64,000 nt of DNA. It comes from Betaproteobacteria bacterium (GTDB lineage: Bacteria; Pseudomonadota; Gammaproteobacteria; Burkholderiales; JAHFQX01). Position 1 is the first letter of the stretch, and the number at the start of each line of letters is the position of its first letter. The notes under the pieces were generated by a model. It did no database searches. It worked only from the letters and a program-made list of their open reading frames with translations, and was not told where the DNA came from. This document shows, piece by piece, positions 1 through 64,000 of this stretch. Position numbers and translations under genes: made by a program. The stretch covers positions 1 through 64,000 of the forward strand of contig JAHFQX010000006.1 in assembly GCA_023259135.1 (NCBI GenBank), read 5' to 3'.

Positions 1-787
1 CTTCGGGAATCAGCGGCACATCGTTCCATTGGATCTGGGCGGACAATCCGGCTCCCCGGCACATTTCCAAAAGGTGGCCGCCCAGGCCGAAGCCGGTAAT
101 GTCGGTCAGCGCGTGGACCCCGGACAACTCCGCCAGATCCACCCCCGGCCGGTTGAGCTGGGTGGTGCATTGGATCATGCGCCGGTACGCCGATGCGGAA
201 AGCTGGTCCTGCTTTAGCGCGGCGCTGAGGATGCCCACACCCAGGGGCTTGCCCAGGATCAGGCTATCCCCCGCCTGGGCGCCGCTGTTGCGCTTGAGCT
301 TGTCCGGATGGACGAGACCGAGGACCACTAAGCCGTAGATGGGTTCCACCGTGTCGATGGAATGCCCGCCGGCAATGGGGATGCCGGCCTCGGCGCACAC
401 CGCCGCGCCGCCCTCGGTGATGCGCCGGATAATCTCCAGCGGCAGGCTGTTGATGGGCATGCCCAGCAGCGCCAGCGCGAAGATGGGCTGTCCGCCCATG
501 GCATAGACATCGGAAATGGCATTGGCGGCGGCGATGCGGCCGAAGTCGTAGGGATCGTCGACGATGGGCGTGAAGAAGTCGATGGTGGCCACCAACGCCT
601 GCCGGTCGTTGAGCTGGTAGACCGCGGCGTCCTCGTTGTTTTCCATGCCGCTCAACAACTCCGCCGGCATCACGCCCGCTGGCATGGCCTTGAGGATTTC
701 GCCCAGCAGCCCCGGCGCGATCTTGCAGCCGCAGCCGCCTCCATGGGCCAAGGCCGTTAGCCGGATCGGTGTTGTCATATCGTTCAT
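1..787 (-). CDS. selD: Selenide, water dikinase SelD (3' end outside the window)
   Basis: Makes selenophosphate from selenide and ATP, the activated selenium donor. The frame read from ATG 787 begins MNDMTTPIRLTALAHGGG followed by CGCK, which matches the E. coli SelD catalytic motif (Cys17/Lys20 there, Cys19/Lys22 here). This is the cysteine form, not the selenocysteine form. Further on it shows DFFTPIVDDPYDFGRIAA and AMGGQP, the ATP/metal-binding core. GGAG lies about 9 bases upstream of the ATG. About 262 residues are visible; the C-terminus lies beyond base 1. It follows the SenA-like gene by 68 bases on the same strand, so the two are probably one transcript and SelD would supply selenophosphate to the SenA/SenB pathway. 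Confidence 0.95.
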   Translation of the reverse strand, partial: MNDMTTPIRLTALAHGGGCGCKIAPGLLGEILKAMPAGVMPAELLSGMENNEDAAVYQLNDRQALVATIDFFTPIVDDPYDFGRIAAANAISDVYAMGGQPIFALALLGMPINSLPLEIIRRITEGGAAVCAEAGIPIAGGHSIDTVEPIYGLVVLGLVHPDKLKRNSGAQAGDSLILGKPLGVGILSAALKQDQLSASAYRRMIQCTTQLNRPGVDLAELSGVHALTDITGFGLGGHLLEMCRGAGLSAQIQWNDVPLIPE

Positions 788-855
788 GATTCACTCCGCA
801 AAGGACAGGTCCGCAACTTTAACGCCAATCGCCGGTTTTGACGAACCGGACCGAT

Positions 856-2190
856 TCACAGGGCGCAGGTGCGGAACCCGCAGAACAGATCGGCCCGCTC
901 GGGTTTGTAGAAATTGCGCCAGGTGTTGCGGATCAGTCGCCGGGGCGTGGCGAAGCTGCCGCCGCGCAGCACCCGGTAATCGCCGCCGAACCAGGGCGCC
1001 GAGTAGTCCCGGTAGGGGTCGGCGGCAAAGCCGGGATAGGGGGCGAAAGGACTCGCCGTCCATTCCCAGACGTTGCCCAACATCTGGACCGCGCCCCAGC
1101 CGCTTATTCCGCCGGGATAGTCGCGAACCGCCGCCGGCCCGGCCCAGCGGGCGTCGAGCCGGGCCAACCGTTCGATCGGTGCATCGGATCCTTCTCCCCA
1201 GGGATAGCGGCGTTTGGATATTTCTCCCGGCGCGGTGGCGGCGGCCCGCTCCCATTCCGCCTCGCTGGGCAGCCGCCGCCCGGCCCAGCGGCAATAGGCT
1301 TCGGCTTCGTGGAAGCTGACGTGCATAACCGGCTCGCCGGGGGCCAGGGGCAGCTCCCGGTCGAAGCGCCGCACCCGCCAGGCTCCCGAGTCTTTGCGCC
1401 AATAACGCGGACAGACCCACTGGAGTTGTTCGCGCATCCGCCAGCCGGCCTCGCTCCAGAATTCCCGGCGTTGATAGCCGCCGTCTTCCGCGAAAGCCGC
1501 GAACTCGGCATTGCTCACCGCATGGCGGGCGATGGCGAAGGCCGGCAGCGTGATCGGATGCGCCCACTTTTCGTTGTCGAAGACGAAGCCCTCTTCCGGC
1601 CGCGCCCCCAGTTCCATGGCGCCCGCCGGAATCTCGATGTCCCCGGCGCTTTCCCCAGGGTCCGCCGGCTCCGGCGGCGCGGACAGCGCCAGCGGATAAC
1701 CCAGGGTCTGCCACATATAGCAGAACGCCTCGTTATGCATGTCCTGGTGAAAAATGCTCAGTTGCGCGAAGTACGCCGACTCGTCGCTCAGCGCCCCGCC
1801 GCTCAGCAAGGCCATGGAACGGTGGAACACGGCCTCCAGATAGCGATGGGTGGCGGCCAGGTCGGGCAGCTCCAGGGACCAGCGGGTGTCGTGGGCCACC
1901 CGCGACGAGTCGTACAGCGAATCGGCCCCCGGCAGCAGCGAAGGCGCCTCGAAATCTCCGCGCCGGTGCAGCCAGAATTCCTGGAACCAGCCGACATGGC
2001 CCAGTTCCCACAGCGGCGGATTGACGATGGGAATCAAAGGAACCGTCAGGCGCGGGCCCTCGATGGAGGCGAATAAGGCCAGAGTCAGCGCCTGGCTGGC
2101 TGCGAGCCACCGGGCCAGTACGGCTTCGTCCGGATAGGGCCGGTAGACGGAGAAATCCGGCCAAGCGGCGCGGTGAGGTGTCGGTACCAT
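856..2190 (-). CDS. senA: Selenoneine synthase SenA-like (EgtB homologue)
   Basis: 444 residues. The N-terminal half is DinB-like with the non-heme iron histidines expected of EgtB-type enzymes (ELGHVGWFQEFW near residue 63, FHQDMHNEAF near 150). The C-terminal half is a formylglycine-generating-enzyme-like fold (RLPSEAEWERA, MLGNVWEWTASPF, LRGGSFATPRRLIRNTWRNF). EgtB joins a sulfur donor to trimethylhistidine in ergothioneine synthesis; SenA does the same with a selenosugar. The assignment to SenA rather than EgtB rests mainly on context: selD is downstream on the same strand and a SenB-type glycosyltransferase is divergent next door, the known senABC arrangement. GGGAG precedes the ATG at a good distance. 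No egtD is seen in the window. Confidence 0.85.
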   Translation of the reverse strand: MVPTPHRAAWPDFSVYRPYPDEAVLARWLAASQALTLALFASIEGPRLTVPLIPIVNPPLWELGHVGWFQEFWLHRRGDFEAPSLLPGADSLYDSSRVAHDTRWSLELPDLAATHRYLEAVFHRSMALLSGGALSDESAYFAQLSIFHQDMHNEAFCYMWQTLGYPLALSAPPEPADPGESAGDIEIPAGAMELGARPEEGFVFDNEKWAHPITLPAFAIARHAVSNAEFAAFAEDGGYQRREFWSEAGWRMREQLQWVCPRYWRKDSGAWRVRRFDRELPLAPGEPVMHVSFHEAEAYCRWAGRRLPSEAEWERAAATAPGEISKRRYPWGEGSDAPIERLARLDARWAGPAAVRDYPGGISGWGAVQMLGNVWEWTASPFAPYPGFAADPYRDYSAPWFGGDYRVLRGGSFATPRRLIRNTWRNFYKPERADLFCGFRTCAL

Positions 2191-2210
2191 GGGGCTCCCA
2201 ACAAAAAGGC

Positions 2211-2242
2211 TTGCCGAGGAACGCGATGCCCGCGGCTATAAT
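2211..2242 (+). promoter_or_regulatory. Possible promoter for senB
   Basis: A perfect TATAAT (2237-2242) sits 55 bases before the GTG chosen as the senB start. The best upstream match, TTGCCG at 2211-2216, leaves a 20-base spacer, which is longer than ideal. The site lies in the short divergent gap between senA and senB, so it may also affect senA. Confidence 0.35.
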
Positions 2243-2296
2243 CCCGAAAGCGGCAGGGCGCTGCGTCCGCCGCGCTTGTTTGTCGACCTTCCCAAC

Positions 2297-3244
2297 GTGA
2301 ATATCGTCATTGTAACTCCCGCCGCGCCCGGCACCCAGCACGGCAACCGCAACACGGCGCTGCGCTGGGCCCGGCATCTGCGGTCCCTCGGGCACCGGGT
2401 GGCCGTCATGGTGGAATGGGACGGCGGCGATTATGACGCCATGATCGCCCTGCACGCTCGCCGTAGCCATTCCTCCCTGCGGCGCTGGAAAGAGGCGCAT
2501 GGCGAGCGCCCATTGGCGCTGGTGCTGACCGGCACCGATCTGTACCGCGACATCCGCGATGATGCCGAGGCACGCCAATCGCTGCTGCTGGCCGACCGCC
2601 TGGTAGTGTTGCAGGCTCAGGGCCTGGAGGAACTGGACGCCGGATTGCGCGCCAAGGCCCGGGTGATTTTTCAATCGGTGCGGCCGTGCAAGCGGATGCC
2701 GTCGCCCCGCCGTTATTTTCTGGTGACCGTGATCGGGCATTTGCGGGAGGAAAAAGATCCCTTCCGTGCCGCCTACGCCTTGCGCCATCTCCCGCCCGAC
2801 AGCCGCATCCGCGTGGTGCATCTGGGCCGGGCGATGAGTCCCGAGGCCGAAAACGAAGCCCGTGTACTGATGCGAGCCGAACCCCGCTACCGCTGGCTCG
2901 GCGAACTGTCCCACGCCGCCGCCATGCGCTGGCTTGGGCGCAGCCATGTCATGGTGATCTCCAGCCGAATGGAGGGCGGCGCCCACGTGGTCTCCGAGGC
3001 CATCGGCGCCGGCGTGCCGGTCATCGCTTCCCATATTCCCGGCAACGTCGGCCTGCTCGGCGAGGCTTATCCGGGCTATTACCCCGTCGCCGACGCAAAG
3101 GCTCTGGCGCAACGATTGGCCCGGGCGGAAAACGATCCGGCCTGGTTGATCTCCCTGGAAGCCGCCGTCAAGGCTCGCCGTTTTCTCATCGATCCGGAGG
3201 CCGAGCGCAGTGCCCTGGAGGAACTGTTGCGCGGCGGGTCCTGA
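2297..3244 (+). CDS. senB: Selenosugar synthase SenB-like glycosyltransferase
   Basis: 315 residues from GTG 2297, which gives the usual family N-terminus NIVIVTPAAPGTQHGNR; the open frame reaches back to 2189 but that extension would overlap the senA start. The protein is a GT-B glycosyltransferase with a C-terminal nucleotide-sugar domain (VTVIGHLREEKDPFRAAYA near residue 141, SRMEGGAHVVSEAIGAGVPV near 226). In characterised sen clusters SenB couples a UDP-sugar with selenophosphate to form the selenosugar that SenA uses. The family was long annotated only as a putative glycosyltransferase; the function here is inferred from the flanking selD and SenA-like genes. Confidence 0.85.
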   Translation: MNIVIVTPAAPGTQHGNRNTALRWARHLRSLGHRVAVMVEWDGGDYDAMIALHARRSHSSLRRWKEAHGERPLALVLTGTDLYRDIRDDAEARQSLLLADRLVVLQAQGLEELDAGLRAKARVIFQSVRPCKRMPSPRRYFLVTVIGHLREEKDPFRAAYALRHLPPDSRIRVVHLGRAMSPEAENEARVLMRAEPRYRWLGELSHAAAMRWLGRSHVMVISSRMEGGAHVVSEAIGAGVPVIASHIPGNVGLLGEAYPGYYPVADAKALAQRLARAENDPAWLISLEAAVKARRFLIDPEAERSALEELLRGGS

Positions 3245-3288
3245 AGCTTGCCAGCCGTCGCCGCCAGCCCTCGGGCGGCAACCGGCGG

Positions 3289-3317
3289 CAAAAAAAATCG
3301 CGCCCTCGGGCGCGATT
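3289..3317 (-). terminator. Intrinsic terminator of the substrate-binding protein gene
   Basis: A perfect 10-bp stem (AATCGCGCCC / GGGCGCGATT, 3296-3317) is followed on the minus strand by a run of eight T (complement of 3290-3297). A second GC hairpin (GGCGCCGC / GCGGCGCC, 3329-3348) lies between it and the stop codon. Confidence 0.8.
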
Positions 3318-3354
3318 CGAGGTGGGTTGGCGCCGCGGATGCGGCGCCGGATCG

Positions 3355-4701
3355 TTATTTTTCCTTGGAACAATCCCGCGGGGTAATGTTTTTCTCCTTG
3401 GCGTACTTGGCCGCCATTTCCTCCAGGAAGGGCCGCGCCAGCGCTCGGTCGGATTTCACCCAGTCGCTTACTGCCACCCACTTGGCGCCATCCCATTGAT
3501 TCAGACGAATCGAGCCGCCTCCTTCGTGGTCGGTGCAGGAGGTCTTGAGGGGTTGCATCAAGCCGAAGGCGCCCAGTTGCTTTAAGCGCTTGTCGTCGAG
3601 GTTGAGGTGCTCCAGGGCCCAGCGCACCTGCTCGCCGGTGACGGGCTTCTTGCCGTACTTGTCCATGGCCACCCGGATCGCTTCGATTTTCATGATGGCC
3701 ATGGCAAGGCCTTGGTTATAGTTGGAAGTGCCCACCAGCTTGGGGTCCGCCATGTTGCCCTTTTTGGCCCCGCCGCTGTAATAGCGTTTGATGATCTCCT
3801 GGGTGACCGGGAAATTGGCGCCGTCGGCATAGAGATGGCCGCCGATATAGCCCTTGGCGGCATCGCCGGCGGCCAGCATGTCGTCGGTGGTGCTGGACCA
3901 CCATCCTCCCACCATGCGGTCGGTGGGATAACCCACCCGCTGGGCGTTCTTGAGGGCGGAGACGGTCATCACTCCCAGGGTCCGCATCAGGATCCAGTCA
4001 GGTTTCTGCTGGCGCACCGTCAGCCATTGCGACTGTTGCTCAGCGCCGGGCGGCGCTACCGCGATCTTGAGGAGTTCGAAGCCGTATTTCTTGGCTTGCA
4101 ATTCCAGCATGGGCAGTACTTCCTTGCCAAAGGCGGTGTCGTGGTACAGGAAGCCGATCTTCTTGCCCTTGAGCTTGTCCATGCCGCCTTCCCGCTGACC
4201 GATGTATTGCACCAGGGCGGTGTTGGCGCTTTGGTAGGTGGTCATCAGGGGAAACACCCACGGGAATACCCGGCCGTCGGCGGCATCGGCCCGGCCCAGG
4301 CCGATGTTGATCAGCGGCACCTTGTCCTGAGCCGCCCGCTCGGTGAGAGCATAAGAGGCCGGGGTGTTGAGGGTGTTGTAGAACGGCATGCCGGTGGGGA
4401 CGCGGGTCTTCATCCGCTCATAGCACTCGATGGCCAAGTCGGGCTTGTATTGGAACTCGCATTCTTCCCAAACCAGCTTGAGGCCGTAAACGCCTTTGTC
4501 CCGGTCGTTGATCAAATTCATGTAATCGAGCCAGCCGGCGGCGATGCCGATGCCAATGGAGGCGATGGGCCCGACCCGGATAGTGTTAACGGGAATGAAT
4601 TGCTCGGCCGCGGAAGCCGGCCCGGCCGCCAGCACGGCGATGCCCAGCGTGGCGGCGCAGCCAGCCTGTTTGAGGGTTTGGGTGAAACAGTTATGGAACA
4701 T
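3355..4701 (-). CDS. ABC transporter periplasmic substrate-binding protein, branched-chain amino acid type
   Basis: 448 residues. The start is ATG 4701, preceded by TAGGAG and giving a signal peptide (residues about 1-31, ending ASAAEQ); the open frame extends further upstream without support. The mature protein has the Leu/Ile/Val-binding type I fold seen in family 6 binding proteins (NTIRVGPIASIGIGIAAGW, DLAIECYERMKTRVP, KGKKIGFLYHDTAFGKEVLP). These proteins deliver amino acids, amides or urea-like solutes to an ABC permease. No permease or ATPase gene lies nearby, so it is an orphan here and the ligand cannot be read from the sequence. Confidence 0.85.
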   Translation of the reverse strand: MFHNCFTQTLKQAGCAATLGIAVLAAGPASAAEQFIPVNTIRVGPIASIGIGIAAGWLDYMNLINDRDKGVYGLKLVWEECEFQYKPDLAIECYERMKTRVPTGMPFYNTLNTPASYALTERAAQDKVPLINIGLGRADAADGRVFPWVFPLMTTYQSANTALVQYIGQREGGMDKLKGKKIGFLYHDTAFGKEVLPMLELQAKKYGFELLKIAVAPPGAEQQSQWLTVRQQKPDWILMRTLGVMTVSALKNAQRVGYPTDRMVGGWWSSTTDDMLAAGDAAKGYIGGHLYADGANFPVTQEIIKRYYSGGAKKGNMADPKLVGTSNYNQGLAMAIMKIEAIRVAMDKYGKKPVTGEQVRWALEHLNLDDKRLKQLGAFGLMQPLKTSCTDHEGGGSIRLNQWDGAKWVAVSDWVKSDRALARPFLEEMAAKYAKEKNITPRDCSKEK

Positions 4702-4716
4702 GGGACGGTCTCCTAA

Positions 4717-4742
4717 ATATGTTGTCGCGATATGTTGTCGCG
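4717..4742. repeat. Perfect tandem 13-bp repeat upstream of the binding-protein gene
   Basis: ATATGTTGTCGCG occurs twice head to tail (4717-4729, 4730-4742), just upstream of the TAGGAG ribosome site of the minus-strand substrate-binding protein gene. Its position suits a regulator site or part of the leader mRNA, but no regulator can be named. Confidence 0.7.
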
Positions 4743-4862
4743 GTAATGATGGTAACGCCACACAGCCGGGGAGCCGGAAGTCGTGGCCGCCGAACGCCGC
4801 AGAGTGCCAGCATACGCGAACAAGCCGCCCGATTCCAGGGGGAGGGGATAGCGGTCCCGAAC

Positions 4863-5450
4863 TTACGGTTTGTCGCCCTCCCGTACCTTGAGCAAGGTAG
4901 CCTCGATGCCGTTGCCGCGCAGGGTGTCCTTGGTCGGACGGGAAGCTTCGGCGCTGGGGTAGGGGCCCAAGCGGACCCGGTGCCAGACCCCCTTGTCGGG
5001 CAGGGTGGCGGTGTTGATGGAGGCCTCCATTCCCAGCAAGGCCAGGCGGGCTTTCAGGTTGTCGGCGTCGTCGGCGTTCTGGAAGGCGCCGACTTGCAGG
5101 TAATAACCTTCCTTGGGCCGTTCGGGAGCGGCGGCCGGTTTGCCGGCGGGTTCGGCCACGGGTTCCTCGATGCCGGGCAGGATTTTGTAGAAATCGAAAC
5201 GAGGCTTGGCTGCCGCCGATTTTTCCGAGGACGGTGTTTTGTTGGCGGGTTCGGCTTGGCCTTTGGATTGTTCCCGGGTTCCGTCCTGCGCGGGTTGGGT
5301 CGGGGCCGCCGGGGTTCGGTAAAGCGCCCAGGCTACCGCCAGGGCCGCCGCCAATCCCAGCAGCAGTCCGATCAAAATGCCGGCCACCAGCGTGCCGCCG
5401 GTTCCGGAGGGTTTGCGGCTGGGTTTGTGGTCGTGGGTCATGGGGCTCAC
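4863..5450 (-). CDS. SPOR-domain membrane protein (FtsN-like)
   Basis: 195 residues from GTG 5450, which overlaps the argS stop by 4 bases (GTGA); an ATG at 5441 is the alternative start. One membrane helix (about residues 21-43, TLVAGILIGLLLGLAAALAV) is followed by a Pro/Ala/Glu-rich linker and a C-terminal SPOR domain (about 115-190, YYLQVGAFQNADDADNLKAR). SPOR domains bind denuded septal peptidoglycan, so a role in cell division or wall maintenance is likely. The argS-SPOR pair is common in gammaproteobacteria, where this gene is often called ftsN; the short N-terminus makes true FtsN activity uncertain. Confidence 0.85.
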   Translation of the reverse strand: MSPMTHDHKPSRKPSGTGGTLVAGILIGLLLGLAAALAVAWALYRTPAAPTQPAQDGTREQSKGQAEPANKTPSSEKSAAAKPRFDFYKILPGIEEPVAEPAGKPAAAPERPKEGYYLQVGAFQNADDADNLKARLALLGMEASINTATLPDKGVWHRVRLGPYPSAEASRPTKDTLRGNGIEATLLKVREGDKP

Positions 5451-7183
5451 ATCTTTTCGGGGGCGGTCACTCCCAGCAGCCCGAGTCCATTGCGCAGCAC
5501 TTGGCCGGTGGCGGCCACCAAGGCCAGCCGGGCCAGCTTCAGGGCCGGGTCGGGCGCCAGGAAATGGGTGGCATTGTAGTAGCTGTGGAAAATCCCGGCC
5601 AGGTCTTTGAGATAGAACGCGACGATGTGGGGGGCCAGTTCCCGGGCGGCGATTTCGACGATCTCCGGATATTCCATCAAGCGCCGCAGCAGGAGCATTT
5701 CCTGCGCCTCCTCCAGCGGAGCGGGGTCGGCGTTAACCAATGCCGCCGGGTCTTTCCCCCATTGGGCCAAGACGCTGCAAATCCGGGCGTGGGCGTATTG
5801 AACGTAATACACCGGGTTCTCGTTGCTGCGGGATTTGGCAAGATCGAGATCGAAGTCCAGGTGCTGGTCGCTGTTGCGCAGCACATAGAAGAAGCGGGCC
5901 GCGTCGTTGCCCACCTCTTCCCGCAATTCCCGCAGCGTGACGAATTGCCCGCCGCGGGTGGACATGGAGATTTTTTTCCCGGCCCGGTACAGCACGGCGA
6001 ATTGCACGAGGACGACGGTGAGCCGCTCGGGATCCTGCTCCAAGGCCCCCATGGCGCCCTTGAGACGGGGCGCATAGCCGTGGTGATCGGCTCCCCAGAC
6101 GTTGACGAGCCGGTCGAAGCCCCGCTGGAATTTGTTGAAGTGGTAAGCGATATCCGAGGCGAAATAGGTGAACTGGCCGTTCTCCCGCCGCACCACCCGA
6201 TCCTTTTCGTCGCCGAAGTCGGTGGCCCGGAACCACAGCGCGCCGTCCTGCCGGTACAGATGCCCGGCCCCATCCAACTGCGCCACCACCCGCGCCACTG
6301 CTCCGGAGTCGAACAAGGAGCGCTCCGAGAACCAGGTGTCGAAATTCACTCCGAATTCCAGCAGATCGTTGCGGCCGTCGCCGAGCTGCTCGGTGAGGGC
6401 GAAGTCGTGGACATAGGCATAGTCCTCTCCCAGCAGTTTTTTGGCATTGGCGATGAGGGCGTCCAAATGAGCTTCCGGGTCGTCTTCGGCCGCCGGCGCG
6501 CCGGCGGTCACCGCCTCGGCGGGGCGCAGGTAGCGCCGGCCGTGGACGGCCCAGATTTGGGCTCCCATGGCTTTGACGTAGTCCCCTTGGTAGCCGTTGG
6601 CGGGGAAGGGGATGTCCGTCCCCGCCGCTTCCAGATAGCGCAGCCAGGTGGATAGGGCCAGGGTGTCCATCTGCCGGCCGGCATCGTTCACATAGTATTC
6701 CCGCTCGACTCGCCAGCCGGCGGCGGCCAGCAGATTCGCCAGACTGGCCCCGTAGGCCGCCCCCCGGCCGTGGCCCACGTGCAGCGGCCCGGTGGGATTG
6801 GCGGAAACGAATTCCACCAGCACCCGCCCCCGCTCTCCGGCCGGCCGGTTTCCGTAGCGCTCGCCGGCCCCGAGCACCCAGCCGGGGGCCCGGCGTCTTA
6901 CCTCGGGGCGAAAATGAAAGTTGATGAAGCCCGGGCCGGCGATCTCGGCGCGGTCCAAATAAGGGGACGGCCCCAAGCCGGCCAGCAGCGCCGCGGCGAC
7001 TTCCCGGGGCGATTTGCGGGCCGCCTTGGCCAATTGCAGGGCGATGTTGCTGGTGTAGTCGCCGTGCTCGACCTGCTTGGGCCGTTCCAGCAGCGGCTCC
7101 GCCGTTGCGCCGGGAAGGACCCGGGCCACCGCGTCGCGCAGCAGAGCGGTCAAATGGGCCTGGAGATCGGGAATGGCATCCAT
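5447..7183 (-). CDS. argS: Arginyl-tRNA synthetase
   Basis: 578 residues, normal length for ArgRS. Charges tRNA-Arg with arginine. The class I HIGH signature is present as TGPLHVGHGRG near residue 131, and the KMSKS-like loop as GKKISMSTRGG near 403. The N-terminal ArgRS additional domain (residues about 5-90) and the C-terminal DALR anticodon-binding domain (about 455-578, YVQYAHARICSVL) are recognisable. It ends inside the GTG start of the SPOR gene, so the two are translationally coupled. priA lies 48 bases upstream on the same strand. Confidence 0.98.
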   Translation of the reverse strand: MDAIPDLQAHLTALLRDAVARVLPGATAEPLLERPKQVEHGDYTSNIALQLAKAARKSPREVAAALLAGLGPSPYLDRAEIAGPGFINFHFRPEVRRRAPGWVLGAGERYGNRPAGERGRVLVEFVSANPTGPLHVGHGRGAAYGASLANLLAAAGWRVEREYYVNDAGRQMDTLALSTWLRYLEAAGTDIPFPANGYQGDYVKAMGAQIWAVHGRRYLRPAEAVTAGAPAAEDDPEAHLDALIANAKKLLGEDYAYVHDFALTEQLGDGRNDLLEFGVNFDTWFSERSLFDSGAVARVVAQLDGAGHLYRQDGALWFRATDFGDEKDRVVRRENGQFTYFASDIAYHFNKFQRGFDRLVNVWGADHHGYAPRLKGAMGALEQDPERLTVVLVQFAVLYRAGKKISMSTRGGQFVTLRELREEVGNDAARFFYVLRNSDQHLDFDLDLAKSRSNENPVYYVQYAHARICSVLAQWGKDPAALVNADPAPLEEAQEMLLLRRLMEYPEIVEIAARELAPHIVAFYLKDLAGIFHSYYNATHFLAPDPALKLARLALVAATGQVLRNGLGLLGVTAPEKM

Positions 7184-7231
7184 GGGGGAGCGGATGAAAA
7201 AGGGCGCATTATAGCCGGGCAGGGATTTTCT

Positions 7232-9415
7232 CTAGAACTCGATGGGGTCCACATCCAGCCCCCAGCGTACTCCCGGCGCCTTGATGTCCGCCAGCTTCGC
7301 CTGCCAGGCGGACAGAAAGCGCTGCAAGGCTTTGCGGGAAGTCGATTGAATCAGCAGTTGCCCCCGCTCCTTGCCGGCCAGCCGCGGCATGGCGGCGGGG
7401 ACCGGATCGTAGAGGGTCACCTCAGGCGGCGGCGGGGTGGATTGGGCCGCCAGCCGCAAAAAAGCCAAGACCGGGTCCGGAGTCCGGGCCTCGGCGCGCA
7501 GCAGCGCCTCGTGGGCATAGGGGGGAAACCCCGCTTGACGGCGTTCCGCCAGCAGCCGCTGGGCGAAGCCGGAATAATCCTGGGCGCGCAGCGCGGCGAA
7601 TAACGGGTGATCCGGAAATTCGGTTTGAATCAGCACCTCCCCGGGAATTCGGTCCCGTCCGGCGCGGCCGGAGACCTGCATCAACTGGGCGAACAAGCGC
7701 TCGCCGCTCCGATAGTCGGGGCTGAACAGCGAGGCATCGGCATTCAGCACGCAGACCAGATTCAGATGGGGAAAGTCGTGGCCCTTGGCCAGCATCTGGG
7801 TCCCCACCAGCACGTCCACCGCTCGGGTCGCCATGGCCTCCCGCAATTCGGCCCAGGCGTTCTTGCGCCGGGTACTGTCCCGGTCGATGCGCAAGACGCG
7901 GGCTCCCGGCAGATGGCGTTGCAGGGTTTGCTCGACGCGCTGGGTACCGTGGCCCACGGGAGCCAGATCCTGGTTGCCGCACTCGGGACAGGCGGCGGGA
8001 ATCTTTTCCCGGTGGCCGCAGTGATGGCAGCGCAGCGCGCCTTCGTTCCAATGCAGCACTAGCCGGGCGGTACAGCGGCGGCAGCCGGCGCACCAGCGGC
8101 AGTGGCGGCACAACAGCGCGGGGGCGTAGCCGCGGCGGTTGAGGAACACCAGGCTCTGGCCCCGGGCGGCGACGTTCTCCCGCAGCGCCGCCAAGCTCGG
8201 CTCGGCGAAGCCGTCGACCAACGGCTGCTTGCCGGTATCCACCAGCCGGATCCGCGGCGCTTCCGCCTTGGCTCGCCGGGTCAGGCGCAACAGCCCGTAG
8301 CGGCCTGCCAGCGCCCGGCCGGTGCTTTCCAGCGAGGGGGTGGCCGACCCCAGCACCACCGGGACGTTCCTCTGCCGCCCGCGGTAGACCGCCAAATCCC
8401 GGGCCGAGTAGCGCAAGCCCTCCTGCTGCTTGAAGGAGGTATCGTGCTCTTCATCCACCACGACGAGTCCCAGCCGCGGCAGCGGGGTAAACACCGCCAG
8501 CCGGGTGCCCAGCACCACATCGGCTTGTCCTTGGGCGGCCGCCAGCCAGTGGCGCAGCCGCTCGCCTTCGCCGAGCCCGCTGTGCAGCCAAACCAGGGAA
8601 TGCCGCGCGAAGCGAGCCCGAAACGCCGCCGCCAATTGCGGAGTCAGGCCGATCTCCGGAACCAGCACCAGGGCCTGTCGCCCTTGTTGCAAGGTTTCGG
8701 CGATGAGCCGCAGATACACTTCGGTCTTGCCGCTGCCGGTGACGCCCTGCAGCAGCCAGCAGCGGAACCGGTTCCGCTCCCCGTCGATGGCGGCCACGGC
8801 CTGGGATTGCTCGTCGGTCAGGACCGGGGCCGGGATGGGCGCGATGGGCAGGGCGGGCAAGGCGGGAGGCGCAATCTCGATCCGCTCCTCGGCCAGCCCC
8901 AGGGCCACCAATTCCCGCATCGCCCCTAGGGCCCGGGGGGAGAGGGCCTTCAGTTGATCGATGCTTAGGCGCGGGTGGGCGAGCAGCATTTCCAACACCC
9001 GGCGCGGCAAGATTTTTCGCGGCGGCAGGCGGCTTGGCCCATCGGTCCGGGCCAAGGGTGTCGGCAGCCAGCGGCGCTCCACCGGCAGGGTGGCGCCGGC
9101 GCGCCGCAAGCCTTGAGGCAAGCCGCCCAGGACTACTTCTCCCAAGGGGTGGTGGTAATAGCCGGCGCAGAAGCGGAACAATTCCAGCACGTCGCCGGGC
9201 AACCGGGTCTCGTCCCGCACAATGCGGGTCACGGGCTTGAGCCGTGCGGCCGGCAGCGCCGAGGTCTCGGCCAACTCCATCAAAATCCCGGCCCGCTGCC
9301 GAGAACCGAAAGGCACCAGCACCCGGCAGCCGATATCCGCCGCCGAGGCCCCGTCGGCCCGATAGTCGAACAGAGTGGCGAGGGGGACGTCCAGGGCCAC
9401 GCGGGCGAAGGTCAT
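7232..9415 (-). CDS. priA: Primosomal protein N' (PriA helicase)
   Basis: 727 residues. Restarts stalled replication forks by recognising branched DNA and loading the primosome. Visible in order: N-terminal DNA-binding domain (VALDVPLATLFDYRA), Walker A GVTGSGKTEVY near residue 228, the DEEH box VVDEEHDTSFKQQ, and the zinc-binding insert with paired cysteines (CRHCRWCAGCRRC, CHHCGHREK, CPECGNQD, about residues 432-480). The C-terminal helicase lobe contains QMLAKGHDFPHLNLV. Length and motifs are complete. It lies 37 bases after the MetH activation-domain gene on the same strand. Confidence 0.98.
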   Translation of the reverse strand: MTFARVALDVPLATLFDYRADGASAADIGCRVLVPFGSRQRAGILMELAETSALPAARLKPVTRIVRDETRLPGDVLELFRFCAGYYHHPLGEVVLGGLPQGLRRAGATLPVERRWLPTPLARTDGPSRLPPRKILPRRVLEMLLAHPRLSIDQLKALSPRALGAMRELVALGLAEERIEIAPPALPALPIAPIPAPVLTDEQSQAVAAIDGERNRFRCWLLQGVTGSGKTEVYLRLIAETLQQGRQALVLVPEIGLTPQLAAAFRARFARHSLVWLHSGLGEGERLRHWLAAAQGQADVVLGTRLAVFTPLPRLGLVVVDEEHDTSFKQQEGLRYSARDLAVYRGRQRNVPVVLGSATPSLESTGRALAGRYGLLRLTRRAKAEAPRIRLVDTGKQPLVDGFAEPSLAALRENVAARGQSLVFLNRRGYAPALLCRHCRWCAGCRRCTARLVLHWNEGALRCHHCGHREKIPAACPECGNQDLAPVGHGTQRVEQTLQRHLPGARVLRIDRDSTRRKNAWAELREAMATRAVDVLVGTQMLAKGHDFPHLNLVCVLNADASLFSPDYRSGERLFAQLMQVSGRAGRDRIPGEVLIQTEFPDHPLFAALRAQDYSGFAQRLLAERRQAGFPPYAHEALLRAEARTPDPVLAFLRLAAQSTPPPPEVTLYDPVPAAMPRLAGKERGQLLIQSTSRKALQRFLSAWQAKLADIKAPGVRWGLDVDPIEF

Positions 9416-9452
9416 AGGAGGAAGCCCCGTGGAGTCAAGCCCTGCGGCGGGC

Positions 9453-10283
9453 TCAAGCGATAAAGTACTTGGCTTCCGGATGATGGACCACGATGGCGCT
9501 GGTGGAATGCTCGGGCCACAGTTGGTCCTCGTCGCCCAACTGGACGCCGATGCGCTCGGCGTCCAGCAGTTGCAGGATTTTTCCCTGATCCGCCAGATTG
9601 GGGCAGGCGGGGTAGCCGAAGGAATAGCGGCTGCCGCGATAGCGCTGCTTGATGAGATCGGCCAAGTCCCGCGCGTCCTCTCTGCCGAACCCCAACTCCA
9701 CCCGGATACGCTTATGCACGAATTCCGCCAGTCCTTCCGCGCCTTCCGCCGCCAGGCCGTGCCAGTAAAGGTATTCCTGGTACTGGTCTTGGGCGAACAA
9801 TTGCCGGGCGAAATCCGCCGCGTATTGCCCCACGGTCACCAGCATGAAGCCCACCACGTCCATCTCGCCGCTTTCCGCGGGCCGGAAAAAATCGGCGATG
9901 CACAGCCGCCGGGCCGATTTTTGCCGGGGCAGGGTGAAGCGGCAGCGTTCCGCTTGGCCTTGCGGATCGGTATAAATCACCAGATCGTTGCCCTCCCCCC
10001 GGCAGGGAAAATATCCGTAGACGGCCTGGGGTTTCAAAACCTGCCGGGATTCGTTTTCCGCCGCCAGCCGGTTGAGGATGGGATCCAGCTCCCGGCGGGT
10101 GTATTCCCGGTATTGCTCCGGGCCCCGGCCCCGGGGCTTGAAGCCCCACTGGAATTTATACAAGGTGTTGCGGTTGATGTAGGGCAGCACCGCTTTCAAG
10201 GGGATCTGTTCCAGGCATTTAACCCCCCAGAATGGCGGGGTGGGGACGGGGTTGTCGTGACGGACAGCGGAGCGTTCGGCCAT
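9453..10283 (-). CDS. Stand-alone methionine synthase activation (AdoMet-binding) domain
   Basis: 276 residues. Corresponds to the C-terminal reactivation domain of cobalamin-dependent methionine synthase, which binds S-adenosylmethionine and a flavodoxin partner to re-methylate cob(II)alamin. Key match: RYSFGYPACPNLADQGK near residue 222, equivalent to the AdoMet-binding RxxxGYPACP motif of E. coli MetH; also EFVHKRIRVELGF upstream of it. The MetH at 11428-14016 ends right after its B12 domain and lacks this part, so the two proteins should work together. They are on opposite strands with a diguanylate cyclase gene between them, so they are not co-transcribed. Confidence 0.92.
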   Translation of the reverse strand: MAERSAVRHDNPVPTPPFWGVKCLEQIPLKAVLPYINRNTLYKFQWGFKPRGRGPEQYREYTRRELDPILNRLAAENESRQVLKPQAVYGYFPCRGEGNDLVIYTDPQGQAERCRFTLPRQKSARRLCIADFFRPAESGEMDVVGFMLVTVGQYAADFARQLFAQDQYQEYLYWHGLAAEGAEGLAEFVHKRIRVELGFGREDARDLADLIKQRYRGSRYSFGYPACPNLADQGKILQLLDAERIGVQLGDEDQLWPEHSTSAIVVHHPEAKYFIA

Positions 10284-10308
10284 GGGGGTTTTTTAGGGGG
10301 CGGGTAGG

Positions 10309-10337
10309 CTGACGGAAACGGAGAAACCCCGTATATT
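10309..10337 (+). promoter_or_regulatory. Possible sigma-70 promoter for the diguanylate cyclase
   Basis: CTGACG (10309-10314, 4 of 6 to TTGACA) and TATATT (10332-10337, 5 of 6 to TATAAT) are separated by 17 bases, about 65 bases before the TTG start at 10401, in the divergent gap. Confidence 0.4.
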
Positions 10338-10400
10338 AGTCGCAAGTCAGGAGTCGCGGTACCCATTGCGCCGGTACGGGACCCTCCGATCCTTGGTTTT

Positions 10401-11375
10401 TTGAGCCCTGATCCCGGTATTTCCTTGAAACCCGCTCCCAACATCGCCCGCCTGGTTTTGGACCGGCTTGCCGAACTGGGGTTGCCTTCGACTCTCGAGA
10501 ATTACTCCCGTTATTTTCGCGAGATAACCGGCGCCTCCCCCCAGGCTGCACCGCCTAGCGAGACTTCATCCCCGGTGGGCGATTCCGAGGGGCCCTTCAG
10601 CAGCCATGTTTTTGGGCTGTCGGTGGTGGAGGCGGCCCGAAAAATCGTCGATACCGTTTCCCAGACCGCCGACGACCTTGCCAAAAACATCGGCGACCCT
10701 AATCGGGAAATCAAGCCCTCCCCCGAAATTCTGGCTCGGGCCCAGGAACACAAGCAGATCCTGGCATTGTTGGGCAGTGTCATTGCCACCGCCAACGCGA
10801 TGCACCGCACGGTGGAGCAACTGATCCAGGCCCGGCAAGCGCTGGACCAACTCAGGGTCGAGCTCAACGCAAACCAAGCCCTGCTGCATCAAGACCCCCT
10901 GACCGGCATCCTCAACCGCCGCGGCATGGACGATCTGCTGGCCCGGGAGGCGGCCCGCAGCCGGCGGGTTAGCGGGGCGTTGGCGGTAGCCATGATCGAT
11001 CTGGATCATTTCAAGCAGATCAACGATAGCCACGGCCATTCGGCCGGAGACCGGACGCTGATCCACTTTGTGGAAGTGGCGAAATCGATGCTGCGGGAAA
11101 CCGACGTGCTGGTGCGTTACGGCGGCGAGGAGTTCCTGGTGATCCTGCCGGAAACCGACGCTGCCAGCGCGGAGAGGGTGGTCGAGCGCTTCAAGCAGGC
11201 GATAGCCCAAACCCCCTTGATTTTGGAAGGCAAGCAGATTTCCTTTACCTTCAGCGCCGGGATCGCCCAGCTCAGGGGCGGGGAGAACAGCCATGGACTG
11301 GTGCTGCGGGCGGACCAAGCCCTCTATGAGGCGAAGCAAGCCGGCCGAGATTGCATTATAATCGCCGGCCCATAA
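10401..11375 (+). CDS. GGDEF diguanylate cyclase
   Basis: 324 residues. Makes cyclic di-GMP from two GTP. The C-terminal GGDEF domain (about residues 160-322) is intact: DPLTGILNRRGMDDL, DLDHFKQINDSHGHSAGD, and the active-site loop RYGGEEF. No membrane helix or signal peptide is seen, so it should be cytoplasmic. The N-terminus has LGLPSTLENYSRYFREITG, a short region common to some cytoplasmic cyclases. The start is uncertain: TTG 10401 or TTG 10425, no ATG and no clear ribosome site. Residues about 61-72 (GDSEGPFSSHVFG) are encoded by a repeat copy also present in PhoH. Confidence 0.9.
   Translation: MSPDPGISLKPAPNIARLVLDRLAELGLPSTLENYSRYFREITGASPQAAPPSETSSPVGDSEGPFSSHVFGLSVVEAARKIVDTVSQTADDLAKNIGDPNREIKPSPEILARAQEHKQILALLGSVIATANAMHRTVEQLIQARQALDQLRVELNANQALLHQDPLTGILNRRGMDDLLAREAARSRRVSGALAVAMIDLDHFKQINDSHGHSAGDRTLIHFVEVAKSMLRETDVLVRYGGEEFLVILPETDAASAERVVERFKQAIAQTPLILEGKQISFTFSAGIAQLRGGENSHGLVLRADQALYEAKQAGRDCIIIAGP
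10581..10616 (+). repeat. Dispersed repeat (GGCCCTT family), in-frame copy inside the cyclase gene
   Basis: GATTCCGAGGGGCCCTTCAG continuing to TTGGG matches 30 of 36 positions of the copy at 21048-21083 in phoH and is read in the same frame, giving DSEGPFSSHVFG here and DSEWPFSAHVAG there. Confidence 0.7.
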
Positions 11376-11427
11376 CGTCCCCCGGCCCCACCGAGCTTGC
11401 TGGCCGCTGCGGCGCCTGTTACCCATC

Positions 11428-14016
11428 ATGAAGCCGACTTTTCTGGAGCGCCTGCGATCCCGCGTCCTGCTGTGCGACGGCGGCACCGGCACCCTCATTC
11501 AAGCTCGCGACTGGGACGTGGAACAGGATTTCCTCGGCCTGGAAAATTGCTCGGAAATTCTCAACCTGAGCCGCCCCGACTTCGTCGCCGAGATGCATGG
11601 GGCTTACCTGGAGGCCGGCGCCGACTGCATCGAGACCAATACCTTCGGCGCCAACAAGGTGGTATTCGCCGAGTTCGGCTTGGTGGAGCGGACCCGCGAG
11701 ATCAACCGCCGCGCCGCCGAAATCGCCCGGGCCGCCGCCGACGCCGCCGCCACTCCCGAATGGCCCCGCTACGTGCTGGGCTCGGTGGGCCCCGGCACCA
11801 AGCTCGCCAGCCTGGGCCACACTGATTACGATACCCTGGAGGATTCCTATGCCGAGCAGGCCCGAGGCTTGCTGGATGGGGGCATCGACTGTTTTTTGCT
11901 GGAAACTCATCAGGATTTATTGACCGTCAAGGCGGCGGTCAACGGCTGTAAGATTGCCCGCCGCGAGCAGGGTCGGGAAGACGTTCCCATCTTCGTTCAG
12001 GTGACCATCGAAACCACCGGCACCATGCTGGTGGGCAGCGACATCGCCGCCGCCGCGGTGGCCATCGACGCGCTGGACGTGGACGGCATGGGGCTCAATT
12101 GCGCCACCGGCCCGGCGGAAATGGCCGAGCACGTCAAATGGCTGGGCGAGCATTGGCGCAAATTCATTTCGGTGATGCCCAATGCCGGTCTGCCCATGCT
12201 GGTGGATGGCCAGACCGAATATCCGCTGCTCCCCGGCGAATTGGCGGAATGGCAGGAGCGCTTCATCGACGAGGACGGCGTGCATTTGATCGGCGGCTGC
12301 TGCGGCACCACCCCGGAGCACATCCGGCAACTGCGCGGCATGCTGGATCGCCGCGCCGACTCGGTCCCGGCGGCGCGGCGGCCGCGTTGGGAACCGGCGG
12401 TTTCTTCCCTGTACAGCGCCTATTCGCTGCGTCAGGAGAACGCCCTATTCGCCATCGGCGAGCGCTCCAATGCCAACGGCTCGAAGAAATTCCGCGAGGA
12501 ACTCAACGCCGAAAACTGGGATGCCCTGGTGGCCATCGGCCGGGAGCAGGTGAGAGAGGGCTCCCATGCGCTGGATGTCTGCACCGCCTACGTGGGACGC
12601 CCGGAAGTCCAGGACATGGTTCAGGTGGTGTCCCGTTACCGGGGGCAAATCGCCGCCCCCTTGGTGGTGGATTCCACCGAGGTGCCGGTGATCGAGGCGG
12701 CCTTGAAGCTGATCGGCGGCAAGGCGGTGATCAATTCCATCAATTTCGAGGACGGCGAGGAGCGGCCCGCCACCATCCTTAAGTTCGCCAAGAAATACGG
12801 CGCGGCGGTCATCGCGCTGACCATCGACGAGCAGGGCATGGCCAAGGCCGTGGACGACAAGCTACGCGTCGCCCGGCGACTCCATGACTTCGCCGTCGCC
12901 CGGCACGGCCTGCCGCCTTCCGACCTGATGTTCGATCCCCTGACCTTCACCATTTGCACCGGCATGGAAGATGACCGGCTGCACGGCGTGAACACGCTGA
13001 ATGCCATCGAGCGCATTGCCCGGGAACTGCCCGAATGCCAGATCCTGCTGGGGCTCTCCAACATCAGCTTCGGCCTCAATCCGGCGGCCCGCCACGTGCT
13101 CAACTCGGTGTTCCTGTCCCATGCGCAAAAGCGCGGGCTGACCGCCGCCATCATCCACGTCTCCAAGATCATGCCGCTGCACAAGATCGACCCGGAACAG
13201 CGGCAGGCGGCGGAAGACCTCATCTTCAACCAGTGGCGCGACGGCCGGGATCCGCTGCTGCGCTTCATCGATCTGTTCAAGGACGCCGCCGCCGCAACCG
13301 CGCGAAAAGCCAAGCCCGCCGGCATCGAGGAGCGCCTCAGGGCGCGCATCGTGGACGGCGACAAGCAGGGCTTGAGCCAGGATCTGGACGAGGCCCTCAA
13401 GCGCTACCCCCCCCTGGAGATCATCAACACCTTCCTGCTGGATGGCATGAAAGTGGTCGGCGAGTTGTTTGGTTCGGGGGAGATGCAATTGCCCTTCGTG
13501 CTGCAAAGCGCCGAAACCATGAAAGCCGCGGTGGCCTATCTGGAGCCCTTCATGGAACGGGCCGAGGGCCAGCACAAAGGCGTCATGGTGATCGCTACGG
13601 TGAAGGGGGATGTCCACGACATCGGCAAGAATCTGGTGGACATCATCCTCACCAACAACGGCTACAAGGTCATCAATCTGGGCATCAAGCAGCCCCTGGC
13701 CCAGATCCTGGAAGCCGCCCGCGAGCATGGCGCCGATGCGGTGGGCATGTCCGGGCTGCTGGTAAAATCCACGGTGATCATGAAAGAAAGCTTGGCGGAG
13801 ATGGCCAAGGAGCGCATCGCCATCCCGGTGTTGCTGGGCGGCGCGGCGCTGACCCGCCGCTATGTCGAAACCGAATGCCGGGCGGTTTATACCGAACCCG
13901 GCAAAGTGCATTACGCCAAGGATGCGTTTTCGGGGCTGCGGCTAATGGATCGGATCATGGCCGAGCAGCGCGGCGAGCCGGTGGCGGCGGAGAGCGACAC
14001 GGATGGCGGAGAATGA
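11428..14016 (+). CDS. metH: Cobalamin-dependent methionine synthase lacking the activation domain
   Basis: 862 residues, against about 1230 for full-length MetH. Transfers a methyl group from 5-methyltetrahydrofolate to homocysteine through cobalamin. Domains in order: homocysteine S-methyltransferase (1-310) with zinc ligands in GLNCATGP (about 224) and GGCCGTTPEHI (about 291-292); pterin-binding TIM barrel (about 335-610, GERSNANGSKKF); cap domain (about 645-740); and B12-binding Rossmann domain with DVHDIGKN (His about 731, the cobalt ligand). The stop follows the B12 domain. The missing reactivation domain is the separate gene at 9453-10283. No cobalamin riboswitch is evident in the 52 bases upstream. 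Confidence 0.97.
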   Translation: MKPTFLERLRSRVLLCDGGTGTLIQARDWDVEQDFLGLENCSEILNLSRPDFVAEMHGAYLEAGADCIETNTFGANKVVFAEFGLVERTREINRRAAEIARAAADAAATPEWPRYVLGSVGPGTKLASLGHTDYDTLEDSYAEQARGLLDGGIDCFLLETHQDLLTVKAAVNGCKIARREQGREDVPIFVQVTIETTGTMLVGSDIAAAAVAIDALDVDGMGLNCATGPAEMAEHVKWLGEHWRKFISVMPNAGLPMLVDGQTEYPLLPGELAEWQERFIDEDGVHLIGGCCGTTPEHIRQLRGMLDRRADSVPAARRPRWEPAVSSLYSAYSLRQENALFAIGERSNANGSKKFREELNAENWDALVAIGREQVREGSHALDVCTAYVGRPEVQDMVQVVSRYRGQIAAPLVVDSTEVPVIEAALKLIGGKAVINSINFEDGEERPATILKFAKKYGAAVIALTIDEQGMAKAVDDKLRVARRLHDFAVARHGLPPSDLMFDPLTFTICTGMEDDRLHGVNTLNAIERIARELPECQILLGLSNISFGLNPAARHVLNSVFLSHAQKRGLTAAIIHVSKIMPLHKIDPEQRQAAEDLIFNQWRDGRDPLLRFIDLFKDAAAATARKAKPAGIEERLRARIVDGDKQGLSQDLDEALKRYPPLEIINTFLLDGMKVVGELFGSGEMQLPFVLQSAETMKAAVAYLEPFMERAEGQHKGVMVIATVKGDVHDIGKNLVDIILTNNGYKVINLGIKQPLAQILEAAREHGADAVGMSGLLVKSTVIMKESLAEMAKERIAIPVLLGGAALTRRYVETECRAVYTEPGKVHYAKDAFSGLRLMDRIMAEQRGEPVAAESDTDGGE

Positions 14017-14053
14017 AGAATAGCTTCGCCGCGGTGACTTGTTCAGACCTTCC

Positions 14054-15091
14054 TCAGGCTCCCAACGCGGCTCCCAGCGCCTTGCCGATCCAGTAAGTCA
14101 GACCCCCTGCCGCGGCGCCGATGGCCAGCATCCGCAACCCGCCCAGCCAGGCGCTCTTGCCGGTAAATAGGCTGAGGATGGCGCCGACGCCGAACAGAGC
14201 CGCCGCCGAGATCGTCATCGACCCCGCCAAGGCCGCCGCGCCGCCGGCGAACAGCAGCGGCAGCAAGGGCACCAGGGCGCCCGCCGCGAAGGCTCCGAAG
14301 GAGAACAGCGCGGCGCCCCACGGCGACCCCAGGGATTCCGGGTTGAGCCCCAATTCCTCGCGGGCCAGGGTGTCCAAGGCTTGTTCGGGATCGGTGATGA
14401 TGCGCCGGGCCAGCCGCCGGGCCTCGTCCTCGGGTAGGCCCCGGGCGGCATAGATCAAGGCCAGCTCCTCGGCCTCCTCCTCCGGGTATTGCTCCAATTC
14501 CTCCCGCTCCAAGGCGATCTGGCGCTCGTACAGCTCCCGTTGCGAACGCACCGAGACGTACTCTCCGGCCGCCATGGAAAAAGCTCCCGCCAACAGCCCG
14601 GCGATTCCGGAGAGCAGAATGACGCCCGGTTCCGGGCCGGCTCCCGCGACTCCCAGAATCAAGCCGGCATTGGATACCAGTCCATCGTTGACGCCGAACA
14701 CCGCCGCCCGCAGGTTGCCGCCCCCCGCCAAGCCCCGGTGGCGCCGGGTCTCGGCTCCCGGCGAACCCGGCGGCAGGCGCCCGGAGGCATATAAAACCAT
14801 GCCGCGTATTTTCATGGCAGCCAGCACGGTGCGTAGTGGGCCTGCCCCGAATCGGGCGATGAGCCGGGCCACCAAACGCGCCCGCAAGTCCGGCCGGTAA
14901 CCTTGCGGAATTCCGCCCCCGGTTTTTTCCGCTTTCCGGACCCATAGTTCGGCCTGCCGCTCGGCCTCTCGGGCCAGCTCCAAAAACAAAGCCCGCCGGG
15001 GAGTGCCGCGTTCGGCGTCGGCGATGGCCCGGTAAAGATAGGCCGAGCGCTTCTCGGCAAGCCAATTGCCGGCGGTTTCGAGGGAGGGCAC
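14054..15091 (-). CDS. VIT1/CCC1-family metal transporter with N-terminal ferritin-like segment
   Basis: 345 residues. Residues about 1-60 form an acidic helical segment (EKRSAYLYRAIADAERGTPR, LELAREAERQAELW) resembling the ferritin-like extension of bacterial membrane-bound ferritin-like transporters. About 120-345 is the VIT/CCC1 membrane domain: NLRAAVFGVNDGLVSNAGLI, AGAFSMAAGEYVSVRSQREL, and a C-terminal pair of helices. The acidic cytoplasmic loop ERQIALEREELEQYPEEEAE is the expected metal-binding region. Family members export or store Fe(II) or Mn(II). It is convergent with metH and divergent from the GGDEF-EAL gene. Confidence 0.88.
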   Translation of the reverse strand: MPSLETAGNWLAEKRSAYLYRAIADAERGTPRRALFLELAREAERQAELWVRKAEKTGGGIPQGYRPDLRARLVARLIARFGAGPLRTVLAAMKIRGMVLYASGRLPPGSPGAETRRHRGLAGGGNLRAAVFGVNDGLVSNAGLILGVAGAGPEPGVILLSGIAGLLAGAFSMAAGEYVSVRSQRELYERQIALEREELEQYPEEEAEELALIYAARGLPEDEARRLARRIITDPEQALDTLAREELGLNPESLGSPWGAALFSFGAFAAGALVPLLPLLFAGGAAALAGSMTISAAALFGVGAILSLFTGKSAWLGGLRMLAIGAAAGGLTYWIGKALGAALGA

Positions 15092-15118
15092 GGATTGAAG
15101 GCTTGAAGGCGCAAAAAA

Positions 15119-15160
15119 TGTTAATGTTAATGTTAAAGCGAGTTCAAACTAAAATTAACA
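15119..15160. repeat. TTAATG direct repeats plus inverted TGTTAAT/ATTAACA in the divergent gap
   Basis: TGTTAATGTTAATGTTAA (15119-15136) is followed by ATTAACA (15154-15160), an inverted match to TGTTAAT. This AT-rich block is unusual in the high-GC background and sits between two divergent genes, so it is a candidate operator or promoter region. Confidence 0.6.
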
Positions 15161-15197
15161 TAACCGGACCCCCAGTAGGAGGTGATCCGGCAAGGAC

Positions 15198-18100
15198 TTG
15201 GCGGGTTCATTGCGAAAAAGCACCGAGGAGGGGAAATTTTTGGTTCGCGGCGCGGCCCCGATCTTGACTCGGCTGCGGGAGTTTTGGGGCGCCTCGTCCT
15301 GGATTTCCGTAGCGCTGTTAGCCGGTGTCGCCGCCTCGGCGATCGCCTGGGGGATTGCCGCCGACTTGGTGGAGCGCCGGCAACAGGCCGAGTTTCGTTC
15401 CCAAGCGGTTCAAGCCACGGAACTGATCCGGGGCCGTCTGGAAAGCTATACCCAGGTGCTGCGGGGCTTGCAGAGCTTGTTCCGGATCAAGTCCGAAGTC
15501 ACCCGCGCCGAGTTCCGGCGTTACCTGGAAGGCAGCGATTTGCCCCGGCTTTTTCCGGGCTATCAGGCCGTCCATTTCAGCCGCTTGGTTCCCGCCGCCG
15601 ACAAGGAGCGGTTCGTGGATGCGGTGCGCCGCGACCGCAGCTTGCTGCCGCAAGGCTATCCCGGGTTTGCCGTCGCTCCGCCCGGAGAGCGGCCTGAATA
15701 TCTGGTGATCGATTACGTGGAGCCCTATGCCGGCAACGAAGGCGCCATGGGTTTCGATGTCTACAGCCGGGAACAAACTCGGGGCACCGTCGAGCAGGCC
15801 AGGGATACTGGCCGCAGCGCCGCCACCGGGCCCTATACCTTGTTCCAGGACAGCGGCTCGCCGCGCATGGGCTATGTCCTTACCCTGCCGGTGTACCGGA
15901 TCGGCGCGCCGCTGGATACCGTGGAACAGCGCCGCGCCGCTTTCTGCGGCGTGGTCTCGGCGGCTTTCCGCATTGAGGAATTGATGGCCCGGATTCTCGA
16001 TTTGGAAACGCGGGCCGGCCTGGGATTCGTGATCGACGATTTGGGCTCCCCGGAGGAGCCGGGAGCCGTGACCGGCCGGCTGTTCAGTTGGGGAGAGCCG
16101 GACACGGCCGCGCAACGGTTCATGCACTCCGCGGAAATTCCCGTGGGGTCCCACCGCTGGCGGATGCGAGTGTTTCACAGTCACGCTTCGTCTCCGTATT
16201 TCCAGGCTCTCCCCGTCACGGTGGCGATCAGCGGGCTGGTGACCACCGGGCTGCTGGCCCTGCTGGTCGCCCTGCTGTTCACCGGCCAGCGCCGGGCCGC
16301 GGCGCTGGCCGGGGACATGACCCGGGAATTGCGGGACAGCGAAGAGCGGCTGCGGGTGATGATCGAAACCATCCCCATGCCCATCATTTTTTCCCGCCGG
16401 AGAGATGGACATGTGCTGTTCATCAACCACTGGACGGCAGAATATTTCGGGGTGCGCCGCCAGGAGGGGGAAGGGCGCACGGCCTACGATTACTACGCCG
16501 ATCCCGAGGATCGCCGTCCGGTGGGAGAACGGCTGCGCCGGGACGGCTTCGTGCGGGATTACGAGACTCGTTTCCGCAAGGCGGATGGCACGGTGTTCTG
16601 GGGCGCCTTATCCATCCAGTCGGCGGTGTTTCAGGGCGAGCCGGCGGTGCTGGCCGTGGTCCAGGACATCAGCGCCCGCAGGGCGGCGGAGGCAGCGCTG
16701 CGGGAAAGCGAGGAACTGAACCGAGTGATCGCGGAAACCATTCCCATCGCCCTGTCCGTTACCCGCCTGGAGGACGGTGCAGTGGTGTCCCACAGCCCGC
16801 GGTTCAGGGAAATTTTCGAGATTGCCGCCGATGGCGAAGAATTTCCGGCGATAGCCCAGTACGACGCTCCCTCGGACCGGGAGCGTTTTCTTGAGGCGCT
16901 CCGGCGGCAAGGGGCGGTGCGGGATTTCGAGGTGCGCATGAAGACTCGTGGCGGCCGCCGCTTCTGGGGGCTGCTTTCCGCCCGGACGGTGCTGTTGCGG
17001 GGAGAACAGGTGATCGTTGCCGCCACCCAGGACATTTCTTTTCTGAAAGAGACCGAAGCCGCGCTACGGCAGGCCAACCAGGTTCTGCAAACTATTATCG
17101 AGACTTCCCCCTTGGCGATTTTTGCCCTGGGTCCGGATTATCGGGTGACCCTGTGGAATCCCGCCGCGGAACGGCTGTTCGGCTGGTCGGCCCAGGAAGC
17201 GGTCGGCGGGTTTTCGCCTATTTTGCCCAAGGAGCAGACCGAGGATGGCTTGGTCTTGGCGGAAAGAATCCGCGCCGGCCGGGAAATCACGAATGTCGAG
17301 ATCACGCGTAGACGGCGGGATGGCTCCAGGGTGCTCCTCGACCTTGCCGCGGCACCGCTGCGGGATCCCGGCGGCCAAATGACCGGGGTGATGGTGATCG
17401 CCGCGGACATCACCGAGCGCAAACGGGCCGAAGAAGCCTTGCGCCTGAGCGAAGAGCGCTTCCGGGCGTTGACCGAGAATGCCTCGGACATCATCCTTGT
17501 GGTCGGGGAGGACAAGAAAATCCTCTACGAAAGTCCTTCGGCCCGCAGGTTGCTTGGATACGGAGGCGAGGAGCGCCGGGGCCAGTCGGCTTTTTCGAAT
17601 ACCCATCCGGACGACCTGCCGCTGCTGGAGGCAGCCTTCGCCAAAGCGTTTTCCGCTCCCGAGGAAACCATTCTGGCCCGCTTCCGGGTCCGCTGCGGCG
17701 ACGGGTCCTGGCGGATATTCGAGGCGGTCGCGATCAATTGCCTCGCCAATCCGGCGGTGCGGGGCATCGTGGTCAATGCTCGGGACGTGACCGAGCGCCA
17801 GCAGTCCGAGGAGCGGCTGGCCTTCCTCGCCCAGCACGACACCCTGACGGGACTGCCCAACCGCAACCTGATGATGGACCGCCTCTCCCAGGCCATGGTC
17901 CAGGCCCATCGCTCCGGCAAGCGGGTCGCAATCCTGTTCGTGGACCTGGACCGCTTCAAAACCATCAACGACTCCTTGGGTCATGAAGCGGGGGACAGGC
18001 TGCTGCAGACGGTGGGCTCGCGGCTATTGGGGTGCGTTCGCGAAGGCGATACCGTGGCGCGCCAGGGCGGGGATGAGTTCCTGGTGATCCTTCCGGAGAT

Positions 18101-19169
18101 CGGCGATGCCGGGCACGCGAGCCAAGTGGCCGGAAAGATGCTGGAAGCCATCCATCAGCCCATGGTGCTGGATCGGCATGAGCTGCACGTTTCCCCCAGC
18201 ATCGGGATCAGTATTTTTCCGGAGGACGGCGCCACCGCCGAGCATCTTATCAAAAACGCCGATATCGCCATGTACCAGGCCAAGGCAGGCGGGCGGGATC
18301 AATATCGCTATTTCACCTCGGAAATGAATACCCTGGCGCAGCGGCGGCTGACCTTGGAGCACCGGTTGCGCCAAGGGCTGGCCGAAGGGGAATTCCTGCT
18401 GCACTATCAACCCGAAGTGGATTTGGCCACCGGCAGGATCACCGCCGTGGAGGCCCTGGTGCGCTGGAATTACCGGGGCGAGGGGGAAATCTCCCCCGCC
18501 GAGTTCATCCCGGCGGCGGAGGAAACCGGCTTGATCCTCCCCCTCGGGGAGTGGGTGCTCACCGAGGCTTGCCGGCAGATTCGCCGCTGGCGCGACGCGG
18601 GCCATGCCTCCCTGTCGGTGGCGGTGAATCTTTCCGGACGGCAGTTCCGGCAAAAGGGTTTGGCCCAGCGGATACGCGGGATTCTCGCCGAATCCGGCTT
18701 GGGTGCGGATGCCTTGGAGCTGGAGATCACCGAAAGCAGCGTGATGGAAAATCCGGATCGGGCGGCGGCTATTTTGCGGGAATTGCGGGCCGCGGGCATC
18801 GATGTGGCCACCGACGACTTCGGCACGGGCTACTCTTCCTTGGCGTATCTCAAGCGCTTTCCCATCGGCAAGCTGAAAATCGACCGCTCCTTCGTCCGGG
18901 ACATCACCACCGACAAGGATGACGCCGCCATCGTCGGCGCCATCATCGCCATGACGGAGAACCTGGGTTTGCGAGTGGTGGCCGAAGGGGTGGAAACCGC
19001 CGAGCAACTGGCTTTTCTCCGGGCCCACGGCTGCGGTTACGGTCAAGGGTATTATTTTTCTCGGCCTCTGCCGGCCGAAGCCCTGGACAGGCTGCTGGCC
19101 GTCGACCAGGGCCGTTTCCGCCTGCCGCAAGCGCCGGTCATTCCTTTCCCCGGAAGCTCCTTGCCTTGA
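15198..19169 (+). CDS. CHASE-PAS-GGDEF-EAL bifunctional c-di-GMP signalling protein
   Basis: 1323 residues. Membrane helix near 34-56, periplasmic CHASE sensor (about 75-320, LRGLQSLFRIKSEVTRAEFR), second helix near 335-357, then four PAS domains beginning near 385, 510, 635 and 757, then GGDEF (motif RQGGDEF near 957) and EAL (AVEALVRWN near 1083, DDFGTGYSSLAYLKRFP near 1210). Both catalytic signatures look intact, so it could make or degrade c-di-GMP in response to an external ligand. The start is unsure: a perfect AGGAGGTGATCC lies at 15177-15188, rather far (14 bases) from TTG 15198; TTG 15210 is the alternative. No ATG is available nearby. Confidence 0.93.
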   Translation: MAGSLRKSTEEGKFLVRGAAPILTRLREFWGASSWISVALLAGVAASAIAWGIAADLVERRQQAEFRSQAVQATELIRGRLESYTQVLRGLQSLFRIKSEVTRAEFRRYLEGSDLPRLFPGYQAVHFSRLVPAADKERFVDAVRRDRSLLPQGYPGFAVAPPGERPEYLVIDYVEPYAGNEGAMGFDVYSREQTRGTVEQARDTGRSAATGPYTLFQDSGSPRMGYVLTLPVYRIGAPLDTVEQRRAAFCGVVSAAFRIEELMARILDLETRAGLGFVIDDLGSPEEPGAVTGRLFSWGEPDTAAQRFMHSAEIPVGSHRWRMRVFHSHASSPYFQALPVTVAISGLVTTGLLALLVALLFTGQRRAAALAGDMTRELRDSEERLRVMIETIPMPIIFSRRRDGHVLFINHWTAEYFGVRRQEGEGRTAYDYYADPEDRRPVGERLRRDGFVRDYETRFRKADGTVFWGALSIQSAVFQGEPAVLAVVQDISARRAAEAALRESEELNRVIAETIPIALSVTRLEDGAVVSHSPRFREIFEIAADGEEFPAIAQYDAPSDRERFLEALRRQGAVRDFEVRMKTRGGRRFWGLLSARTVLLRGEQVIVAATQDISFLKETEAALRQANQVLQTIIETSPLAIFALGPDYRVTLWNPAAERLFGWSAQEAVGGFSPILPKEQTEDGLVLAERIRAGREITNVEITRRRRDGSRVLLDLAAAPLRDPGGQMTGVMVIAADITERKRAEEALRLSEERFRALTENASDIILVVGEDKKILYESPSARRLLGYGGEERRGQSAFSNTHPDDLPLLEAAFAKAFSAPEETILARFRVRCGDGSWRIFEAVAINCLANPAVRGIVVNARDVTERQQSEERLAFLAQHDTLTGLPNRNLMMDRLSQAMVQAHRSGKRVAILFVDLDRFKTINDSLGHEAGDRLLQTVGSRLLGCVREGDTVARQGGDEFLVILPEIGDAGHASQVAGKMLEAIHQPMVLDRHELHVSPSIGISIFPEDGATAEHLIKNADIAMYQAKAGGRDQYRYFTSEMNTLAQRRLTLEHRLRQGLAEGEFLLHYQPEVDLATGRITAVEALVRWNYRGEGEISPAEFIPAAEETGLILPLGEWVLTEACRQIRRWRDAGHASLSVAVNLSGRQFRQKGLAQRIRGILAESGLGADALELEITESSVMENPDRAAAILRELRAAGIDVATDDFGTGYSSLAYLKRFPIGKLKIDRSFVRDITTDKDDAAIVGAIIAMTENLGLRVVAEGVETAEQLAFLRAHGCGYGQGYYFSRPLPAEALDRLLAVDQGRFRLPQAPVIPFPGSSLP

Positions 19170-19195
19170 CAGGGGGTGGGGCCGCTGGCTAACAT
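19166..19195 (+). promoter_or_regulatory. Promoter of the tRNA gene
   Basis: TTGACA (19166-19171) and TAACAT (19190-19195) with an 18-base spacer, 12 bases before the first base of the tRNA. The -35 box overlaps the stop codon of the GGDEF-EAL gene. Confidence 0.6.
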
Positions 19196-19207
19196 CTTCC
19201 GCCTTGT

Positions 19208-19283
19208 GGCGAATTAGCTCAGTGGTTAGAGCAGCGGAATCATAATCCGTTGGTCCGGGGTTCAAATCCCTGATTCGCCACCA
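19208..19283 (+). tRNA. tRNA with CAU anticodon (tRNA-Ile2 or elongator tRNA-Met)
   Basis: 76 bases including an encoded CCA. Acceptor GGCGAAT pairs perfectly with ATTCGCC; D arm GCTC/GAGC; anticodon stem GCGGA/TCCGT around the loop ATCATAA (anticodon CAT); T arm CGGGG/CCCTG with loop TTCAAAT. It is not the initiator tRNA: the first base pair is G-C. The TTAGCTCAGTGGTTAGAGCAG D-arm side and the TTGGTC variable region resemble the lysidine-modified tRNA-Ile of enterobacteria more than their elongator Met, but the sequence alone does not settle this. Confidence 0.97.
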
Positions 19284-19297
19284 CCCCCATCCTTTAA

Positions 19298-19657
19298 GTG
19301 CCTGGGTTGCACAGCGTCCGGACAAAAAAGCGCTTCCCCCTCCTGATCGGCATGCTGCTGGCGATGGGAGCGGTCTGGCCTGTTTACGCGCAGCAGCGCG
19401 TGCTGCCCGGGAAGGCCGAGCCCGGCGCCTTGATCGCCCATGAATACCCCTATCTGGACATTTCCGGGGAGCGGCGCCGTCTCGCGCCGGGGGGGCGGAT
19501 TTTCGATATCCACAATCGGATTATCCTGCCCGTTGCCCTGTCCGCCCCGGCTGACGTGGCTTTCGAGCTGGACATGAACGGTGACGTTTCCCGGCTTTGG
19601 CTGCTGACCCGGGAGGAACGGCTCCGCCTCGACGCCCGCAAGAAATCTTCCCGGTGA
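19298..19657 (+). CDS. Small exported protein of unknown function upstream of miaB
   Basis: 119 residues from GTG 19298. A signal peptide is clear ([22 protein letters not shown], cleavage near residue 31). The mature part of about 88 residues has no recognised domain; it contains [20 protein letters not shown] and a basic C-terminus. Its stop overlaps the miaB GTG by 4 bases (GTGA), so it is probably translated with miaB. It follows the tRNA by 14 bases and may share its transcript. I do not recognise the family. Confidence 0.7.
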
Positions 19658-21015
19658 AAAAGCGCTTTTTCATTAAAACCTTCGGTTGCCAGATGAACGA
19701 GTACGACTCGGCCAAGATGGCCGACGTGCTCGCCGCCGCCGAAGGCATGGAGCCGGCCGCCGGCCCGGAGGACGCCGACGTGATTTTGTTCAACACCTGC
19801 TCGGTGCGGGAAAAAGCCCAGGAAAAAGTGTTCCACGATTTGGGGCGGGTACGGGCGCTGAAAAAAGCCAAGCCCGAACTGCTCATCGGCGTCGGTGGCT
19901 GCGTCGCCAGCCAGGAAGGCGCGGCCATCGTGGCCCGGGCGCCCTTCGTGGACCTGGTGTTCGGCCCCCAGACCCTGCACCGCCTGCCGGAGTTGTTACG
20001 CGCCCGGCGCGTCACCGGCCGGCCCCAGGTGGACATTGCCTTCCCGGAGATCGAAAAATTCGACCATCTGCCCCCCGCCCGGGTCGAAGGGCCGACGGCT
20101 TTCGTGTCCATCATGGAAGGGTGCGGCAAATACTGCTCTTTCTGCGTGGTGCCCTATACCCGCGGCGAGGAAGTTTCCCGGCCCTTCGACGACGTGCTGA
20201 CGGAAGTCGCCGGCCTAGCCCGGCAAGGCGTGCGGGAAATCACCTTGTTGGGGCAGAACGTCAATGCCTACCGGGGCCCCATGGCCGATGGCGAGGCCGC
20301 CGACTTTGCCCTGCTGCTGGAATATCTCCACGAAGTTCCGGGCATCGAGCGGCTGCGCTACACCACCTCCCACCCGCGGGAATTCACCCCGCGGCTGATC
20401 GAGGCGCATGCCCAGCTTCCCAAGCTGGTGTCCCAGGTGCATCTACCGGTGCAGTCGGGCTCGGACCGGATCCTCGCCGCGATGAAGCGGGGCTATACCG
20501 TTCTGGAATACAAATCCATTGTCCGGCGGCTACGGGCCGCGCGGCCGGAGGTTTCCCTGTCGTCGGATTTCATCGTGGGCTTTCCCGGCGAAACCGAGGC
20601 CGACTTCGAGGCCACGCTCAAACTGGTGCGGGAAGTGGGTTTCGACGGCTCCTTCAGTTTCCTGTACAGCCCCCGGCCGGGGACTCCGGCGGCGGAACTC
20701 CCGGACGATACGCCCCAGGCGGTCAAGCTGGAGCGCCTGCGACGCTTGCAAGCCTTGCTGGAAGAACAGGCCCAAGCCATCAGCCGCTCCATGGTGGGCG
20801 GTGTGCAGCGGGTGCTGGTGGAGGGGCCGTCCAAGAAGGATGCCGGAGAATGGAGCGGCCGCACCGACAACAACCGGGTGGTGAATTTTCCTTGGGGGCC
20901 GATGCCGTTTCCGGGCGCCGGCCCGGACCGCATTCGGGGCTGTTTCGTCCCGGTGCGGATTACCGCCGCCTTGTCCCACAGCCTGAGGGGAGAAGTGGCG
21001 GTGCGGGAGTCGTGA
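19654..21015 (+). CDS. miaB: tRNA-2-methylthio-N6-dimethylallyladenosine synthase
   Basis: 453 residues from GTG 19654. Radical-SAM methylthiotransferase that modifies A37 of tRNAs reading UNN codons. Three N-terminal cluster cysteines are in [20 protein letters not shown] and GVGGCVAS; the radical-SAM CxxxCxxC is in [15 protein letters not shown] (about 160-167). The C-terminal TRAM domain ends with GEVAV. The gene starts within the stop of the exported-protein gene and overlaps phoH at TGATG, the head of the conserved miaB-phoH-ybeY-corC-lnt operon. Confidence 0.97.
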
Positions 21016-22043
21016 TGCCGCCCCCCAAGCCGCCGGCCCCGGCGGCCGATTCCGAGTGGCCCTTTAGCGCCCATGTTGCTGGGCCAGTGGATTTCGTCCT
21101 ATCCCCCGTCAACAACCGGCGCTTGGCCAATCTATGCGGGGCGCTGGACGAGAATTTGCGCCGCATCGAAGCCGCCTTCGACATCTCCGTCGCCCATCGG
21201 GGCGAGCGCTTCACGCTGCGGGGCGATCCCGGCCGGACCGAGCGGGCGGCCCGGGCGATTCAATCCCTCTACGGCCAAGCCCAGCGGCACCTGGGAGCCG
21301 AGGAGGTGCAGTTGGGGTTGATGGAGTTTTTGGAGGGAATGCCCGAAAGCTCCGCCCCCGCCCCGGCCCTCAAGACCCGCAAGCCCGACCTCAAGGGCCG
21401 GACTCCCCGCCAGGAGCAGTACCTGCGCCAAATCCAAGAGCACGACGTGACTTTCGGCATCGGCCCGGCGGGCACCGGAAAGACTTATCTGGCGGTGGCC
21501 TGTGCCGTGGATGCCCTGGAGCGGGACGCGGTGCAACGCATCGTGCTGGTGCGCCCGGCGGTGGAGGCCGGGGAGCGGCTGGGCTTCCTGCCGGGGGACC
21601 TGGCCCAGAAGGTGGACCCTTATCTACGCCCCTTGTACGATGCCCTGTACGATCTCATGGGCTTCGACAAGGTGCATCGCATGTTCGAGCGGGCCGCCAT
21701 CGAGATCGCCCCGTTGGCCTACATGCGGGGACGCACCCTGAACCAGGCGTTCATCATTTTGGACGAAGCCCAGAACACCACCCCCGAGCAGATGAAGATG
21801 TTCCTCACCCGCATCGGTTTCGGCACCAAGGCGGTGATCACCGGCGACATCACCCAGACCGATTTGGCCCGGCATCAGAAAAGCGGCCTCATCGAGGCCA
21901 AGGAGGTGCTGCGGGATATCCCGGGCATCGCCTTCACTTTTTTCCGTTCCGACGATGTGGTGCGGCATCCCTTGGTGGCCCGCATCGTCAACGCCTATCA
22001 GCGTCATGCCGAGGATGGCCGGGAACCGAGGGAGGCGACGTGA
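21015..22043 (+). CDS. ybeZ: PhoH-family ATPase (YbeZ)
   Basis: 342 residues from ATG 21015 (GTG 21012 in the same frame is possible). Walker A GPAGTGKTYLA near residue 156 and Walker B AFIILDEAQNTTPEQ near 248 define the PhoH ATPase domain, preceded by a KH-like N-terminal region. In gammaproteobacteria it works with YbeY in rRNA and ribosome quality control. Residues about 12-23 (DSEWPFSAHVAG) come from a dispersed repeat copy, lengthening a normally variable N-terminus. It overlaps miaB by 1 base and ybeY by 4. Confidence 0.95.
   Translation: MPPPKPPAPAADSEWPFSAHVAGPVDFVLSPVNNRRLANLCGALDENLRRIEAAFDISVAHRGERFTLRGDPGRTERAARAIQSLYGQAQRHLGAEEVQLGLMEFLEGMPESSAPAPALKTRKPDLKGRTPRQEQYLRQIQEHDVTFGIGPAGTGKTYLAVACAVDALERDAVQRIVLVRPAVEAGERLGFLPGDLAQKVDPYLRPLYDALYDLMGFDKVHRMFERAAIEIAPLAYMRGRTLNQAFIILDEAQNTTPEQMKMFLTRIGFGTKAVITGDITQTDLARHQKSGLIEAKEVLRDIPGIAFTFFRSDDVVRHPLVARIVNAYQRHAEDGREPREAT
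21048..21083 (+). repeat. Dispersed repeat (GGCCCTT family), in-frame copy inside phoH
   Basis: GATTCCGAGTGGCCCTTTAG continuing to GCTGGG; 30 of 36 positions match 10581-10616 in the diguanylate cyclase gene, and it also matches the intergenic copies read on the minus strand at 23392-23452 and 39697-39755. Confidence 0.7.
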
Positions 22044-22519
22044 ACCCCGGCTCCGCACGGCCAGCGGTGACCGTTCAAAAAGCCACCCGCGCCCCCGGCC
22101 TGCCCGGCGCCGCGCAATTGCGCCGCTGGGCCGGAGCGGCTCTAGTGGCCGACTCTGCTTCTGGGCCGCTGGTCCAACCGGCCCAGGTCACGCTGCGCTT
22201 CGTGGGCGAGCGGGAAGGCCGCCGCTTGAACCGGCAATTTCGCGGCAAGGATTACGCCACCAACGTGCTGACCTTCGTTTACCAGCGGCGACCGCTGTGG
22301 GGCGACGTGGTGTTGTGTCAACCGGTGATCCGGCGGGAGGCCGAGACCCAGGGCGCCGGCCTACAAGCCCACCAAGCCCATTTGGTGGTGCACGGCCTGC
22401 TGCATCTGCAAGGCTACGACCACGAGAACCGCCGGGATGCCGAAGTCATGGAGCGGCGCGAGGCGGAAATTCTCGGTGCCCTGGGTTATTCCGACCCTTA
22501 CCGCGTTTATCGAGGATGA
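22040..22519 (+). CDS. ybeY: Endoribonuclease YbeY
   Basis: 159 residues from GTG 22040, which overlaps the phoH stop (GTGA) and has GGAGG 9 bases upstream. The zinc site HxxxHxxxxxH is in HLVVHGLLHLQGYDH (about residues 113-127), and NRQFRGKDYATNVLTF is the family core. Needed for 16S rRNA 3' end maturation and 70S quality control. Confidence 0.96.
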   Translation: MNPGSARPAVTVQKATRAPGLPGAAQLRRWAGAALVADSASGPLVQPAQVTLRFVGEREGRRLNRQFRGKDYATNVLTFVYQRRPLWGDVVLCQPVIRREAETQGAGLQAHQAHLVVHGLLHLQGYDHENRRDAEVMERREAEILGALGYSDPYRVYRG

Positions 22520-22550
22520 CCGAGGTGGATGACACAAAAAATAGGCCGTG

Positions 22551-23471
22551 ATGATGTCCATGGACCCTACTTCTAAACCCGGCTGGCTGGAGCGCTTGGG
22601 AGCCCTGTTGATGCGGGAACCCGAGGACCGGGAACAGTTGATCGAACTGCTGCATTCTTCCTACGAGCGCAATTTGCTGGACGGCGACGCCCTGAGCATG
22701 ATCGAAGGCGTGCTGCAAGTCTCCGAGCTGCAAGCCCGGGACATCATGGTGCCGCGGGCCCAGATGGACGTGGTGGAGATCGCCGATCCCCCGGAAAAAT
22801 TCATCCCGGTGGTCATCGAGGCGGGCCATTCCCGCTTTCCCGTCATCGGCGCCGACAAGGACGACGTGCTGGGCGTCCTGCTGGCCAAGGATCTGCTGCG
22901 TTACTACGCGGGGGAGTCGTTCAACCTGCGGGAGATGCTGCGGCCGGCGGTGTTCATTCCCGAATCCAAGCGGCTCAACGTGCTGCTCAAGGATTTTCGC
23001 CGCACCCGCAACCACATGGCCATCGTGGTGGACGAATACGGCGGCGTGGCGGGGCTGGTGACCATCGAGGATGTCTTGGAGCAGATCGTCGGCGACATCG
23101 AGGACGAGTACGATTTCGACGAGACCGAAGGCAACATCGTCGCGGAGCCGGACGGGCGTTTCCGGGTGAAGGCGCAAACCGAGATCGAGGACTTCAACGC
23201 GGCCTTCGGCACTGAATATGGCAACGAGGATTTCGACACCATCGGCGGGTTGGTGCTCAACCGCTTCGGCCGGCTGCCCAAGCGGGGGGAGGAAATCGTC
23301 TTTGACGAGTTGCGCTTCCGGGTGCTGCGCGCCGACAGCCGCCGGCTGCACGTTTTGCTGGTGGAAAAAATCCTCGAATGGCCCAACAGCGGGGCCGCTA
23401 TGGCCGCTATGGCCGCTAAAGGGCCACCAGAAGGGCCACCGGAAGGACCGTCAGGAACCGGCCACTCGTGA
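22551..23471 (+). CDS. corC: CorC/HlyC-type CBS-domain protein with repeat-derived tail
   Basis: 306 residues from ATG 22551; GTG 22548 and ATG 22554 are nearby alternatives. Cytoplasmic CorC form: paired CBS domains (about 65-190, ARDIMVPRAQMDVVEI, VDEYGGVAGLVTIEDVLEQI) then a CorC_HlyC domain (about 205-285, DFDTIGGLVLNRFGRLPKRG). Linked to Mg/Co efflux and found in this operon in many gammaproteobacteria. The last 25 or so residues (AAMAAMAAKGPPEGPPEGPS) are encoded by a copy of the dispersed repeat and are not part of the normal fold. Confidence 0.95.
   Translation: MMSMDPTSKPGWLERLGALLMREPEDREQLIELLHSSYERNLLDGDALSMIEGVLQVSELQARDIMVPRAQMDVVEIADPPEKFIPVVIEAGHSRFPVIGADKDDVLGVLLAKDLLRYYAGESFNLREMLRPAVFIPESKRLNVLLKDFRRTRNHMAIVVDEYGGVAGLVTIEDVLEQIVGDIEDEYDFDETEGNIVAEPDGRFRVKAQTEIEDFNAAFGTEYGNEDFDTIGGLVLNRFGRLPKRGEEIVFDELRFRVLRADSRRLHVLLVEKILEWPNSGAAMAAMAAKGPPEGPPEGPSGTGHS
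23392..23452 (-). repeat. Dispersed repeat (GGCCCTT family), copy at the 3' end of corC
   Basis: Plus-strand text is GGCCGCTATGGCCGCTA repeated, then AAAGGGCCACCAGAAGGGCC and CACCGGAAGG. Nearly the same as the block at 39697-39755. It is translated as the corC C-terminal tail. Confidence 0.75.
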
Positions 23472-25030
23472 CCGTCGCCGAAGCGCTTCGCTCCCGCCTC
23501 GCGCGGTCTCCGGCGGCGGCCCTGCTGTTGGGGGCCGTCACCGTGGCCGGATTCCAGCCTTTCGCCCTGTTTCCGCTGCCGCTGCTGACCCTGGCTTTGC
23601 TGCTGGGCCAGTGGCAGCGGGCCCCGTCGGCGCGCCGCCGGATAGCCCTGGGGTTTGCCTTCGGCCTGGGTCTTTTTCTGGCCGGAGTCAGTTGGGTCTA
23701 TGTGAGCCTGCACGATTTCGGCGCCATGCCCTGGCCCCTGGCGGCTTTCACCACCTTGCTGCTGTGCGCTTATCTGGCGCTGTATCCCGCCGTGGCGGGC
23801 TGGGCGTTCGGCGCGCTGCCGGCGTCTTTCGCGGTGCGGGCGTGCCTGATCCTGCCGGGCTGCTGGACGATACTGGAATGGTCGCGGGGCTGGCTGTTCA
23901 CCGGTTTTCCTTGGCTGGCGCTGGGCTACTCCCAGATTCCCGCCAGCCCCTTGGCCGGCTTCGCGCCGCTGCTGGGAATTCACGGCGTCACTTTCGCAAC
24001 CGTGGCTTGCGCCGGATCGTTGGCCGCCATTTTCCATGGAGGGCTGGCGGGACGCCGCCGTGCCGCGGCGTTGGCCGGCGGGACGCTGGTTTTGCTGCTG
24101 GTCGCGGGATGGGTTTTGAAGCAAGCGCGGTGGACCGTCCCCACGGGGGAACCGGTGACGGTAGCGCTGCTGCAAGGCAATATTCCCCAAGATCTCAAGT
24201 GGCGTCCGGAACGCCTCAAGACCACGCTGGATACCTATCTCGACAGGGTGTCGAACACCGATGCCCGGCTCATCGTCCTGCCGGAAACCGCCTTGCCGCT
24301 ATTCCTCAAGGACGTCCCCCCGGCCTATCTGCTGGAATTAACGGAACATGCCCGCCGCAACGGCGGCGACGTGCTGGTGGGACTGCCCGAAACCCACGCT
24401 TCCCAGCCGGGGGTTTATTTCAACAGCGTGCTGAGCTTCGGCGCGTCCCCTTCCCAGGTCTACCGCAAGCGCCATCTGGTGCCCTTCGGCGAGTTTGTTC
24501 CCCTCAAGGCATGGCTCGGCGAAGTGGTGGCGGCTTTGGCGATTCCGCTGACCGATTTTTCCAGAGGCGCTCCCGACCAGCCGCCGCTGCAAGTCGCCGG
24601 GCAGCGGGTGGGGGTGAACATCTGCTACGAAGACGCTTTCGGCGATGAAATCATCCGGCAGTTGCCCGCCGCCACCTTGCTGGTGAACGTCAGCAACGTG
24701 GCGTGGTTCGGCCGTTCCATCGCTCCTTGGCAGCATTTGCAAATCTCCCAGGCGCGCGCCCTGGAAACCGGCCGCGCCGTGCTGCGGGCCACCAACACCG
24801 GGATGACCGCCGCCATCGCTGCCGACGGGACGGTGGTGGGGATGGCGGTTCCCTTCACCGGCGCGGTGCTGCGGCAAACGGTGCAAGGATTTTCCGGAGC
24901 CACCCCTTACGTCCGCTGGGGCGACGTTCCGGCATTGGGCTGGGCGGTGGCCGCGGTTGTCCTCGGCATCGCCCGGCGGCGCCGGGACGGGGCCGGGCCG
25001 CCGGTCGCATCTTCTCGCCCGTCGGCATGA
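23468..25030 (+). CDS. lnt: Apolipoprotein N-acyltransferase
   Basis: 520 residues from GTG 23468, overlapping the corC stop (GTGA). Adds the third acyl chain to lipoproteins at the inner membrane. Several N-terminal membrane helices (about 12-215) are followed by a nitrilase-like periplasmic domain (about 232-480) with the catalytic triad in LPETALP (Glu), YRKRHLVPFGEF (Lys) and VNICYEDAF (Cys), and a last membrane helix (DVPALGWAVAAVVLGIA). Complete. Confidence 0.97.
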   Translation: MTVAEALRSRLARSPAAALLLGAVTVAGFQPFALFPLPLLTLALLLGQWQRAPSARRRIALGFAFGLGLFLAGVSWVYVSLHDFGAMPWPLAAFTTLLLCAYLALYPAVAGWAFGALPASFAVRACLILPGCWTILEWSRGWLFTGFPWLALGYSQIPASPLAGFAPLLGIHGVTFATVACAGSLAAIFHGGLAGRRRAAALAGGTLVLLLVAGWVLKQARWTVPTGEPVTVALLQGNIPQDLKWRPERLKTTLDTYLDRVSNTDARLIVLPETALPLFLKDVPPAYLLELTEHARRNGGDVLVGLPETHASQPGVYFNSVLSFGASPSQVYRKRHLVPFGEFVPLKAWLGEVVAALAIPLTDFSRGAPDQPPLQVAGQRVGVNICYEDAFGDEIIRQLPAATLLVNVSNVAWFGRSIAPWQHLQISQARALETGRAVLRATNTGMTAAIAADGTVVGMAVPFTGAVLRQTVQGFSGATPYVRWGDVPALGWAVAAVVLGIARRRRDGAGPPVASSRPSA

Positions 25031-25110
25031 TCCCGGCCACGCAAGACCCTCGCGCTTTTCAGCGCGCCGCGTTGTGGCGTATCATCGCGGCTTTCGCATG
25101 GTCCAGAAAC

Positions 25111-25138
25111 AATGGCCACTGAAGGGCCGCTAGAGTCT
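25111..25138 (-). repeat. Dispersed repeat (GGCCCTT family), degenerate intergenic copy
   Basis: AATGGCCACTGAAGGGCCGC plus TAGAGTCT; on the minus strand this reads GGCCCTTCAGTGGCCATT, matching the family core GGCCCTTTAGCGGCCAT. It lies between lnt and the rhodanese gene. Confidence 0.5.
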
Positions 25139-25175
25139 TCCGCCCTTCTCGCCCAAGCTTTCCGAACGTCGCCCC

Positions 25176-25586
25176 ATGGAATTTGTCCAGAACAATCTTT
25201 GGTTGATCCTTATCGCCGCTCTCTCCGGCGGAATGCTGATTTGGCCGACCCTCGCCAAGCTCGTCAGCGGCGCCCTGGAAATTTCCGTCCAGCAGATGGT
25301 GCAGCTCATCAACCGCAACGAAGCTGTGGTTTTAGACGTGCGGGAGCCGGCCGAATTCTCGGCGGGCCACATCGCCCGCGCCAGATCCGTTCCGCTGGGC
25401 AAGCTGGCGGAGCGTATCGGCGAATTGGAGAAATTCAAGAACCGGACCCTGGTGGTGTGCTGCGCCAGCGGCCACCGCTCTTCCGCGGCCTGCGCGCTGT
25501 TGAAAAAAAGCGGCTTTACTCAAGTGGCGCAGTTGAAAGGCGGCTTTGCCGCCTGGCAGCAGGCCGGCATGCCGGTGGACAAATAA
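25176..25586 (+). CDS. yibN: Membrane-anchored rhodanese-like protein (YibN type)
   Basis: 136 residues. N-terminal membrane helix (about 7-30, NLWLILIAALSGGMLIWPTL) followed by one rhodanese domain (about 38-134): VVLDVREPAEFSAGHIARA and the active-site loop CCASGHRSS with the catalytic cysteine near residue 92. Probably transfers sulfane sulfur at the cytoplasmic face. It heads the conserved yibN-grxC-secB-gpsA block. Confidence 0.93.
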   Translation: MEFVQNNLWLILIAALSGGMLIWPTLAKLVSGALEISVQQMVQLINRNEAVVLDVREPAEFSAGHIARARSVPLGKLAERIGELEKFKNRTLVVCCASGHRSSAACALLKKSGFTQVAQLKGGFAAWQQAGMPVDK

Positions 25587-25589
25587 ACC

Positions 25590-25853
25590 ATGGCCAGAGT
25601 CGTGATGTACGCCACGGGGGTTTGTCCCTACTGCGTGATGGCCGAGCGGCTGTTGCGCTCCAAGGGGGTGGCCGAGATCACCAAAGTCCGGGTGGATTCG
25701 GACCCCGAGGAGCGGGCGAGGATGACCCAGCGTACCGGCCGGCGCACCGTGCCGCAGATTTATATCGGCGAACGCCATATAGGCGGCTACGAGGACTTGG
25801 CCGCCCTGGACCGGGCGGGAGGACTGGAGCCGCTGTTGGCCGAGCCCGGCTGA
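25590..25853 (+). CDS. grxC: Glutaredoxin 3
   Basis: 87 residues, the typical length. Dithiol active site CPYC near residues 12-15 (YATGVCPYCVMAERLL), with RTVPQIYIGERHIGGYEDL giving the cis-proline TVP loop and the glutathione-binding GG. Reduces protein disulfides and glutathione mixed disulfides in the cytoplasm. Starts 3 bases after the rhodanese gene. Confidence 0.97.
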   Translation: MARVVMYATGVCPYCVMAERLLRSKGVAEITKVRVDSDPEERARMTQRTGRRTVPQIYIGERHIGGYEDLAALDRAGGLEPLLAEPG

Positions 25854-25907
25854 CCGCCCTTTCGCCCGGCTGTTCCCCCCCATTTTTCCTAACCTTCAGG
25901 ACAGCCC

Positions 25908-26348
25908 ATGAGCGACGCGCCCCAGCCGGTATTCAGCATCGAGAAACTGTACGTCAAGGACCTCTCCATCGAAGTGCCCCACGCTCCCGGCGTGTTTCTG
26001 GAGCAACCGGCCCCGGAGGTGAGCGTGGAGATGCACTCGCGGGGCGGGCCTTTTGCCGAGGGCTTGTTCGAGGTGCTGCTGACCATCACCGTCACCGCCA
26101 AGCACCAGGACAAGACCCTCTTCCTGGTGGAAACCGCCCAGGCCGGGATTTTCCAGATCCGCAATATCCCGGATGGAGACTTGGAGCCGGTACTGGGGAT
26201 CGCCTGCCCCAACATCCTGTTTCCCTACGCCCGGGAGGTGATTTCCGATACGGTGAGCCGGGCCGGTTTCCCGCCGGTGATCCTGGCCCCGGTCAATTTC
26301 GAGGCGCTTTACCAGCAGAATCGGCAAGTCCCGGCCGGGGCGGCTTAA
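25908..26348 (+). CDS. secB: Protein-export chaperone SecB
   Basis: 146 residues. Holds preproteins unfolded and hands them to SecA. Family features: FSIEKLYVKDLSIEVPHAP near the N-terminus and CPNILFPYAREVISDTVSRA in the second half. CAGGA precedes the ATG. The presence of SecB supports a proteobacterial host. Confidence 0.97.
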   Translation: MSDAPQPVFSIEKLYVKDLSIEVPHAPGVFLEQPAPEVSVEMHSRGGPFAEGLFEVLLTITVTAKHQDKTLFLVETAQAGIFQIRNIPDGDLEPVLGIACPNILFPYAREVISDTVSRAGFPPVILAPVNFEALYQQNRQVPAGAA

Positions 26349-26400
26349 TCGGGTGTCGGGATTCCGTCGCTTGCGTCGAACCTCCGATAGCCGGACAACA

Positions 26401-26622
26401 TGACCGCTATGGCCGCTAACAGGGTGTTGAAAAACGCCCGAAATGCCCCCTTCGATACGCGCTTCGCGCTACTCAGGGCGAACGGCAGCATACGGATTCC
26501 GTTCATGCTGAGTAGGCAGCTTGGCCGCCGTATCGAAGCCTGTCCTGAGCGAAGTCGAAGGGTACCGGGGGCGCTTTTCAACACCCGGCTAAAGGGCCAC
26601 CGGAAGGGCCATTTGGAGTCGG
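26401..26622 (-). repeat. Dispersed repeat (GGCCCTT family), copy split by an inserted element
   Basis: The two halves ATGACCGCTATGGCCGCTAA (26400-26419) and CTAAAGGGCCACCGGAAGGG plus CCATTTGGAGTC (26589-26620) join into the same block as at 23392-23452 and 39697-39755 if the 169 bases between them and one CTAA are removed. Confidence 0.8.
26420..26588. mobile_element. 169-bp MITE-like element with terminal inverted repeats, inserted in a repeat copy
   Basis: Ends are GGGTGTTGAAAAACGCCC (from 26422) and GGGCGCTTTTCAACACCC (to 26586), inverted repeats with one mismatch. CTAA flanks both sides (26416-26419, 26589-26592), which fits a 4-bp target duplication. Inside are CTTCGATACG and GTCCTGAGCGAAGTCGAAGG, a string seen as a dispersed repeat in many bacteria. 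No transposase is encoded; short frames crossing the element are not genes. Confidence 0.7.
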
Positions 26623-26638
26623 CCACAAGGAAAAGATC

Positions 26639-27622
26639 GTGAACATCGCGGTGCTGGGAGCCGGGGCCTGGGGCACCGCCATCGCTATCCATCTGCTCCG
26701 TTTCCACGCCATGCGGCTGTGGGTGCGGGATCCCCGGCAATACTCGGAGATGGCCGCCGGGCGCCGCAACCTCAAATATCTCCCGGATCATCCGTTGCCG
26801 GTCGGGTTGCTGCTGCAACCCCGCCTGGAGGATGCCATCGCCGGAGCCGATCTGGCGCTGGCGGCCGTGCCGGTGTCGGGGTTGCGGCAGACCCTCAAGG
26901 CACTGGCCGCCGGCGGCTGCCGGGTTCCCGTCATCTGGTTGTGCAAGGGGCTGGAAGCCGGCACGGCGCTGTTTCCCCGCCAAGTGGCGGAGCAGGAATT
27001 GCCCGCCGACTGGTCCTGGGGCGCGTTGTCCGGCCCCAGCTTCGCCCAGGAAGTGGCCGCCGGCTTGCCCACGGCGGTCACGCTGGCCTCTCCCAATCGG
27101 GAATTTGCCCGGCAAACGGCGGCGGCCCTCAACAGTCGCCATCTGCGGGTGTATTCCAGCGGCGACGTGGCGGGAGTGGAGACCGCCGGCGCGGTGAAGA
27201 ATGTCGTCGCCATCGCCGCGGGCCTGTCCGACGGCATGGGTTTCGGCCACAACGCCCGGGCCGCGCTGGTGACCCGCGGGCTGGCGGAGATGGCGCGGCT
27301 GGGGCGCCGCTTGGGGGGCCAGGCGGAGACCTTCCTGGGGCTTTCCGGGGTGGGCGACCTGATGCTCACCTGCACCGGAGACTTGTCCCGCAATCGCCGG
27401 GTCGGCCTGCTGCTGGCCCAGGGGCTGGATCTGGCGGAGATTCTGCAACGCCTGGGGCATGTGGCGGAAGGGGTGCAGACCGCCCCGGAAGTCCGTCGCA
27501 TGGCGGAGGCGCTGGGGGTGGAGATGCCCATCACCGCGGCGGTGTGCCGGGTGCTGCACGAAGGATTGAGCGTGTCCGACGCGGCGGAAGCATTGCTGGC
27601 CCGGGAACCCAGGGAAGAGTGA
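26639..27622 (+). CDS. gpsA: Glycerol-3-phosphate dehydrogenase (NAD(P)+)
   Basis: 327 residues from GTG 26639, which gives the Rossmann start NIAVLGAGAWGTAIAIHLL. Makes sn-glycerol 3-phosphate for phospholipid synthesis. Also visible: WLCKGLE, LSGPSFAQEVAAGLPTAVT, and the catalytic-lysine region AGAVKNVVAIAAGLSDG; LSGVGDLMLTCTGDLSRNRR completes the substrate domain. It follows secB, as in enterobacteria, but here the two are separated by a repeat and a MITE-like insertion. Confidence 0.97.
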   Translation: MNIAVLGAGAWGTAIAIHLLRFHAMRLWVRDPRQYSEMAAGRRNLKYLPDHPLPVGLLLQPRLEDAIAGADLALAAVPVSGLRQTLKALAAGGCRVPVIWLCKGLEAGTALFPRQVAEQELPADWSWGALSGPSFAQEVAAGLPTAVTLASPNREFARQTAAALNSRHLRVYSSGDVAGVETAGAVKNVVAIAAGLSDGMGFGHNARAALVTRGLAEMARLGRRLGGQAETFLGLSGVGDLMLTCTGDLSRNRRVGLLLAQGLDLAEILQRLGHVAEGVQTAPEVRRMAEALGVEMPITAAVCRVLHEGLSVSDAAEALLAREPREE

Positions 27623-27626
27623 CGGC

Positions 27627-27680
27627 GCGGGTTCCGGGTTCCGAGCTCCGAATGCTGAGTTTCGGGTTCCGAGTTTCGGG
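27627..27680. repeat. GGGTTCC/GAGTTTCG repeat block between gpsA and trmL
   Basis: The strings GGGTTCCGGGTTCCGAG and GAGTTTCGGGTTCCGAGTTT follow each other in the gap between these convergent genes. The same words occur at 37917-38001, 38566-38605 and 39752-39777 in or next to pilin genes. Confidence 0.6.
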
Positions 27681-27688
27681 TCAGCCTG

Positions 27689-28153
27689 TTAGCGGCCGCC
27701 GTCAAATCCTTGCTGCCGCCACGCTTCGAAGACCACCGCCGCCGCGGCGTTGGAGAGATTCAGGCTGCGGCTTGCCGGACGCATCGGCAGCCGCAGCCGC
27801 ATGTCCCGCGGGAAAGCTTCCAGTATCGAGTCGGGCAGTCCTCGGGTTTCCGGTCCGAACACGAAACCGTCCCCCGGCCGGTACGCCGGCCGGTCATAGC
27901 GCACCCCGCCCCGCGTGCTGACGGCGAACAGCCGCGCCCCAGCCAACCGGCCGCGGCAACTTTGCCAATTCGGGTGGACCGTCATCTCCGCCCATTCCCG
28001 GTAATCCAGTCCAGCCCGCCGCAACCGGGCGTCGCTCAGGGCAAATCCCAGGGGTTCCACCAGATGCAAGCGGCAGCCGGTATTGGCGCACAGCCGGATG
28101 ATGTTGCCGGCATTAGGCGGGATTTCCGGCTCAAATAGAATGACATCAAACAT
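27689..28153 (-). CDS. trmL: tRNA (cytidine/uridine-34-2'-O)-methyltransferase TrmL
   Basis: 154 residues, normal for this SPOUT enzyme. N-terminal FEPEIPPNAGNIIRLCANTG and the knot motifs FVFGPETRGLP (about 104-114) and PMRPASRSLNLSNAAAAVVF (AdoMet site) are all present. Methylates the wobble ribose of leucine tRNAs. It is convergent with gpsA and divergent from mshE. Confidence 0.97.
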   Translation of the reverse strand: MFDVILFEPEIPPNAGNIIRLCANTGCRLHLVEPLGFALSDARLRRAGLDYREWAEMTVHPNWQSCRGRLAGARLFAVSTRGGVRYDRPAYRPGDGFVFGPETRGLPDSILEAFPRDMRLRLPMRPASRSLNLSNAAAAVVFEAWRQQGFDGGR

Positions 28154-28156
28154 TTA
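28144..28156 (+). promoter_or_regulatory. IHF-like site upstream of the sigma-54 promoter
   Basis: CATCAAACATTTA fits WATCAANNNNTTR except the first base, about 40 bases upstream of the -24 element at 28194, the spacing at which IHF often bends DNA for sigma-54 activators. It overlaps the trmL start codon. Confidence 0.4.
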
Positions 28157-28193
28157 GCTTGCAATATTAAAGCATTTTCGCTAATTTGTCGGC

Positions 28194-28209
28194 TGGCACA
28201 GAAACTGCA
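28194..28209 (+). promoter_or_regulatory. Sigma-54-type (-24/-12) promoter of the msh locus
   Basis: TGGCACAGAAACTGCA matches TGGCACNNNNNTTGCA with one mismatch (C for the first T of the -12 box). GG and GC are 12 bases apart, as required. The predicted transcription start is near 28220, about 25 bases before the mshE ATG. Confidence 0.65.
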
Positions 28210-28245
28210 AACCCTGCCCGGAGTGATGGATACCCGCTAATAGAG

Positions 28246-29949
28246 ATGGCCAGACCGGAAAAAATTCGCTTGGGGGAGATCCTGGTTCAGCAGGGCTTGC
28301 TGACGCCCGAGCAACTGCAAACCGCCTTGGACGGTCAAAAGCGCGGCGGCCGCAAGCTGGGCCGGGTGGTGGTGGAAAACGGCCTGGCCACCGAGGAGCA
28401 GATTTCCGAGGCGCTGGCCAGGCAATTCCAGATCCCCTACGTCAACCTCAAGTATTTCAACATCAAGCCCGATGCGGCCAATTTGCTGCCGGAGGTGCAG
28501 GCCCGGCGCTTCCGGGCCTTGGTGCTGGAAGATGCCGGCGCGGCGGTCAAGGTGGGGATGGCGGACCCGACGGACTTGTTTGCCTACGACGAGATTGCCC
28601 GGGTGCTCAAGCGGGACATCACCCTGGCGGTGGTGACCGAAAGCCAATTGCTGCAAACCATCGACCGGCTCTACCGGCGCACCGAGGAAATCGCCGGGCT
28701 GGCCCAGCAGTTGGAAGCCGAGATGGGGGAAGCCGCCATCGACTTCGCCGCCCTGGGGATCACCCCGGGTCTCGAAGACGCGCCGGTGGTGAAGCTGTTG
28801 CAAACCATGTTCGAGGACGCCATCCAGGCGCGGGCATCGGATATCCACATCGAACCCCAGGAAAAAAAGCTGCAAGTGCGCTTTCGCATCGACGGCGTGT
28901 TGCATCTGCAAACCGAGGCCGATCCGAAAATCGCCGCCCCCTTGGCGCTGCGCCTCAAGCTCATGTCCGGCCTGGACATCTCGGAAAAGCGCCTGCCCCA
29001 GGACGGCCGTTTCAACGTCAAGGTGCGCCAGGCCCAGGTGGACGTGCGGATCTCCACCATGCCCAGCCAGTGGGGCGAATCGGTGGTGATGCGGCTGCTG
29101 AATCAAAGCGGCGGCGTCCTGGGCTTGGATCAACTGGGGATCCCCGAGGGAATTTTGCTGCGATTGCGGGAAGTGATCCATCGTCCCAGCGGCATGCTGC
29201 TGGTCACCGGTCCCACCGGCAGCGGCAAGACCACCACGCTGTATGCCGCCTTGTCGGAGATCAATACCCCGGAGCGCAAGATCGTCACCGTCGAGGACCC
29301 GGTGGAATATCGGCTGCCCGGCATCGTGCAGGTGCAGGTCCACGAGAAGATCGAGCTGACTTTCAGCCGGGTGCTGCGCTCGGTGCTGCGCCAGGATCCT
29401 GACGTGATCCTGGTGGGGGAGATGCGCGACCGGGACACCGTGGAAACCGGCTTGCGGGCCTCCATGACCGGCCACATGGTGCTCTCCACCCTGCACACCA
29501 ACGATGCGCTGGGCACGCCGATTCGCCTGCTGGACATGGGGGCGCCCCGCTACATGGTGGCCATGTCGCTGCAAATGGTGCTGGCCCAGCGGCTGGTGCG
29601 GGTGGTGTGCGAAAGCTGCGCCGCGCCCCACGCCCTGTCGCCTCACGAACACGAATGGATGCGCCTGGATCTGCAAGACGCGGTAGAACCGCCCCGCTAC
29701 CTGAAAGGAGCCGGCTGCTCCCACTGCAACGGCACCGGCTACCTGGGGCGCACCGGAGTCTACGAAATTCTGGAAATGACCAAGCCGGTGGTGGAAGCCG
29801 CCAACCGGGAAGACCCGGCCCATTTCATGCAAGCCGCCCGGACGCAGATGGCGGGCCGCACCCTGCGCCATTACGCGGCGCGGCTGGCCGCCAGCGGCAA
29901 AACCACGGTGGAAGAAGTCATGCGGGTCAGCAGTCAGTTGGAGGAATAG
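28246..29949 (+). CDS. mshE: MSHA pilus assembly ATPase MshE
   Basis: 567 residues from ATG 28246; the open frame begins at TTG 28186 but that would start upstream of the predicted promoter. The N-terminal MshEN domain carries the c-di-GMP-binding pattern (IRLGEILVQQGLLTPEQL, then ALDGQKRGGRKLG). The C-terminal motor has Walker A TGPTGSGKTTTLY near 326, Walker B DVILVGEMRD near 393, and the CESC/CSHC zinc site (about 453-497). Powers extension of the pilus; c-di-GMP binding to MshE activates it in Vibrio. Followed by mshG after 7 bases. Confidence 0.95.
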   Translation: MARPEKIRLGEILVQQGLLTPEQLQTALDGQKRGGRKLGRVVVENGLATEEQISEALARQFQIPYVNLKYFNIKPDAANLLPEVQARRFRALVLEDAGAAVKVGMADPTDLFAYDEIARVLKRDITLAVVTESQLLQTIDRLYRRTEEIAGLAQQLEAEMGEAAIDFAALGITPGLEDAPVVKLLQTMFEDAIQARASDIHIEPQEKKLQVRFRIDGVLHLQTEADPKIAAPLALRLKLMSGLDISEKRLPQDGRFNVKVRQAQVDVRISTMPSQWGESVVMRLLNQSGGVLGLDQLGIPEGILLRLREVIHRPSGMLLVTGPTGSGKTTTLYAALSEINTPERKIVTVEDPVEYRLPGIVQVQVHEKIELTFSRVLRSVLRQDPDVILVGEMRDRDTVETGLRASMTGHMVLSTLHTNDALGTPIRLLDMGAPRYMVAMSLQMVLAQRLVRVVCESCAAPHALSPHEHEWMRLDLQDAVEPPRYLKGAGCSHCNGTGYLGRTGVYEILEMTKPVVEAANREDPAHFMQAARTQMAGRTLRHYAARLAASGKTTVEEVMRVSSQLEE

Positions 29950-29956
29950 ATAACCC

Positions 29957-31186
29957 ATGCCGTTTTTCGCCTACGCCGCCCGCAACGCCTCCGGAGACTT
30001 GGTGCAGGGGGTGCTGGAAGCCCCCGACAGCGGGGCGGTGGCCGCTTTGCTGGCGGGCACCGGAATATTTCCGGTGCGCATCGAGCCCACCGCGGCGCCC
30101 CGGGACCAATCCGCCGGCGGCTTCTGGCGGCGGCTGACCCAGGACAAAATCCGCGCGGTGGAACTGCTGCTGTTCAGCCGCCAGATGTACACTCTGCTGA
30201 AAGCCGGGGTGCCGATCCTGCGGGCCCTGGCGGGATTGCAGGAATCCTCCGCCAATCGTTCCTTCAAGGCGGTGCTGCAAAGCATCCGGGAAAACTTGGA
30301 CAGCGGCCGCGAGCTTTCCGTGGCGCTGCAACGCCAGGACAAGGTGTTCTCGCCGTTTTACGTGGCCATGGTCCGGGTGGGGGAAATGACCGGCATGCTG
30401 GAGGAGATTTTCCTGCGGCTGTTCCATCACCTGGAGTTCCAGGAATTCATGCGCACCCAGGTCAAGTCCGCGCTGCGCTACCCGACCTTCGTGGTGGCGG
30501 CCATGGGCATCGCCCTGGTGGTCATCAACCTGTTCGTGATTCCCACTTTCGCCAAGGTGTTCGAGGGCTTCAACACCGAGCTGCCGTTGATGACCCGCAT
30601 GCTGCTGGGTTTTTCCAACTTCATGGTGGCGACCTGGCCCCTGCTGCTGACGGGGGCGGCGGGGGCCGTCGTCGCCTTCAAGACCACCGTCGCCACGCCC
30701 GCCGGCAAGCTGGCGTGGGACCGCTTCAAGCTGCGCATCCCCATCGCCGGCAAGATCATCCTCAAGGCCACCCTGGCCCGCTTCGCCCGCAGCTTGGCGA
30801 TGGCCATGCGCAGCGGCGTGCCGATGGTGCAGGGACTGACCCTGGTGGCCCAGGTGGTGGACAACGACCACGTCGCCCAACTGGTGGAGAAAATGCGCCT
30901 GGGCGTGGAGCGGGGCGAGAGCGTGCTGCGCACCGCCATCCAAACGGGGATCTTCACGTCGGTGGTGTTGCAGATGATCATGGTGGGGGAAGAATCGGGG
31001 GCCATCGACGAACTTATGGAGGAAGTGGCGGACATGTACCAGCGCGAAGTCGAGTACGAGCTCAAGACCCTGGGGTCCCAGATCGAGCCTATACTGATCG
31101 TCGGCCTGGGGGTGCTGGTGCTGATACTGGCTTTGGGAGTGTTCCTGCCGATATGGGATCTGGGGCAGGCGGCGCTGCGGCGGTGA
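29957..31186 (+). CDS. mshG: MSHA pilus inner-membrane platform protein MshG
   Basis: 409 residues, GspF/PilC family. Two repeats of the T2SSF domain (about 70-195 and 275-400) with membrane helices near 173-195, 222-245 and 378-402. Family features: FSRQMYTLLKAGVPILRAL, VRVGEMTGMLEEI, and FARSLAMAMRSGVPMVQGL. GGAGG lies about 10 bases before the ATG. It forms the platform on which the MshE motor acts. Confidence 0.95.
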   Translation: MPFFAYAARNASGDLVQGVLEAPDSGAVAALLAGTGIFPVRIEPTAAPRDQSAGGFWRRLTQDKIRAVELLLFSRQMYTLLKAGVPILRALAGLQESSANRSFKAVLQSIRENLDSGRELSVALQRQDKVFSPFYVAMVRVGEMTGMLEEIFLRLFHHLEFQEFMRTQVKSALRYPTFVVAAMGIALVVINLFVIPTFAKVFEGFNTELPLMTRMLLGFSNFMVATWPLLLTGAAGAVVAFKTTVATPAGKLAWDRFKLRIPIAGKIILKATLARFARSLAMAMRSGVPMVQGLTLVAQVVDNDHVAQLVEKMRLGVERGESVLRTAIQTGIFTSVVLQMIMVGEESGAIDELMEEVADMYQREVEYELKTLGSQIEPILIVGLGVLVLILALGVFLPIWDLGQAALRR

Positions 31187-31209
31187 CGAGAGGACAGGGA
31201 TGTCGCGAA

Positions 31210-31737
31210 GTGACGGATCATCGGTTCGGCGCGCAACGCCAACGGGGCTTCACCATCCTGGAACTGTCGGTCAGCCTGGCGCTGCTGGCGGTCTTGCTGG
31301 GGGTATTCCTGGAGCGCTGGCTGACCACCCAGGAGATCGCCGAGAAGACCGCCATGCAGGCCACCGCCCGGGTGTTCGCCGGGGCGGTGCGGTTCAAGGT
31401 GGCGGAGTTGATGATCCACGGACAATTGCGCCGGCTTCCCGTCATCGCCGAGGAAAATCCCGCCGATTGGCTGGAGGTGAAGCCGCCCAATTATTTTGGG
31501 ACCGTCGCCGATCCGCGCCCCGGCAAGGACCGAACCGGCGGCTGGTATTTCGACCCGCAGCGCAAGGAACTGGTCTATCTGGTGAATTTGGGCTTCCACT
31601 TCAAGCCCGATGCGGCCGGGCTGAAGCGGGCGCGCTACCGCGTCGCGCTGCTGGCCGGGGACGCGGCGCCCGGCGCCCTGCGGCCGGCCGGGGCCCGCTT
31701 GGAACCGGTGGAGCCCTACCGCTGGTTCCGGGAGTGA
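31210..31737 (+). CDS. mshF: MshF-like protein with prepilin-type N-terminus
   Basis: 175 residues from GTG 31210. A short leader (TDHRFGAQRQRG) precedes FTILELSVSLALLAVLLGVF, a prepilin-type helix with Glu at +5, so PilD processing is likely. The C-terminal region has NPADWLEVKPPNYFG and TGGWYFDPQRKELVYLVN, the conserved part of MshF proteins. It follows mshG, as in Vibrio mshEGF. Its exact role in the pilus is not known. Confidence 0.8.
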   Translation: MTDHRFGAQRQRGFTILELSVSLALLAVLLGVFLERWLTTQEIAEKTAMQATARVFAGAVRFKVAELMIHGQLRRLPVIAEENPADWLEVKPPNYFGTVADPRPGKDRTGGWYFDPQRKELVYLVNLGFHFKPDAAGLKRARYRVALLAGDAAPGALRPAGARLEPVEPYRWFRE

Positions 31738-31820
31738 GCATGGCCCGGATATTGCTCTTTTCCCAAAAGCCCCCCGGGGCGAGTAGAATCCGCCCATTTC
31801 CCAATGAGGAGTAACGCGGG

Positions 31821-32291
31821 ATGCAAAGATCGGCGCGGTCCGGCTTCACCCTCATCGAGCTGGTGGTAGTCATCACCATCCTGGGCTTGCTGGCGGCTTT
31901 CGGCTTGCCCAAGTTCTTCGCCGTGCAGGCCGATGCCCGGCTGGCCAAGATGAACGGCGCCATGGCCTCGGTGAAATCCGCCGCCGCCATGGCCCATGCC
32001 CAACTGCTGGCGCGGGGTTACGACGCCAACTACACCGGCACCCCGTCTCCGGGCATCGTCGCCGAGGGTACCACCGTGGTGTACGCCAACGGTTACCCCG
32101 ACGCCAGCGTCATCGCCGCCCTGGCCGGCCTGGCGGCTCCCGACTACGACGTCCCGGCGGCCTCGGCCACCGCCCAGGCGGTCCGCTCGGACGCCAACCA
32201 TGCGACTTGCGAGTTCATCTACAATGAAGCCACGGCGGGCAATCAGCCTCTCTATACGACGACCAATCTGACCTTGGCGAATTGCCAGTGA
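31821..32291 (+). CDS. mshB: Type IV pilin-like protein (MshB-like)
   Basis: 156 residues. Leader MQRSARSG and mature [20 protein letters not shown] with Glu+5 (class IVa prepilin). The C-terminal half has two Cys (near 133 and 155) that could form the pilin disulfide loop. GAGGAG precedes the ATG, and a TAGAAT (31784-31789) upstream may be part of a separate pilin promoter. Placed as MshB by its position between mshF and the two MshA-like genes; it could instead be another major-pilin variant. Confidence 0.85.
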   Translation: MQRSARSGFTLIELVVVITILGLLAAFGLPKFFAVQADARLAKMNGAMASVKSAAAMAHAQLLARGYDANYTGTPSPGIVAEGTTVVYANGYPDASVIAALAGLAAPDYDVPAASATAQAVRSDANHATCEFIYNEATAGNQPLYTTTNLTLANCQ

Positions 32292-32329
32292 GGGAGCAGC
32301 CGTTGATTTTCGCCCGAAGGAGTCAAACG

Positions 32330-32698
32330 ATGCAGAGCAAGCAAAGCGGTTTTACCTTGATCGAGCTGGTGGTGGTGATCGTGATTCTGGGGATTATGGC
32401 GGCTACCGCCCTGCCCAAGTTCATCGATCTGCGGACTAACGCGGCCGATGCCGCCACCGATGGAGTGGCCGGGGCCCTGGGGTCGGCTTCGGCCATCAAC
32501 AAGGCGGCGCGCGTGGTCAGCACGACTCTCGGGGTGTCCATCGGCAACTGCCAGCACGTGTCCAGCGCCCTGGACGGAGGCTTGCCGACCGGCTATAGCA
32601 TCAGCTCGACGGCAGTGACCAACGGCGCGACGGTAACATGCACCGTGACCGGCCCTCAGTCCCAGACCGCCAACTTCGTGGCCCACGGCATCACTTAA
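32330..32698 (+). CDS. mshA: MshA-like major pilin, copy 1
   Basis: 122 residues. Leader MQSKQSG then [20 protein letters not shown]; disulfide candidates in IGNCQH and VTCTVTG near 72 and 103. GAAGGAG sits 8 bases before the ATG. The next gene is a close copy, with about 20 differences in 122 residues by eye, most of them between residues 36 and 113; the first 35 and last 9 residues are nearly identical. Ser/Thr-rich surface segments make it a plausible target for the glycosyltransferase encoded downstream. Confidence 0.92.
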   Translation: MQSKQSGFTLIELVVVIVILGIMAATALPKFIDLRTNAADAATDGVAGALGSASAINKAARVVSTTLGVSIGNCQHVSSALDGGLPTGYSISSTAVTNGATVTCTVTGPQSQTANFVAHGIT

Positions 32699-32753
32699 GG
32701 ATTGAAGGTTCCCGCCCCCCGTTAAATGTTTTTTTGTCCGAAGGAGTCAAACG

Positions 32754-33122
32754 ATGCAAAGCAAGCAAAGCGGTTTTACCTTGATTGAACTGGTGGTGGT
32801 GATCGTGATTCTGGGGATTCTGGCGGCCACCGCCCTGCCCAAGTTCATCGATTTGCGGGGCGACGCGGCCGACGCCGCCACCGACGGAGTGGCTGGGGCC
32901 TTGGGGTCGGCCTCGGCGGTGAATAAGGCGGGCCGGCTGGCCAATACCGCCAACGGGGTGTCCATCGGCAACTGCCAGGACGTGGCCAACGCCCTGGACG
33001 GAGGCTTGCCGACCGGCTATACCATCACCTCGACGGTGGTGACCAACGGCGCGACGGCCAACTGCACCGTGACCGGTCCCCAGACCAAGACCGCCAACTT
33101 CGTGGCCCATGGCATCACTTAA
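32754..33122 (+). CDS. mshA: MshA-like major pilin, copy 2 (tandem paralogue)
   Basis: 122 residues, the same length as copy 1 and sharing leader, helix, cysteine positions and the ending [10 protein letters not shown]. Even the untranslated stretch CGAAGGAGTCAAACGATGCA before the start is the same, so the duplicated unit includes the ribosome site. Changes include Gly-Asp for Thr-Asn after DLR and [10 protein letters not shown] for SISSTAVTNG. Which copy builds the pilus cannot be told from sequence; both look intact. Confidence 0.92.
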
Positions 33123-33156
33123 GCACCGCTGACCCAAGGATTTTCCGGGTTTGTCC

Positions 33157-33456
33157 ATGCCCCCCCCTTTGCCCAGCCCGGCGGAGGCGGCCCGGGAGCT
33201 GGCCCGCCAATTTGCCCGCCAGGCCCCCTTGGACGGCGCAATCCGCGGCGATCCCGGCCAGACGGCGGAGCAGGCGATCCGGCAGTTATGCGAGGCGGCG
33301 CAACGCTTCCGCGCTACCCGCCGCCTCGGCATCATCGCCCGCGCCCGCTTTGCCAAGGCGCTGCAAGACGAGCTCAAGGCCCTGGGCTACGCCCCCGATA
33401 CGGTGAGCCGGGTGACCACCGCGGTGCTGGTGGGGGCGCTGACGGGCAAGGGATGA
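33157..33456 (+). CDS. Small conserved-looking helical protein, unknown
   Basis: 99 residues from ATG 33157 (TTG 33151 is possible). Largely alpha-helical with many Ala and Arg (RELARQFARQAPLDGAIRG, FRATRRLGIIARARFAKALQ); no signal peptide or membrane helix. It overlaps the glycosyltransferase start by 4 bases (ATGA), so the two are coupled, which suggests a shared job. I do not recognise the family. Confidence 0.75.
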   Translation: MPPPLPSPAEAARELARQFARQAPLDGAIRGDPGQTAEQAIRQLCEAAQRFRATRRLGIIARARFAKALQDELKALGYAPDTVSRVTTAVLVGALTGKG

Positions 33457-35714
33457 CGGTTCCCGCGCCGCCGACAGCAAGCCTTTCCCGTTCTTCCTTG
33501 CTGCCTCGGCTGGGGGCCTGGCTGCTGCGCAAAAGCGGCGACGCCTTGGCCCATCGAGGCCACCGGTTGCTGGCGGCCGCCTGCTACCGCCAAGCCCGCG
33601 AACTGGACCCCCAGAATGCCGAAGCCGCTTACCGATTGGGACGCAGCCTGCTCCTGGAAGGCTCCTTGGAAGAAGCCACCGGATATTTCCGCGCCGCCAT
33701 CGCGGCCCGCCCGTCCCACGCCGAAGCCCACAACAACCTGGGGGTGGCCCTGGAACGGCAAGGCCGCCAACAGGAAGCCGAGGCCTGCTACCGGCGGGCG
33801 CTGGAGCTGAACCCCCGGCTGGCCCCCGCCCACAACAACCTGGGCAATTCGGCCCTGGCGGCGGGGCGGCTGCAAGCAGCCGAAACCCATTACCGTCAGG
33901 CCATCCGGCTCGATCCCGATTACCCCGAAGCCCACAACAATCTGGGAGGGCTGCTTAACCGGCTGGCTCGCCACGCCGAAGCGGAAGCCGCCTGCCGCCG
34001 GGCCTGGGTGCTGTTCCCGGAGTTCGCCGGCGCCGCCAATAACCTGGGCAACGCCCTATGGGGCCTGGGCAAGGTGGAGGAGGCCGCCGCCGCCTTCGAG
34101 GAAGCCTTGCGCCTCGAGCCTGGGCTGGGGGAAGCCTGGGTCAACCTGGCCATCCTCACCGGGGACGCCACGAAGCTGGCCGGGGCGGTGGATTATTATG
34201 AAAAAATCCTGGCCCGGGATCCCCGTTCGGTGGAAGCCCATGTCCGGCTGGGCTTGGCCCTGCAAGCCCAAAGACGCCTGGAGGAAGCCGAAACCCATTT
34301 TCTTCACGCCCTCGAAATCGAGCCCGGCCATGCCTTCGCCAGGGCCAGCCTGGGCCACAACCGGATGTTCGAGGGCCGCTTGGAGGCAGGCTTGGCGGAC
34401 TATCGGCGGGCCATCGAGCTGGATCCGGAAAACGGCCCCCATTCCAGCCATTTCTTCTATTCCCACTACGCCCACGGCTTCGACCCGGCGCGGGTCTTCG
34501 AGGCCCACCGCGCTTGGGGGCAAAGGGTCATGCGGCTGGCGGGGCCGCCGCGCCGCAATCACCCCAACCCCGCCGATCCCGAGCGCCGCCTCAAGCTGGG
34601 CTATGTTTCCGCGGATTTCTGCCGGCACTCGGTGACTTGGTTTTTCGAGCCCTTGCTGCGTCACCACGACCGCTCCCGGTTTGAAATCCATTGCTACTCC
34701 AACCTGGTGAAGGGCGACGAGGTCACCGAGCGCATCCGTGCCCAGGCCGACGGCTGGCGCGACGTGCGGTTGAAATCCGACGCCGACTTGGCGGCGCGGA
34801 TAGAGGCCGACGGCATCGACATCCTGGTGGATCTCAACGGCCACACCTCCGGCCACCGGCTGGGCGCCTTCGCCCGCAAGCCGGCTCCTATTCAGGCCAG
34901 TTATCTGGGTTATCCGGATACCACGGGCGTCCCGGCCATCGATACTCGCATCACCGACGCCGTGGCCGATCCGCCGGGCTGGACCGAGGCTGGCCACGTG
35001 GAGCGCCTGACGCGCTTGCCCGGCTGCTTCCTGGCTTATCAACCGCCCGCCGATGCCCCCGCCGTCGCGCCACTGCCTTGCCTGGCGACGGGCCGCGTCA
35101 CCTTCGGCAGCTTCAACAACGCCTTGAAGACGAACCCCCGAGTGGCGGCCCTGTGGGCGCGGATTCTCGACCGGGTGCCCGGCAGCCGGCTGCTGCTCAA
35201 GCACACCGCCTTCGGCAACCCCAGGGGGCGCGAGCATTTCGCCCGCATGTTCGGCGAGCACGGCGTCGGCCCGGAACGGCTGGATCTCAGGGATTTCACC
35301 GCCTCCACCGAAAGCCACCTGGCCCTCTACGGCGAAGTGGACGTGGCCCTGGATCCCTTCCCCTACAACGGCACCACCACCACCTGCGAAGCCCTGTGGA
35401 TGGGGGTGCCGGTGGTGGCCCTGGCGGGCCGGGTGCACGTGGGCCGGGTGGGGGTGAGCTTGTTGAGCGCGGCGGGCCTGGCGGATTGGGTCGCCGCCGG
35501 CGAAGAGGAATACTTGGCCCAGGCCGTCGCCCTGGCCGCCGACCCCGAGGGGCTGGCCCGGATCAGAGCGGCGCTGCGCCCGCGACTGGCCGCTTCGCCC
35601 TTGCTGGACGGCGCCGGACTGGCCCGCCGCCTGGAGCGAGCCTATCGGCAAATGTGGCATGATTGGTGCGAAACTGCGGGGAAACAACGGAAGGAAGCCG
35701 GTGCCGCGACTTGA
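33453..35714 (+). CDS. TPR O-GlcNAc-transferase-like glycosyltransferase (GT41)
   Basis: 753 residues from ATG 33453. About eight TPR units (residues about 35-320; for example AEAHNNLGVALERQGRQQEA) are followed by a GT41 catalytic region: GYVSADFCRHSVTWFFEPL near 384, DLNGHTSGHRLGAFARKPAP near 460, TFGSFNNALKTNP near 550, and DPFPYNGTTTTCEALWMGVP near 635. GT41 enzymes attach a sugar to Ser/Thr of proteins. Standing directly after two Ser/Thr-rich pilin genes and inside the msh locus, it most likely glycosylates the pilin; that substrate is inferred, not shown. Confidence 0.93.
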   Translation: MTVPAPPTASLSRSSLLPRLGAWLLRKSGDALAHRGHRLLAAACYRQARELDPQNAEAAYRLGRSLLLEGSLEEATGYFRAAIAARPSHAEAHNNLGVALERQGRQQEAEACYRRALELNPRLAPAHNNLGNSALAAGRLQAAETHYRQAIRLDPDYPEAHNNLGGLLNRLARHAEAEAACRRAWVLFPEFAGAANNLGNALWGLGKVEEAAAAFEEALRLEPGLGEAWVNLAILTGDATKLAGAVDYYEKILARDPRSVEAHVRLGLALQAQRRLEEAETHFLHALEIEPGHAFARASLGHNRMFEGRLEAGLADYRRAIELDPENGPHSSHFFYSHYAHGFDPARVFEAHRAWGQRVMRLAGPPRRNHPNPADPERRLKLGYVSADFCRHSVTWFFEPLLRHHDRSRFEIHCYSNLVKGDEVTERIRAQADGWRDVRLKSDADLAARIEADGIDILVDLNGHTSGHRLGAFARKPAPIQASYLGYPDTTGVPAIDTRITDAVADPPGWTEAGHVERLTRLPGCFLAYQPPADAPAVAPLPCLATGRVTFGSFNNALKTNPRVAALWARILDRVPGSRLLLKHTAFGNPRGREHFARMFGEHGVGPERLDLRDFTASTESHLALYGEVDVALDPFPYNGTTTTCEALWMGVPVVALAGRVHVGRVGVSLLSAAGLADWVAAGEEEYLAQAVALAADPEGLARIRAALRPRLAASPLLDGAGLARRLERAYRQMWHDWCETAGKQRKEAGAAT

Positions 35715-35776
35715 GGTGGGGAAGGGTTGCCCGGCGAGGCTTGGACAAGGCCGATGAACATCCGGAAAAGGACGGC

Positions 35777-37201
35777 ATGTTATTCAATAAGGATTTCTGG
35801 CGTTGGCTGGGGACGGGGTTGAGAGGGAACCGGCCCCGGGATATCGGGGTGGAGATCCCCGGCGGCGTGATGGTCCGGGTGCCCGACGATCTTGAGCATC
35901 TCACGTCCTACATTCTGCGGGAGCAGGGGGATTGGTTCGAGGCGGAGCTGCCCTTCCTGCGCCGCGCTGTCGGACCCGGCATGACCGTGGTGGACGTGGG
36001 GGCGAGTTACGGCACCTATGCCCTGTCCCTGGGCCGGCGAGTGTTGCCGGGGGGCGCGGTGTGGGCTTTCGAGCCGGCTCCCGAGGTGTTTCGCTTCCTG
36101 GAATCCAGCGTCCGGGCCAACGGCTTCAAGCATGTCCACTTGACCCGGGCGGCGGTGTCCGAGGCGCCGGGCACCGGCACCCTGGTGTTTGAAAGCCAGT
36201 CCGAATTACGGGGCCTGGGTCCGGCCGGGGCGGCGGGCGAGACGGTGGATTTGGTGAGCCTGGACGAGAGTCTGGAGCGTCACGGCTGGGCCTCGGTGGA
36301 TGTTCTCAAACTGGACGCCGAAGGCGCCGAGACGGCCATCCTGCGGGGGGCACGGCGCTTGTTGGCGAACCACTCCCCCCTGGTGATGGCGGAACGGCTG
36401 CACGGCGACCGGGTGGATACGGAGCTGGTGGGGGCTTTCCAGGACCAGGGCTATGGGCCTTATTTCCTGGTGCCGGGGCCGGGAATTTTGGCGCCTTGGG
36501 ACGAGACGGAGGGCGATCCTTGGCAGCTCAACCTATTTTTCTGCAAGCCGGACCGGGCCCGCGCCCTGGCCGAGAGGCGTTTCCTGGCGTTGTCCGATGG
36601 CCTGGAAGCGCGATCGGCCGGCCGCGGAGACGCTCTCGAAGCGCCGCCCTGGCAGGAGGCGGTGGCGGGCCGGGCCTATGCCAGCCGGATCGGGGCGTCC
36701 TGGGCTCCGGCGGCCATGAGCCCCGGCCATGCCGCGGCCCTCGGCTGGCTTGGCGCAAGCCGCGATGCGCAATCGTCTCCCGCCGCCCGATATGAAGCGC
36801 TGCGGGAAGCGGCCCGCTTGCTGGAGCGGGACAAGGCCCTGCCGAGTCCCGCCCAGCGGCTGACCCGGTTCCGGGTGCTGGCGGAACTGGGGCAGCGCAG
36901 CCGGGCCTTGGAGCTTTTGGAAAGCTTGCTGGGGGCCTTGCCCGATATCGTCGAGGGCTGCCGACGGGAGCCGTTCGCCGCGCCTTCCGCCGCCTTCGAG
37001 GCCCTGGACCCCCAGGACCGCTTCGAGGATTGGCTAAAGGCCGGGCTGCTGGACGCGGCGGAGACGCTGGGCAGCTTTTCCGGCTATTTCACCGGCGCCG
37101 ACAGCCTGGCCCGTTTGTCCGGCATGGCGGTGGCGGGGTTTTTGCGGCCGCCCATGGCCCGCCGGCTGGATTGGCTGCGGCGCCGCATGGGTCTGGGGTA
37201 A
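35777..37201 (+). CDS. FkbM-family methyltransferase with C-terminal extension
   Basis: 474 residues from ATG 35777, preceded by AAAGGA. The first 250 residues are an FkbM AdoMet-dependent methyltransferase: VVDVGASYGTYALSLGRRV (motif I near 73), WAFEPAPEVFRFLESSVRAN, and VDVLKLDAEGAETAILRG. The last 200 or so residues are Ala/Arg-rich, helical and unassigned (RLTRFRVLAELGQRSRALEL). FkbM enzymes often O-methylate sugars, so with the GT41 neighbour it may finish a pilin glycan. The two genes are 62 bases apart on the same strand. Confidence 0.88.
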   Translation: MLFNKDFWRWLGTGLRGNRPRDIGVEIPGGVMVRVPDDLEHLTSYILREQGDWFEAELPFLRRAVGPGMTVVDVGASYGTYALSLGRRVLPGGAVWAFEPAPEVFRFLESSVRANGFKHVHLTRAAVSEAPGTGTLVFESQSELRGLGPAGAAGETVDLVSLDESLERHGWASVDVLKLDAEGAETAILRGARRLLANHSPLVMAERLHGDRVDTELVGAFQDQGYGPYFLVPGPGILAPWDETEGDPWQLNLFFCKPDRARALAERRFLALSDGLEARSAGRGDALEAPPWQEAVAGRAYASRIGASWAPAAMSPGHAAALGWLGASRDAQSSPAARYEALREAARLLERDKALPSPAQRLTRFRVLAELGQRSRALELLESLLGALPDIVEGCRREPFAAPSAAFEALDPQDRFEDWLKAGLLDAAETLGSFSGYFTGADSLARLSGMAVAGFLRPPMARRLDWLRRRMGLG

Positions 37202-37369
37202 TCCGGTGCATGCGCCGCCGTCCCGCCCCTGGCCCGCCGCCGATTCGTCATGTCCGTTTACCTGCTTGCTCCTGACTGAAGACCTGCAAAATGGTTTTAC
37301 CTGGCGCGGCGTAACCGTGATTAATCCGTTTTCCCCAAGCCGGCACCCCTTGCTTGAGGGGTTAATCGG

Positions 37370-37900
37370 TTGAAAAACCCCTCTCCCCCCGAAGCGCCGC
37401 GCCCGATGGAGGCCGGGGCCGTGGAAATAGTGTTGACTGATCCACCCCCCGCCGTGCACGGCTTCAGCCTGGTGGAACTGGTGATGGTGATGGTCATTTT
37501 GGGCATCCTGGCGGCGGTGGCGATTCCCCGTTTCTTCGACCGGATCACCTTCGACACCGTGGGTTTCTACGACCAGGCCCAGGGCATCGTGCGCTTCGCC
37601 CAGAAAGTGGCGGTGGCCCAGCGGACCTCGGTGCGGGTGGACGTTTCCGCCGGCGCGGTGCAAGCTTGCTATTGCGCCACGCCGGCGTGCGCCGCTTGCG
37701 GCGCCGCGGTGCTGGATCCCCTCACCGGCAATGCCTTGAGCGCCACGGCTCCCGCCGGAGTGGCGCTGGCCCCCGTCGCCGATTTTTCCTTCAATGGCCT
37801 GGGCCGTTCCAGCCTAGCCTCGGCGCTGGCGGTGACGGTGACCGGCGACGCCGTCAAGACCTTTTACGTCGAACCCGAGACCGGCTATGTCCATCCTTGA
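37370..37900 (+). CDS. mshC: MSHA minor prepilin MshC-like
   Basis: About 176 residues from TTG 37370; ATG 37406 is an alternative and would give a shorter leader. After the leader, [21 protein letters not shown] is the prepilin cleavage site and helix. The globular part has a Cys cluster (QACYCATPACAACGAAV) and ends VKTFYVEPETGYVHP, typical of MshC-like minor pilins (GspH-type). It overlaps mshD by 14 bases. Confidence 0.82.
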   Translation: MKNPSPPEAPRPMEAGAVEIVLTDPPPAVHGFSLVELVMVMVILGILAAVAIPRFFDRITFDTVGFYDQAQGIVRFAQKVAVAQRTSVRVDVSAGAVQACYCATPACAACGAAVLDPLTGNALSATAPAGVALAPVADFSFNGLGRSSLASALAVTVTGDAVKTFYVEPETGYVHP

Positions 37901-38549
37901 CGACGACAGTTTCGAGTCTCGGGTTCCGGGTTCCGAGTTTCGAGAGGCTGCGGTCGTGTCCCGCAATTCGAAACCCGGAACCCGGAACTCGAAACCCGGG
38001 ATTCGCGGCCGCCAGCGCGGCCTGACGGTCATCGAGCTGGTGATGTTCATCGTGGTGGTGGGGGTGGGGGTAGCTGGCATACTGCTTGCGTTGAACCTCA
38101 CCACCGGAAAGTCCGCCGACCCGCTGATCCGCAAGCAAGCGCTGGCGGCGGCCGAAGCGCTGCTGGAGGAAATCGAGCTGATGCCTTTCACTTACTGCGA
38201 TCCCGACGACGCCAACGCGACCACCGCCACCAGCCCCGCCGGGTGCGCCACCTCGCCGGAGGGTTTGGGGCCGGAGGGGGGGGAAACCCGCACCGACGCC
38301 GCCAATCCCTTCGACAACGTCAGCGATTACCACGGCTTCTCCATGACCGGCATCCAGGACATCACCGGCACCCCCCTCGCCGGGCTTTCGAGCTATAGCG
38401 CCAGCGTGTCCATAGACAACACAGCGGCCTTGAGCGGCGTCGCCGCCGGGGAAGTGCTGCGCATTGCCGTCACCGTCACCGCTCCCAACGGCGAGCAGAT
38501 CACCGTGGACGGCTACCGCACCCGCCATTCCCCCAACGCCACGCCATGA
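37887..38549 (+). CDS. mshD: MSHA minor prepilin MshD-like, leader built from a repeat
   Basis: 220 residues. The leader of about 45 residues before G-LTVIELVMFIVVVGVGVAG is far longer than usual (about 6-10) and is encoded largely by an inverted GGGTTCC-type repeat (peptide words SRVPGSEFR and NSKPGTRNSKPG). Past the cleavage site the protein looks normal: IRKQALAAAEALLEEIELM and a GspI/PilV-like C-terminal part ending VDGYRTRHSPN. It overlaps mshO by 4 bases (ATGA). Confidence 0.82.
   Translation: MSILDDDSFESRVPGSEFREAAVVSRNSKPGTRNSKPGIRGRQRGLTVIELVMFIVVVGVGVAGILLALNLTTGKSADPLIRKQALAAAEALLEEIELMPFTYCDPDDANATTATSPAGCATSPEGLGPEGGETRTDAANPFDNVSDYHGFSMTGIQDITGTPLAGLSSYSASVSIDNTAALSGVAAGEVLRIAVTVTAPNGEQITVDGYRTRHSPNATP
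37917..38001. repeat. Inverted GGGTTCC/AACCCGG repeat inside the mshD leader region
   Basis: Left arm 37917-37944 (TCTCGGGTTCCGGGTTCCGA then GTTTCGAG) pairs with right arm 37967-37994 (TTCGAAACCCGGAACCCGG then AACTCGAAA) with about three mismatches, separated by a loop of about 22 bases. Confidence 0.7.
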
Positions 38550-39445
38550 GCCGGTCGTTTTCCATGGAACCCGCAACCCGCAACTCGCAACTCGAAACTC
38601 GGAATCGGCCGCCGGCCGGCGGCCGCGGGTCGCGAGCCGCCGGCTTTACCCTGGTGGAAGCGGTGATGGTCATCGTCATCACCGGCCTCATCGCCGCGGC
38701 GGTGGCGGTGTTCATCAACAAGCCGGTGCAGGGCTATTTCGACGCGGCGCGCCGGGCGGAGCTGACCGACGCCGCCGATACCGCGCTGCGGCGCATCGGC
38801 CGCGATTTGCGACTGGCGCTGCCCAACAGCGTGCGGGTGGCCAGCAGCGGCGGCAATACTTATCTGGAATTTTTGCTCACCAGTGGCGGCGGACGTTACC
38901 GGGCGGAAACGGACAGTGGGGGGGGTGGCAACATTCTGGATTTCACCGCCGCCGACGGCAGCTTCGATGTGCTGGGGCCGGCGCCTCCTCTGGCTGCCGG
39001 GGACTCCATCGTCGTCTTCAACCTGGGGCCGGGCTTTGCCGGGGCCGACGCCTATGCCGGAGGAGCCAACAACCGCGCGGCCTACAGCTCCGGCGGCAGC
39101 ACCATCACCCTGGCCGCTGCCAAGTTATTTCCTTTCGAATCTCCCGGCAAGCGCTTCCAGGTGGTGCCCTACGCGGTGACCTACGAATGCGCCCCCAATC
39201 CGGGAAATCCCGCCGCCGGCGTGGTCCGGCGCTATTGGAACTACGGCATCAACGCCGCCCAGGCCACCCCTCCTGCGGGCGGCAGCAATGCCTTGCTGGT
39301 CACCCAGGTGAGCGGCTGCGCCTTGACCTACGACGCCAACGCGGTGGCCCAGCGCAACGGCGTGGTGCTGATTTCCCTGACGCTGGACAAGGGCGGAGAG
39401 CAAGTGACTTTGATGCAGCAAGTGCATGTGAGCAATATTCCTTGA
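38546..39445 (+). CDS. mshO: MSHA minor prepilin MshO-like
   Basis: 299 residues. Leader of about 33 residues (with the repeat-type words PATRNSQLETRN) before G-FTLVEAVMVIVITGLIAAAV, a PilW/MshO-type prepilin with Glu+5. The large globular region contains DTALRRIGRDLRLALPNSVR, the usual MshO start after the helix, and YECAPNPGNPAAGVVRRYWN; two Cys (near 213 and 255) may pair. It is likely part of a minor pilin tip complex with C, D and P. Confidence 0.85.
   Translation: MSRSFSMEPATRNSQLETRNRPPAGGRGSRAAGFTLVEAVMVIVITGLIAAAVAVFINKPVQGYFDAARRAELTDAADTALRRIGRDLRLALPNSVRVASSGGNTYLEFLLTSGGGRYRAETDSGGGGNILDFTAADGSFDVLGPAPPLAAGDSIVVFNLGPGFAGADAYAGGANNRAAYSSGGSTITLAAAKLFPFESPGKRFQVVPYAVTYECAPNPGNPAAGVVRRYWNYGINAAQATPPAGGSNALLVTQVSGCALTYDANAVAQRNGVVLISLTLDKGGEQVTLMQQVHVSNIP
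38566..38605. repeat. ACCCGCAACTCGAAACTCGG-type repeat in the mshO leader
   Basis: Strings AACCCGCAACCCGCAACTCG and CAACTCGAAACTCGGAA belong to the same word family as the blocks at 27627-27680, 37917-38001 and 39752-39777. Confidence 0.55.
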
Positions 39446-39540
39446 AACCGGTTGCGAGTGATGAGAATGGGCAGGGAAGGGGTAGTGGATCAAATTGCGA
39501 TCCGTTACGAGAATTTATCTTGTTGCTATCGCGGATTCGA

Positions 39541-40221
39541 GTGATGGGGATCTTCGGAAGCTTTGAGGATGGAGGCGTTTGGCAAAAGGCCCCCCTCCGC
39601 GTAGGGCGCAATAGCGTAGCGTATTGCGCCGCATGTTCGGGGGCGCCTTCATTCGGCGGGTTACGCTTCGCTAACCCGCCCTACGACTCGGAACCCGAAT
39701 GGCCGCTATGGCCGCTATGGCCGCTAAAGGGCCACCAGAAGGGCCACCAGACTCGAAACCCGCAACCCGAAACCGGCTTCACCCTGGTTTCCGCCATCTT
39801 CCTGCTGGTGGTGCTGGCGGCCTTGGGGGCTTTTCTGGTGAAGGTCTCGGGCTTGCAGCACGCTTCGGCGGAGCTGGACGTGCAAAGCGCCCGGGCCTAT
39901 CAGGCGGCGCGGGCCGGGATCGAGTGGGGCGCCCAGCAAGCGCTGGATCCCGGCAATATCTCCGGCAGCGCCTTGCCGCCGTGTCCGGCGTCGCCCACCA
40001 GCCTGAGCTTGGCGGGAACCCTGGCGGGCTTCAGCGTCAGCGTGACGTGTTCGAGCACCACCACCACCGAAGCCAACCGCGACATCGGCCTGTACGTGGT
40101 GACCGCCACCGCCAGCTCCGGCACGGTGGGCAGCCCGTCCTACGTGGAGCGGCAGTTGACGGCGACCTTGAGCAAGTGCAAGGACCCCACCGCTCCGGCG
40201 CCCGCTTATGCCTGCGGATGA
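39541..40221 (+). CDS. mshP: MSHA minor pilin MshP-like, with long repeat-coded leader
   Basis: The conserved part begins at G-FTLVSAIFLLVVLAALGAF (cleavage near base 39776) and runs to 40221; it has VSAIFLLVVLAALGAFLVKV, ARAYQAARAGIEWGAQQAL and four Cys, fitting MshP/PilX-type minor pilins (no Glu+5; Ser instead). Upstream the frame stays open through the REPIN-like element and the GGCCCTT repeat to GTG 39541/ATG 39544, which would give a leader of about 78 residues. No closer start codon exists in frame, so either the leader really is this long or the gene was damaged by the repeats. Confidence 0.65.
   Translation: MMGIFGSFEDGGVWQKAPLRVGRNSVAYCAACSGAPSFGGLRFANPPYDSEPEWPLWPLWPLKGHQKGHQTRNPQPETGFTLVSAIFLLVVLAALGAFLVKVSGLQHASAELDVQSARAYQAARAGIEWGAQQALDPGNISGSALPPCPASPTSLSLAGTLAGFSVSVTCSSTTTTEANRDIGLYVVTATASSGTVGSPSYVERQLTATLSKCKDPTAPAPAYACG
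39601..39684. repeat. REPIN-like element: two palindromes within GTAGGGCG/CGCCCTAC ends
   Basis: Hairpin 1: GGCGCAATA / TATTGCGCC (39605-39613, 39622-39630). Hairpin 2: GGCGGGTTA / TAACCCGCC (39655-39663, 39672-39680). The outer ends GTAGGGCG (39601-39608) and CGCCCTAC (39677-39684) are inverted copies. Both hairpins are of a type common as dispersed repeats in proteobacteria. It is read through by the mshP frame. Confidence 0.8.
39697..39755 (-). repeat. Dispersed repeat (GGCCCTT family), copy before the mshP helix
   Basis: AATGGCCGCTATGGCCGCTA (again with TGGCCGCTA), AAAGGGCCACCAGAAGGGCC and ACCAGACTCG, almost the same as at 23392-23452. It is read in the mshP frame as EPEWPLWPLWPLKGHQKGHQ. 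Confidence 0.75.
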
Positions 40222-40234
40222 GAAAACAGTGAAG

Positions 40235-40326
40235 GGGCCAGTTCTTGACTTTGCACATCCGGACGGACAGATTGTCGATGCGGCCCGACCAGGTTGTTGG
40301 AGAGGTGCAAGATCAAGAACCGGCCC
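40235..40326. repeat. 22-bp inverted repeat with 48-base spacer at the edge of the mshP-mshQ insert
   Basis: Left arm GGGCCAGTTCTTGACTTTGC-AC (40235-40256); right arm GTGCAAGATCAAGAACCGGC-CC (40305-40326). Three mismatches in 22. The words resemble sequences often found beside REP-associated tyrosine transposases, but no transposase is present. Confidence 0.7.
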
Positions 40327-40370
40327 TCTCGCGGGTGTGCTGACTTTCGGCGATTGACAGTGGTGGCGCA

Positions 40371-40865
40371 ATGAGCATGTTTCAAGTGATTGAAATGCTC
40401 GACCAGGCCGATATCGACTACGTGTTGGTGGGCGGTTTGGCCGTCGCGCTGCATGGCTATCAGCGAGTCACCATGGATGTCGATGTGGTCCTCGCGATGA
40501 CCGAGGATAACTTGCGGCGCTTCATCGACTGCGCCAAGTCCGCCGGCTTGCGTCCCGTGATTCCAGTCGAGATCGAGGCGCTGGCTCGGCCGGAGTTGAT
40601 CGAACAGTGGCATCGAGACAAAGGGATGCTGGCTTTCGGGTTGCGCGGCGCCGATATGATGGCGCCCGTCATTGATGTATTGGTCAAACCGGTAATACCG
40701 TTTTCCGAACTGCGGCGCGACGCGAAGTTGATCGCCGTGGGGTTGCTGACCGTGCCGGTCGCCTCGATCGAGCATCTGATTGCCATGAAGACCGGCACCG
40801 GGCGCAGCAAGGATGCCATCGATATCGAGGAATTGCGGAAGATCCAGGAGGGAACGCCGCCATGA
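40371..40865 (+). CDS. Nucleotidyltransferase-fold protein (AbiEii/MNT-like)
   Basis: 164 residues. The nucleotidyltransferase signature is clear: VLVGGLAVALHGYQRVTMDV followed by DVVL, giving the GG and DxD of the active site (about residues 20-41). The downstream part has APVIDVLVKPVIPF and VASIEHLIAMKTGTGRSKD-AIDIEEL, as in AbiEii-like and related toxin-antitoxin nucleotidyltransferases. The next gene overlaps it by 4 bases. Likely half of a toxin-antitoxin or defence pair; whether it is toxin or antitoxin is open. Confidence 0.85.
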   Translation: MSMFQVIEMLDQADIDYVLVGGLAVALHGYQRVTMDVDVVLAMTEDNLRRFIDCAKSAGLRPVIPVEIEALARPELIEQWHRDKGMLAFGLRGADMMAPVIDVLVKPVIPFSELRRDAKLIAVGLLTVPVASIEHLIAMKTGTGRSKDAIDIEELRKIQEGTPP

Positions 40866-41056
40866 ACGCCCAACAAAACTACCGTCTATTGCAGGAAATA
40901 GACGCGAATCGCCGGTTTCTCCTGCAGGCCTATCGCGATAACCCGGAGCTGCTGGCGCGTGCGGAACCCGGCATCAAGCGCCTGCTCGACGCTGCGCGGA
41001 ACGACGTGCCTGATAGGGCTTCAAAACCCCGTGCTGGCCAAGCAAGGGGGAAGTAA
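40862..41056 (+). CDS. Small partner protein of the nucleotidyltransferase, unknown
   Basis: 64 residues, starting in the stop of the previous gene (ATGA). Charged and helical (LLQEIDANRRFLLQAYRDNP, ELLARAEPGIKRLLDAARND) with a basic tail. No domain recognised. The tight coupling suggests it acts with the nucleotidyltransferase. Confidence 0.7.
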   Translation: MNAQQNYRLLQEIDANRRFLLQAYRDNPELLARAEPGIKRLLDAARNDVPDRASKPRAGQARGK

Positions 41057-41137
41057 AGCGTACTGCGAATCAAGAAATGGCCTCGCGTTTTGCCCTGATC
41101 TGATATTTGTATGATGTGACACCCCTGCAAACAATCC

Positions 41138-41158
41138 GGTAAGATGCATGATCTTACC
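41138..41158. promoter_or_regulatory. Palindromic operator candidate of the vapBC-like pair
   Basis: GGTAAGAT-GCATG-ATCTTACC, a perfect 8-bp inverted repeat, 17 bases before the antitoxin start. Antitoxins of this type usually repress their own operon by binding such sites. Confidence 0.6.
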
Positions 41159-41174
41159 AACCCGGGAGCTTACT

Positions 41175-41444
41175 GTGGAAACTGTAAAACTTTCAACCAA
41201 GGGACAACTCGTCATCCCGAATGAAATACGCAAAGCGCATCATCTGGCAGTGGGTACTGAATTCGTCGTCTCTTTCGTCGGCAACGAAATTCGCCTCACT
41301 CCATTGCCGATGTTTCCGCGCACATCGGTCGCCGATGCTGCCGGCTTGCTGTCAAAGCGCGGCAAGAAAAATTTGAGCGCGGAAAAGACTCGCGCAAGCA
41401 TCAGGAAAACATTGCAAGCACGAGATGCCTCTACCCGCTCATGA
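41175..41444 (+). CDS. vapB: AbrB/MazE-type antitoxin (VapB-like)
   Basis: 89 residues from GTG 41175 with GGGAG upstream. N-terminal swapped-hairpin DNA-binding domain: ETVKLSTKGQLVIPNEIRKA then HHLAVGTEFVVSF. The basic C-terminal tail would bind and neutralise the toxin. It overlaps the PIN-domain gene by 4 bases (ATGA). Confidence 0.88.
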   Translation: METVKLSTKGQLVIPNEIRKAHHLAVGTEFVVSFVGNEIRLTPLPMFPRTSVADAAGLLSKRGKKNLSAEKTRASIRKTLQARDASTRS

Positions 41445-41866
41445 TTGCGCTCGACACCAGCATCCTTGCGCGCTTCCTGCTCAACGACGACCCGGCGCAA
41501 TTCAAGCAAGCGCGGGACTTGCTGGCGCGCCCGGAGGTTTACACCGCGCCGCCCACCGTATTGCTCGAACTGGTATGGGTGTTGGAGTCTTACGACTGCG
41601 CTCGTGGCGAAGTGGTGCAAGCCCTGAAAATGTTGATGGGCTTGCCAAACTTCAAACCCAAATCGTTCGAGGCAATTTGCTATGCGGTGAACTGGTACGC
41701 CGAAGGAATGGATTTCGGCGACGCCATGCACCTCGCCTTGAGCGCCGGAGAGGACGCCTTGGCCACTTTTGACAAAACATTGGGAAAAGCAGCGAAACAG
41801 AATGGCATCGCTCCGCGGGTGCGGGTATTAAAACGCCAACCTCACTCGCTCAAAGGCGCGGAATGA
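41441..41866 (+). CDS. vapC: PIN-domain toxin (VapC-like ribonuclease)
   Basis: 141 residues. PIN-domain acidic residues are visible: MIALDTSILARFLLNDD (Asp5), PTVLLELVWVLESY (Glu in the first helix pair) and MDFGDAMHLALS with a further Asp, then LATFDKTLGKAA. Such toxins cut tRNA or rRNA and are held by the antitoxin encoded upstream. The cassette sits within the msh locus but is not part of the pilus system. Confidence 0.9.
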   Translation: MIALDTSILARFLLNDDPAQFKQARDLLARPEVYTAPPTVLLELVWVLESYDCARGEVVQALKMLMGLPNFKPKSFEAICYAVNWYAEGMDFGDAMHLALSAGEDALATFDKTLGKAAKQNGIAPRVRVLKRQPHSLKGAE

Positions 41867-41957
41867 CCTTGCGAAGGAGACAAAAAGTGACCGGCATCTT
41901 GAGTCGGGAAAACCGTGGTCTGTCCCCGTTTTCGGGTTTGGTTTTGCGACGGCGTCC

Positions 41958-44900
41958 GTGTTTCGCAAGAAAACCGGTTTGTTCCCGGTCATTCTAGGGG
42001 CGCTGTTTCTTATCGCACTGTCGGCGGCCCCGCCGCTGCAGGCGGCGCCCCGCTTCGCGATCTCCACCGCAAACTGGACCGCGGTGAGCTGGTCGGCGAC
42101 GAGCTGCGCCGGTCCCGGGGGCGCGGCCGCGCCGGTCGCGGCCGACGACGTCACCATCTGCCCGACCCGGACCGTAACGCTCAACGCGAACCAAACAGTG
42201 CAGAGCGTCACCGTCAATAACACTGGAACCCTGCGTTTCGGTAACAACAATACCGCGCGCACGCTGACGATTCGCGGCAACCTGACGATCGACGGGGGCG
42301 GCACGTTGAACGTGAACACCGCTTCCAATGCCACGCATTCGCTGGTGATGAACGGCGCTGCGGGCATCGGCGACATCGTCAACAGCGGCACGTTCAACCT
42401 CGCGACCGACGCCGGCAGCCTGTGCAACGTCACTTTCAGCCGCAACGGCAACCAGACGGTGAGCGGGGCCGGGACCTACGCCTTCAATCGCATCACGCTG
42501 AATATGGGGGCGACCCAAGCCAATATCCTCGACATGCAGTCAACCATGACCGCGCCGGCCAATTTCCTGACCATCACCAACGGCACCTACAAGCACTCCA
42601 ACACCAGCGCCATCACGCCCTGGACCGCGGCAGTTACTATTCCCGCCAACGGCGGGTTCTGGCTCAACGGCGGCTCGGCGACCAGCGGCAATTTCAACGT
42701 CAGCGTGACCGGGCTGTTCCGGATCAGCGCGGGCGCGATGACCGTGGGCACCGCCAACACCAATCGGCTCCTGCTGAACAACGCCCCGGCGGCGCTGATC
42801 CAGATCGACGGCGGCGCGCTCAACGTCTCCGGGGGCATCGCCAGCGACGCGGATACGAGCGCCGGCACATTCACCCAGAGCGGCGGGACCGTCACGCTGG
42901 CGACGGTGCTGGGCGGCAACTTGGAAACCTTCATGCTGGGCAGCGCCACGACCTTCAACATGTCGGGCGGATCGCTGGTCCTCCAAACCGCCAACAGCGC
43001 CGCGGATGACTTGAATATCCGCTCCGGCACCCAGAATGTCACCGGCGGCACGGTGCAAATGGGCAACCCATCGCTGACCGGCACGAACAATTTTCTGATC
43101 ACCAATACCACGGGCGCGGCGCTGAATATCTGGAATTTGGTGCTCAATTCCACCGGTAGCCCGACGACGCAGATCGGCACCACGCTCAATGTCCTCAACG
43201 ACGTGACCATCCAGAGCGGCGCCACGCTGCTCGACAACAACCTGACGACCGCTTTCCCCATCAATATCGGCGCCGGAAACAACACCGGCAACTGGACCAA
43301 TGACGGCACTTTCAGTACCCTCGCGGCAGGGACGGGGACGGTCACGTTCACCGGCACCAGCGCCACCCAGGCCATCGGCGGCGCCAGCGCCACCACCTTC
43401 AACAATCTCACCATCAACAAGAGCGCCGGAGACGTCGCCATCAATACCACCCCCACGGTGGGCAACGGAACCGGTACCGACACGCTGACCTTGACCCAGG
43501 GCCGCTTCGTCACCGGGGCGAATCGCGTCATCTTGCAAACCAATGCCACCGTCGCCACCCCCGGCGCCACCAGTTACATAGTGGGTACCCTGCAAAAAAA
43601 TTATGCTGCCGGCGCGGCGCTTAATTTCTTTGCCGGAGGCAACGATTTTCCCGTGGGCGACAGCGCCAATTACACGCCTTTGAACATCACGGCCGGCACT
43701 ACCACCACCGCCGGCAATCTGACCGTATCCACCACGGCCACCGACCATCCGCAGGTGACGACTCCGATTGCGTCCACCACCATCGACGCGGCGAAAAGCG
43801 TCAACCGCTATTGGACCGTGACCGCCTCGGGCATTACGCTGGGTACGGCCGCGGACGCCACCTTTACCACCATCGGCGGCACGCCGGTGGACTTGGACGC
43901 CGGCGTCACGCCCGGAAATTTTATCGTCCAGCGTTACGATGGGACCAACTGGAACCCCACCACCCTTTCCGGAACCCCCACTTCGACCAGCACCTCGATC
44001 ACCGGCCTTGCCGGCTTTGGCGATTTTGCCATCGGCGAGACCCTCTCCGGTGTGACGGCTAGCCCCGGTCGCTTCAATGCCTTCGAGACTTCAACTCCGG
44101 CGGGGGCCATCCTCGGTAAGATTCAGACCCGGGTTGCATCCACTTCCACCACGCTGGCGATCGTTGCCATCAACGCCGCCAAGACCGGGGTCAACACCGC
44201 CTTCACCGGCGCGGTCACCGTGACCTTGCTGGACAGCAGCAACAATGGCGGGGCTCTGGATGCCAACGGTTGCCGGCCGACTTGGACATCCATCGCCGGG
44301 GCCTCGACCACCACGACTTTTGTCGCGGGGGACGGCGGCCGCCGCAACCTCACCTTCACCCCGCCGGCCAACGCCTATCCCGACACCCGGGCGCGCATCG
44401 TCGATAACGCCACCGGCTTGCTGATCGGCTGTTCGACGGATCGCTTCGCGCTACGCCCGGCCGATCTGCTGCTGGAAGCCCTCGATGCCGACTGGCAGAC
44501 CGCCGGCACGGCGCGGCTGCTGCACAATACCGGCGCCACCGGCGGCAACGTCCATGCCGCCAGTACCTTGGCCGCCGCCACCCCGCGGCCTTTCACGCTA
44601 CGCGCCACCGCCCGCGATTCGGGGGGTGTCACGACGGCCAATTACGCGGGCACGCCGACGCTGAAAAGCGGCAGCCCGGCATGCGTACTGCCCGCCGGCT
44701 GCGCAACCGGCACGCTTTCCGTCGGCGCCTGGAGCGCGGCTTCCGGCGTCCTGAGCGCGCCTTCCCACTACAGCGAGGCGGGGACGTTCAACCTCGAAAT
44801 CGAGGACCTGACTTTCGCCAACGTGGATCTGATCGACGGCTCGACGGCGGCGCAGCGCACCGTTCCGCAGGCGGCGCCGGCGCCGCGCCAGATCGGGCGC

Positions 44901-45923
44901 TTCGTTCCGGACCGATTCATCCTCGCCACCAACAATGCGCCGGCGTTCAAAACCTTCAACACCACCGATGGCGCTTGCGCCACGCCGCCCTCCGGTCCGG
45001 TGCGCTCTTTTACCTATATCGGCCAGCCGTTCGGCTATGCAACCGCGCCGGTGGCCCTGATCACCGCCCAGAACGCGGGCGGCGGGACGACGACCAATTA
45101 CCGGGGCAGCCTGTGGAAGCTGGTCGGCGCCGATGTGACGGAGAATTATTCGACGAGCTCCGTGCTGGATAGCAGCCTGAAGGGCACGCCCACGGTGGCG
45201 GAGATTTCCGGAACGGGGACCGGCATCGTGACCTCCAGCCCCAGCCCCGCCGATACGGTCCAGTTTACTCGTGATCCAGCGACTCCCCAGGCCGCCTTCA
45301 ACGCCAACATTTCGTTGACCGTCAGCGTGCAGGATGCGACGGAAAACGCGGTCATGGGCAACGGCATCATTGCCACCGGCACTTCCGCGACTTTCGATGG
45401 CGGCGGCACCGGCATCGCTTTCGACAGCGGTAACCTGTTCCGCTACGGGCGGTTGAAATTGGCCAACGCCAACGGCACTCCGGTGCTCGATCTGCCGCTA
45501 CGGCTGGAGACTCAATACTGGAACGGCACGACCTTCGTCACCCACGCCGCCGATCACTGCACGATCCTGGCGGTGTCGAACATTGCCCTGGGGGCTTACC
45601 AGAAAAATCTCAATGCCTGTGAAACCATCCTGAGTCCCGCCCCTACCCTGACTTTCCGCGGCGGCGTGGCCTTGCCCAAGCTCACTAAACCCGGCAGCGC
45701 CAACAACGGCAGCGTGGATTGGACCGTCAACCTGGGCAGCACGGCCACGGGAAATACCTGCCTGGCGGTGGGGGGCGCGGAATCCGCCGCCACCGCCGCC
45801 AATCGGCCTTATTTGCAAGGGAAATGGGGCGGAGCGAGCTATAACCAGAATCCCACGGCCCGCGCCACCTTCGGAGTCTACAAGGGGGCGAGCGAGTTTA
45901 TTTACCTCAGGGAAAACTATTGA
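41958..45923 (+). CDS. mshQ: MshQ-like surface protein
   Basis: 1321 residues from GTG 41958. Signal peptide about 1-30 (LFLIALSAAPPLQA). Residues about 35-690 are rich in Asn, Thr and Gly with a repeating strand pattern (LRFGNNNTARTLTIRGNLTI, DGGGTLNV, FNMSGGSLVL), resembling beta-helix adhesin domains. From about 696 (ASPGRFNAFETSTPAGAI) to the end is the DUF6701 region typical of MshQ, with paired Cys. It probably sits at or near the pilus tip or cell surface. The N-terminal half is less typical of MshQ than the C-terminal half. Confidence 0.85.
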   Translation: MFRKKTGLFPVILGALFLIALSAAPPLQAAPRFAISTANWTAVSWSATSCAGPGGAAAPVAADDVTICPTRTVTLNANQTVQSVTVNNTGTLRFGNNNTARTLTIRGNLTIDGGGTLNVNTASNATHSLVMNGAAGIGDIVNSGTFNLATDAGSLCNVTFSRNGNQTVSGAGTYAFNRITLNMGATQANILDMQSTMTAPANFLTITNGTYKHSNTSAITPWTAAVTIPANGGFWLNGGSATSGNFNVSVTGLFRISAGAMTVGTANTNRLLLNNAPAALIQIDGGALNVSGGIASDADTSAGTFTQSGGTVTLATVLGGNLETFMLGSATTFNMSGGSLVLQTANSAADDLNIRSGTQNVTGGTVQMGNPSLTGTNNFLITNTTGAALNIWNLVLNSTGSPTTQIGTTLNVLNDVTIQSGATLLDNNLTTAFPINIGAGNNTGNWTNDGTFSTLAAGTGTVTFTGTSATQAIGGASATTFNNLTINKSAGDVAINTTPTVGNGTGTDTLTLTQGRFVTGANRVILQTNATVATPGATSYIVGTLQKNYAAGAALNFFAGGNDFPVGDSANYTPLNITAGTTTTAGNLTVSTTATDHPQVTTPIASTTIDAAKSVNRYWTVTASGITLGTAADATFTTIGGTPVDLDAGVTPGNFIVQRYDGTNWNPTTLSGTPTSTSTSITGLAGFGDFAIGETLSGVTASPGRFNAFETSTPAGAILGKIQTRVASTSTTLAIVAINAAKTGVNTAFTGAVTVTLLDSSNNGGALDANGCRPTWTSIAGASTTTTFVAGDGGRRNLTFTPPANAYPDTRARIVDNATGLLIGCSTDRFALRPADLLLEALDADWQTAGTARLLHNTGATGGNVHAASTLAAATPRPFTLRATARDSGGVTTANYAGTPTLKSGSPACVLPAGCATGTLSVGAWSAASGVLSAPSHYSEAGTFNLEIEDLTFANVDLIDGSTAAQRTVPQAAPAPRQIGRFVPDRFILATNNAPAFKTFNTTDGACATPPSGPVRSFTYIGQPFGYATAPVALITAQNAGGGTTTNYRGSLWKLVGADVTENYSTSSVLDSSLKGTPTVAEISGTGTGIVTSSPSPADTVQFTRDPATPQAAFNANISLTVSVQDATENAVMGNGIIATGTSATFDGGGTGIAFDSGNLFRYGRLKLANANGTPVLDLPLRLETQYWNGTTFVTHAADHCTILAVSNIALGAYQKNLNACETILSPAPTLTFRGGVALPKLTKPGSANNGSVDWTVNLGSTATGNTCLAVGGAESAATAANRPYLQGKWGGASYNQNPTARATFGVYKGASEFIYLRENY

Positions 45924-45958
45924 TCTTCGGCCCGGAGGGCTTGGCTTGATTCGGAGAG

Positions 45959-46117
45959 GGGGAAACGCCACGCGGCAGCCGATGCGGTCAAACAGGTGAA
46001 GCATTTCATCATGGAGAGTCCAATCAAGGGCATGGATATCAGGGTGCTGATCGAGGAAGGGCGGGCATGAGTTTCGTGTTCGACAAGAAACCGAAAAGGA
46101 ACCCGGAGTTATTGTGA
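45959..46117 (+). pseudogene. Possible gene remnant between mshQ and mshI
   Basis: A frame ending at 46070 reads DAVKQVKHFIMESPIKGMDI and RVLIEEGRA, then stop, overlapping (ATGA, 46067) a 16-codon frame MSFVFDKKPKRNPELL. Codon pattern and the ATGA overlap look like the end of one gene and the beginning of another, as in a small toxin-antitoxin operon, but both are too short to assign. It could be chance. Confidence 0.3.
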
Positions 46118-46131
46118 TGGCAAAAAATCCT

Positions 46132-46160
46132 TTGACAGCAATGGGTTATTAATTTACCCT
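46132..46160 (+). promoter_or_regulatory. Possible sigma-70 promoter for mshI-mshN
   Basis: Perfect TTGACA at 46132-46137; 17 bases later TACCCT (46155-46160) is a weak -10. It lies 25 bases before the mshI start, after the mshQ stop and the gene-remnant region. Confidence 0.35.
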
Positions 46161-46184
46161 CAGGAAATTTTTTAAGTGGACCTT

Positions 46185-47120
46185 ATGCCGATCCCCTTTC
46201 TCAAACGCTCCTTGCTGCCCGGCTGGCTGGTCCTGCGCTTGGATCCCCAGCGGGTGGAACTGGCGCATCTGCGCCCGGCGGAGCGGGATCGGCCCCAGGT
46301 CGCGCTGTGCCAAGCCTATCGCAAGGAAGGCAGCGATGCCGAGTCTCTGGCGCGCTTGAACAAGGAGTTGCGCTTGCGGAATTACCGGCGGGCCCTGGTG
46401 TTGCGGCCCGGCGAGTATCAGTTGCTGCAAGTAGACGCGCCCCCGGTTCCCGCGGCGGAGCTTGCGGAAGCGGCGCGCTGGGCGGTCAAGGGCATGCTGG
46501 ATTACCCGGTGGAGAGCGCCACCGTGAACGCCTTGGAAATTCCCGCGGAGGCCGGCCGGCCCCGCTCGGTTTATGTGGTGGCGGCCCGCAACGAGGCGAT
46601 CGCGGCCCGCATGGGGGCCTTCGAGGCGGCCGGCATCCCGCTGGATGTCATCGACATTCCCGAGACGGCCCAGCGCAACGTGGCGGCGTTGCTGGAGGAA
46701 GAAGGTTACGGTCTGGCCTTGCTGGTTTTCGACGATACTGGCGGATTGTTGACGTTTACCTTCGGCGGCGAGCTTTATCTTTCCCGGCGCATGGAGGTCC
46801 GGCTGGATGACGCGCAGCCCGCCAGCCCCCAGTGGGCGCAGATCGAGGAGCGGGTGGCATTGGAATTGCAGCGCTCCCTGGACCATTTCGATCGCCAGTA
46901 TCGGCATATCCCCATGGCGAAACTGCTGGTGCTGGGGCCCATGCCCCAAGCGGAACGGTTATCCCGCTACTTGGCGGAGAACTTGCCGCTGCGCACGGAA
47001 ATGGCGAATGTCGGCGCGGCGCTGGATTGTTCCGCGTCTCCCGAGTTGCGGGAGCCGGCCCAGCAGGCCCGTTGGCTGCATGTGCTGGGAGCGGGTCTGC
47101 GGGAGGAGGCGGCGCGATGA
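46185..47120 (+). CDS. mshI: MshI-like pilus biogenesis protein (PilM-like)
   Basis: 311 residues from ATG 46185 (GTG 46176 in frame is possible). Cytoplasmic, with an actin-like fold related to PilM/GspL: ALVLRPGEYQLLQVDAPPVP, LEEEGYGLALLVFDDTGGLL, LAKLLVLGPMPQAERLSRYL-type segments. With the PilN- and PilO-like proteins encoded next it forms the alignment subcomplex of the pilus machine. It overlaps the next gene by 4 bases. Confidence 0.85.
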   Translation: MPIPFLKRSLLPGWLVLRLDPQRVELAHLRPAERDRPQVALCQAYRKEGSDAESLARLNKELRLRNYRRALVLRPGEYQLLQVDAPPVPAAELAEAARWAVKGMLDYPVESATVNALEIPAEAGRPRSVYVVAARNEAIAARMGAFEAAGIPLDVIDIPETAQRNVAALLEEEGYGLALLVFDDTGGLLTFTFGGELYLSRRMEVRLDDAQPASPQWAQIEERVALELQRSLDHFDRQYRHIPMAKLLVLGPMPQAERLSRYLAENLPLRTEMANVGAALDCSASPELREPAQQARWLHVLGAGLREEAAR

Positions 47121-47803
47121 GCCGGCATGTCAATCTGATCAATCCGGCGTTTCGCAAGCGGCGCGAGTGGCTGACCGCGACGACCGCGCTGTGGACCTGG
47201 GGAGCGGTGGCGGCGGCCATGCTGGCTTGGCAAGCGGGGGTCGCGCATCAGACGCAGGGCTTGTCGGCCCAAAGCCGCCAAGCAGCGGCGGCTCTCAAAA
47301 CCCAGCAAGCCAAGCTGCTCGAAATTTCCGAGCGGCTGGCCGGGCAGAAAAAAGATCCCCGGCTGGAGCAGGAGCTGGCGGTCTTGGAGCAGCGTGTCGC
47401 CGCCCGCCAAGAGGTGCTGCGATTTCTGCAAGCCGGCGAGCTGGGGCAGACCCAGGGTTTTTCCGCCGAATTGGCCGCGTTTGCCCGCCAATCCACCGAG
47501 GGGCTGTGGCTGACCGGCGTGACCCTCGGCGGGGATGAATTGACTTTGGAGGGCCGCGCTCTGGCGCCCGAGCTGATCCCCGCGTATCTGCAACGCTTGA
47601 GCCGCGAGCCGGCGTTGCGAGGCCGCGCCATCGCCGGCATGCAAGTGGCGCTTCCCAAGCCGGCCGACGAGGCTAAGGCCCCTCCGCAGTTCGTGGAGTT
47701 CCGGGTTTCCAATCGGCCCGTCGAATCTTCCGGCGTCCTGGGTGGGAGCAACGCCGATCCCGCGGGCTCTCTGTTGCGCTTGGCCGGAGCGCCGCCATCA
47801 TGA
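47117..47803 (+). CDS. PilN-like MSHA biogenesis protein
   Basis: 228 residues from ATG 47117 with GGGAGGAGG upstream and ATGA overlap with mshI. Starts SRHVNLINPAFRKRREWLTA, the PilN-type cytoplasmic peptide that binds PilM, then a membrane helix (about 20-45), a coiled coil (about 50-110, LEQELAVLEQRVAARQEVLR) and a periplasmic domain. Sometimes named MshI2 in other species. Confidence 0.85.
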   Translation: MSRHVNLINPAFRKRREWLTATTALWTWGAVAAAMLAWQAGVAHQTQGLSAQSRQAAAALKTQQAKLLEISERLAGQKKDPRLEQELAVLEQRVAARQEVLRFLQAGELGQTQGFSAELAAFARQSTEGLWLTGVTLGGDELTLEGRALAPELIPAYLQRLSREPALRGRAIAGMQVALPKPADEAKAPPQFVEFRVSNRPVESSGVLGGSNADPAGSLLRLAGAPPS

Positions 47804-48468
47804 GCGCCTGGGTCCGTTATCGGGATAAGTTCAACAACCTGTCCTTGCGCGAGCGCTTGTGGGTCTGGGCCGGGGGGGCTGCCACCGCCGGTTTTCTGGT
47901 GCATGGCTTGTTCCTTGGCCCGGTTCTTGCGGAACGGGATCAACTGGCTAAGGCCCTGCTGAAGCAAGGGCAAGACCTCCAGGCCACGGCCACTCAGTTG
48001 GGCAGCTCCCAGGCCGCCTTGGCCGCGGGGCCGGATGCCGCCAACCGGGAGCGGCGCCGGCTGCTGGAAAAGCAGCTCCAAGAGGTGGAAGCCGAGCTGC
48101 GGGCGGTGCAGAAGGATTTGGTGGCCCCCGACAAGATGGCCAAACTGCTGGAAGAACTGCTCGGCCGCAGCCGCGGCGTCAAGCTGGTGGGCTTGCGAAC
48201 CTTGGCGGCGGAGGGCAAGGAGGCGGGATCCGCCGCGGCCGAGGGCGGCGGGCAGGAAAAAACCGAAAAAGCGCTTTATCGCCATGGGGTGGAGATCACG
48301 GTGGAAGGGGGGTATTTGGATTTGCTCCGGTATCTGATTCAGGTGGAGAAATTGCCTTGGCAAATGTTGTGGGGCAAGCTGCGGCTGCGGGTGGTGGAAT
48401 ACCCCACCGCCCGACTCTCGGTGACGGTTCATACCCTGAGTTTGGATAAGGCTTGGTTGGTGATGTGA
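47800..48468 (+). CDS. mshJ: MshJ-like (PilO-like) pilus biogenesis protein
   Basis: 222 residues. N-terminal SLRERLWVWAGGAATAGFLV gives a short cytoplasmic part and membrane helix, then a coiled coil (about 70-115, LEKQLQEVEAELRAVQKDLV) and a PilO-like ferredoxin-fold domain (YRHGVEITVEGGYLDLLRYL). Starts in the stop of the PilN-like gene (ATGA). Confidence 0.87.
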   Translation: MSAWVRYRDKFNNLSLRERLWVWAGGAATAGFLVHGLFLGPVLAERDQLAKALLKQGQDLQATATQLGSSQAALAAGPDAANRERRRLLEKQLQEVEAELRAVQKDLVAPDKMAKLLEELLGRSRGVKLVGLRTLAAEGKEAGSAAAEGGGQEKTEKALYRHGVEITVEGGYLDLLRYLIQVEKLPWQMLWGKLRLRVVEYPTARLSVTVHTLSLDKAWLVM

Positions 48469-48482
48469 ACCGGGAGGCTTGA

Positions 48483-48513
48483 CCGTCGGGGCCAATCGGT
48501 TGGCGCCCGACGG
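48483..48513 (+). other. Strong hairpin between mshJ and mshK
   Basis: CCGTCGGG (48483-48490) pairs with CCCGACGG (48506-48513), with an inner CCAA/TTGG pair around TCGG. No T run follows, so it is not a classical terminator; it may be a processing or stability element within the operon. Confidence 0.6.
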
Positions 48514-48597
48514 ACGCGAAGTGAAAGATAAAGATTTAGGGATGTTTTCAAAACTTTTGCTCGACATAGGAATGGGCGAGATTCATCGAGGGTGGGC

Positions 48598-49035
48598 ATG
48601 AGCCTGCGGCGCAAGGGCCGGGGCTGGATGTGGGGCGCTCTATTGCCGGTCTGCTGGGGAGGGGGCTTGCATGCCGAGACGCTGAGCGATCCGACCCGGC
48701 CGGCCGTCGGGGCGGAGCCCGCCCCCGGCGGCCGCGGTCCCGCGGCGACCGCGGGAGGGCGAGTGCTACAATCGGTCATCCTCGGTCCCGGCCGGCAGGA
48801 GGCCATCATCGGCGGGGAACGCTTTGCTCTGGGCGCCCGGTTGGGCGACGCCAAGATCGTGAAAATTCAGGAGGGCGAGGTGGTCTTGCGGGGGCCCGGC
48901 GGGGAGGAAGTGCTCAGGCTGTTTCCCCGGGTGGAGGTGAAGCGCCCCGTGGTTCCGCCGCCCAAGATCGGCAAGCAGCCGAAAAAGACCAAAAAGATAA
49001 AAAAGATCAAAAAAACTGGTGAGCCATCTCGATGA
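48598..49035 (+). CDS. mshK: MshK-like protein with lysine-rich tail
   Basis: 145 residues from ATG 48598. Signal peptide about 1-27 (GALLPVCWGGGLHAE), then SDPTRP, the typical opening of MshK/GspC-like periplasmic proteins, and LQSVILGPGRQEAIIGGERF. The C-terminus is very basic (KKTKKIKKIKKT), encoded by A-rich runs. It overlaps the secretin gene by 4 bases (ATGA), as expected for a pilotin-like or secretin partner. Confidence 0.82.
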   Translation: MSLRRKGRGWMWGALLPVCWGGGLHAETLSDPTRPAVGAEPAPGGRGPAATAGGRVLQSVILGPGRQEAIIGGERFALGARLGDAKIVKIQEGEVVLRGPGGEEVLRLFPRVEVKRPVVPPPKIGKQPKKTKKIKKIKKTGEPSR

Positions 49036-50798
49036 TTGATAAGGTTTCGGTCACGACCTTAAGAAAATCGCTGGTCTGGGCGGGGGTCGCGGTGCTGTTG
49101 AGCGCCTGCGCCTCGACTCCTCCCGCCGGCGCTCCCGCCCGCGAGCGCATTTTGCAGGAGTTGGAGCGGGCCCAGCAGGAGCGGCCCAAGCCGGCGACGC
49201 CGGAGGCGGTGAGCCAGGCCTTGCTGCCTCCCCTGGTGGTGGAAATGCCCAAGACCGCCGGCGTGTCCACGGAACCCAAGTTCGACTTGGTGGTGAACGA
49301 TGCTCCCGCGGCCCAGGTCTTCATGGCCATGGTGTCCGGTACCCGCTACAGCGTGCTGGTGCATCCCAACGTCAAGGAAACCATCTCGGTCAACCTGAAG
49401 GACGTGACGGTGCTGGAGGCCTTGGATGCCTTGCGCGAGCTTTACGGCTATGAGTACACGTTTCAAGGCCCGCGTATTTTCATTCAGCCCATTACCCTGC
49501 AGACCCGGGTATTCCAGGTGAATTACCTGCAAGGCCAGCGGCGCGGCCGCAGCGATCTGCGCGTCAGTTCCGGATCGATCTCCGACAGCAGCGCTTCGGC
49601 GGGGACGGTGGGCACGCCGGGCGCCGTGCCCACCGGTACCACCCCGCCCGCCGGGGGCACGACCCGCTCCCTGGAAAGCAGCCGCATCAGCACCAGTTCC
49701 GACAGCGATTTTTGGGCCGATCTGCAAACCTCGCTGCGGGCCATCGTGGGCTCCGCCGAGGGGCGTAACGTGGTCACCAATCCCCAGGCGGGAATCATCG
49801 TGGTGCGGGCCTTGCCCGCCGAATTGCGCCAGGTGGCGGACTTTCTGAAAAAGATGCAATTGGTGGTGGAACGCCAGGTGATGCTGGAGGCCAAGATCAT
49901 CGAGGTGGAGCTCAACGATAGCTTTCAGGCGGGGATCAACTGGGCCGCTTTCAAGACCGGCAACAACAGCCGCTTCGCCGCGGGCCAACTCGGTCCGGGA
50001 ACGACGCTCAGAACCAATGGTAGCTTGAGCACTTCCACCGCTCGCGCCCCCGACGGATCGCTGCTGGCGGATTCGACGCTGACGGCGGACCCGGCCAGCG
50101 CGGTCAGCGCCATGACCACCGGCGCCGCCGTCGCCGGCAGCGTGTTCGGACTGGCTTTCCAGACCAGCAGTTTCGCGGCGCTGCTCAATTTTCTGGAAAC
50201 CCAGGGCACGGTGCATGTGCTCTCCAGTCCCCGCATCGCCACCCTGAACAACCAGAAGGCGGTGCTCAAGGTGGGCGCCGACGAGTTTTTCGTCACCAAC
50301 GTGTCCACCACCACCACCAGCACCGGCACTACCGCCACCGTGTCTCCCACCATCACGGTGCAGCCGTTCTTCTCCGGGATCGCGCTGGACGTTACTCCCC
50401 AGATCGACGAGAAGAACAACATCATCCTGCACATCCATCCCTCGGTGAGCCAGGTGGTGGACCGCACCAAGAACATGGATCTGGGCAGTCTCGGCAACTT
50501 CCGGCTGCCCCTGGCTTCCAGCACGATAAACGAGACCGACAGCATCGTCCGGGTGCAGGACAGCCGCATCGTCGCCATCGGCGGATTGATGCGCCAGCAG
50601 TCGCTGAACGACCGCTCCCAATTGCCGGGGGCGGGGGATTTGCCGGGGTTGGGAGTGCTGTTTCGCAGCACCGGCCGCTCCAACGTGAAGAGCGAATTGG
50701 TGATCTTGCTCAAGCCCACCATCATCCAGGGGGAAGAATCCTGGCAGCAGGACTTGCAGGAGACCACCGAGCGCATCCGCTCCCTCGCCAGGCCCTGA
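49032..50798 (+). CDS. mshL: MSHA secretin MshL
   Basis: 588 residues. Lipoprotein signal with lipobox LLSAC (Cys about 26). N-domains (about 95-250) include VFMAMVSGTRYSVLVHPNVK; the secretin core (about 330-575) has VHVLSSPRIATLNNQKAVLK, GIALDVTPQIDEKNNIILHI and SELVILLKPTII. Forms the outer-membrane gated pore for the pilus. A Ser/Gly/Thr-rich stretch (about 175-215) links the domains. Confidence 0.95.
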   Translation: MIDKVSVTTLRKSLVWAGVAVLLSACASTPPAGAPARERILQELERAQQERPKPATPEAVSQALLPPLVVEMPKTAGVSTEPKFDLVVNDAPAAQVFMAMVSGTRYSVLVHPNVKETISVNLKDVTVLEALDALRELYGYEYTFQGPRIFIQPITLQTRVFQVNYLQGQRRGRSDLRVSSGSISDSSASAGTVGTPGAVPTGTTPPAGGTTRSLESSRISTSSDSDFWADLQTSLRAIVGSAEGRNVVTNPQAGIIVVRALPAELRQVADFLKKMQLVVERQVMLEAKIIEVELNDSFQAGINWAAFKTGNNSRFAAGQLGPGTTLRTNGSLSTSTARAPDGSLLADSTLTADPASAVSAMTTGAAVAGSVFGLAFQTSSFAALLNFLETQGTVHVLSSPRIATLNNQKAVLKVGADEFFVTNVSTTTTSTGTTATVSPTITVQPFFSGIALDVTPQIDEKNNIILHIHPSVSQVVDRTKNMDLGSLGNFRLPLASSTINETDSIVRVQDSRIVAIGGLMRQQSLNDRSQLPGAGDLPGLGVLFRSTGRSNVKSELVILLKPTIIQGEESWQQDLQETTERIRSLARP

Positions 50799-51646
50799 TG
50801 TATCTCGACCACTACGGCCTGAAAGAGCTGCCCTTCGGGATCACTCCCGACACCAGCTTTGCTTTCGACTGCGCGAGCCAGCAGGAGGCCCTCAACACCT
50901 TGCTGGTGGCGGTGATGGGGGGCGAGGGGTTCGTCAAGATCACCGGCGAGGTGGGCACCGGCAAAACCCTGCTGTGCCGCCGCTTCTTGAGTTCCTTGGG
51001 CGAATCCTATGTTACCGCCTATCTGCCCAATCCCGCCTTGGATCCTCGTTCGCTGCTGCTGAGCCTGGCGGATGAACTCGATATCCCCCTGGATCCCCAA
51101 ATCAGCCAGCACCAGTTGGTGAAAAACCTGGCCTTGGCGCTGTTGGGCTTCGCCCGGAAAGGCAAGCGGGTGGTGGCTTGCCTGGACGAAGCTCAAGCCA
51201 TGCCCCTGGAAGCGCTGGAAACCCTGCGGCTGTTGAGCAACCTGGAGACTGAAAAGCGCAAGCTGCTGCAAGTGTTGCTGTTCGGCCAGCCTGAACTGGA
51301 CAAGAACCTTTCCCGGCAATCGGCCCGGCAGTTGTTGCAGCGAATCACTTTCCAATACCGCTTGGGAAGCTTGTCCCGCGGCGAGATGGAGTACTACTTG
51401 GCCCACCGGCTGCGGGTGGCGGGCTTGGCCGGGGGCCGGTTGTTCAGTCGCGGCGCGCTGCGAGCGATGTTTCGGGCCAGCCGCGGGGTGCCCCGGTTGA
51501 TCAACGTGCTGGCCCACAAGAGTCTGCTGCTGGTCTATGGCGAGGGGGGACAGCAAGTGCTGTCCCGCCATGTGCGGGCCGCCGCCGCCGATACTCCGGC
51601 CTGCCGCCGCGGCGTGGGATCTTGGTTGGGGGGCGAACGTTCGTGA
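50798..51646 (+). CDS. mshM: MshM AAA+ ATPase (ExeA-like)
   Basis: 282 residues, starting one base into the mshL stop (TGATG). AAA_22 domain: MYLDHYGLKELPFGITPDTS, Walker A TGEVGTGKTLLCR near 52, Walker B VVACLDEAQAMP near 130. ExeA-type proteins help the secretin insert or position in the peptidoglycan. No membrane helix is seen. Confidence 0.93.
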   Translation: MYLDHYGLKELPFGITPDTSFAFDCASQQEALNTLLVAVMGGEGFVKITGEVGTGKTLLCRRFLSSLGESYVTAYLPNPALDPRSLLLSLADELDIPLDPQISQHQLVKNLALALLGFARKGKRVVACLDEAQAMPLEALETLRLLSNLETEKRKLLQVLLFGQPELDKNLSRQSARQLLQRITFQYRLGSLSRGEMEYYLAHRLRVAGLAGGRLFSRGALRAMFRASRGVPRLINVLAHKSLLLVYGEGGQQVLSRHVRAAAADTPACRRGVGSWLGGERS

Positions 51647-52764
51647 GCGTCATCAACCGCATGCTCCAAGATCTGGACCGGCGGCGGGCTTCCGGGGAGG
51701 AGCGCAAGGCTTTGCCGGTTCAGGCCCGGCCGCTGGCGGGGGGGCCGCCCCGCTCTTCCCGGTGGGCATGGGCGTTGGGGCTGGCGGCGCTGGCGGTGAT
51801 TGCGGGCTTGCTGTATTGGGGATTGCGGCCCTCGCCGCGGGCTGCTCCCCAGGCTCCGGCCGGGCAGCCCGGGGTTGCGCCGCCGCCTTCCTCCTCGGAG
51901 TCGGGATTGCCGGATGCGGCTTCCTTGCGTTTCAGCGAAAGATTGGGGACGACCTCCGTATTCTCCGCGAAGAAGCCCCAGCCCCGCGAGCCCGCGCCCT
52001 TGGCGGAACAGAAAAGCCCGGTCGTCCCCCTCTTGCCGCTGCCCCAGCCGCCGCCTCCCGCGGCAATCCCGGCGCCAGCCCCTCCTCCTCCGCTGGCGGC
52101 AAAAGAGCCGGTCCCGCCGCCCCGCCGCCCCGCCGAAAAATTGCCGCAACCGTCCATTGACAAACAGCTCAAGCAAGTCAGCCCGTCCCAGCGGGCGGAA
52201 AACGAGTTTCGCCGGGGAACCCAATTGCTCCACCAGGGCCGGCAGACGGAAGCTCAGACGGCCTATCGGGCGGCCCTGGAGGAGGACCCGGCCCACCGTC
52301 CGGCGCGGCAAGCCCTGTTGGGCCTGCTGCTGGAAGCGAAAAAAAGCGCGGAAGCCGAACAACTCCTGGAGGAAGGACTCAAGGTTAACCCGGCCCAGCC
52401 GGGATTTGCCATGGCCTTGGCCCGGCTCCAGGCCGATCGGGCAGACCTCAAGAAGAGCATCGACACCCTGCAGCGGACCTTGCCCCAGGCCACCGGCAAT
52501 GCCGACTATTGGGCGATGCTGGCGGCCTTGCTGCAAAAAGACGGCCGCCACGGCGAGGCCATCACCCATTATCAAGCGGCGCTGCGGCTCAAACCCCAGT
52601 CCGGCGTGTGGTTCATGGGACTGGGGATTTCCCTGGAGGCCGAGGGCCGGCGGGTCGATGCCCGGGCGGCTTTTCAGCGGGCCCAGGCGACCCAAAGCCT
52701 GAGTCCGGATTTGCAGGCGTTCGTGGAGCAGCGCCTCAGGGAATTGGAACCGGAGAGACGGTAA
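51643..52764 (+). CDS. mshN: MshN-like TPR membrane protein
   Basis: 373 residues from GTG 51643, overlapping mshM (GTGA). Short cytoplasmic start SVINRMLQDLDRRRASGEER (the usual MshN opening), membrane helix (about 42-60), long Pro/Ala-rich linker (about 65-170) and three or four TPR units (about 185-340, AENEFRRGTQLLHQGRQTEA). It closes the msh locus. Confidence 0.9.
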   Translation: MSVINRMLQDLDRRRASGEERKALPVQARPLAGGPPRSSRWAWALGLAALAVIAGLLYWGLRPSPRAAPQAPAGQPGVAPPPSSSESGLPDAASLRFSERLGTTSVFSAKKPQPREPAPLAEQKSPVVPLLPLPQPPPPAAIPAPAPPPPLAAKEPVPPPRRPAEKLPQPSIDKQLKQVSPSQRAENEFRRGTQLLHQGRQTEAQTAYRAALEEDPAHRPARQALLGLLLEAKKSAEAEQLLEEGLKVNPAQPGFAMALARLQADRADLKKSIDTLQRTLPQATGNADYWAMLAALLQKDGRHGEAITHYQAALRLKPQSGVWFMGLGISLEAEGRRVDARAAFQRAQATQSLSPDLQAFVEQRLRELEPERR

Positions 52765-52819
52765 GGCGAGATGCCGGGTGATGCCGGCTTTGTTCACCTC
52801 GCCATCTTGCGCATACGGC

Positions 52820-52838
52820 AGATCGGCTTCGCCGATCT
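52820..52838. terminator. Hairpin between convergent mshN and comF
   Basis: AGATCGGC-TTC-GCCGATCT, a perfect 8-bp stem in the 87-base gap. There is no T run on either side, so at most a weak or factor-assisted terminator. Confidence 0.35.
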
Positions 52839-52851
52839 CGCGCTCCGCTGC

Positions 52852-53616
52852 TTATCGGTAGCCGCCGGGCAAAGTCCGGGCGGCCACCCAGGCGCTGACT
52901 TGACGGGCGCCGGCGGCCAGGATGGCCTGGGCCAGGGCGTCCACGGTGGCGCCGGTAGTCATGACGTCGTCCACTACGGCCACCGACGCCCCTTGCAGAT
53001 TCGCGGTGCAGACGAAAGCTTGCTTGACGTTCCGGCGCCGTTCCCGCCAAGGCAGGGCGGTTTGGGGCGGGGTGTCCCGCACCCGCCAGCAGGCATCCGC
53101 CCTGACTGGGATATCCAGCCGCCGTCCGATCCCCTTGGCCAGTTCGTGGGCCGGGTTGAATCCGCGCATGGCCAGGCGCTGGGCCGACAGCGGGACCGGG
53201 ATGAGCAGGTGCGGCCGAGGGGCGACGGCAGCCCGCAGCGCCAATTGTTCCGCCAAAACCGCTCCCGCCGCCAGCCGCGCTCCGTACTTGAAGGCTTGCA
53301 CCAATCGGTCGGCCGGCCAGCGGTAAGTCAGGCCCGACACGGTGCCGGCGTAGGCCGGAGGTTGTGTCAGACATTGCCCGCAGATTTCGCCGCCCGGGGT
53401 GGGAAGGGCGCATGCCGGGCAGCCCGGTTCCGGCAGCCGCGGCAGATCTCCCTCGCAGCCTTTGCATAATTCGCCGGGACTGCTCGCGGCCCCGCACAAC
53501 AGGCAGGGGGGCGGGAATAGCCGGCGGGTAAAGTTTGCCCACTGGTTTAATTTGAATGGGATCGTGTTTGACAAAAAACCCCCAAAACGCCGATGATGCG
53601 ACGGTTCCTCAACCAC
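52852..53616 (-). CDS. comF: ComF-family phosphoribosyltransferase-like protein
   Basis: 254 residues from GTG 53616; a TTG at 53574 would give a more usual length and avoid covering the bioB promoter. Zinc-finger-like N-terminus ([28 protein letters not shown]) followed by a type I phosphoribosyltransferase domain with [20 protein letters not shown] (PRPP loop, near 214) and [16 protein letters not shown]. Linked to DNA uptake in naturally competent bacteria. It is divergent from bioB, as comF often is in proteobacteria. Confidence 0.93.
53568..53597 (+). promoter_or_regulatory. Likely promoter of the biotin operon
   Basis: TTGACA (53568-53573) and GATGAT (53592-53597, 4 of 6 to TATAAT) with an 18-base spacer, 33 bases before the bioB ATG. 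I see no match to the enterobacterial BirA operator. Confidence 0.45.
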
Positions 53617-53630
53617 TCAGGATATTCGAG

Positions 53631-54617
53631 ATGACCCCCGTTTCCTCCCCAGACTATACGACCAATGCCTCCCGGAGCCCATTCCAGACTCGCTGGACGG
53701 TGGATGCGGTGGCGGCTTTGTTCGAACTGCCATTCAACGATCTGATCTACCGGGCGCAACAAACCCATAGGCAGCATTTCGACGCCAACGCGGTGCAGTT
53801 GTCCACTTTGCTTTCCGTCAAGACCGGCGGCTGCTCGGAGGATTGCGGCTATTGTCCCCAGTCCGCCCGGCATGAAGCGGGGATGCCCAGCGAGGACCTG
53901 CTGCCGGTGGAAGACGTGGTGGCCGCCGCCCGCAAGGCCAAGGAAAACGGCGCCAGCCGGTTTTGCATGGGGGCGGCATGGCGGGGCCCCAAGGATCGGG
54001 ACATCGACAACTTGCTGCCCATCATCGAGGCGGTGAAGGACCTGGGGCTGGAAACCTGTTGCACCCTGGGGATGCTCAAGGACGGTCAAGCCGAGCGCCT
54101 CAAGGAAGCGGGCCTGGATTACTACAACCACAATCTGGACACGGCCCCGGAGTTCTACGGCCGGGTCATCTCCACCCATACCCAGCAGGATCGGCTGAAT
54201 ACCCTGGAGCGGGTGCGGGAGGCGGGAATTCACGTGTGCTGCGGCGGCATCGTGGGCATGGGGGAATCCCGGCGCCAGCGGGCCGGCCTCATCGCCCAAC
54301 TGGCCAATTTGGAACCCTATCCGGAAAGCGTGCCCATCAACAACCTAGTGGCGGTGGAAGGCACTCCCTTGGCGAATGCCGAGGTCCTGGATCCCTTCGA
54401 ATTCGTCCGCACCGTCGCCTGCGCCCGTATCACCATGCCCAAGGCCCTGGTGCGCTTGTCCGCCGGACGCCAGCAAATGTCCGAGAGCGTTCAGGCGCTG
54501 TGCTTCTTGGCCGGGGCCAATTCCATTTTCTACGGCGACAAGCTGCTGACCACCGGAAATCCGGAAGCGGAGCAGGACCGGGCGCTGATGCGGAAGCTGG
54601 GCATCACGCCGTTGTAA
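53631..54617 (+). CDS. bioB: Biotin synthase
   Basis: 328 residues from ATG 53631 (AGGA about 9 bases upstream). Radical-SAM enzyme that inserts sulfur into dethiobiotin. CxxxCxxC in [18 protein letters not shown] (about 62-69), the second-cluster cysteines in the [19 protein letters not shown] and [13 protein letters not shown] segments, and [20 protein letters not shown] near the end. Heads bioB-F-C-D. Confidence 0.98.
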
Positions 54618-54622
54618 ATTTG

Positions 54623-55789
54623 ATGCCCTACGAAGGCTTGCGGGAGGAGCTGGCCCGGCTCGACGCGGCGGGACTGTTGCGCCGGCGCCGGGTGATCGAT
54701 AGTCCTCAAGGCCCTCGAGTGCGGGTGGAAGGGCGGGAATTGCTGGCCTTCGCCAGCAACGATTATCTCGGCTTGGCCAGCCATCCTGCCCTGATGCAAG
54801 CCGCCGCCGAAGGGGCTGCCCGCTTCGGCGTCGGCGCCGGCGCGGCCCATCTGGTGGCCGGCCATTTCCAATCTCACGAACTCCTGGAACAAGCCCTGGC
54901 GGACTTTGTCGGACAGCCCGCGGCGCTGTTGTTTTCCACCGGCTACATGGCCAACCTGGGGGCAGTGCAGGCCTTGGTGGGGCGGGGTGACGCGGTATTC
55001 TCCGATCAACTCAACCATGCTTCCCTCAACGACGGCGCCCGGCTTTCCGGCGCTCTGTCGCACCGTTACCGGCACGGCGACCTGGAGCATCTGGCGACGC
55101 TGCTGCAAACCGCGCCGGCCCGGCGCCGGCTCATCCTCAGCGACGGCGTGTTCAGCATGGACGGCGACATCGCGCCGCTGCCGGAGCTGCTGGAATTATG
55201 CGAGCGCTATGACGCCTGGCTGCTGCTGGACGATGCCCACGGCTTCGGCGTACTGGGGAGTGAAGGACGGGGAACGCCCAGCCATTTCCGGCGGACTTCG
55301 CCCCGGCTGATTTACATGGGCACCCTGGGCAAGGCGGCCGGAGTGGCCGGCGCTTTCGTGGCGGGTCCGGCGGAAGTGGTGGAAATTCTGCTGCAACGGG
55401 CCCACACCTATGTGTTTACCACCGCCGCGCCGGCTTTTCTGAGCTGCGCGCTGCTGGAAAGCTTGCGCCTGATCCGGCAGGAATCTTGGCGGCGGGATCG
55501 GCTGCTGCGCCTAGTGCGAGTGCTGCGGGACCGTCTGTCCTTGTCGCGCTGGCAATTGTTGTCCTCGCAAACCCCCATCCAGCCGGTGGTCGTCGGCGAC
55601 CCCCGGGAGGCGGTGGCGCTGAGCCGGGCGCTGGAAGCCCGGGGTTTTTGGGCGCCGGCGATTCGCCCGCCCACCGTGCCCGCCGGGACGGCGCGCTTGC
55701 GGATCTCCCTGTCCGCCGCCCATGAGGAAGCCGACGTGGCGCGCCTTGCCGAGGAGTTGAACGAGCTGGAGCGGCAAAGTGGGAACTGA
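54623..55789 (+). CDS. bioF: 8-amino-7-oxononanoate synthase
   Basis: 388 residues. PLP enzyme joining pimeloyl-ACP with alanine. SNDYLGLASHPALMQAA near the start, LLLDDAHGFGVLG (PLP Asp) and YMGTLGKAAGVAGAFVAGP with the Schiff-base Lys. It begins 5 bases after bioB and ends overlapping bioC by 11 bases. Confidence 0.97.
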   Translation: MPYEGLREELARLDAAGLLRRRRVIDSPQGPRVRVEGRELLAFASNDYLGLASHPALMQAAAEGAARFGVGAGAAHLVAGHFQSHELLEQALADFVGQPAALLFSTGYMANLGAVQALVGRGDAVFSDQLNHASLNDGARLSGALSHRYRHGDLEHLATLLQTAPARRRLILSDGVFSMDGDIAPLPELLELCERYDAWLLLDDAHGFGVLGSEGRGTPSHFRRTSPRLIYMGTLGKAAGVAGAFVAGPAEVVEILLQRAHTYVFTTAAPAFLSCALLESLRLIRQESWRRDRLLRLVRVLRDRLSLSRWQLLSSQTPIQPVVVGDPREAVALSRALEARGFWAPAIRPPTVPAGTARLRISLSAAHEEADVARLAEELNELERQSGN

Positions 55790-56654
55790 AGAGCCCGCGG
55801 GAATGGAGCGGCGCTGGGCGCGCCGTTCCTTCGAGCGAGCGGCCGCGAGCTACGATGCCGCGGCGGTGCTGCAGCCAGAGATCGGGCAGCGCATGCTGGA
55901 GCGCTTGAATTATATCAAGCTCGCCCCGTCGCGGATTGTCGACGCCGGCTGCGGCACGGGGAAGCTGACCCGGCAATTGCGCGCGCGCTATCCGGCGGCC
56001 ATGACGGTGGCGCTGGATTGGGCCCTGGGCATGCTGCGGCAGTCGCGGCGGCGGGAGCCGTGGTGGAAGAGGTGGCGGCCGGGCAGCGGGCTGGCGCATG
56101 TCTGCGCGGATATGGAACGGCTGCCGCTGCAAGCCGAGTGCGCCGATCTGCTGTGGTCCAACTTGGCGCTGCCCTGGTGCAACGATCCGGAACGCGTGTT
56201 CGCCGAAGCGTGTCGGGTGCTGCGGCCGGGAGGCTTGCTGCTGTTCAGCAGCTTCGGCCCCGATACGCTGCGGGAATTACGGGCGGCTTTTGCCGCCGAC
56301 CGTCGTATTCACGTGCACGCCTTTGTCGATATGCACGATCTGGGCGACATGCTGGTCAAGCAAGGTTTCGCCGATCCGGTGATGGATATGGAAATGATCA
56401 CCGTGACTTATGCAGCGCTGCCGGATCTGCTGCGGGACCTCAAAGCCGCCGGCGCCCACAACATCGCCCAGGGCCGGCGCCGAGGGCTCACCGGCCGCGC
56501 CGTGCTGGAGGCGGCGACCCGTGCCTACGAAACGTTTCGCCGGGACGGCCGGCTGCCCGCCAGTTGCGAAGTGATTTACGGCCACGCGTGGAAGCCGCGC
56601 TTGACCGGGGTGTCCGGCAAGGTGATCCCGATCCGCGCCGCCGGGGCCGATTGA
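55779..56654 (+). CDS. bioC: Malonyl-ACP O-methyltransferase BioC
   Basis: 291 residues from GTG 55779, with GGAG 9 bases upstream; ATG 55803 is an alternative. AdoMet motif I is IVDAGCGTGKLTRQLRARY near 53, and LLWSNLALPWCNDPERVFAE is the BioC motif after it. Methylates malonyl-ACP to start pimelate synthesis on fatty-acid enzymes. The matching esterase gene bioH, often between bioF and bioC, is absent here. Confidence 0.95.
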   Translation: MGTEEPAGMERRWARRSFERAAASYDAAAVLQPEIGQRMLERLNYIKLAPSRIVDAGCGTGKLTRQLRARYPAAMTVALDWALGMLRQSRRREPWWKRWRPGSGLAHVCADMERLPLQAECADLLWSNLALPWCNDPERVFAEACRVLRPGGLLLFSSFGPDTLRELRAAFAADRRIHVHAFVDMHDLGDMLVKQGFADPVMDMEMITVTYAALPDLLRDLKAAGAHNIAQGRRRGLTGRAVLEAATRAYETFRRDGRLPASCEVIYGHAWKPRLTGVSGKVIPIRAAGAD

Positions 56655-57370
56655 TGTCATTGATGTCGGGGTATTTCGTTGCCGGAACCGACACCGGGGT
56701 GGGCAAGACCTTGGTGAGCTGTATTTTGCTGCGGGAGTTCGTCGCCCGCGGGGCGGCGGCGGTGGGCATGAAGCCGGTGGCCAGCGGCTGCGTGGCGACC
56801 GCCGCCGGCTGGGTCAGCGAGGACGTGAGCCGATTGATGGCCGCCGGCAACGTGACGGCGCCCCGCGAGTGGATCAATCCGTATGCCTTCAAGCCGTCCG
56901 TGGCTCCCCATATCGCAGCCCGTTTGGCGGGCGCTTCGATTCGCTTGCCGCGGATTCGGGCCGCGTTTCACAAGCTGCGGGAGCGCGCCGATGTGGTGGT
57001 GGTGGAAGGCATCGGCGGGTTCCGGGTGCCTTTGTCGGAACGCCGCGACACCGCCGACCTGGCTCGGATCCTGGGGCTGCCGGTGATTCTGGTGGTGGGC
57101 ATGAAACTGGGCTGTCTCAATCATGCCCTGCTTACCGCCGAGGCGATCCGCGGCCGGGGGCTGCGCTTGGCGGGTTGGGTGGCCAACCGGATCGATCCCG
57201 GCATGGCGGAGTTCGAGGCCAATGTGGAGGCCTTGCAGGAGCGATTGAATGCCTCTCTCCTCGGAGTGATACCCCATCTTTCCGGATCGGTTCCGGAGCA
57301 TGTGGCGCCGGCCTTGGATTGGGCTAAGAGCTTGCCCGTAAATAATCTAGCCCTGCGCCGCGGTCAATGA
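56654..57370 (+). CDS. bioD: Dethiobiotin synthetase
   Basis: 238 residues, starting in the bioC stop (TGATG). P-loop FVAGTDTGVGKTLVSCILL at the N-terminus, GMKPVASGC, and VVVVEGIGGFRVPLS (the GxGG loop). Closes the ureido ring of biotin using CO2 and ATP. Complete. Confidence 0.97.
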   Translation: MSLMSGYFVAGTDTGVGKTLVSCILLREFVARGAAAVGMKPVASGCVATAAGWVSEDVSRLMAAGNVTAPREWINPYAFKPSVAPHIAARLAGASIRLPRIRAAFHKLRERADVVVVEGIGGFRVPLSERRDTADLARILGLPVILVVGMKLGCLNHALLTAEAIRGRGLRLAGWVANRIDPGMAEFEANVEALQERLNASLLGVIPHLSGSVPEHVAPALDWAKSLPVNNLALRRGQ

Positions 57371-57748
57371 GCGTTTCGCTGCCCCATACCCCCGATTTTT
57401 TGAGGGCGAAGACTGCGTTTCTCGGTCTGGAATGGTTTGTTTTATCACTGAGCAAAGTGATCCCGATCAATGTTTTCTTGCCTCTCCATTGGCCCCTATG
57501 CTAAATTTGCGCGCTGATTTCATCCTCGGCATTGCTTGGGACGCCGAGGATCTGCGGGGACCGTCAGAGTTGATTGCCGAAAAGGGCGCCTGGAGCGGCG
57601 AAGATCACTCCACCGCCCTAGCCGCGCAATGTTTCCTTGACGCCTTTATGCCCGCCGGGTTTCTCCGGCAACTGTGGAGCGGTTTCCGGTGAGCATGCGC
57701 TTGCGGCAAAAATTGGCTTTGCGGTTATCGTCTTCATAGGGGGGAATA
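57371..57748 (+). other. Gap between bioD and coxB
   Basis: 378 bases with lower GC than its surroundings. It holds one weak frame (57432-57692, listed separately) and, at the end, the AGGGGGGA ribosome site of coxB. No clear terminator for bioD and no clear promoter for coxB could be picked out by eye. Confidence 0.5.
57432..57692 (+). CDS. Doubtful small ORF between bioD and coxB
   Basis: Up to 86 residues; ATG 57498 would give 64 (MLNLRADFILGIAWDAEDLR). No signal peptide, membrane helix or recognised domain. The frame is open and moderately protein-like, but there is no convincing ribosome site. It may be a remnant. Confidence 0.3.
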   Translation: MVCFITEQSDPDQCFLASPLAPMLNLRADFILGIAWDAEDLRGPSELIAEKGAWSGEDHSTALAAQCFLDAFMPAGFLRQLWSGFR

Positions 57749-58864
57749 ATGTACAAAGGATTGCGGCGTAGCGTGGCGCTGCTGTTTACCGTAATGGGAG
57801 GAGCGGCCCACGGGGCCTATCAGCTCAATTTGCAAGAGCAACAGACCCGTATCGGACAAGACATCTTCGATCTGCATACCTTGATCCTTGCCATTGTCGC
57901 CGTGATTTTCGTCGGCGTGATGGGGGTGATGCTGTATTCCATCGTCAATCACCGCAAGACGGCTGGGCGGCAGGCCGTTCAGTTCCACGAAAACACCACC
58001 GTGGAAATCATTTGGACCATCATCCCGTTTATTATTCTAGTGGCCATGGCTTTCCCCGCGGCGAAAACCTTGTTGGCGATGCGGGATGCTTCCCATCCCG
58101 ATCTGACCATCAAGGCCACCGGCTATCAGTGGAAATGGGGCTACGACTATCTTCAGGACGGCGTCAGCTTCTACAGCAATCTGTCCACCCCTAGGGGGCA
58201 GATTGAAAACAAGGACCCCAAAGGGGAGCACTACCTGCTGGAAGTGGATAATCCGATCGTGGTGCCCACCGGCAAGAAAATCCGCATCCTCATCACCGCC
58301 AACGATGTGCTGCATGCCTGGTACGTCCCGGCTTTGGCGGTGAAGCAAGATGCCATCCCCGGATTTATTCGGGAGGCGTGGTTCAAGGTGGAGCGCCCCG
58401 GCACTTTCCGCGGCCAATGCGCCGAGCTGTGCGGCAAGGATCACGGCTTCATGCCCATCGTGGTGGAGGCGGTGGAACCGGAGAAATACGCCCAATGGGT
58501 GGCGGAGCAAAAGAAAAAACAGGCCGCCGCGCAATTGGATCCCAATAAGACCTTCACCTTGGACGAACTCAAGGCCCACGGCGAGAAAGTCTACGCCCAG
58601 AATTGCGTGGCTTGCCATCAAGCTAATGGCGCCGGGATTCCCGGCGCTTTTCCGGGCCTGGCGGGATCCAAGCTGGTCAAGGGCCCCAAGGAAGCCCATA
58701 TCGGCATCGTGATAAACGGCAAGGCGGGAACGGCCATGGCGCCCTTCGGCAAGCAGCTTTCCGACGTGGACCTGGCCGCCGTCGTGACCTACGAGCGCAA
58801 TGCCTGGGGCAACAATACGGGCGATCTGGTGCAGCCCGGCGAAATCAAGGCTCTGCGGAAGTGA
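57749..58864 (+). CDS. coxB: Cytochrome c oxidase subunit II with fused cytochrome c domain
   Basis: 371 residues with AGGGGGGA before the ATG. Signal peptide (about 1-22), two membrane helices (about 44-66 and 87-108), then the CuA domain with QWKWGYDY and the ligands in CAELCGKDHGFM (about 222-233), and a C-terminal cytochrome c domain with CVACH near 286 and a late Met (TAMAPFG). It accepts electrons from cytochrome c and passes them to subunit I. First gene of the oxidase operon. Confidence 0.97.
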   Translation: MYKGLRRSVALLFTVMGGAAHGAYQLNLQEQQTRIGQDIFDLHTLILAIVAVIFVGVMGVMLYSIVNHRKTAGRQAVQFHENTTVEIIWTIIPFIILVAMAFPAAKTLLAMRDASHPDLTIKATGYQWKWGYDYLQDGVSFYSNLSTPRGQIENKDPKGEHYLLEVDNPIVVPTGKKIRILITANDVLHAWYVPALAVKQDAIPGFIREAWFKVERPGTFRGQCAELCGKDHGFMPIVVEAVEPEKYAQWVAEQKKKQAAAQLDPNKTFTLDELKAHGEKVYAQNCVACHQANGAGIPGAFPGLAGSKLVKGPKEAHIGIVINGKAGTAMAPFGKQLSDVDLAAVVTYERNAWGNNTGDLVQPGEIKALRK

Positions 58865-58914
58865 TCCCCCTGGGTCACCCACCGAATTCGATTTTGGCTT
58901 AAGGAGGAATCCTC

Positions 58915-60489
58915 ATGGAAGCAGTGCACCACCTGGATCACGGCCACGAGCATCATCCCGCGGGGATCATGCGCTGGGTCACCACCACCAACCACAAGGA
59001 CATTGGCACCCTGTACCTTTGGTTCAGTTTCGCCATGTTTATGGTGGGGGGAGTCATGGCCCTGGTGATTCGCGCCGAGTTATTCCAGCCGGGACTGCAA
59101 ATCGTCCAGCCCGAATTTTTTAATCAGATGACCACCTTGCACGGGCTCATCATGGTGTTCGGCGCCATCATGCCGGCCTTCGTGGGCTTCGCCAACTGGC
59201 AAATTCCCATGATGATCGGCGCACCCGACATGGCTTTCCCCCGGATGAACAACTGGAGCTTCTGGTTGCTGCCCCCGGCGGCGCTGTTGCTGGTGATTTC
59301 CTTGTTCGTGCCGGGCGGCGCCGCCGCGGCGGGCTGGACGCTGTACCCGCCGCTGACCGTCCAGATGGGCATGGGCATGGACCTGACCATCTTCGCGGTC
59401 CATATTCTGGGCATGTCCTCCATCATGGGCTCCATCAACATCGTTACCACCGTGCTGAACCTGCGGGCCCCCGGCATGACCTTGATGAAGATGCCTTTGT
59501 TCGTATGGACCTGGCTCATCACGGCTTACCTGCTGATCGCCGTGATGCCGGTGCTGGCGGGGGCGGTGACCATGACCCTGACCGACCGGCATTTCGGCAC
59601 TCATTTCTTCAACGCGGCGGGCGGCGGCGACCCCGTGCTGTTTCAGCATATCTTCTGGTTCTTCGGCCACCCCGAGGTGTACATCATCATCCTGCCGGGC
59701 TTCGGAGTGGTTTCCCAGATCATCCCGGCGTTTTCCCGCAAACCCTTGTTCGGCTACGCCTCCATGGTCTACGCCACGGCGTCCATCGCCATCCTGTCGT
59801 TCATCGTCTGGGCCCACCATATGTATACCGTGGGCATGCCGGTGGCCGGGCAATTGTTCTTCATGTTCGCGACCATGTTGATCGCGGTGCCCACCGGCGT
59901 AAAAGTGTTCAATTGGCTGGCCACCATGTGGAAAGGGTCGCTGACCTTCGAAGCCCCGATGCTGTTCGCCCTGGGCTTCATTTTCCTGTTTACCACTGGC
60001 GGGCTTACCGGCATCGTGCTGTCCATTGTCCCCCTCGATGTGCAGGTCCATGACACCTACTACGTGGTGGCGCATTTCCACTACACCATGGTCGCCGGCG
60101 CTTTATTCTCCGCCTTTGGCGCGGTGTACTTTTGGCTGCCCAAATGGACCGGCAAGATGTACGACGAAAAACTGGGCAAGCTGCACTTCTGGCTGTCGTT
60201 CATTTTCTTCAACCTGACCTTCTTTGTGCAGCACTTCCTGGGGCTCGCCGGCATGCCGCGTCGGATTCCCGACTATGCTCTGCAATTCGCCGAGTTCAAC
60301 GCAATTTCCAGTGTCGGCGCTTTTGGCTTCGGGCTCACCCAGTTGCTGTTCTTCTACATCGTGTTGAAGTGCATCCGCAGCGGTGAAAAGGCTCCCGCCA
60401 GGCCGTGGGAAGGGGCGGATACCCTGGAGTGGACGCTCCCTTCGCCTGCGCCTTACCATAGCTTTGAAACCCCTCCGGTAGTCAAGTGA
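58915..60489 (+). CDS. coxA: Cytochrome c oxidase subunit I
   Basis: 524 residues with AAGGAGGA before the ATG. Twelve membrane helices; heme and CuB ligands in [42 protein letters not shown] and [17 protein letters not shown] and the Glu of helix VI mark the A1-type (aa3) enzyme with the usual proton channels. Catalyses O2 reduction at the inner membrane. Confidence 0.98.
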
Positions 60490-60515
60490 GGCGACAGGCC
60501 GGATAGGGCGGACGC

Positions 60516-60635
60516 ATGAAACCCGAACGGGAGAAATCACCGAGTGTCGCAGCGGGCAAATGGCGCACCGCCGCCGTGCTGGTGGCGTTGGCGGTGACGT
60601 TTTATGTCCTGACCTTTGCGAAGTACTGGTCATGA
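60516..60635 (+). CDS. 39-residue single-helix membrane protein of the oxidase operon
   Basis: MKPEREKSPSVAAGKWR then a single membrane helix (TAAVLVALAVTFYVLTFA) and KYWS. ATG 60516, stop 60633-60635, overlapping the ctaG start (ATGA). Small proteins at this place occur in many proteobacterial cox operons. Function not known; it may be a small oxidase subunit or assembly factor. Confidence 0.75.
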   Translation: MKPEREKSPSVAAGKWRTAAVLVALAVTFYVLTFAKYWS

Positions 60636-61177
60636 GCGCCGTCACGGACAATCGGGCGCTATTCGGGAAGCTGGCGACGGTCGCCGTCATCATGTTTGGC
60701 TTCGGTTATGCTTTGGTCCCCTTGTACGAGAAGATCTGCGAAGTGACCGGGGTGAACCGCGTCGAACAGGCCGACGCGCTTCCTGCCAATACTCAGGCGG
60801 ATACCAGTCGGTGGCTGAGCGTGGAATTCGACGCCAACGTCGGCCGGGGCCTGCCTTGGTCCTTCAAGCCGGTGGAAACCAGTCTGAATATTCACCCCGG
60901 ACAATTGGCGCAAGTCACCTATGAGGTGGCCAATCATTCCGACCGGCCCATCGCCGGGCAGGCGATTCCATCTTATGGCCCGGCCTACGCAGCCCGCTTT
61001 TTCAAGAAACTGGAGTGTTTCTGCTTCACCCAGCAGGTGCTCCAGCCGGGCGAGGTGAGGCGGATGCCGGTGGTGTTCGTGATCGACCCTGAATTGCCGA
61101 AGGATATCGGAACGGTCACCTTGTCCTATACTTTTTTCGTTGTTGAGGGGGCGACCCGGGATGCGGCAGGGGTGTAG
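60632..61177 (+). CDS. ctaG: Cytochrome c oxidase assembly protein CtaG (Cox11)
   Basis: 181 residues from ATG 60632. One N-terminal membrane helix (about 13-32) and a periplasmic copper-binding domain with the conserved CFCF (near 131) and KLECFCFTQQVLQPGE; VPLYEKICEVTGVN near the helix supplies a further Cys. Delivers Cu to the CuB site of subunit I. Confidence 0.96.
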   Translation: MSAVTDNRALFGKLATVAVIMFGFGYALVPLYEKICEVTGVNRVEQADALPANTQADTSRWLSVEFDANVGRGLPWSFKPVETSLNIHPGQLAQVTYEVANHSDRPIAGQAIPSYGPAYAARFFKKLECFCFTQQVLQPGEVRRMPVVFVIDPELPKDIGTVTLSYTFFVVEGATRDAAGV

Positions 61178-61179
61178 CA

Positions 61180-61383
61180 ATGGCGCGGGATCAACGCAAG
61201 CCGGGATTCTTGCAAGCGGCAGGCGCGGTGTTCTGGGCCTTTTTCGGGGTTCGCAAACGCCGGCAGGGGGAGGCGGATGCCGTGGGATTGAGCCCCGTTC
61301 AGGTGATCGTGGCGGGGCTGGTGGGGGCCGCGCTTTTCGTGCTGGCTTTGTTGCTGGTGGTGCGGCTGCTGGTGAATTCGTGA
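61180..61383 (+). CDS. DUF2970 small membrane protein
   Basis: 67 residues, 2 bases after ctaG. Basic N-terminus with GFLQAAGAVFWAFFGVRKRR (the DUF2970 signature) and a C-terminal helix. Commonly found between ctaG and coxC in beta- and gammaproteobacteria; role unknown. Confidence 0.85.
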   Translation: MARDQRKPGFLQAAGAVFWAFFGVRKRRQGEADAVGLSPVQVIVAGLVGAALFVLALLLVVRLLVNS

Positions 61384-61429
61384 GCCGGGATGTCCAACGA
61401 TTTTTTGATCAGGATGAGGAGAACTAGAC

Positions 61430-62284
61430 ATGACGACCTCTGATGCGAGCCGCTATTACCTCCCCGAGCCGTCCCATTGGCCGGTGACGGGGTCGGTGGC
61501 GCTGTTCTGCATGGCGCTGGGCGGGGTGCTGATGATGAACGGCATGGTCACTCCCGGCGCCGTTTCCCTGGCGATCGGCGTGGCGGTGCTGGTCTATATG
61601 CTGTTCGGCTGGTTCGGCACGGTGATCCGGGAGAGCGAGGCGGGCAAGTACAACAAGCAGGTGGATGTCTCCTACCGGTGGAGCATGAGCTGGTTCATCT
61701 TCTCCGAGGTGATGTTCTTCGCCGGTTTCTTCGGGGCGCTGTTTTATATGCGGGTGTTGTCGGTCCCCGATCTGGCCGGACTGGAGCAGAAACTGCTGTG
61801 GCCGGAATTTGCGGGGGGGTGGCCCACCGCCGGTCCCGGCGCCCAGGATCCCTTCACGCCCATGGGGGCCTGGGGCATTCCCGCCATCAATACCCTGCTG
61901 CTGCTTTCCTCCGGCGTCACGGTGACCTGGGCCCACTGGGCGCTCAAGCAGAATAAGCGAGGACAACTCAATCTGGGCCTGCTGCTGACCATCCTGCTGG
62001 GCATCTGCTTCTTGGCGCTGCAAGCCTACGAATATGTCCACGCCTACTCGGAACTCAACCTGAAACTCACCAGCGGAGCCTATGGCGCGACTTTCTTCAT
62101 GCTGACCGGTTTCCACGGCGCCCACGTGACCCTGGGCACCATCATGCTGATCGTGATTTTGTTCCGCTGCCTGGCCGGCCATTTTAAGCCGGACCACCAT
62201 TTTGCCTTCGAGGCGGTATCCTGGTACTGGCACTTCGTGGACGTGGTCTGGCTGTTGCTCTTCATCTTGGTTTACTGGCTCTGA
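61430..62284 (+). CDS. coxC: Cytochrome c oxidase subunit III
   Basis: 284 residues with GAGGAG before the ATG. Seven membrane helices; SWFIFSEVMFFAGFFGALFY and the ending AVSWYWHFVDVVWLLLFILV are typical of subunit III. It stabilises subunit I and its proton uptake. A strong terminator follows at 62304. Confidence 0.97.
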   Translation: MTTSDASRYYLPEPSHWPVTGSVALFCMALGGVLMMNGMVTPGAVSLAIGVAVLVYMLFGWFGTVIRESEAGKYNKQVDVSYRWSMSWFIFSEVMFFAGFFGALFYMRVLSVPDLAGLEQKLLWPEFAGGWPTAGPGAQDPFTPMGAWGIPAINTLLLLSSGVTVTWAHWALKQNKRGQLNLGLLLTILLGICFLALQAYEYVHAYSELNLKLTSGAYGATFFMLTGFHGAHVTLGTIMLIVILFRCLAGHFKPDHHFAFEAVSWYWHFVDVVWLLLFILVYWL

Positions 62285-62303
62285 AGAGATTTCCCGGCCA
62301 AGG

Positions 62304-62340
62304 CAAAACGCCGCGGGCGGGTGCTGCGGCGTTTTGTTTT
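62304..62340. terminator. Bidirectional intrinsic terminator after coxC
   Basis: CAAAACGCCGC (62304-62314) pairs perfectly with GCGGCGTTTTG (62326-62336), 11 bp with an 11-base loop and T-rich flank on the plus strand (GTTTTGTTTT). It serves coxC and probably also the convergent DUF2909 gene. Confidence 0.85.
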
Positions 62341-62351
62341 CGACCTTGGGT

Positions 62352-62549
62352 TTATATACCTTGCGGCGAAATCCAGCCGAAGCGAAACCCCAGCAGCAGC
62401 ATGGCGAACAGGAGCAGTGAGAGGACGATCCGCACGGTCAAGGCTTTGACCGCGCGGTTGGATTGTCCCTTGTCCCGCACCAGAAAGAACAATGCGGACC
62501 CAAGGCTGAATAAAATAAAAGCGAGGAACAACAGGACCAAGAATTTCAT
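62352..62549 (-). CDS. DUF2909 twin-helix membrane protein
   Basis: 65 residues, two membrane helices (FLVLLFLAFILFSLGSALFF and IVLSLLLFAMLLLGFRFGW) around VRDKGQSNRAVKALTVR, the DUF2909 core. Often encoded opposite to and next to surf1 in cox operons, as here. Role unknown. Confidence 0.85.
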   Translation of the reverse strand: MKFLVLLFLAFILFSLGSALFFLVRDKGQSNRAVKALTVRIVLSLLLFAMLLLGFRFGWISPQGI

Positions 62550-62619
62550 GATAGAAAGCCGCGAAGATGAGCTTTCAGTCTAACCGAGTTTGCCCCGCTG
62601 AACCACGGCGGGCGGCGGA

Positions 62620-63324
62620 ATGAGCCGCAGCTTTGCTCCACGCCTTGGGTTCGCGCTGGCGGCGCTGCTGGGAGTGGCGATCATGCTGGCGTTGGGCAAT
62701 TGGCAGTTGGACCGGGCCGGGGTCAAGGAAGCCCGAATTGAGCGCATTCGGTCTCTGAGCCACGAGCCGGAACTGCGGATTCTCCCGGCAACCCTGGGCG
62801 CCGAAGACGTGCTGCTGCGCCCCGTGGAGGTCCGGGGTGCGTTCGACCCCGCCCATGCAATCTGGCTGGATAACCGGGTCTACCAGGGGGTGCCGGGCTA
62901 TTATCTGCTGATGCCCCTGAAAATCGAGGGCGGGTCGAAATATGTTTTGGTGAACCGGGGCTGGGCAGCGGCTCCCCGGGAGCGGGGGATGTTACCGCGG
63001 GTGGTGACGCCTGCCGGAGAGATTCGGGTCCGCGGGATGGCGGTCCCGCCACCGGGCAAGACTCTGGAGTTGTCCCGCGGCGCCGAGCAGGGAGCGGTAT
63101 GGCAAAACTTGGATCTGGCGCATTACCGAGACGCCACCGGCCTCGACATACAGGCTTTTTTGATCCAGCAGACCGATCCGGCCGACGACGGCTTGGTGCG
63201 GGATTGGCCCGCCCCCGATTTGGGGGCGGCGAAGAACCGGGCCTATGCCTTTCAGTGGTTCGGTCTGGCCGGACTCATCGCAATCTTATATGTCGTGCTC
63301 AATGTCAAAAAATCCGCAGCGTAA
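62620..63324 (+). CDS. surf1: SURF1 oxidase assembly protein
   Basis: 234 residues. Membrane helices at each end (about 10-27 and 208-227) with the SURF1 domain between: GNWQLDRAGVKEARIE, WLDNRVYQGVPGYYLLMPLK, YVLVNRGWAAAPRERG and NRAYAFQWFGLA. It helps insert heme a into subunit I. It overlaps the next gene by 23 bases. Confidence 0.95.
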   Translation: MSRSFAPRLGFALAALLGVAIMLALGNWQLDRAGVKEARIERIRSLSHEPELRILPATLGAEDVLLRPVEVRGAFDPAHAIWLDNRVYQGVPGYYLLMPLKIEGGSKYVLVNRGWAAAPRERGMLPRVVTPAGEIRVRGMAVPPPGKTLELSRGAEQGAVWQNLDLAHYRDATGLDIQAFLIQQTDPADDGLVRDWPAPDLGAAKNRAYAFQWFGLAGLIAILYVVLNVKKSAA

Positions 63325-63877
63325 ACGCCCTCCCTACGAGCTGATCTTCATGGCTTTCATCGCCCTGGCCCCGGTGGTGGGGAGCTATCTGGCCTATCAT
63401 TTCTGGAGCCCCGGGCGGTTCGTGAATTACGGCGAGTTGCTAACACCGGGCCCCTTGCCGGATATTTTCCTGGAGCGGGTCGACGGGGCGGATTTCCGGT
63501 TTTCCCAGCTCAGGGGCAAATGGATTTTCGTCACGGTGGATCCCGGCGCTTGCCCGGAGGGCTGCCGGGATAAGCTCTACAAGATCCGGCAGCTGCGGCT
63601 TACCCAGGGGAAAGATATGGACCGCGTGGAACGGGTGTGGCTGCTGGACGATGCCGGCACTCCGAACCCCGGGGTTGTTGCCGAGCATCCCGGATTGTGG
63701 CCGGTGAAGGCGGCGGGGGATGCTCTGAAGCGGCTTGCCTTGAACGGCGCTCCGCGGGACTACATCTATCTTGTCGATCCCCTAGGAAATCTGATGATGC
63801 GTTATCCGGAGAATGCCGATCCCAGCAAGATGGCGAAGGATATCGCCAGACTGCTAAAAGTCTCCCGCATCGGCTAG
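63302..63877 (+). CDS. Sco-like copper-chaperone/oxidase assembly protein
   Basis: 191 residues from ATG 63302. N-terminal membrane helix (about 13-33) and a thioredoxin-like domain: LRGKWIFVTVDPGACPEGCR with the CxxxC copper site (about 83-87) and YIYLVDPLGNLMMRYPENAD. Related to Sco1/SenC proteins that supply copper to CuA, but shorter and more divergent, the version often found between surf1 and ctaA. Confidence 0.85.
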   Translation: MSKNPQRKRPPYELIFMAFIALAPVVGSYLAYHFWSPGRFVNYGELLTPGPLPDIFLERVDGADFRFSQLRGKWIFVTVDPGACPEGCRDKLYKIRQLRLTQGKDMDRVERVWLLDDAGTPNPGVVAEHPGLWPVKAAGDALKRLALNGAPRDYIYLVDPLGNLMMRYPENADPSKMAKDIARLLKVSRIG

Positions 63878-63889
63878 CGGCTGCCGGCC

Positions 63890-64000
63890 ATGAACAATCT
63901 CGCTGCCGCCGTTCCGGCCAGTCCCTGGCGCTTCTGGGCGTTGCTTCTGGTTTTGGCGCTGGCCGTTGCCGCGTCCCTCTGCGCCGCCACGGCCAGGCTC
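63890..64000 (+). CDS. Start of a membrane protein, possibly CtaA/COX15 (cut by the window end)
   Basis: 37 codons visible: ASPWRFWALLLVLALAVAAS is a membrane helix after a short N-terminus. Heme A synthase (ctaA) usually follows the Sco-like gene in this operon, so it is the best guess, but no diagnostic residue is in view. Confidence 0.45.
   Translation, partial: MNNLAAAVPASPWRFWALLLVLALAVAASLCAATARL

Follow-up and report, generated by a model that had tools for sequence, protein, structure and literature searches.

A three-gene cassette inserted between the pilin genes mshA and mshC of a betaproteobacterial MSHA locus is probably devoted to the cytoplasmic O-glycosylation of the MSHA pilins, with a deoxyhexose as the likely sugar, an FkbM-family enzyme methylating it and a small basic protein, orf99, as helper. 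This reading is based on sequence comparison, gene order and the gene content of related loci. The analysed window is a stretch of 64,000 nucleotides, and the genes given with coordinates below lie on its + strand.

The mshA-mshC slot and its inserts

The locus was identified as MSHA by its MshEN/T2SSE ATPase, T2SSF protein, prepilins and DUF6701-containing MshQ, with mshE, G, B, A, C, D, O and Q present in msh order. An mshB-like prepilin gene (31821..32291; PF07963 N_methyl, 1.5e-7; IV_pilin_GFxxxE above cut-off) is followed by two candidate acceptors, mshA1 (32330..32698; N_methyl, 7e-10) and mshA2 (32754..33122; N_methyl, 3e-10), which share 84% identity. The three extra genes that the first-pass annotation had placed between mshA and mshC were all found there: orf99 (33157..33456), a TPR plus GT41 glycosyltransferase gene (33453..35714) and an FkbM-family methyltransferase gene (35777..37201). 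orf99 starts 34 bp past the stop of mshA2, the third pilin gene, and no promoter- or terminator-like site was found between the two. As had been described, the GT41 start overlaps the orf99 stop (shared ATGA), and the FkbM gene follows 62 bp downstream of the GT41 gene. The prepilin gene mshC, which usually comes directly after mshA, is at 37370..37900 (N_methyl, 9e-7; 55% identity to mshC of genome G047).

The interruption of the usual gene order is truly unusual. Among 71 MSHA loci of the order with a measurable mshA-mshC gap, the median gap was 115 bp; it was at most 300 bp in 63 loci and exceeded 1 kb in only six. Four of these six large inserts, including the present cassette, carry glycosylation candidates. 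It had been suggested that other msh loci be surveyed for the three-gene set, and a GT41 gene paired with a methyltransferase was found in the same slot of G047 (L081), which belongs to another genus, whereas G131 (L207) and G169 (L247) hold Wzy_C-type ligases there instead. In addition, a PglL_A/Wzy_C_2 ligase is encoded between mshB and mshA in G123 (L243). L207, L247 and L081 all come from one family, so that the inserts at this slot represent few independent events.

Since four of the six large inserts carry glycosylation candidates, pilin is well supported as the putative acceptor of the sugar. The proposal of pilin glycosylation thus holds up well, on position and on comparison: Wzy_C-type ligases and GT41 enzymes occupy the same slot, a second island in the same genome combines orf99, pilin and GT41 genes, and the orf99 family is linked to TPR-glycosyltransferases, often with pilins or pilB in the neighbourhood. 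The argument that the MshA pilins are Ser/Thr-rich was dropped, as the Ser plus Thr content of the globular part (26% in MshA1 and 19% in MshA2) is ordinary beside that of 70 other MshAs (mean 22%, sd 4%). We consider it unlikely that the GT41 and FkbM enzymes have their target elsewhere (MshQ, cytoplasmic proteins or a surface glycan, for example) and that their genes became part of the msh operon through insertion. The slot does accept unrelated inserts, namely toxin-antitoxin-like genes (L214) and a gene for a large protein (L238), and G049 carries a GT41-FkbM(extension) pair for which no prepilin was found close by, which counts against a pilin target. Against this stand the glycosylation candidates in most of the large inserts and the fact that orf99 connects TPR-glycosyltransferases with pilus loci in varied arrangements.

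The GT41 and FkbM enzymes

The GT41 protein (753 aa) consists of about eight TPRs and a Glyco_transf_41 domain (PF13844; 180.6 bits against a cut-off of 25, E 4.9e-53), which places it in the GT41 family. ARAGORN reported a tRNA-Gly at 33937-34028, which is a false positive as it sits within the TPR coding sequence. Neither a Wzy_C domain nor a hydrophobic 19-residue segment was found in the GT41 protein, and it is therefore not an oligosaccharyltransferase of the TfpO/PglL type. While the GT41 and TPR assignments of the first-pass annotation were confirmed, its likening of the enzyme to O-GlcNAc transferase was not, as SPINDLY is closer: the closest solved relatives are the SPINDLY structures 7y4i and 8dtf (E about 1e-147), matching over the TPRs and the catalytic domain. 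The active-site residues are H392, S393, V394, K559, K583, Y638 and E646, with SPINDLY K665, K689, Y744 and H495 corresponding to K559, K583, Y638 and H392, respectively. The catalytic lysine K559 and the active-site H392 are both present, and the aligned homologs have the lysine in 97/97 and the histidine in 95/97 cases. SPINDLY residues K665, K689, Y744, S496, V497 and E752 are conserved in the GT41 protein.

Of the residues that mark the SPINDLY clan (K689, A731 and Y744), two are matched by K583 and Y638, whereas A731 is replaced by L625. None of the OGT/SEC-clan residues L866, R904 and C917 is matched, the GT41 protein having K, L and Y at these positions. Bacterial GT41 enzymes with a mixed clan pattern exist (PMC10027727). 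By these sequence features, the protein is nearer to SPINDLY than to OGT. In SPINDLY, K689 and Y744 are favourable to guanine and fucose, whereas uridine and the N-acetyl group clash with them (PMC10027727). The genome further encodes gmd, which scored above cut-off, and probably fcl, which reached 438 against an NCBIfam cut-off of 500. Because of the SPINDLY-like K583 and Y638 together with gmd and the probable fcl, a deoxyhexose appears likelier than HexNAc as the transferred sugar. The HexNAc proposed initially found no support, given the SPINDLY-like active site and the GDP-fucose genes in the genome. It is accordingly quite improbable that an O-GlcNAc transferase adds GlcNAc from UDP-GlcNAc to the pilins and that FkbM methylates this HexNAc; the enzyme does belong to GT41, and the pilin-linked cyanobacterial enzymes covered in a review are annotated as Ogt (PMC12288463), but its best solved relative is SPINDLY, and OGT has L866 and C917 where K583 and Y638 match SPINDLY (PMC10027727).

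The FkbM protein (474 aa) contains the curated FkbM domain at residues ~70-206, scoring above cut-off with both PF05050 (51.3 bits against 22.7; 2e-13) and TIGR01444 (91 against 37.7; 9e-26). The predicted methyltransferase with an extension was thus recovered, although the extension, which is C-terminal and sets the protein apart from other FkbM-family methyltransferases, comprises ~245 residues and not 200. It is conserved in only two other loci here, L148 (E 9e-25) and L074 (E 7e-13). In L148, from a gammaproteobacterium, GT41, FkbM and extension are fused in a single ORF of 1290 aa with orf99 just upstream. This fusion supports the earlier idea that GT41 and FkbM act jointly. No relative of the FkbM protein was found among solved structures at E 0.01, and a search for literature on FkbM methylation of fucose returned nothing usable.

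The orf99 family

orf99 encodes 99 aa from an ATG, with an alternative TTG at 33151 that would add 2 aa, and the product is very basic (pI 10.7). It had been called a protein of unrecognised kind, and indeed neither Pfam nor NCBIfam contains a family that it matches. Searches of the PDB were negative as well: nothing matched by sequence profile, and the structure models hit helical proteins at chance level only (best E 0.33). Two structure models were helical, with pLDDT values of 69.5 and 84.1. The family has more than 70 members recurring in dozens of related bacteria and, going by the models, looks like a new, hitherto undescribed family of basic four-helix proteins.

In 72 of 78 orf99 loci, mostly from Betaproteobacteria, a TPR-GT41 or TPR-GT9-like gene was found within 6 kb, and in five of the six remaining loci the contig ends no more than 1.5 kb away. 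Prepilin or pilB genes are also often close: a prepilin was present within 4 kb in 18/50 loci, compared to 0/69 background stretches of 4-5 kb. GT41 loci without orf99 had pilins nearby in 2/11 cases, which is not significantly different from orf99 loci (Fisher p 0.31) with these few numbers. In a quick GT41 tree the orf99 loci were spread over more than one clade, indicating that orf99 is not tied to one GT41 lineage. In the second island of the present genome, pilA is directly followed by an orf99 paralog, and the island also encodes two GT41 enzymes, a TPR-GT9-like protein and a pilB-like ATPase gene product. Being so small and basic and matching no known fold, orf99 might instead have a regulatory role or be an unrelated companion of pilus loci; in either case it would have no part in glycosyltransferase function. 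We regard this as unlikely, since orf99 is linked more tightly to TPR-glycosyltransferases than to pilins or pilB and overlaps the GT41 start at the present locus. As a small protein linked to TPR-glycosyltransferases in at least 72 loci, orf99 offers a concrete handle.

Proposed mechanism and relation to known systems

In the proposed mechanism, the GT41 protein would capture the MSHA prepilin with its TPR superhelix, either ahead of export or while it is under way, and would place one sugar on Ser/Thr by means of its SPINDLY-like catalytic domain. The most likely donor would be a GDP-6-deoxyhexose, for example GDP-fucose, rather than UDP-GlcNAc, and the FkbM enzyme would next O-methylate the transferred sugar. 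orf99 would assist the TPR-glycosyltransferase; its most likely task would be to present the prepilin or to recruit it. Insertion of type IV pilins is usually co-translational, which leaves little time for a cytoplasmic enzyme; if the reading is correct, it raises the question of how a rapidly exported pilin receives a cytoplasmic modification. More tentatively, and with considerable doubt, a wider, hitherto overlooked cytoplasmic system may exist, mainly in Betaproteobacteria, in which SPINDLY-like and GT9-like TPR-glycosyltransferases add a deoxyhexose (O-fucose or kin) to prepilins before export, with the orf99 family as obligatory acceptor-presenting helper of a new type.

Pilin glycosylation described in Proteobacteria relies mainly on periplasmic oligosaccharyltransferases. 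TfpO/PilO, TfpM, PglS and PglL are likewise mostly encoded by pilin-linked genes (PMC12645811), and related genomes have Wzy_C members in the very slot between mshA and mshC. However, these enzymes work in the periplasm from the membrane with lipid-linked glycans, whereas the GT41 protein, which is soluble, depends on a nucleotide sugar. If true, the TPR-GT41 enzymes of Betaproteobacteria would solve the task a second time from the same gene slot, in the cytoplasm and by a different biochemistry.

In Caulobacter FlmG, similarly, the TPR binds the filament protein, whose glycosylation in the cytoplasm is carried out by a C-terminal GT-B domain (PMC7591256), but the acceptor is flagellin, the sugar is pseudaminic acid and the chaperone FlaF is a different protein. 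SPINDLY itself, a plant protein O-fucosyltransferase, differs in being a eukaryotic nucleocytoplasmic regulator of many proteins; bacterial SPINDLY-like O-fucosylation would become testable on a simple filament protein. The claim that a GT41 enzyme acting on pilins is new stands for MSHA pilins only and not for type IV pilins generally, as a review describes cyanobacterial Ogt of Nostoc punctiforme and Synechococcus elongatus as encoded beside pilA and involved in PilA glycosylation (PMC12288463). There, too, an OGT-type gene lies by a type IV pilin gene, and here only orf99 separates GT41 from mshA2. The cyanobacterial system belongs to another phylum and concerns PilA instead of MSHA, and the review's account of it reports no orf99 or FkbM partner (PMC12288463).

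Gene order of the cassette and the mshA-mshC interval

Domains and gene order identify the locus as MSHA (T2SSE with MshEN, T2SSF, prepilins and a DUF6701 protein as MshQ). On the forward strand, domain matches assign the prepilin gene mshB (31821-32291) and the pilin genes mshA1 (32330-32698) and mshA2 (32754-33122), which are followed by orf99 (33157-33456), a TPR+GT41 gene (33453-35714, domain match) whose start overlaps the stop of orf99, and a gene for an FkbM methyltransferase (35777-37201, domain match). The next gene is mshC (37370-37900, forward strand). A sequence scan found no promoter- or terminator-like site between mshA2 and orf99, such sites being no commoner than chance over the whole 64-kb window. 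A tRNA-Gly called by ARAGORN at 33937-34028, in the TPR-coding portion of the GT41 gene, was rejected as a false positive in repeated coding sequence. At 40371-41866, separating the mshP region from that of mshQ, lie what look like toxin-antitoxin pairs: a gene for a DUF6036/AbiEii-like nucleotidyltransferase, and a PIN-domain gene preceded by a small AbrB-like gene.

When searching 399 genomes of the same order for mshG, 80 loci were fetched, and the mshA-mshC interval was measurable in 71, G047 and the window included. The median distance from the last pilin gene to mshC was 115 bp; it was at most 300 bp in 63 loci and exceeded 1 kb in only six, confirming the first-pass annotation that the cassette breaks the usual order. 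Besides the window, G047 harbours a class I methyltransferase and a TPR-GT41 protein (35% identical to the window GT41), and G131 (L207, 2453-4453) encodes a 666-residue ligase-like protein (Wzy_C, E 3.5e-20). In G169 (L247, 2317-4368) a 683-residue protein was assigned to the same class as an evident sequence homologue of the G131 protein, in which Wzy_C was tested. The inserts of G153 and G306 consist of small genes resembling toxin-antitoxin pairs and a single large protein, respectively. G091, which shares its genus with G047, lacks an insert at this site. In G123, a PglL_A/Wzy_C_2 ligase is placed between mshB and mshA. The site adjoining mshA has thus been occupied repeatedly by candidate glycosylation genes, which fall into two mechanistic classes; this is the best argument for pilin as the probable acceptor. 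Independent insertions are nevertheless few, because G047, G131 and G169 belong to one and the same family. The L207 and L247 proteins, candidate MSHA-specific oligosaccharyltransferases, also carry C-terminal TPR-like repeats. In G153, a membrane protein of 208 residues that matches no Pfam family lies between mshB and mshA (L214, 2072-2698), and gaps of similar size were seen there in several MSHA loci from that genome's family.

Donor site of the GT41 enzyme and its pairing with FkbM

The best solved relatives of the window GT41 are Arabidopsis SPINDLY (SPY) structures (E about 1e-147, a single alignment spanning TPRs and catalytic domain), with human OGT scoring lower. In this alignment K665, which is essential in SPY, corresponds to K559, and S496, V497, K689, H728, A731, Y744 and E752 correspond to S393, V394, K583, H622, L625, Y638 and E646. 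SPY K689 touches guanine and Y744 touches fucose, while OGT has L866, R904 and C917 at the three donor positions (PMC10027727). The window enzyme matches two of the three SPY marks (K583 and Y638) and none of those of OGT. Both gmd (594 bits against a cut-off of 415) and a homologue of GDP-fucose synthase are present in the genome. The latter has its best PDB matches in E. coli GDP-fucose synthetase (E 2e-102) and scores 438 bits with NCBIfam, below the cut-off of 500; GDP-fucose is therefore probably available to the cell. Given these residues and genes, we expect a deoxyhexose as the transferred sugar rather than the HexNAc proposed at first pass.

In an uncultured gammaproteobacterium (ES_M_Gamma_018, L148), orf99 (10004-10309) is followed by a single 1290-residue ORF comprising TPRs, GT41 (39% identical to that of the window) and an FkbM domain with the C-terminal extension of the window FkbM protein (35% over 484 residues), near pilB, pilC and a prepilin-peptidase-like gene. 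This fusion supports the reading that the two enzymes would share a substrate. In G049 (L074), a GT41 gene is divergent from an FkbM gene carrying this extension and no prepilin was found in the fetched stretch, which shows that the pair can occur away from pilins too. The latter gene (7985-10618, 877 residues) lies near a porin-like gene and reads like it contains a second FkbM domain.

Proposed modification and its precedents

In the most likely scheme, the TPR domain would hold the prepilin in the cytoplasm, much as FlmG does flagellin with its own TPR domain (PMC7591256); a single sugar would then be attached by the GT41 domain and methylated by FkbM. Since prepilins usually exit the cytoplasm while being synthesised, a helper presenting them is plausible, and orf99 is the candidate for this role. 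The analysis shows the genes, the active-site residues, the neighbourhood statistics and the fusion; from these the acceptor, donor and product and the part played by orf99 are inferred.

This kind of system is already known. A cyanobacterial Ogt adjoining pilA takes part in PilA glycosylation (review PMC12288463), so GT41 action on pilins is not new as such, and pilin-specific oligosaccharyltransferases are linked to their own pilin genes (PMC12645811). However, the literature searched, which mostly excludes subscription journals, appears to contain no description of the orf99 family, the fusion of GT41 to FkbM, the MSHA setting or the SPINDLY-like donor site: no paper combined MSHA, pilin and O-GlcNAc transferase, and the only match for MSHA pilin and glycosylation has an abstract concerning syntrophic genomes.

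The orf99 family and a second island

No Pfam or NCBIfam family matched orf99. Relatives occur in 25 of the 399 same-order genomes (its own, which also has a paralogue, counted), and the family is rare across the phylum (3/398 genomes, all of the same order). Scanning contigs with an alignment of the family yielded 80 named loci, most of them from betaproteobacterial MAGs; other hosts are Leptothrix, Sphaerotilus, Rhizobacter, Herbaspirillum and Methylococcus capsulatus. Where orf99 was callable (78 loci), a TPR-GT41 or TPR-GT9-like gene lay within 6 kb in 72, and five of the other six have a contig end within 1.5 kb. The two genes have no fixed relative orientation, so read-through within an operon is not enough to account for their association. 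Within 10 kb, 46 loci have a prepilin gene and 34 a pilB-like gene, even though many contigs are short. With complete flanks, 18 of 50 orf99 loci had a prepilin within 4 kb versus 0/69 background stretches, which were taken 9 kb downstream of mshG and, at 4-5 kb, are shorter than the orf99 flanks compared. TPR proteins with a GT9-like C-terminal domain, probably parallel pilin glycosyltransferases, lie within 6 kb in 62 of the 80 loci (L092-L171) and are commoner there than GT41.

The orf99 protein is basic (pI 10.7), and no hydrophobic segment was found in it. Models of the Methylococcus protein (pLDDT 84; four long helices and a short one) and the window protein (pLDDT 69.5) have the same helices, and structure comparison matched neither to a known fold.

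A second candidate pilin glycosylation island in the same genome (L027, contig C29) contains a pilA-type pilin gene (6826-7254, reverse strand) directly followed by the orf99 paralogue (6400-6705, reverse strand), two GT41 genes (donor positions K-A-Y and K-R-F), a TPR-GT9-like gene and a pilB-like ATPase gene (15384-17756). Its stretch 4685-13671 holds the pilin, orf99, GT41 and GT9-like genes, along with one for a TPR-bearing multi-pass membrane protein that resembles a GT-C enzyme, the Pfam match of this protein being to TPR only.
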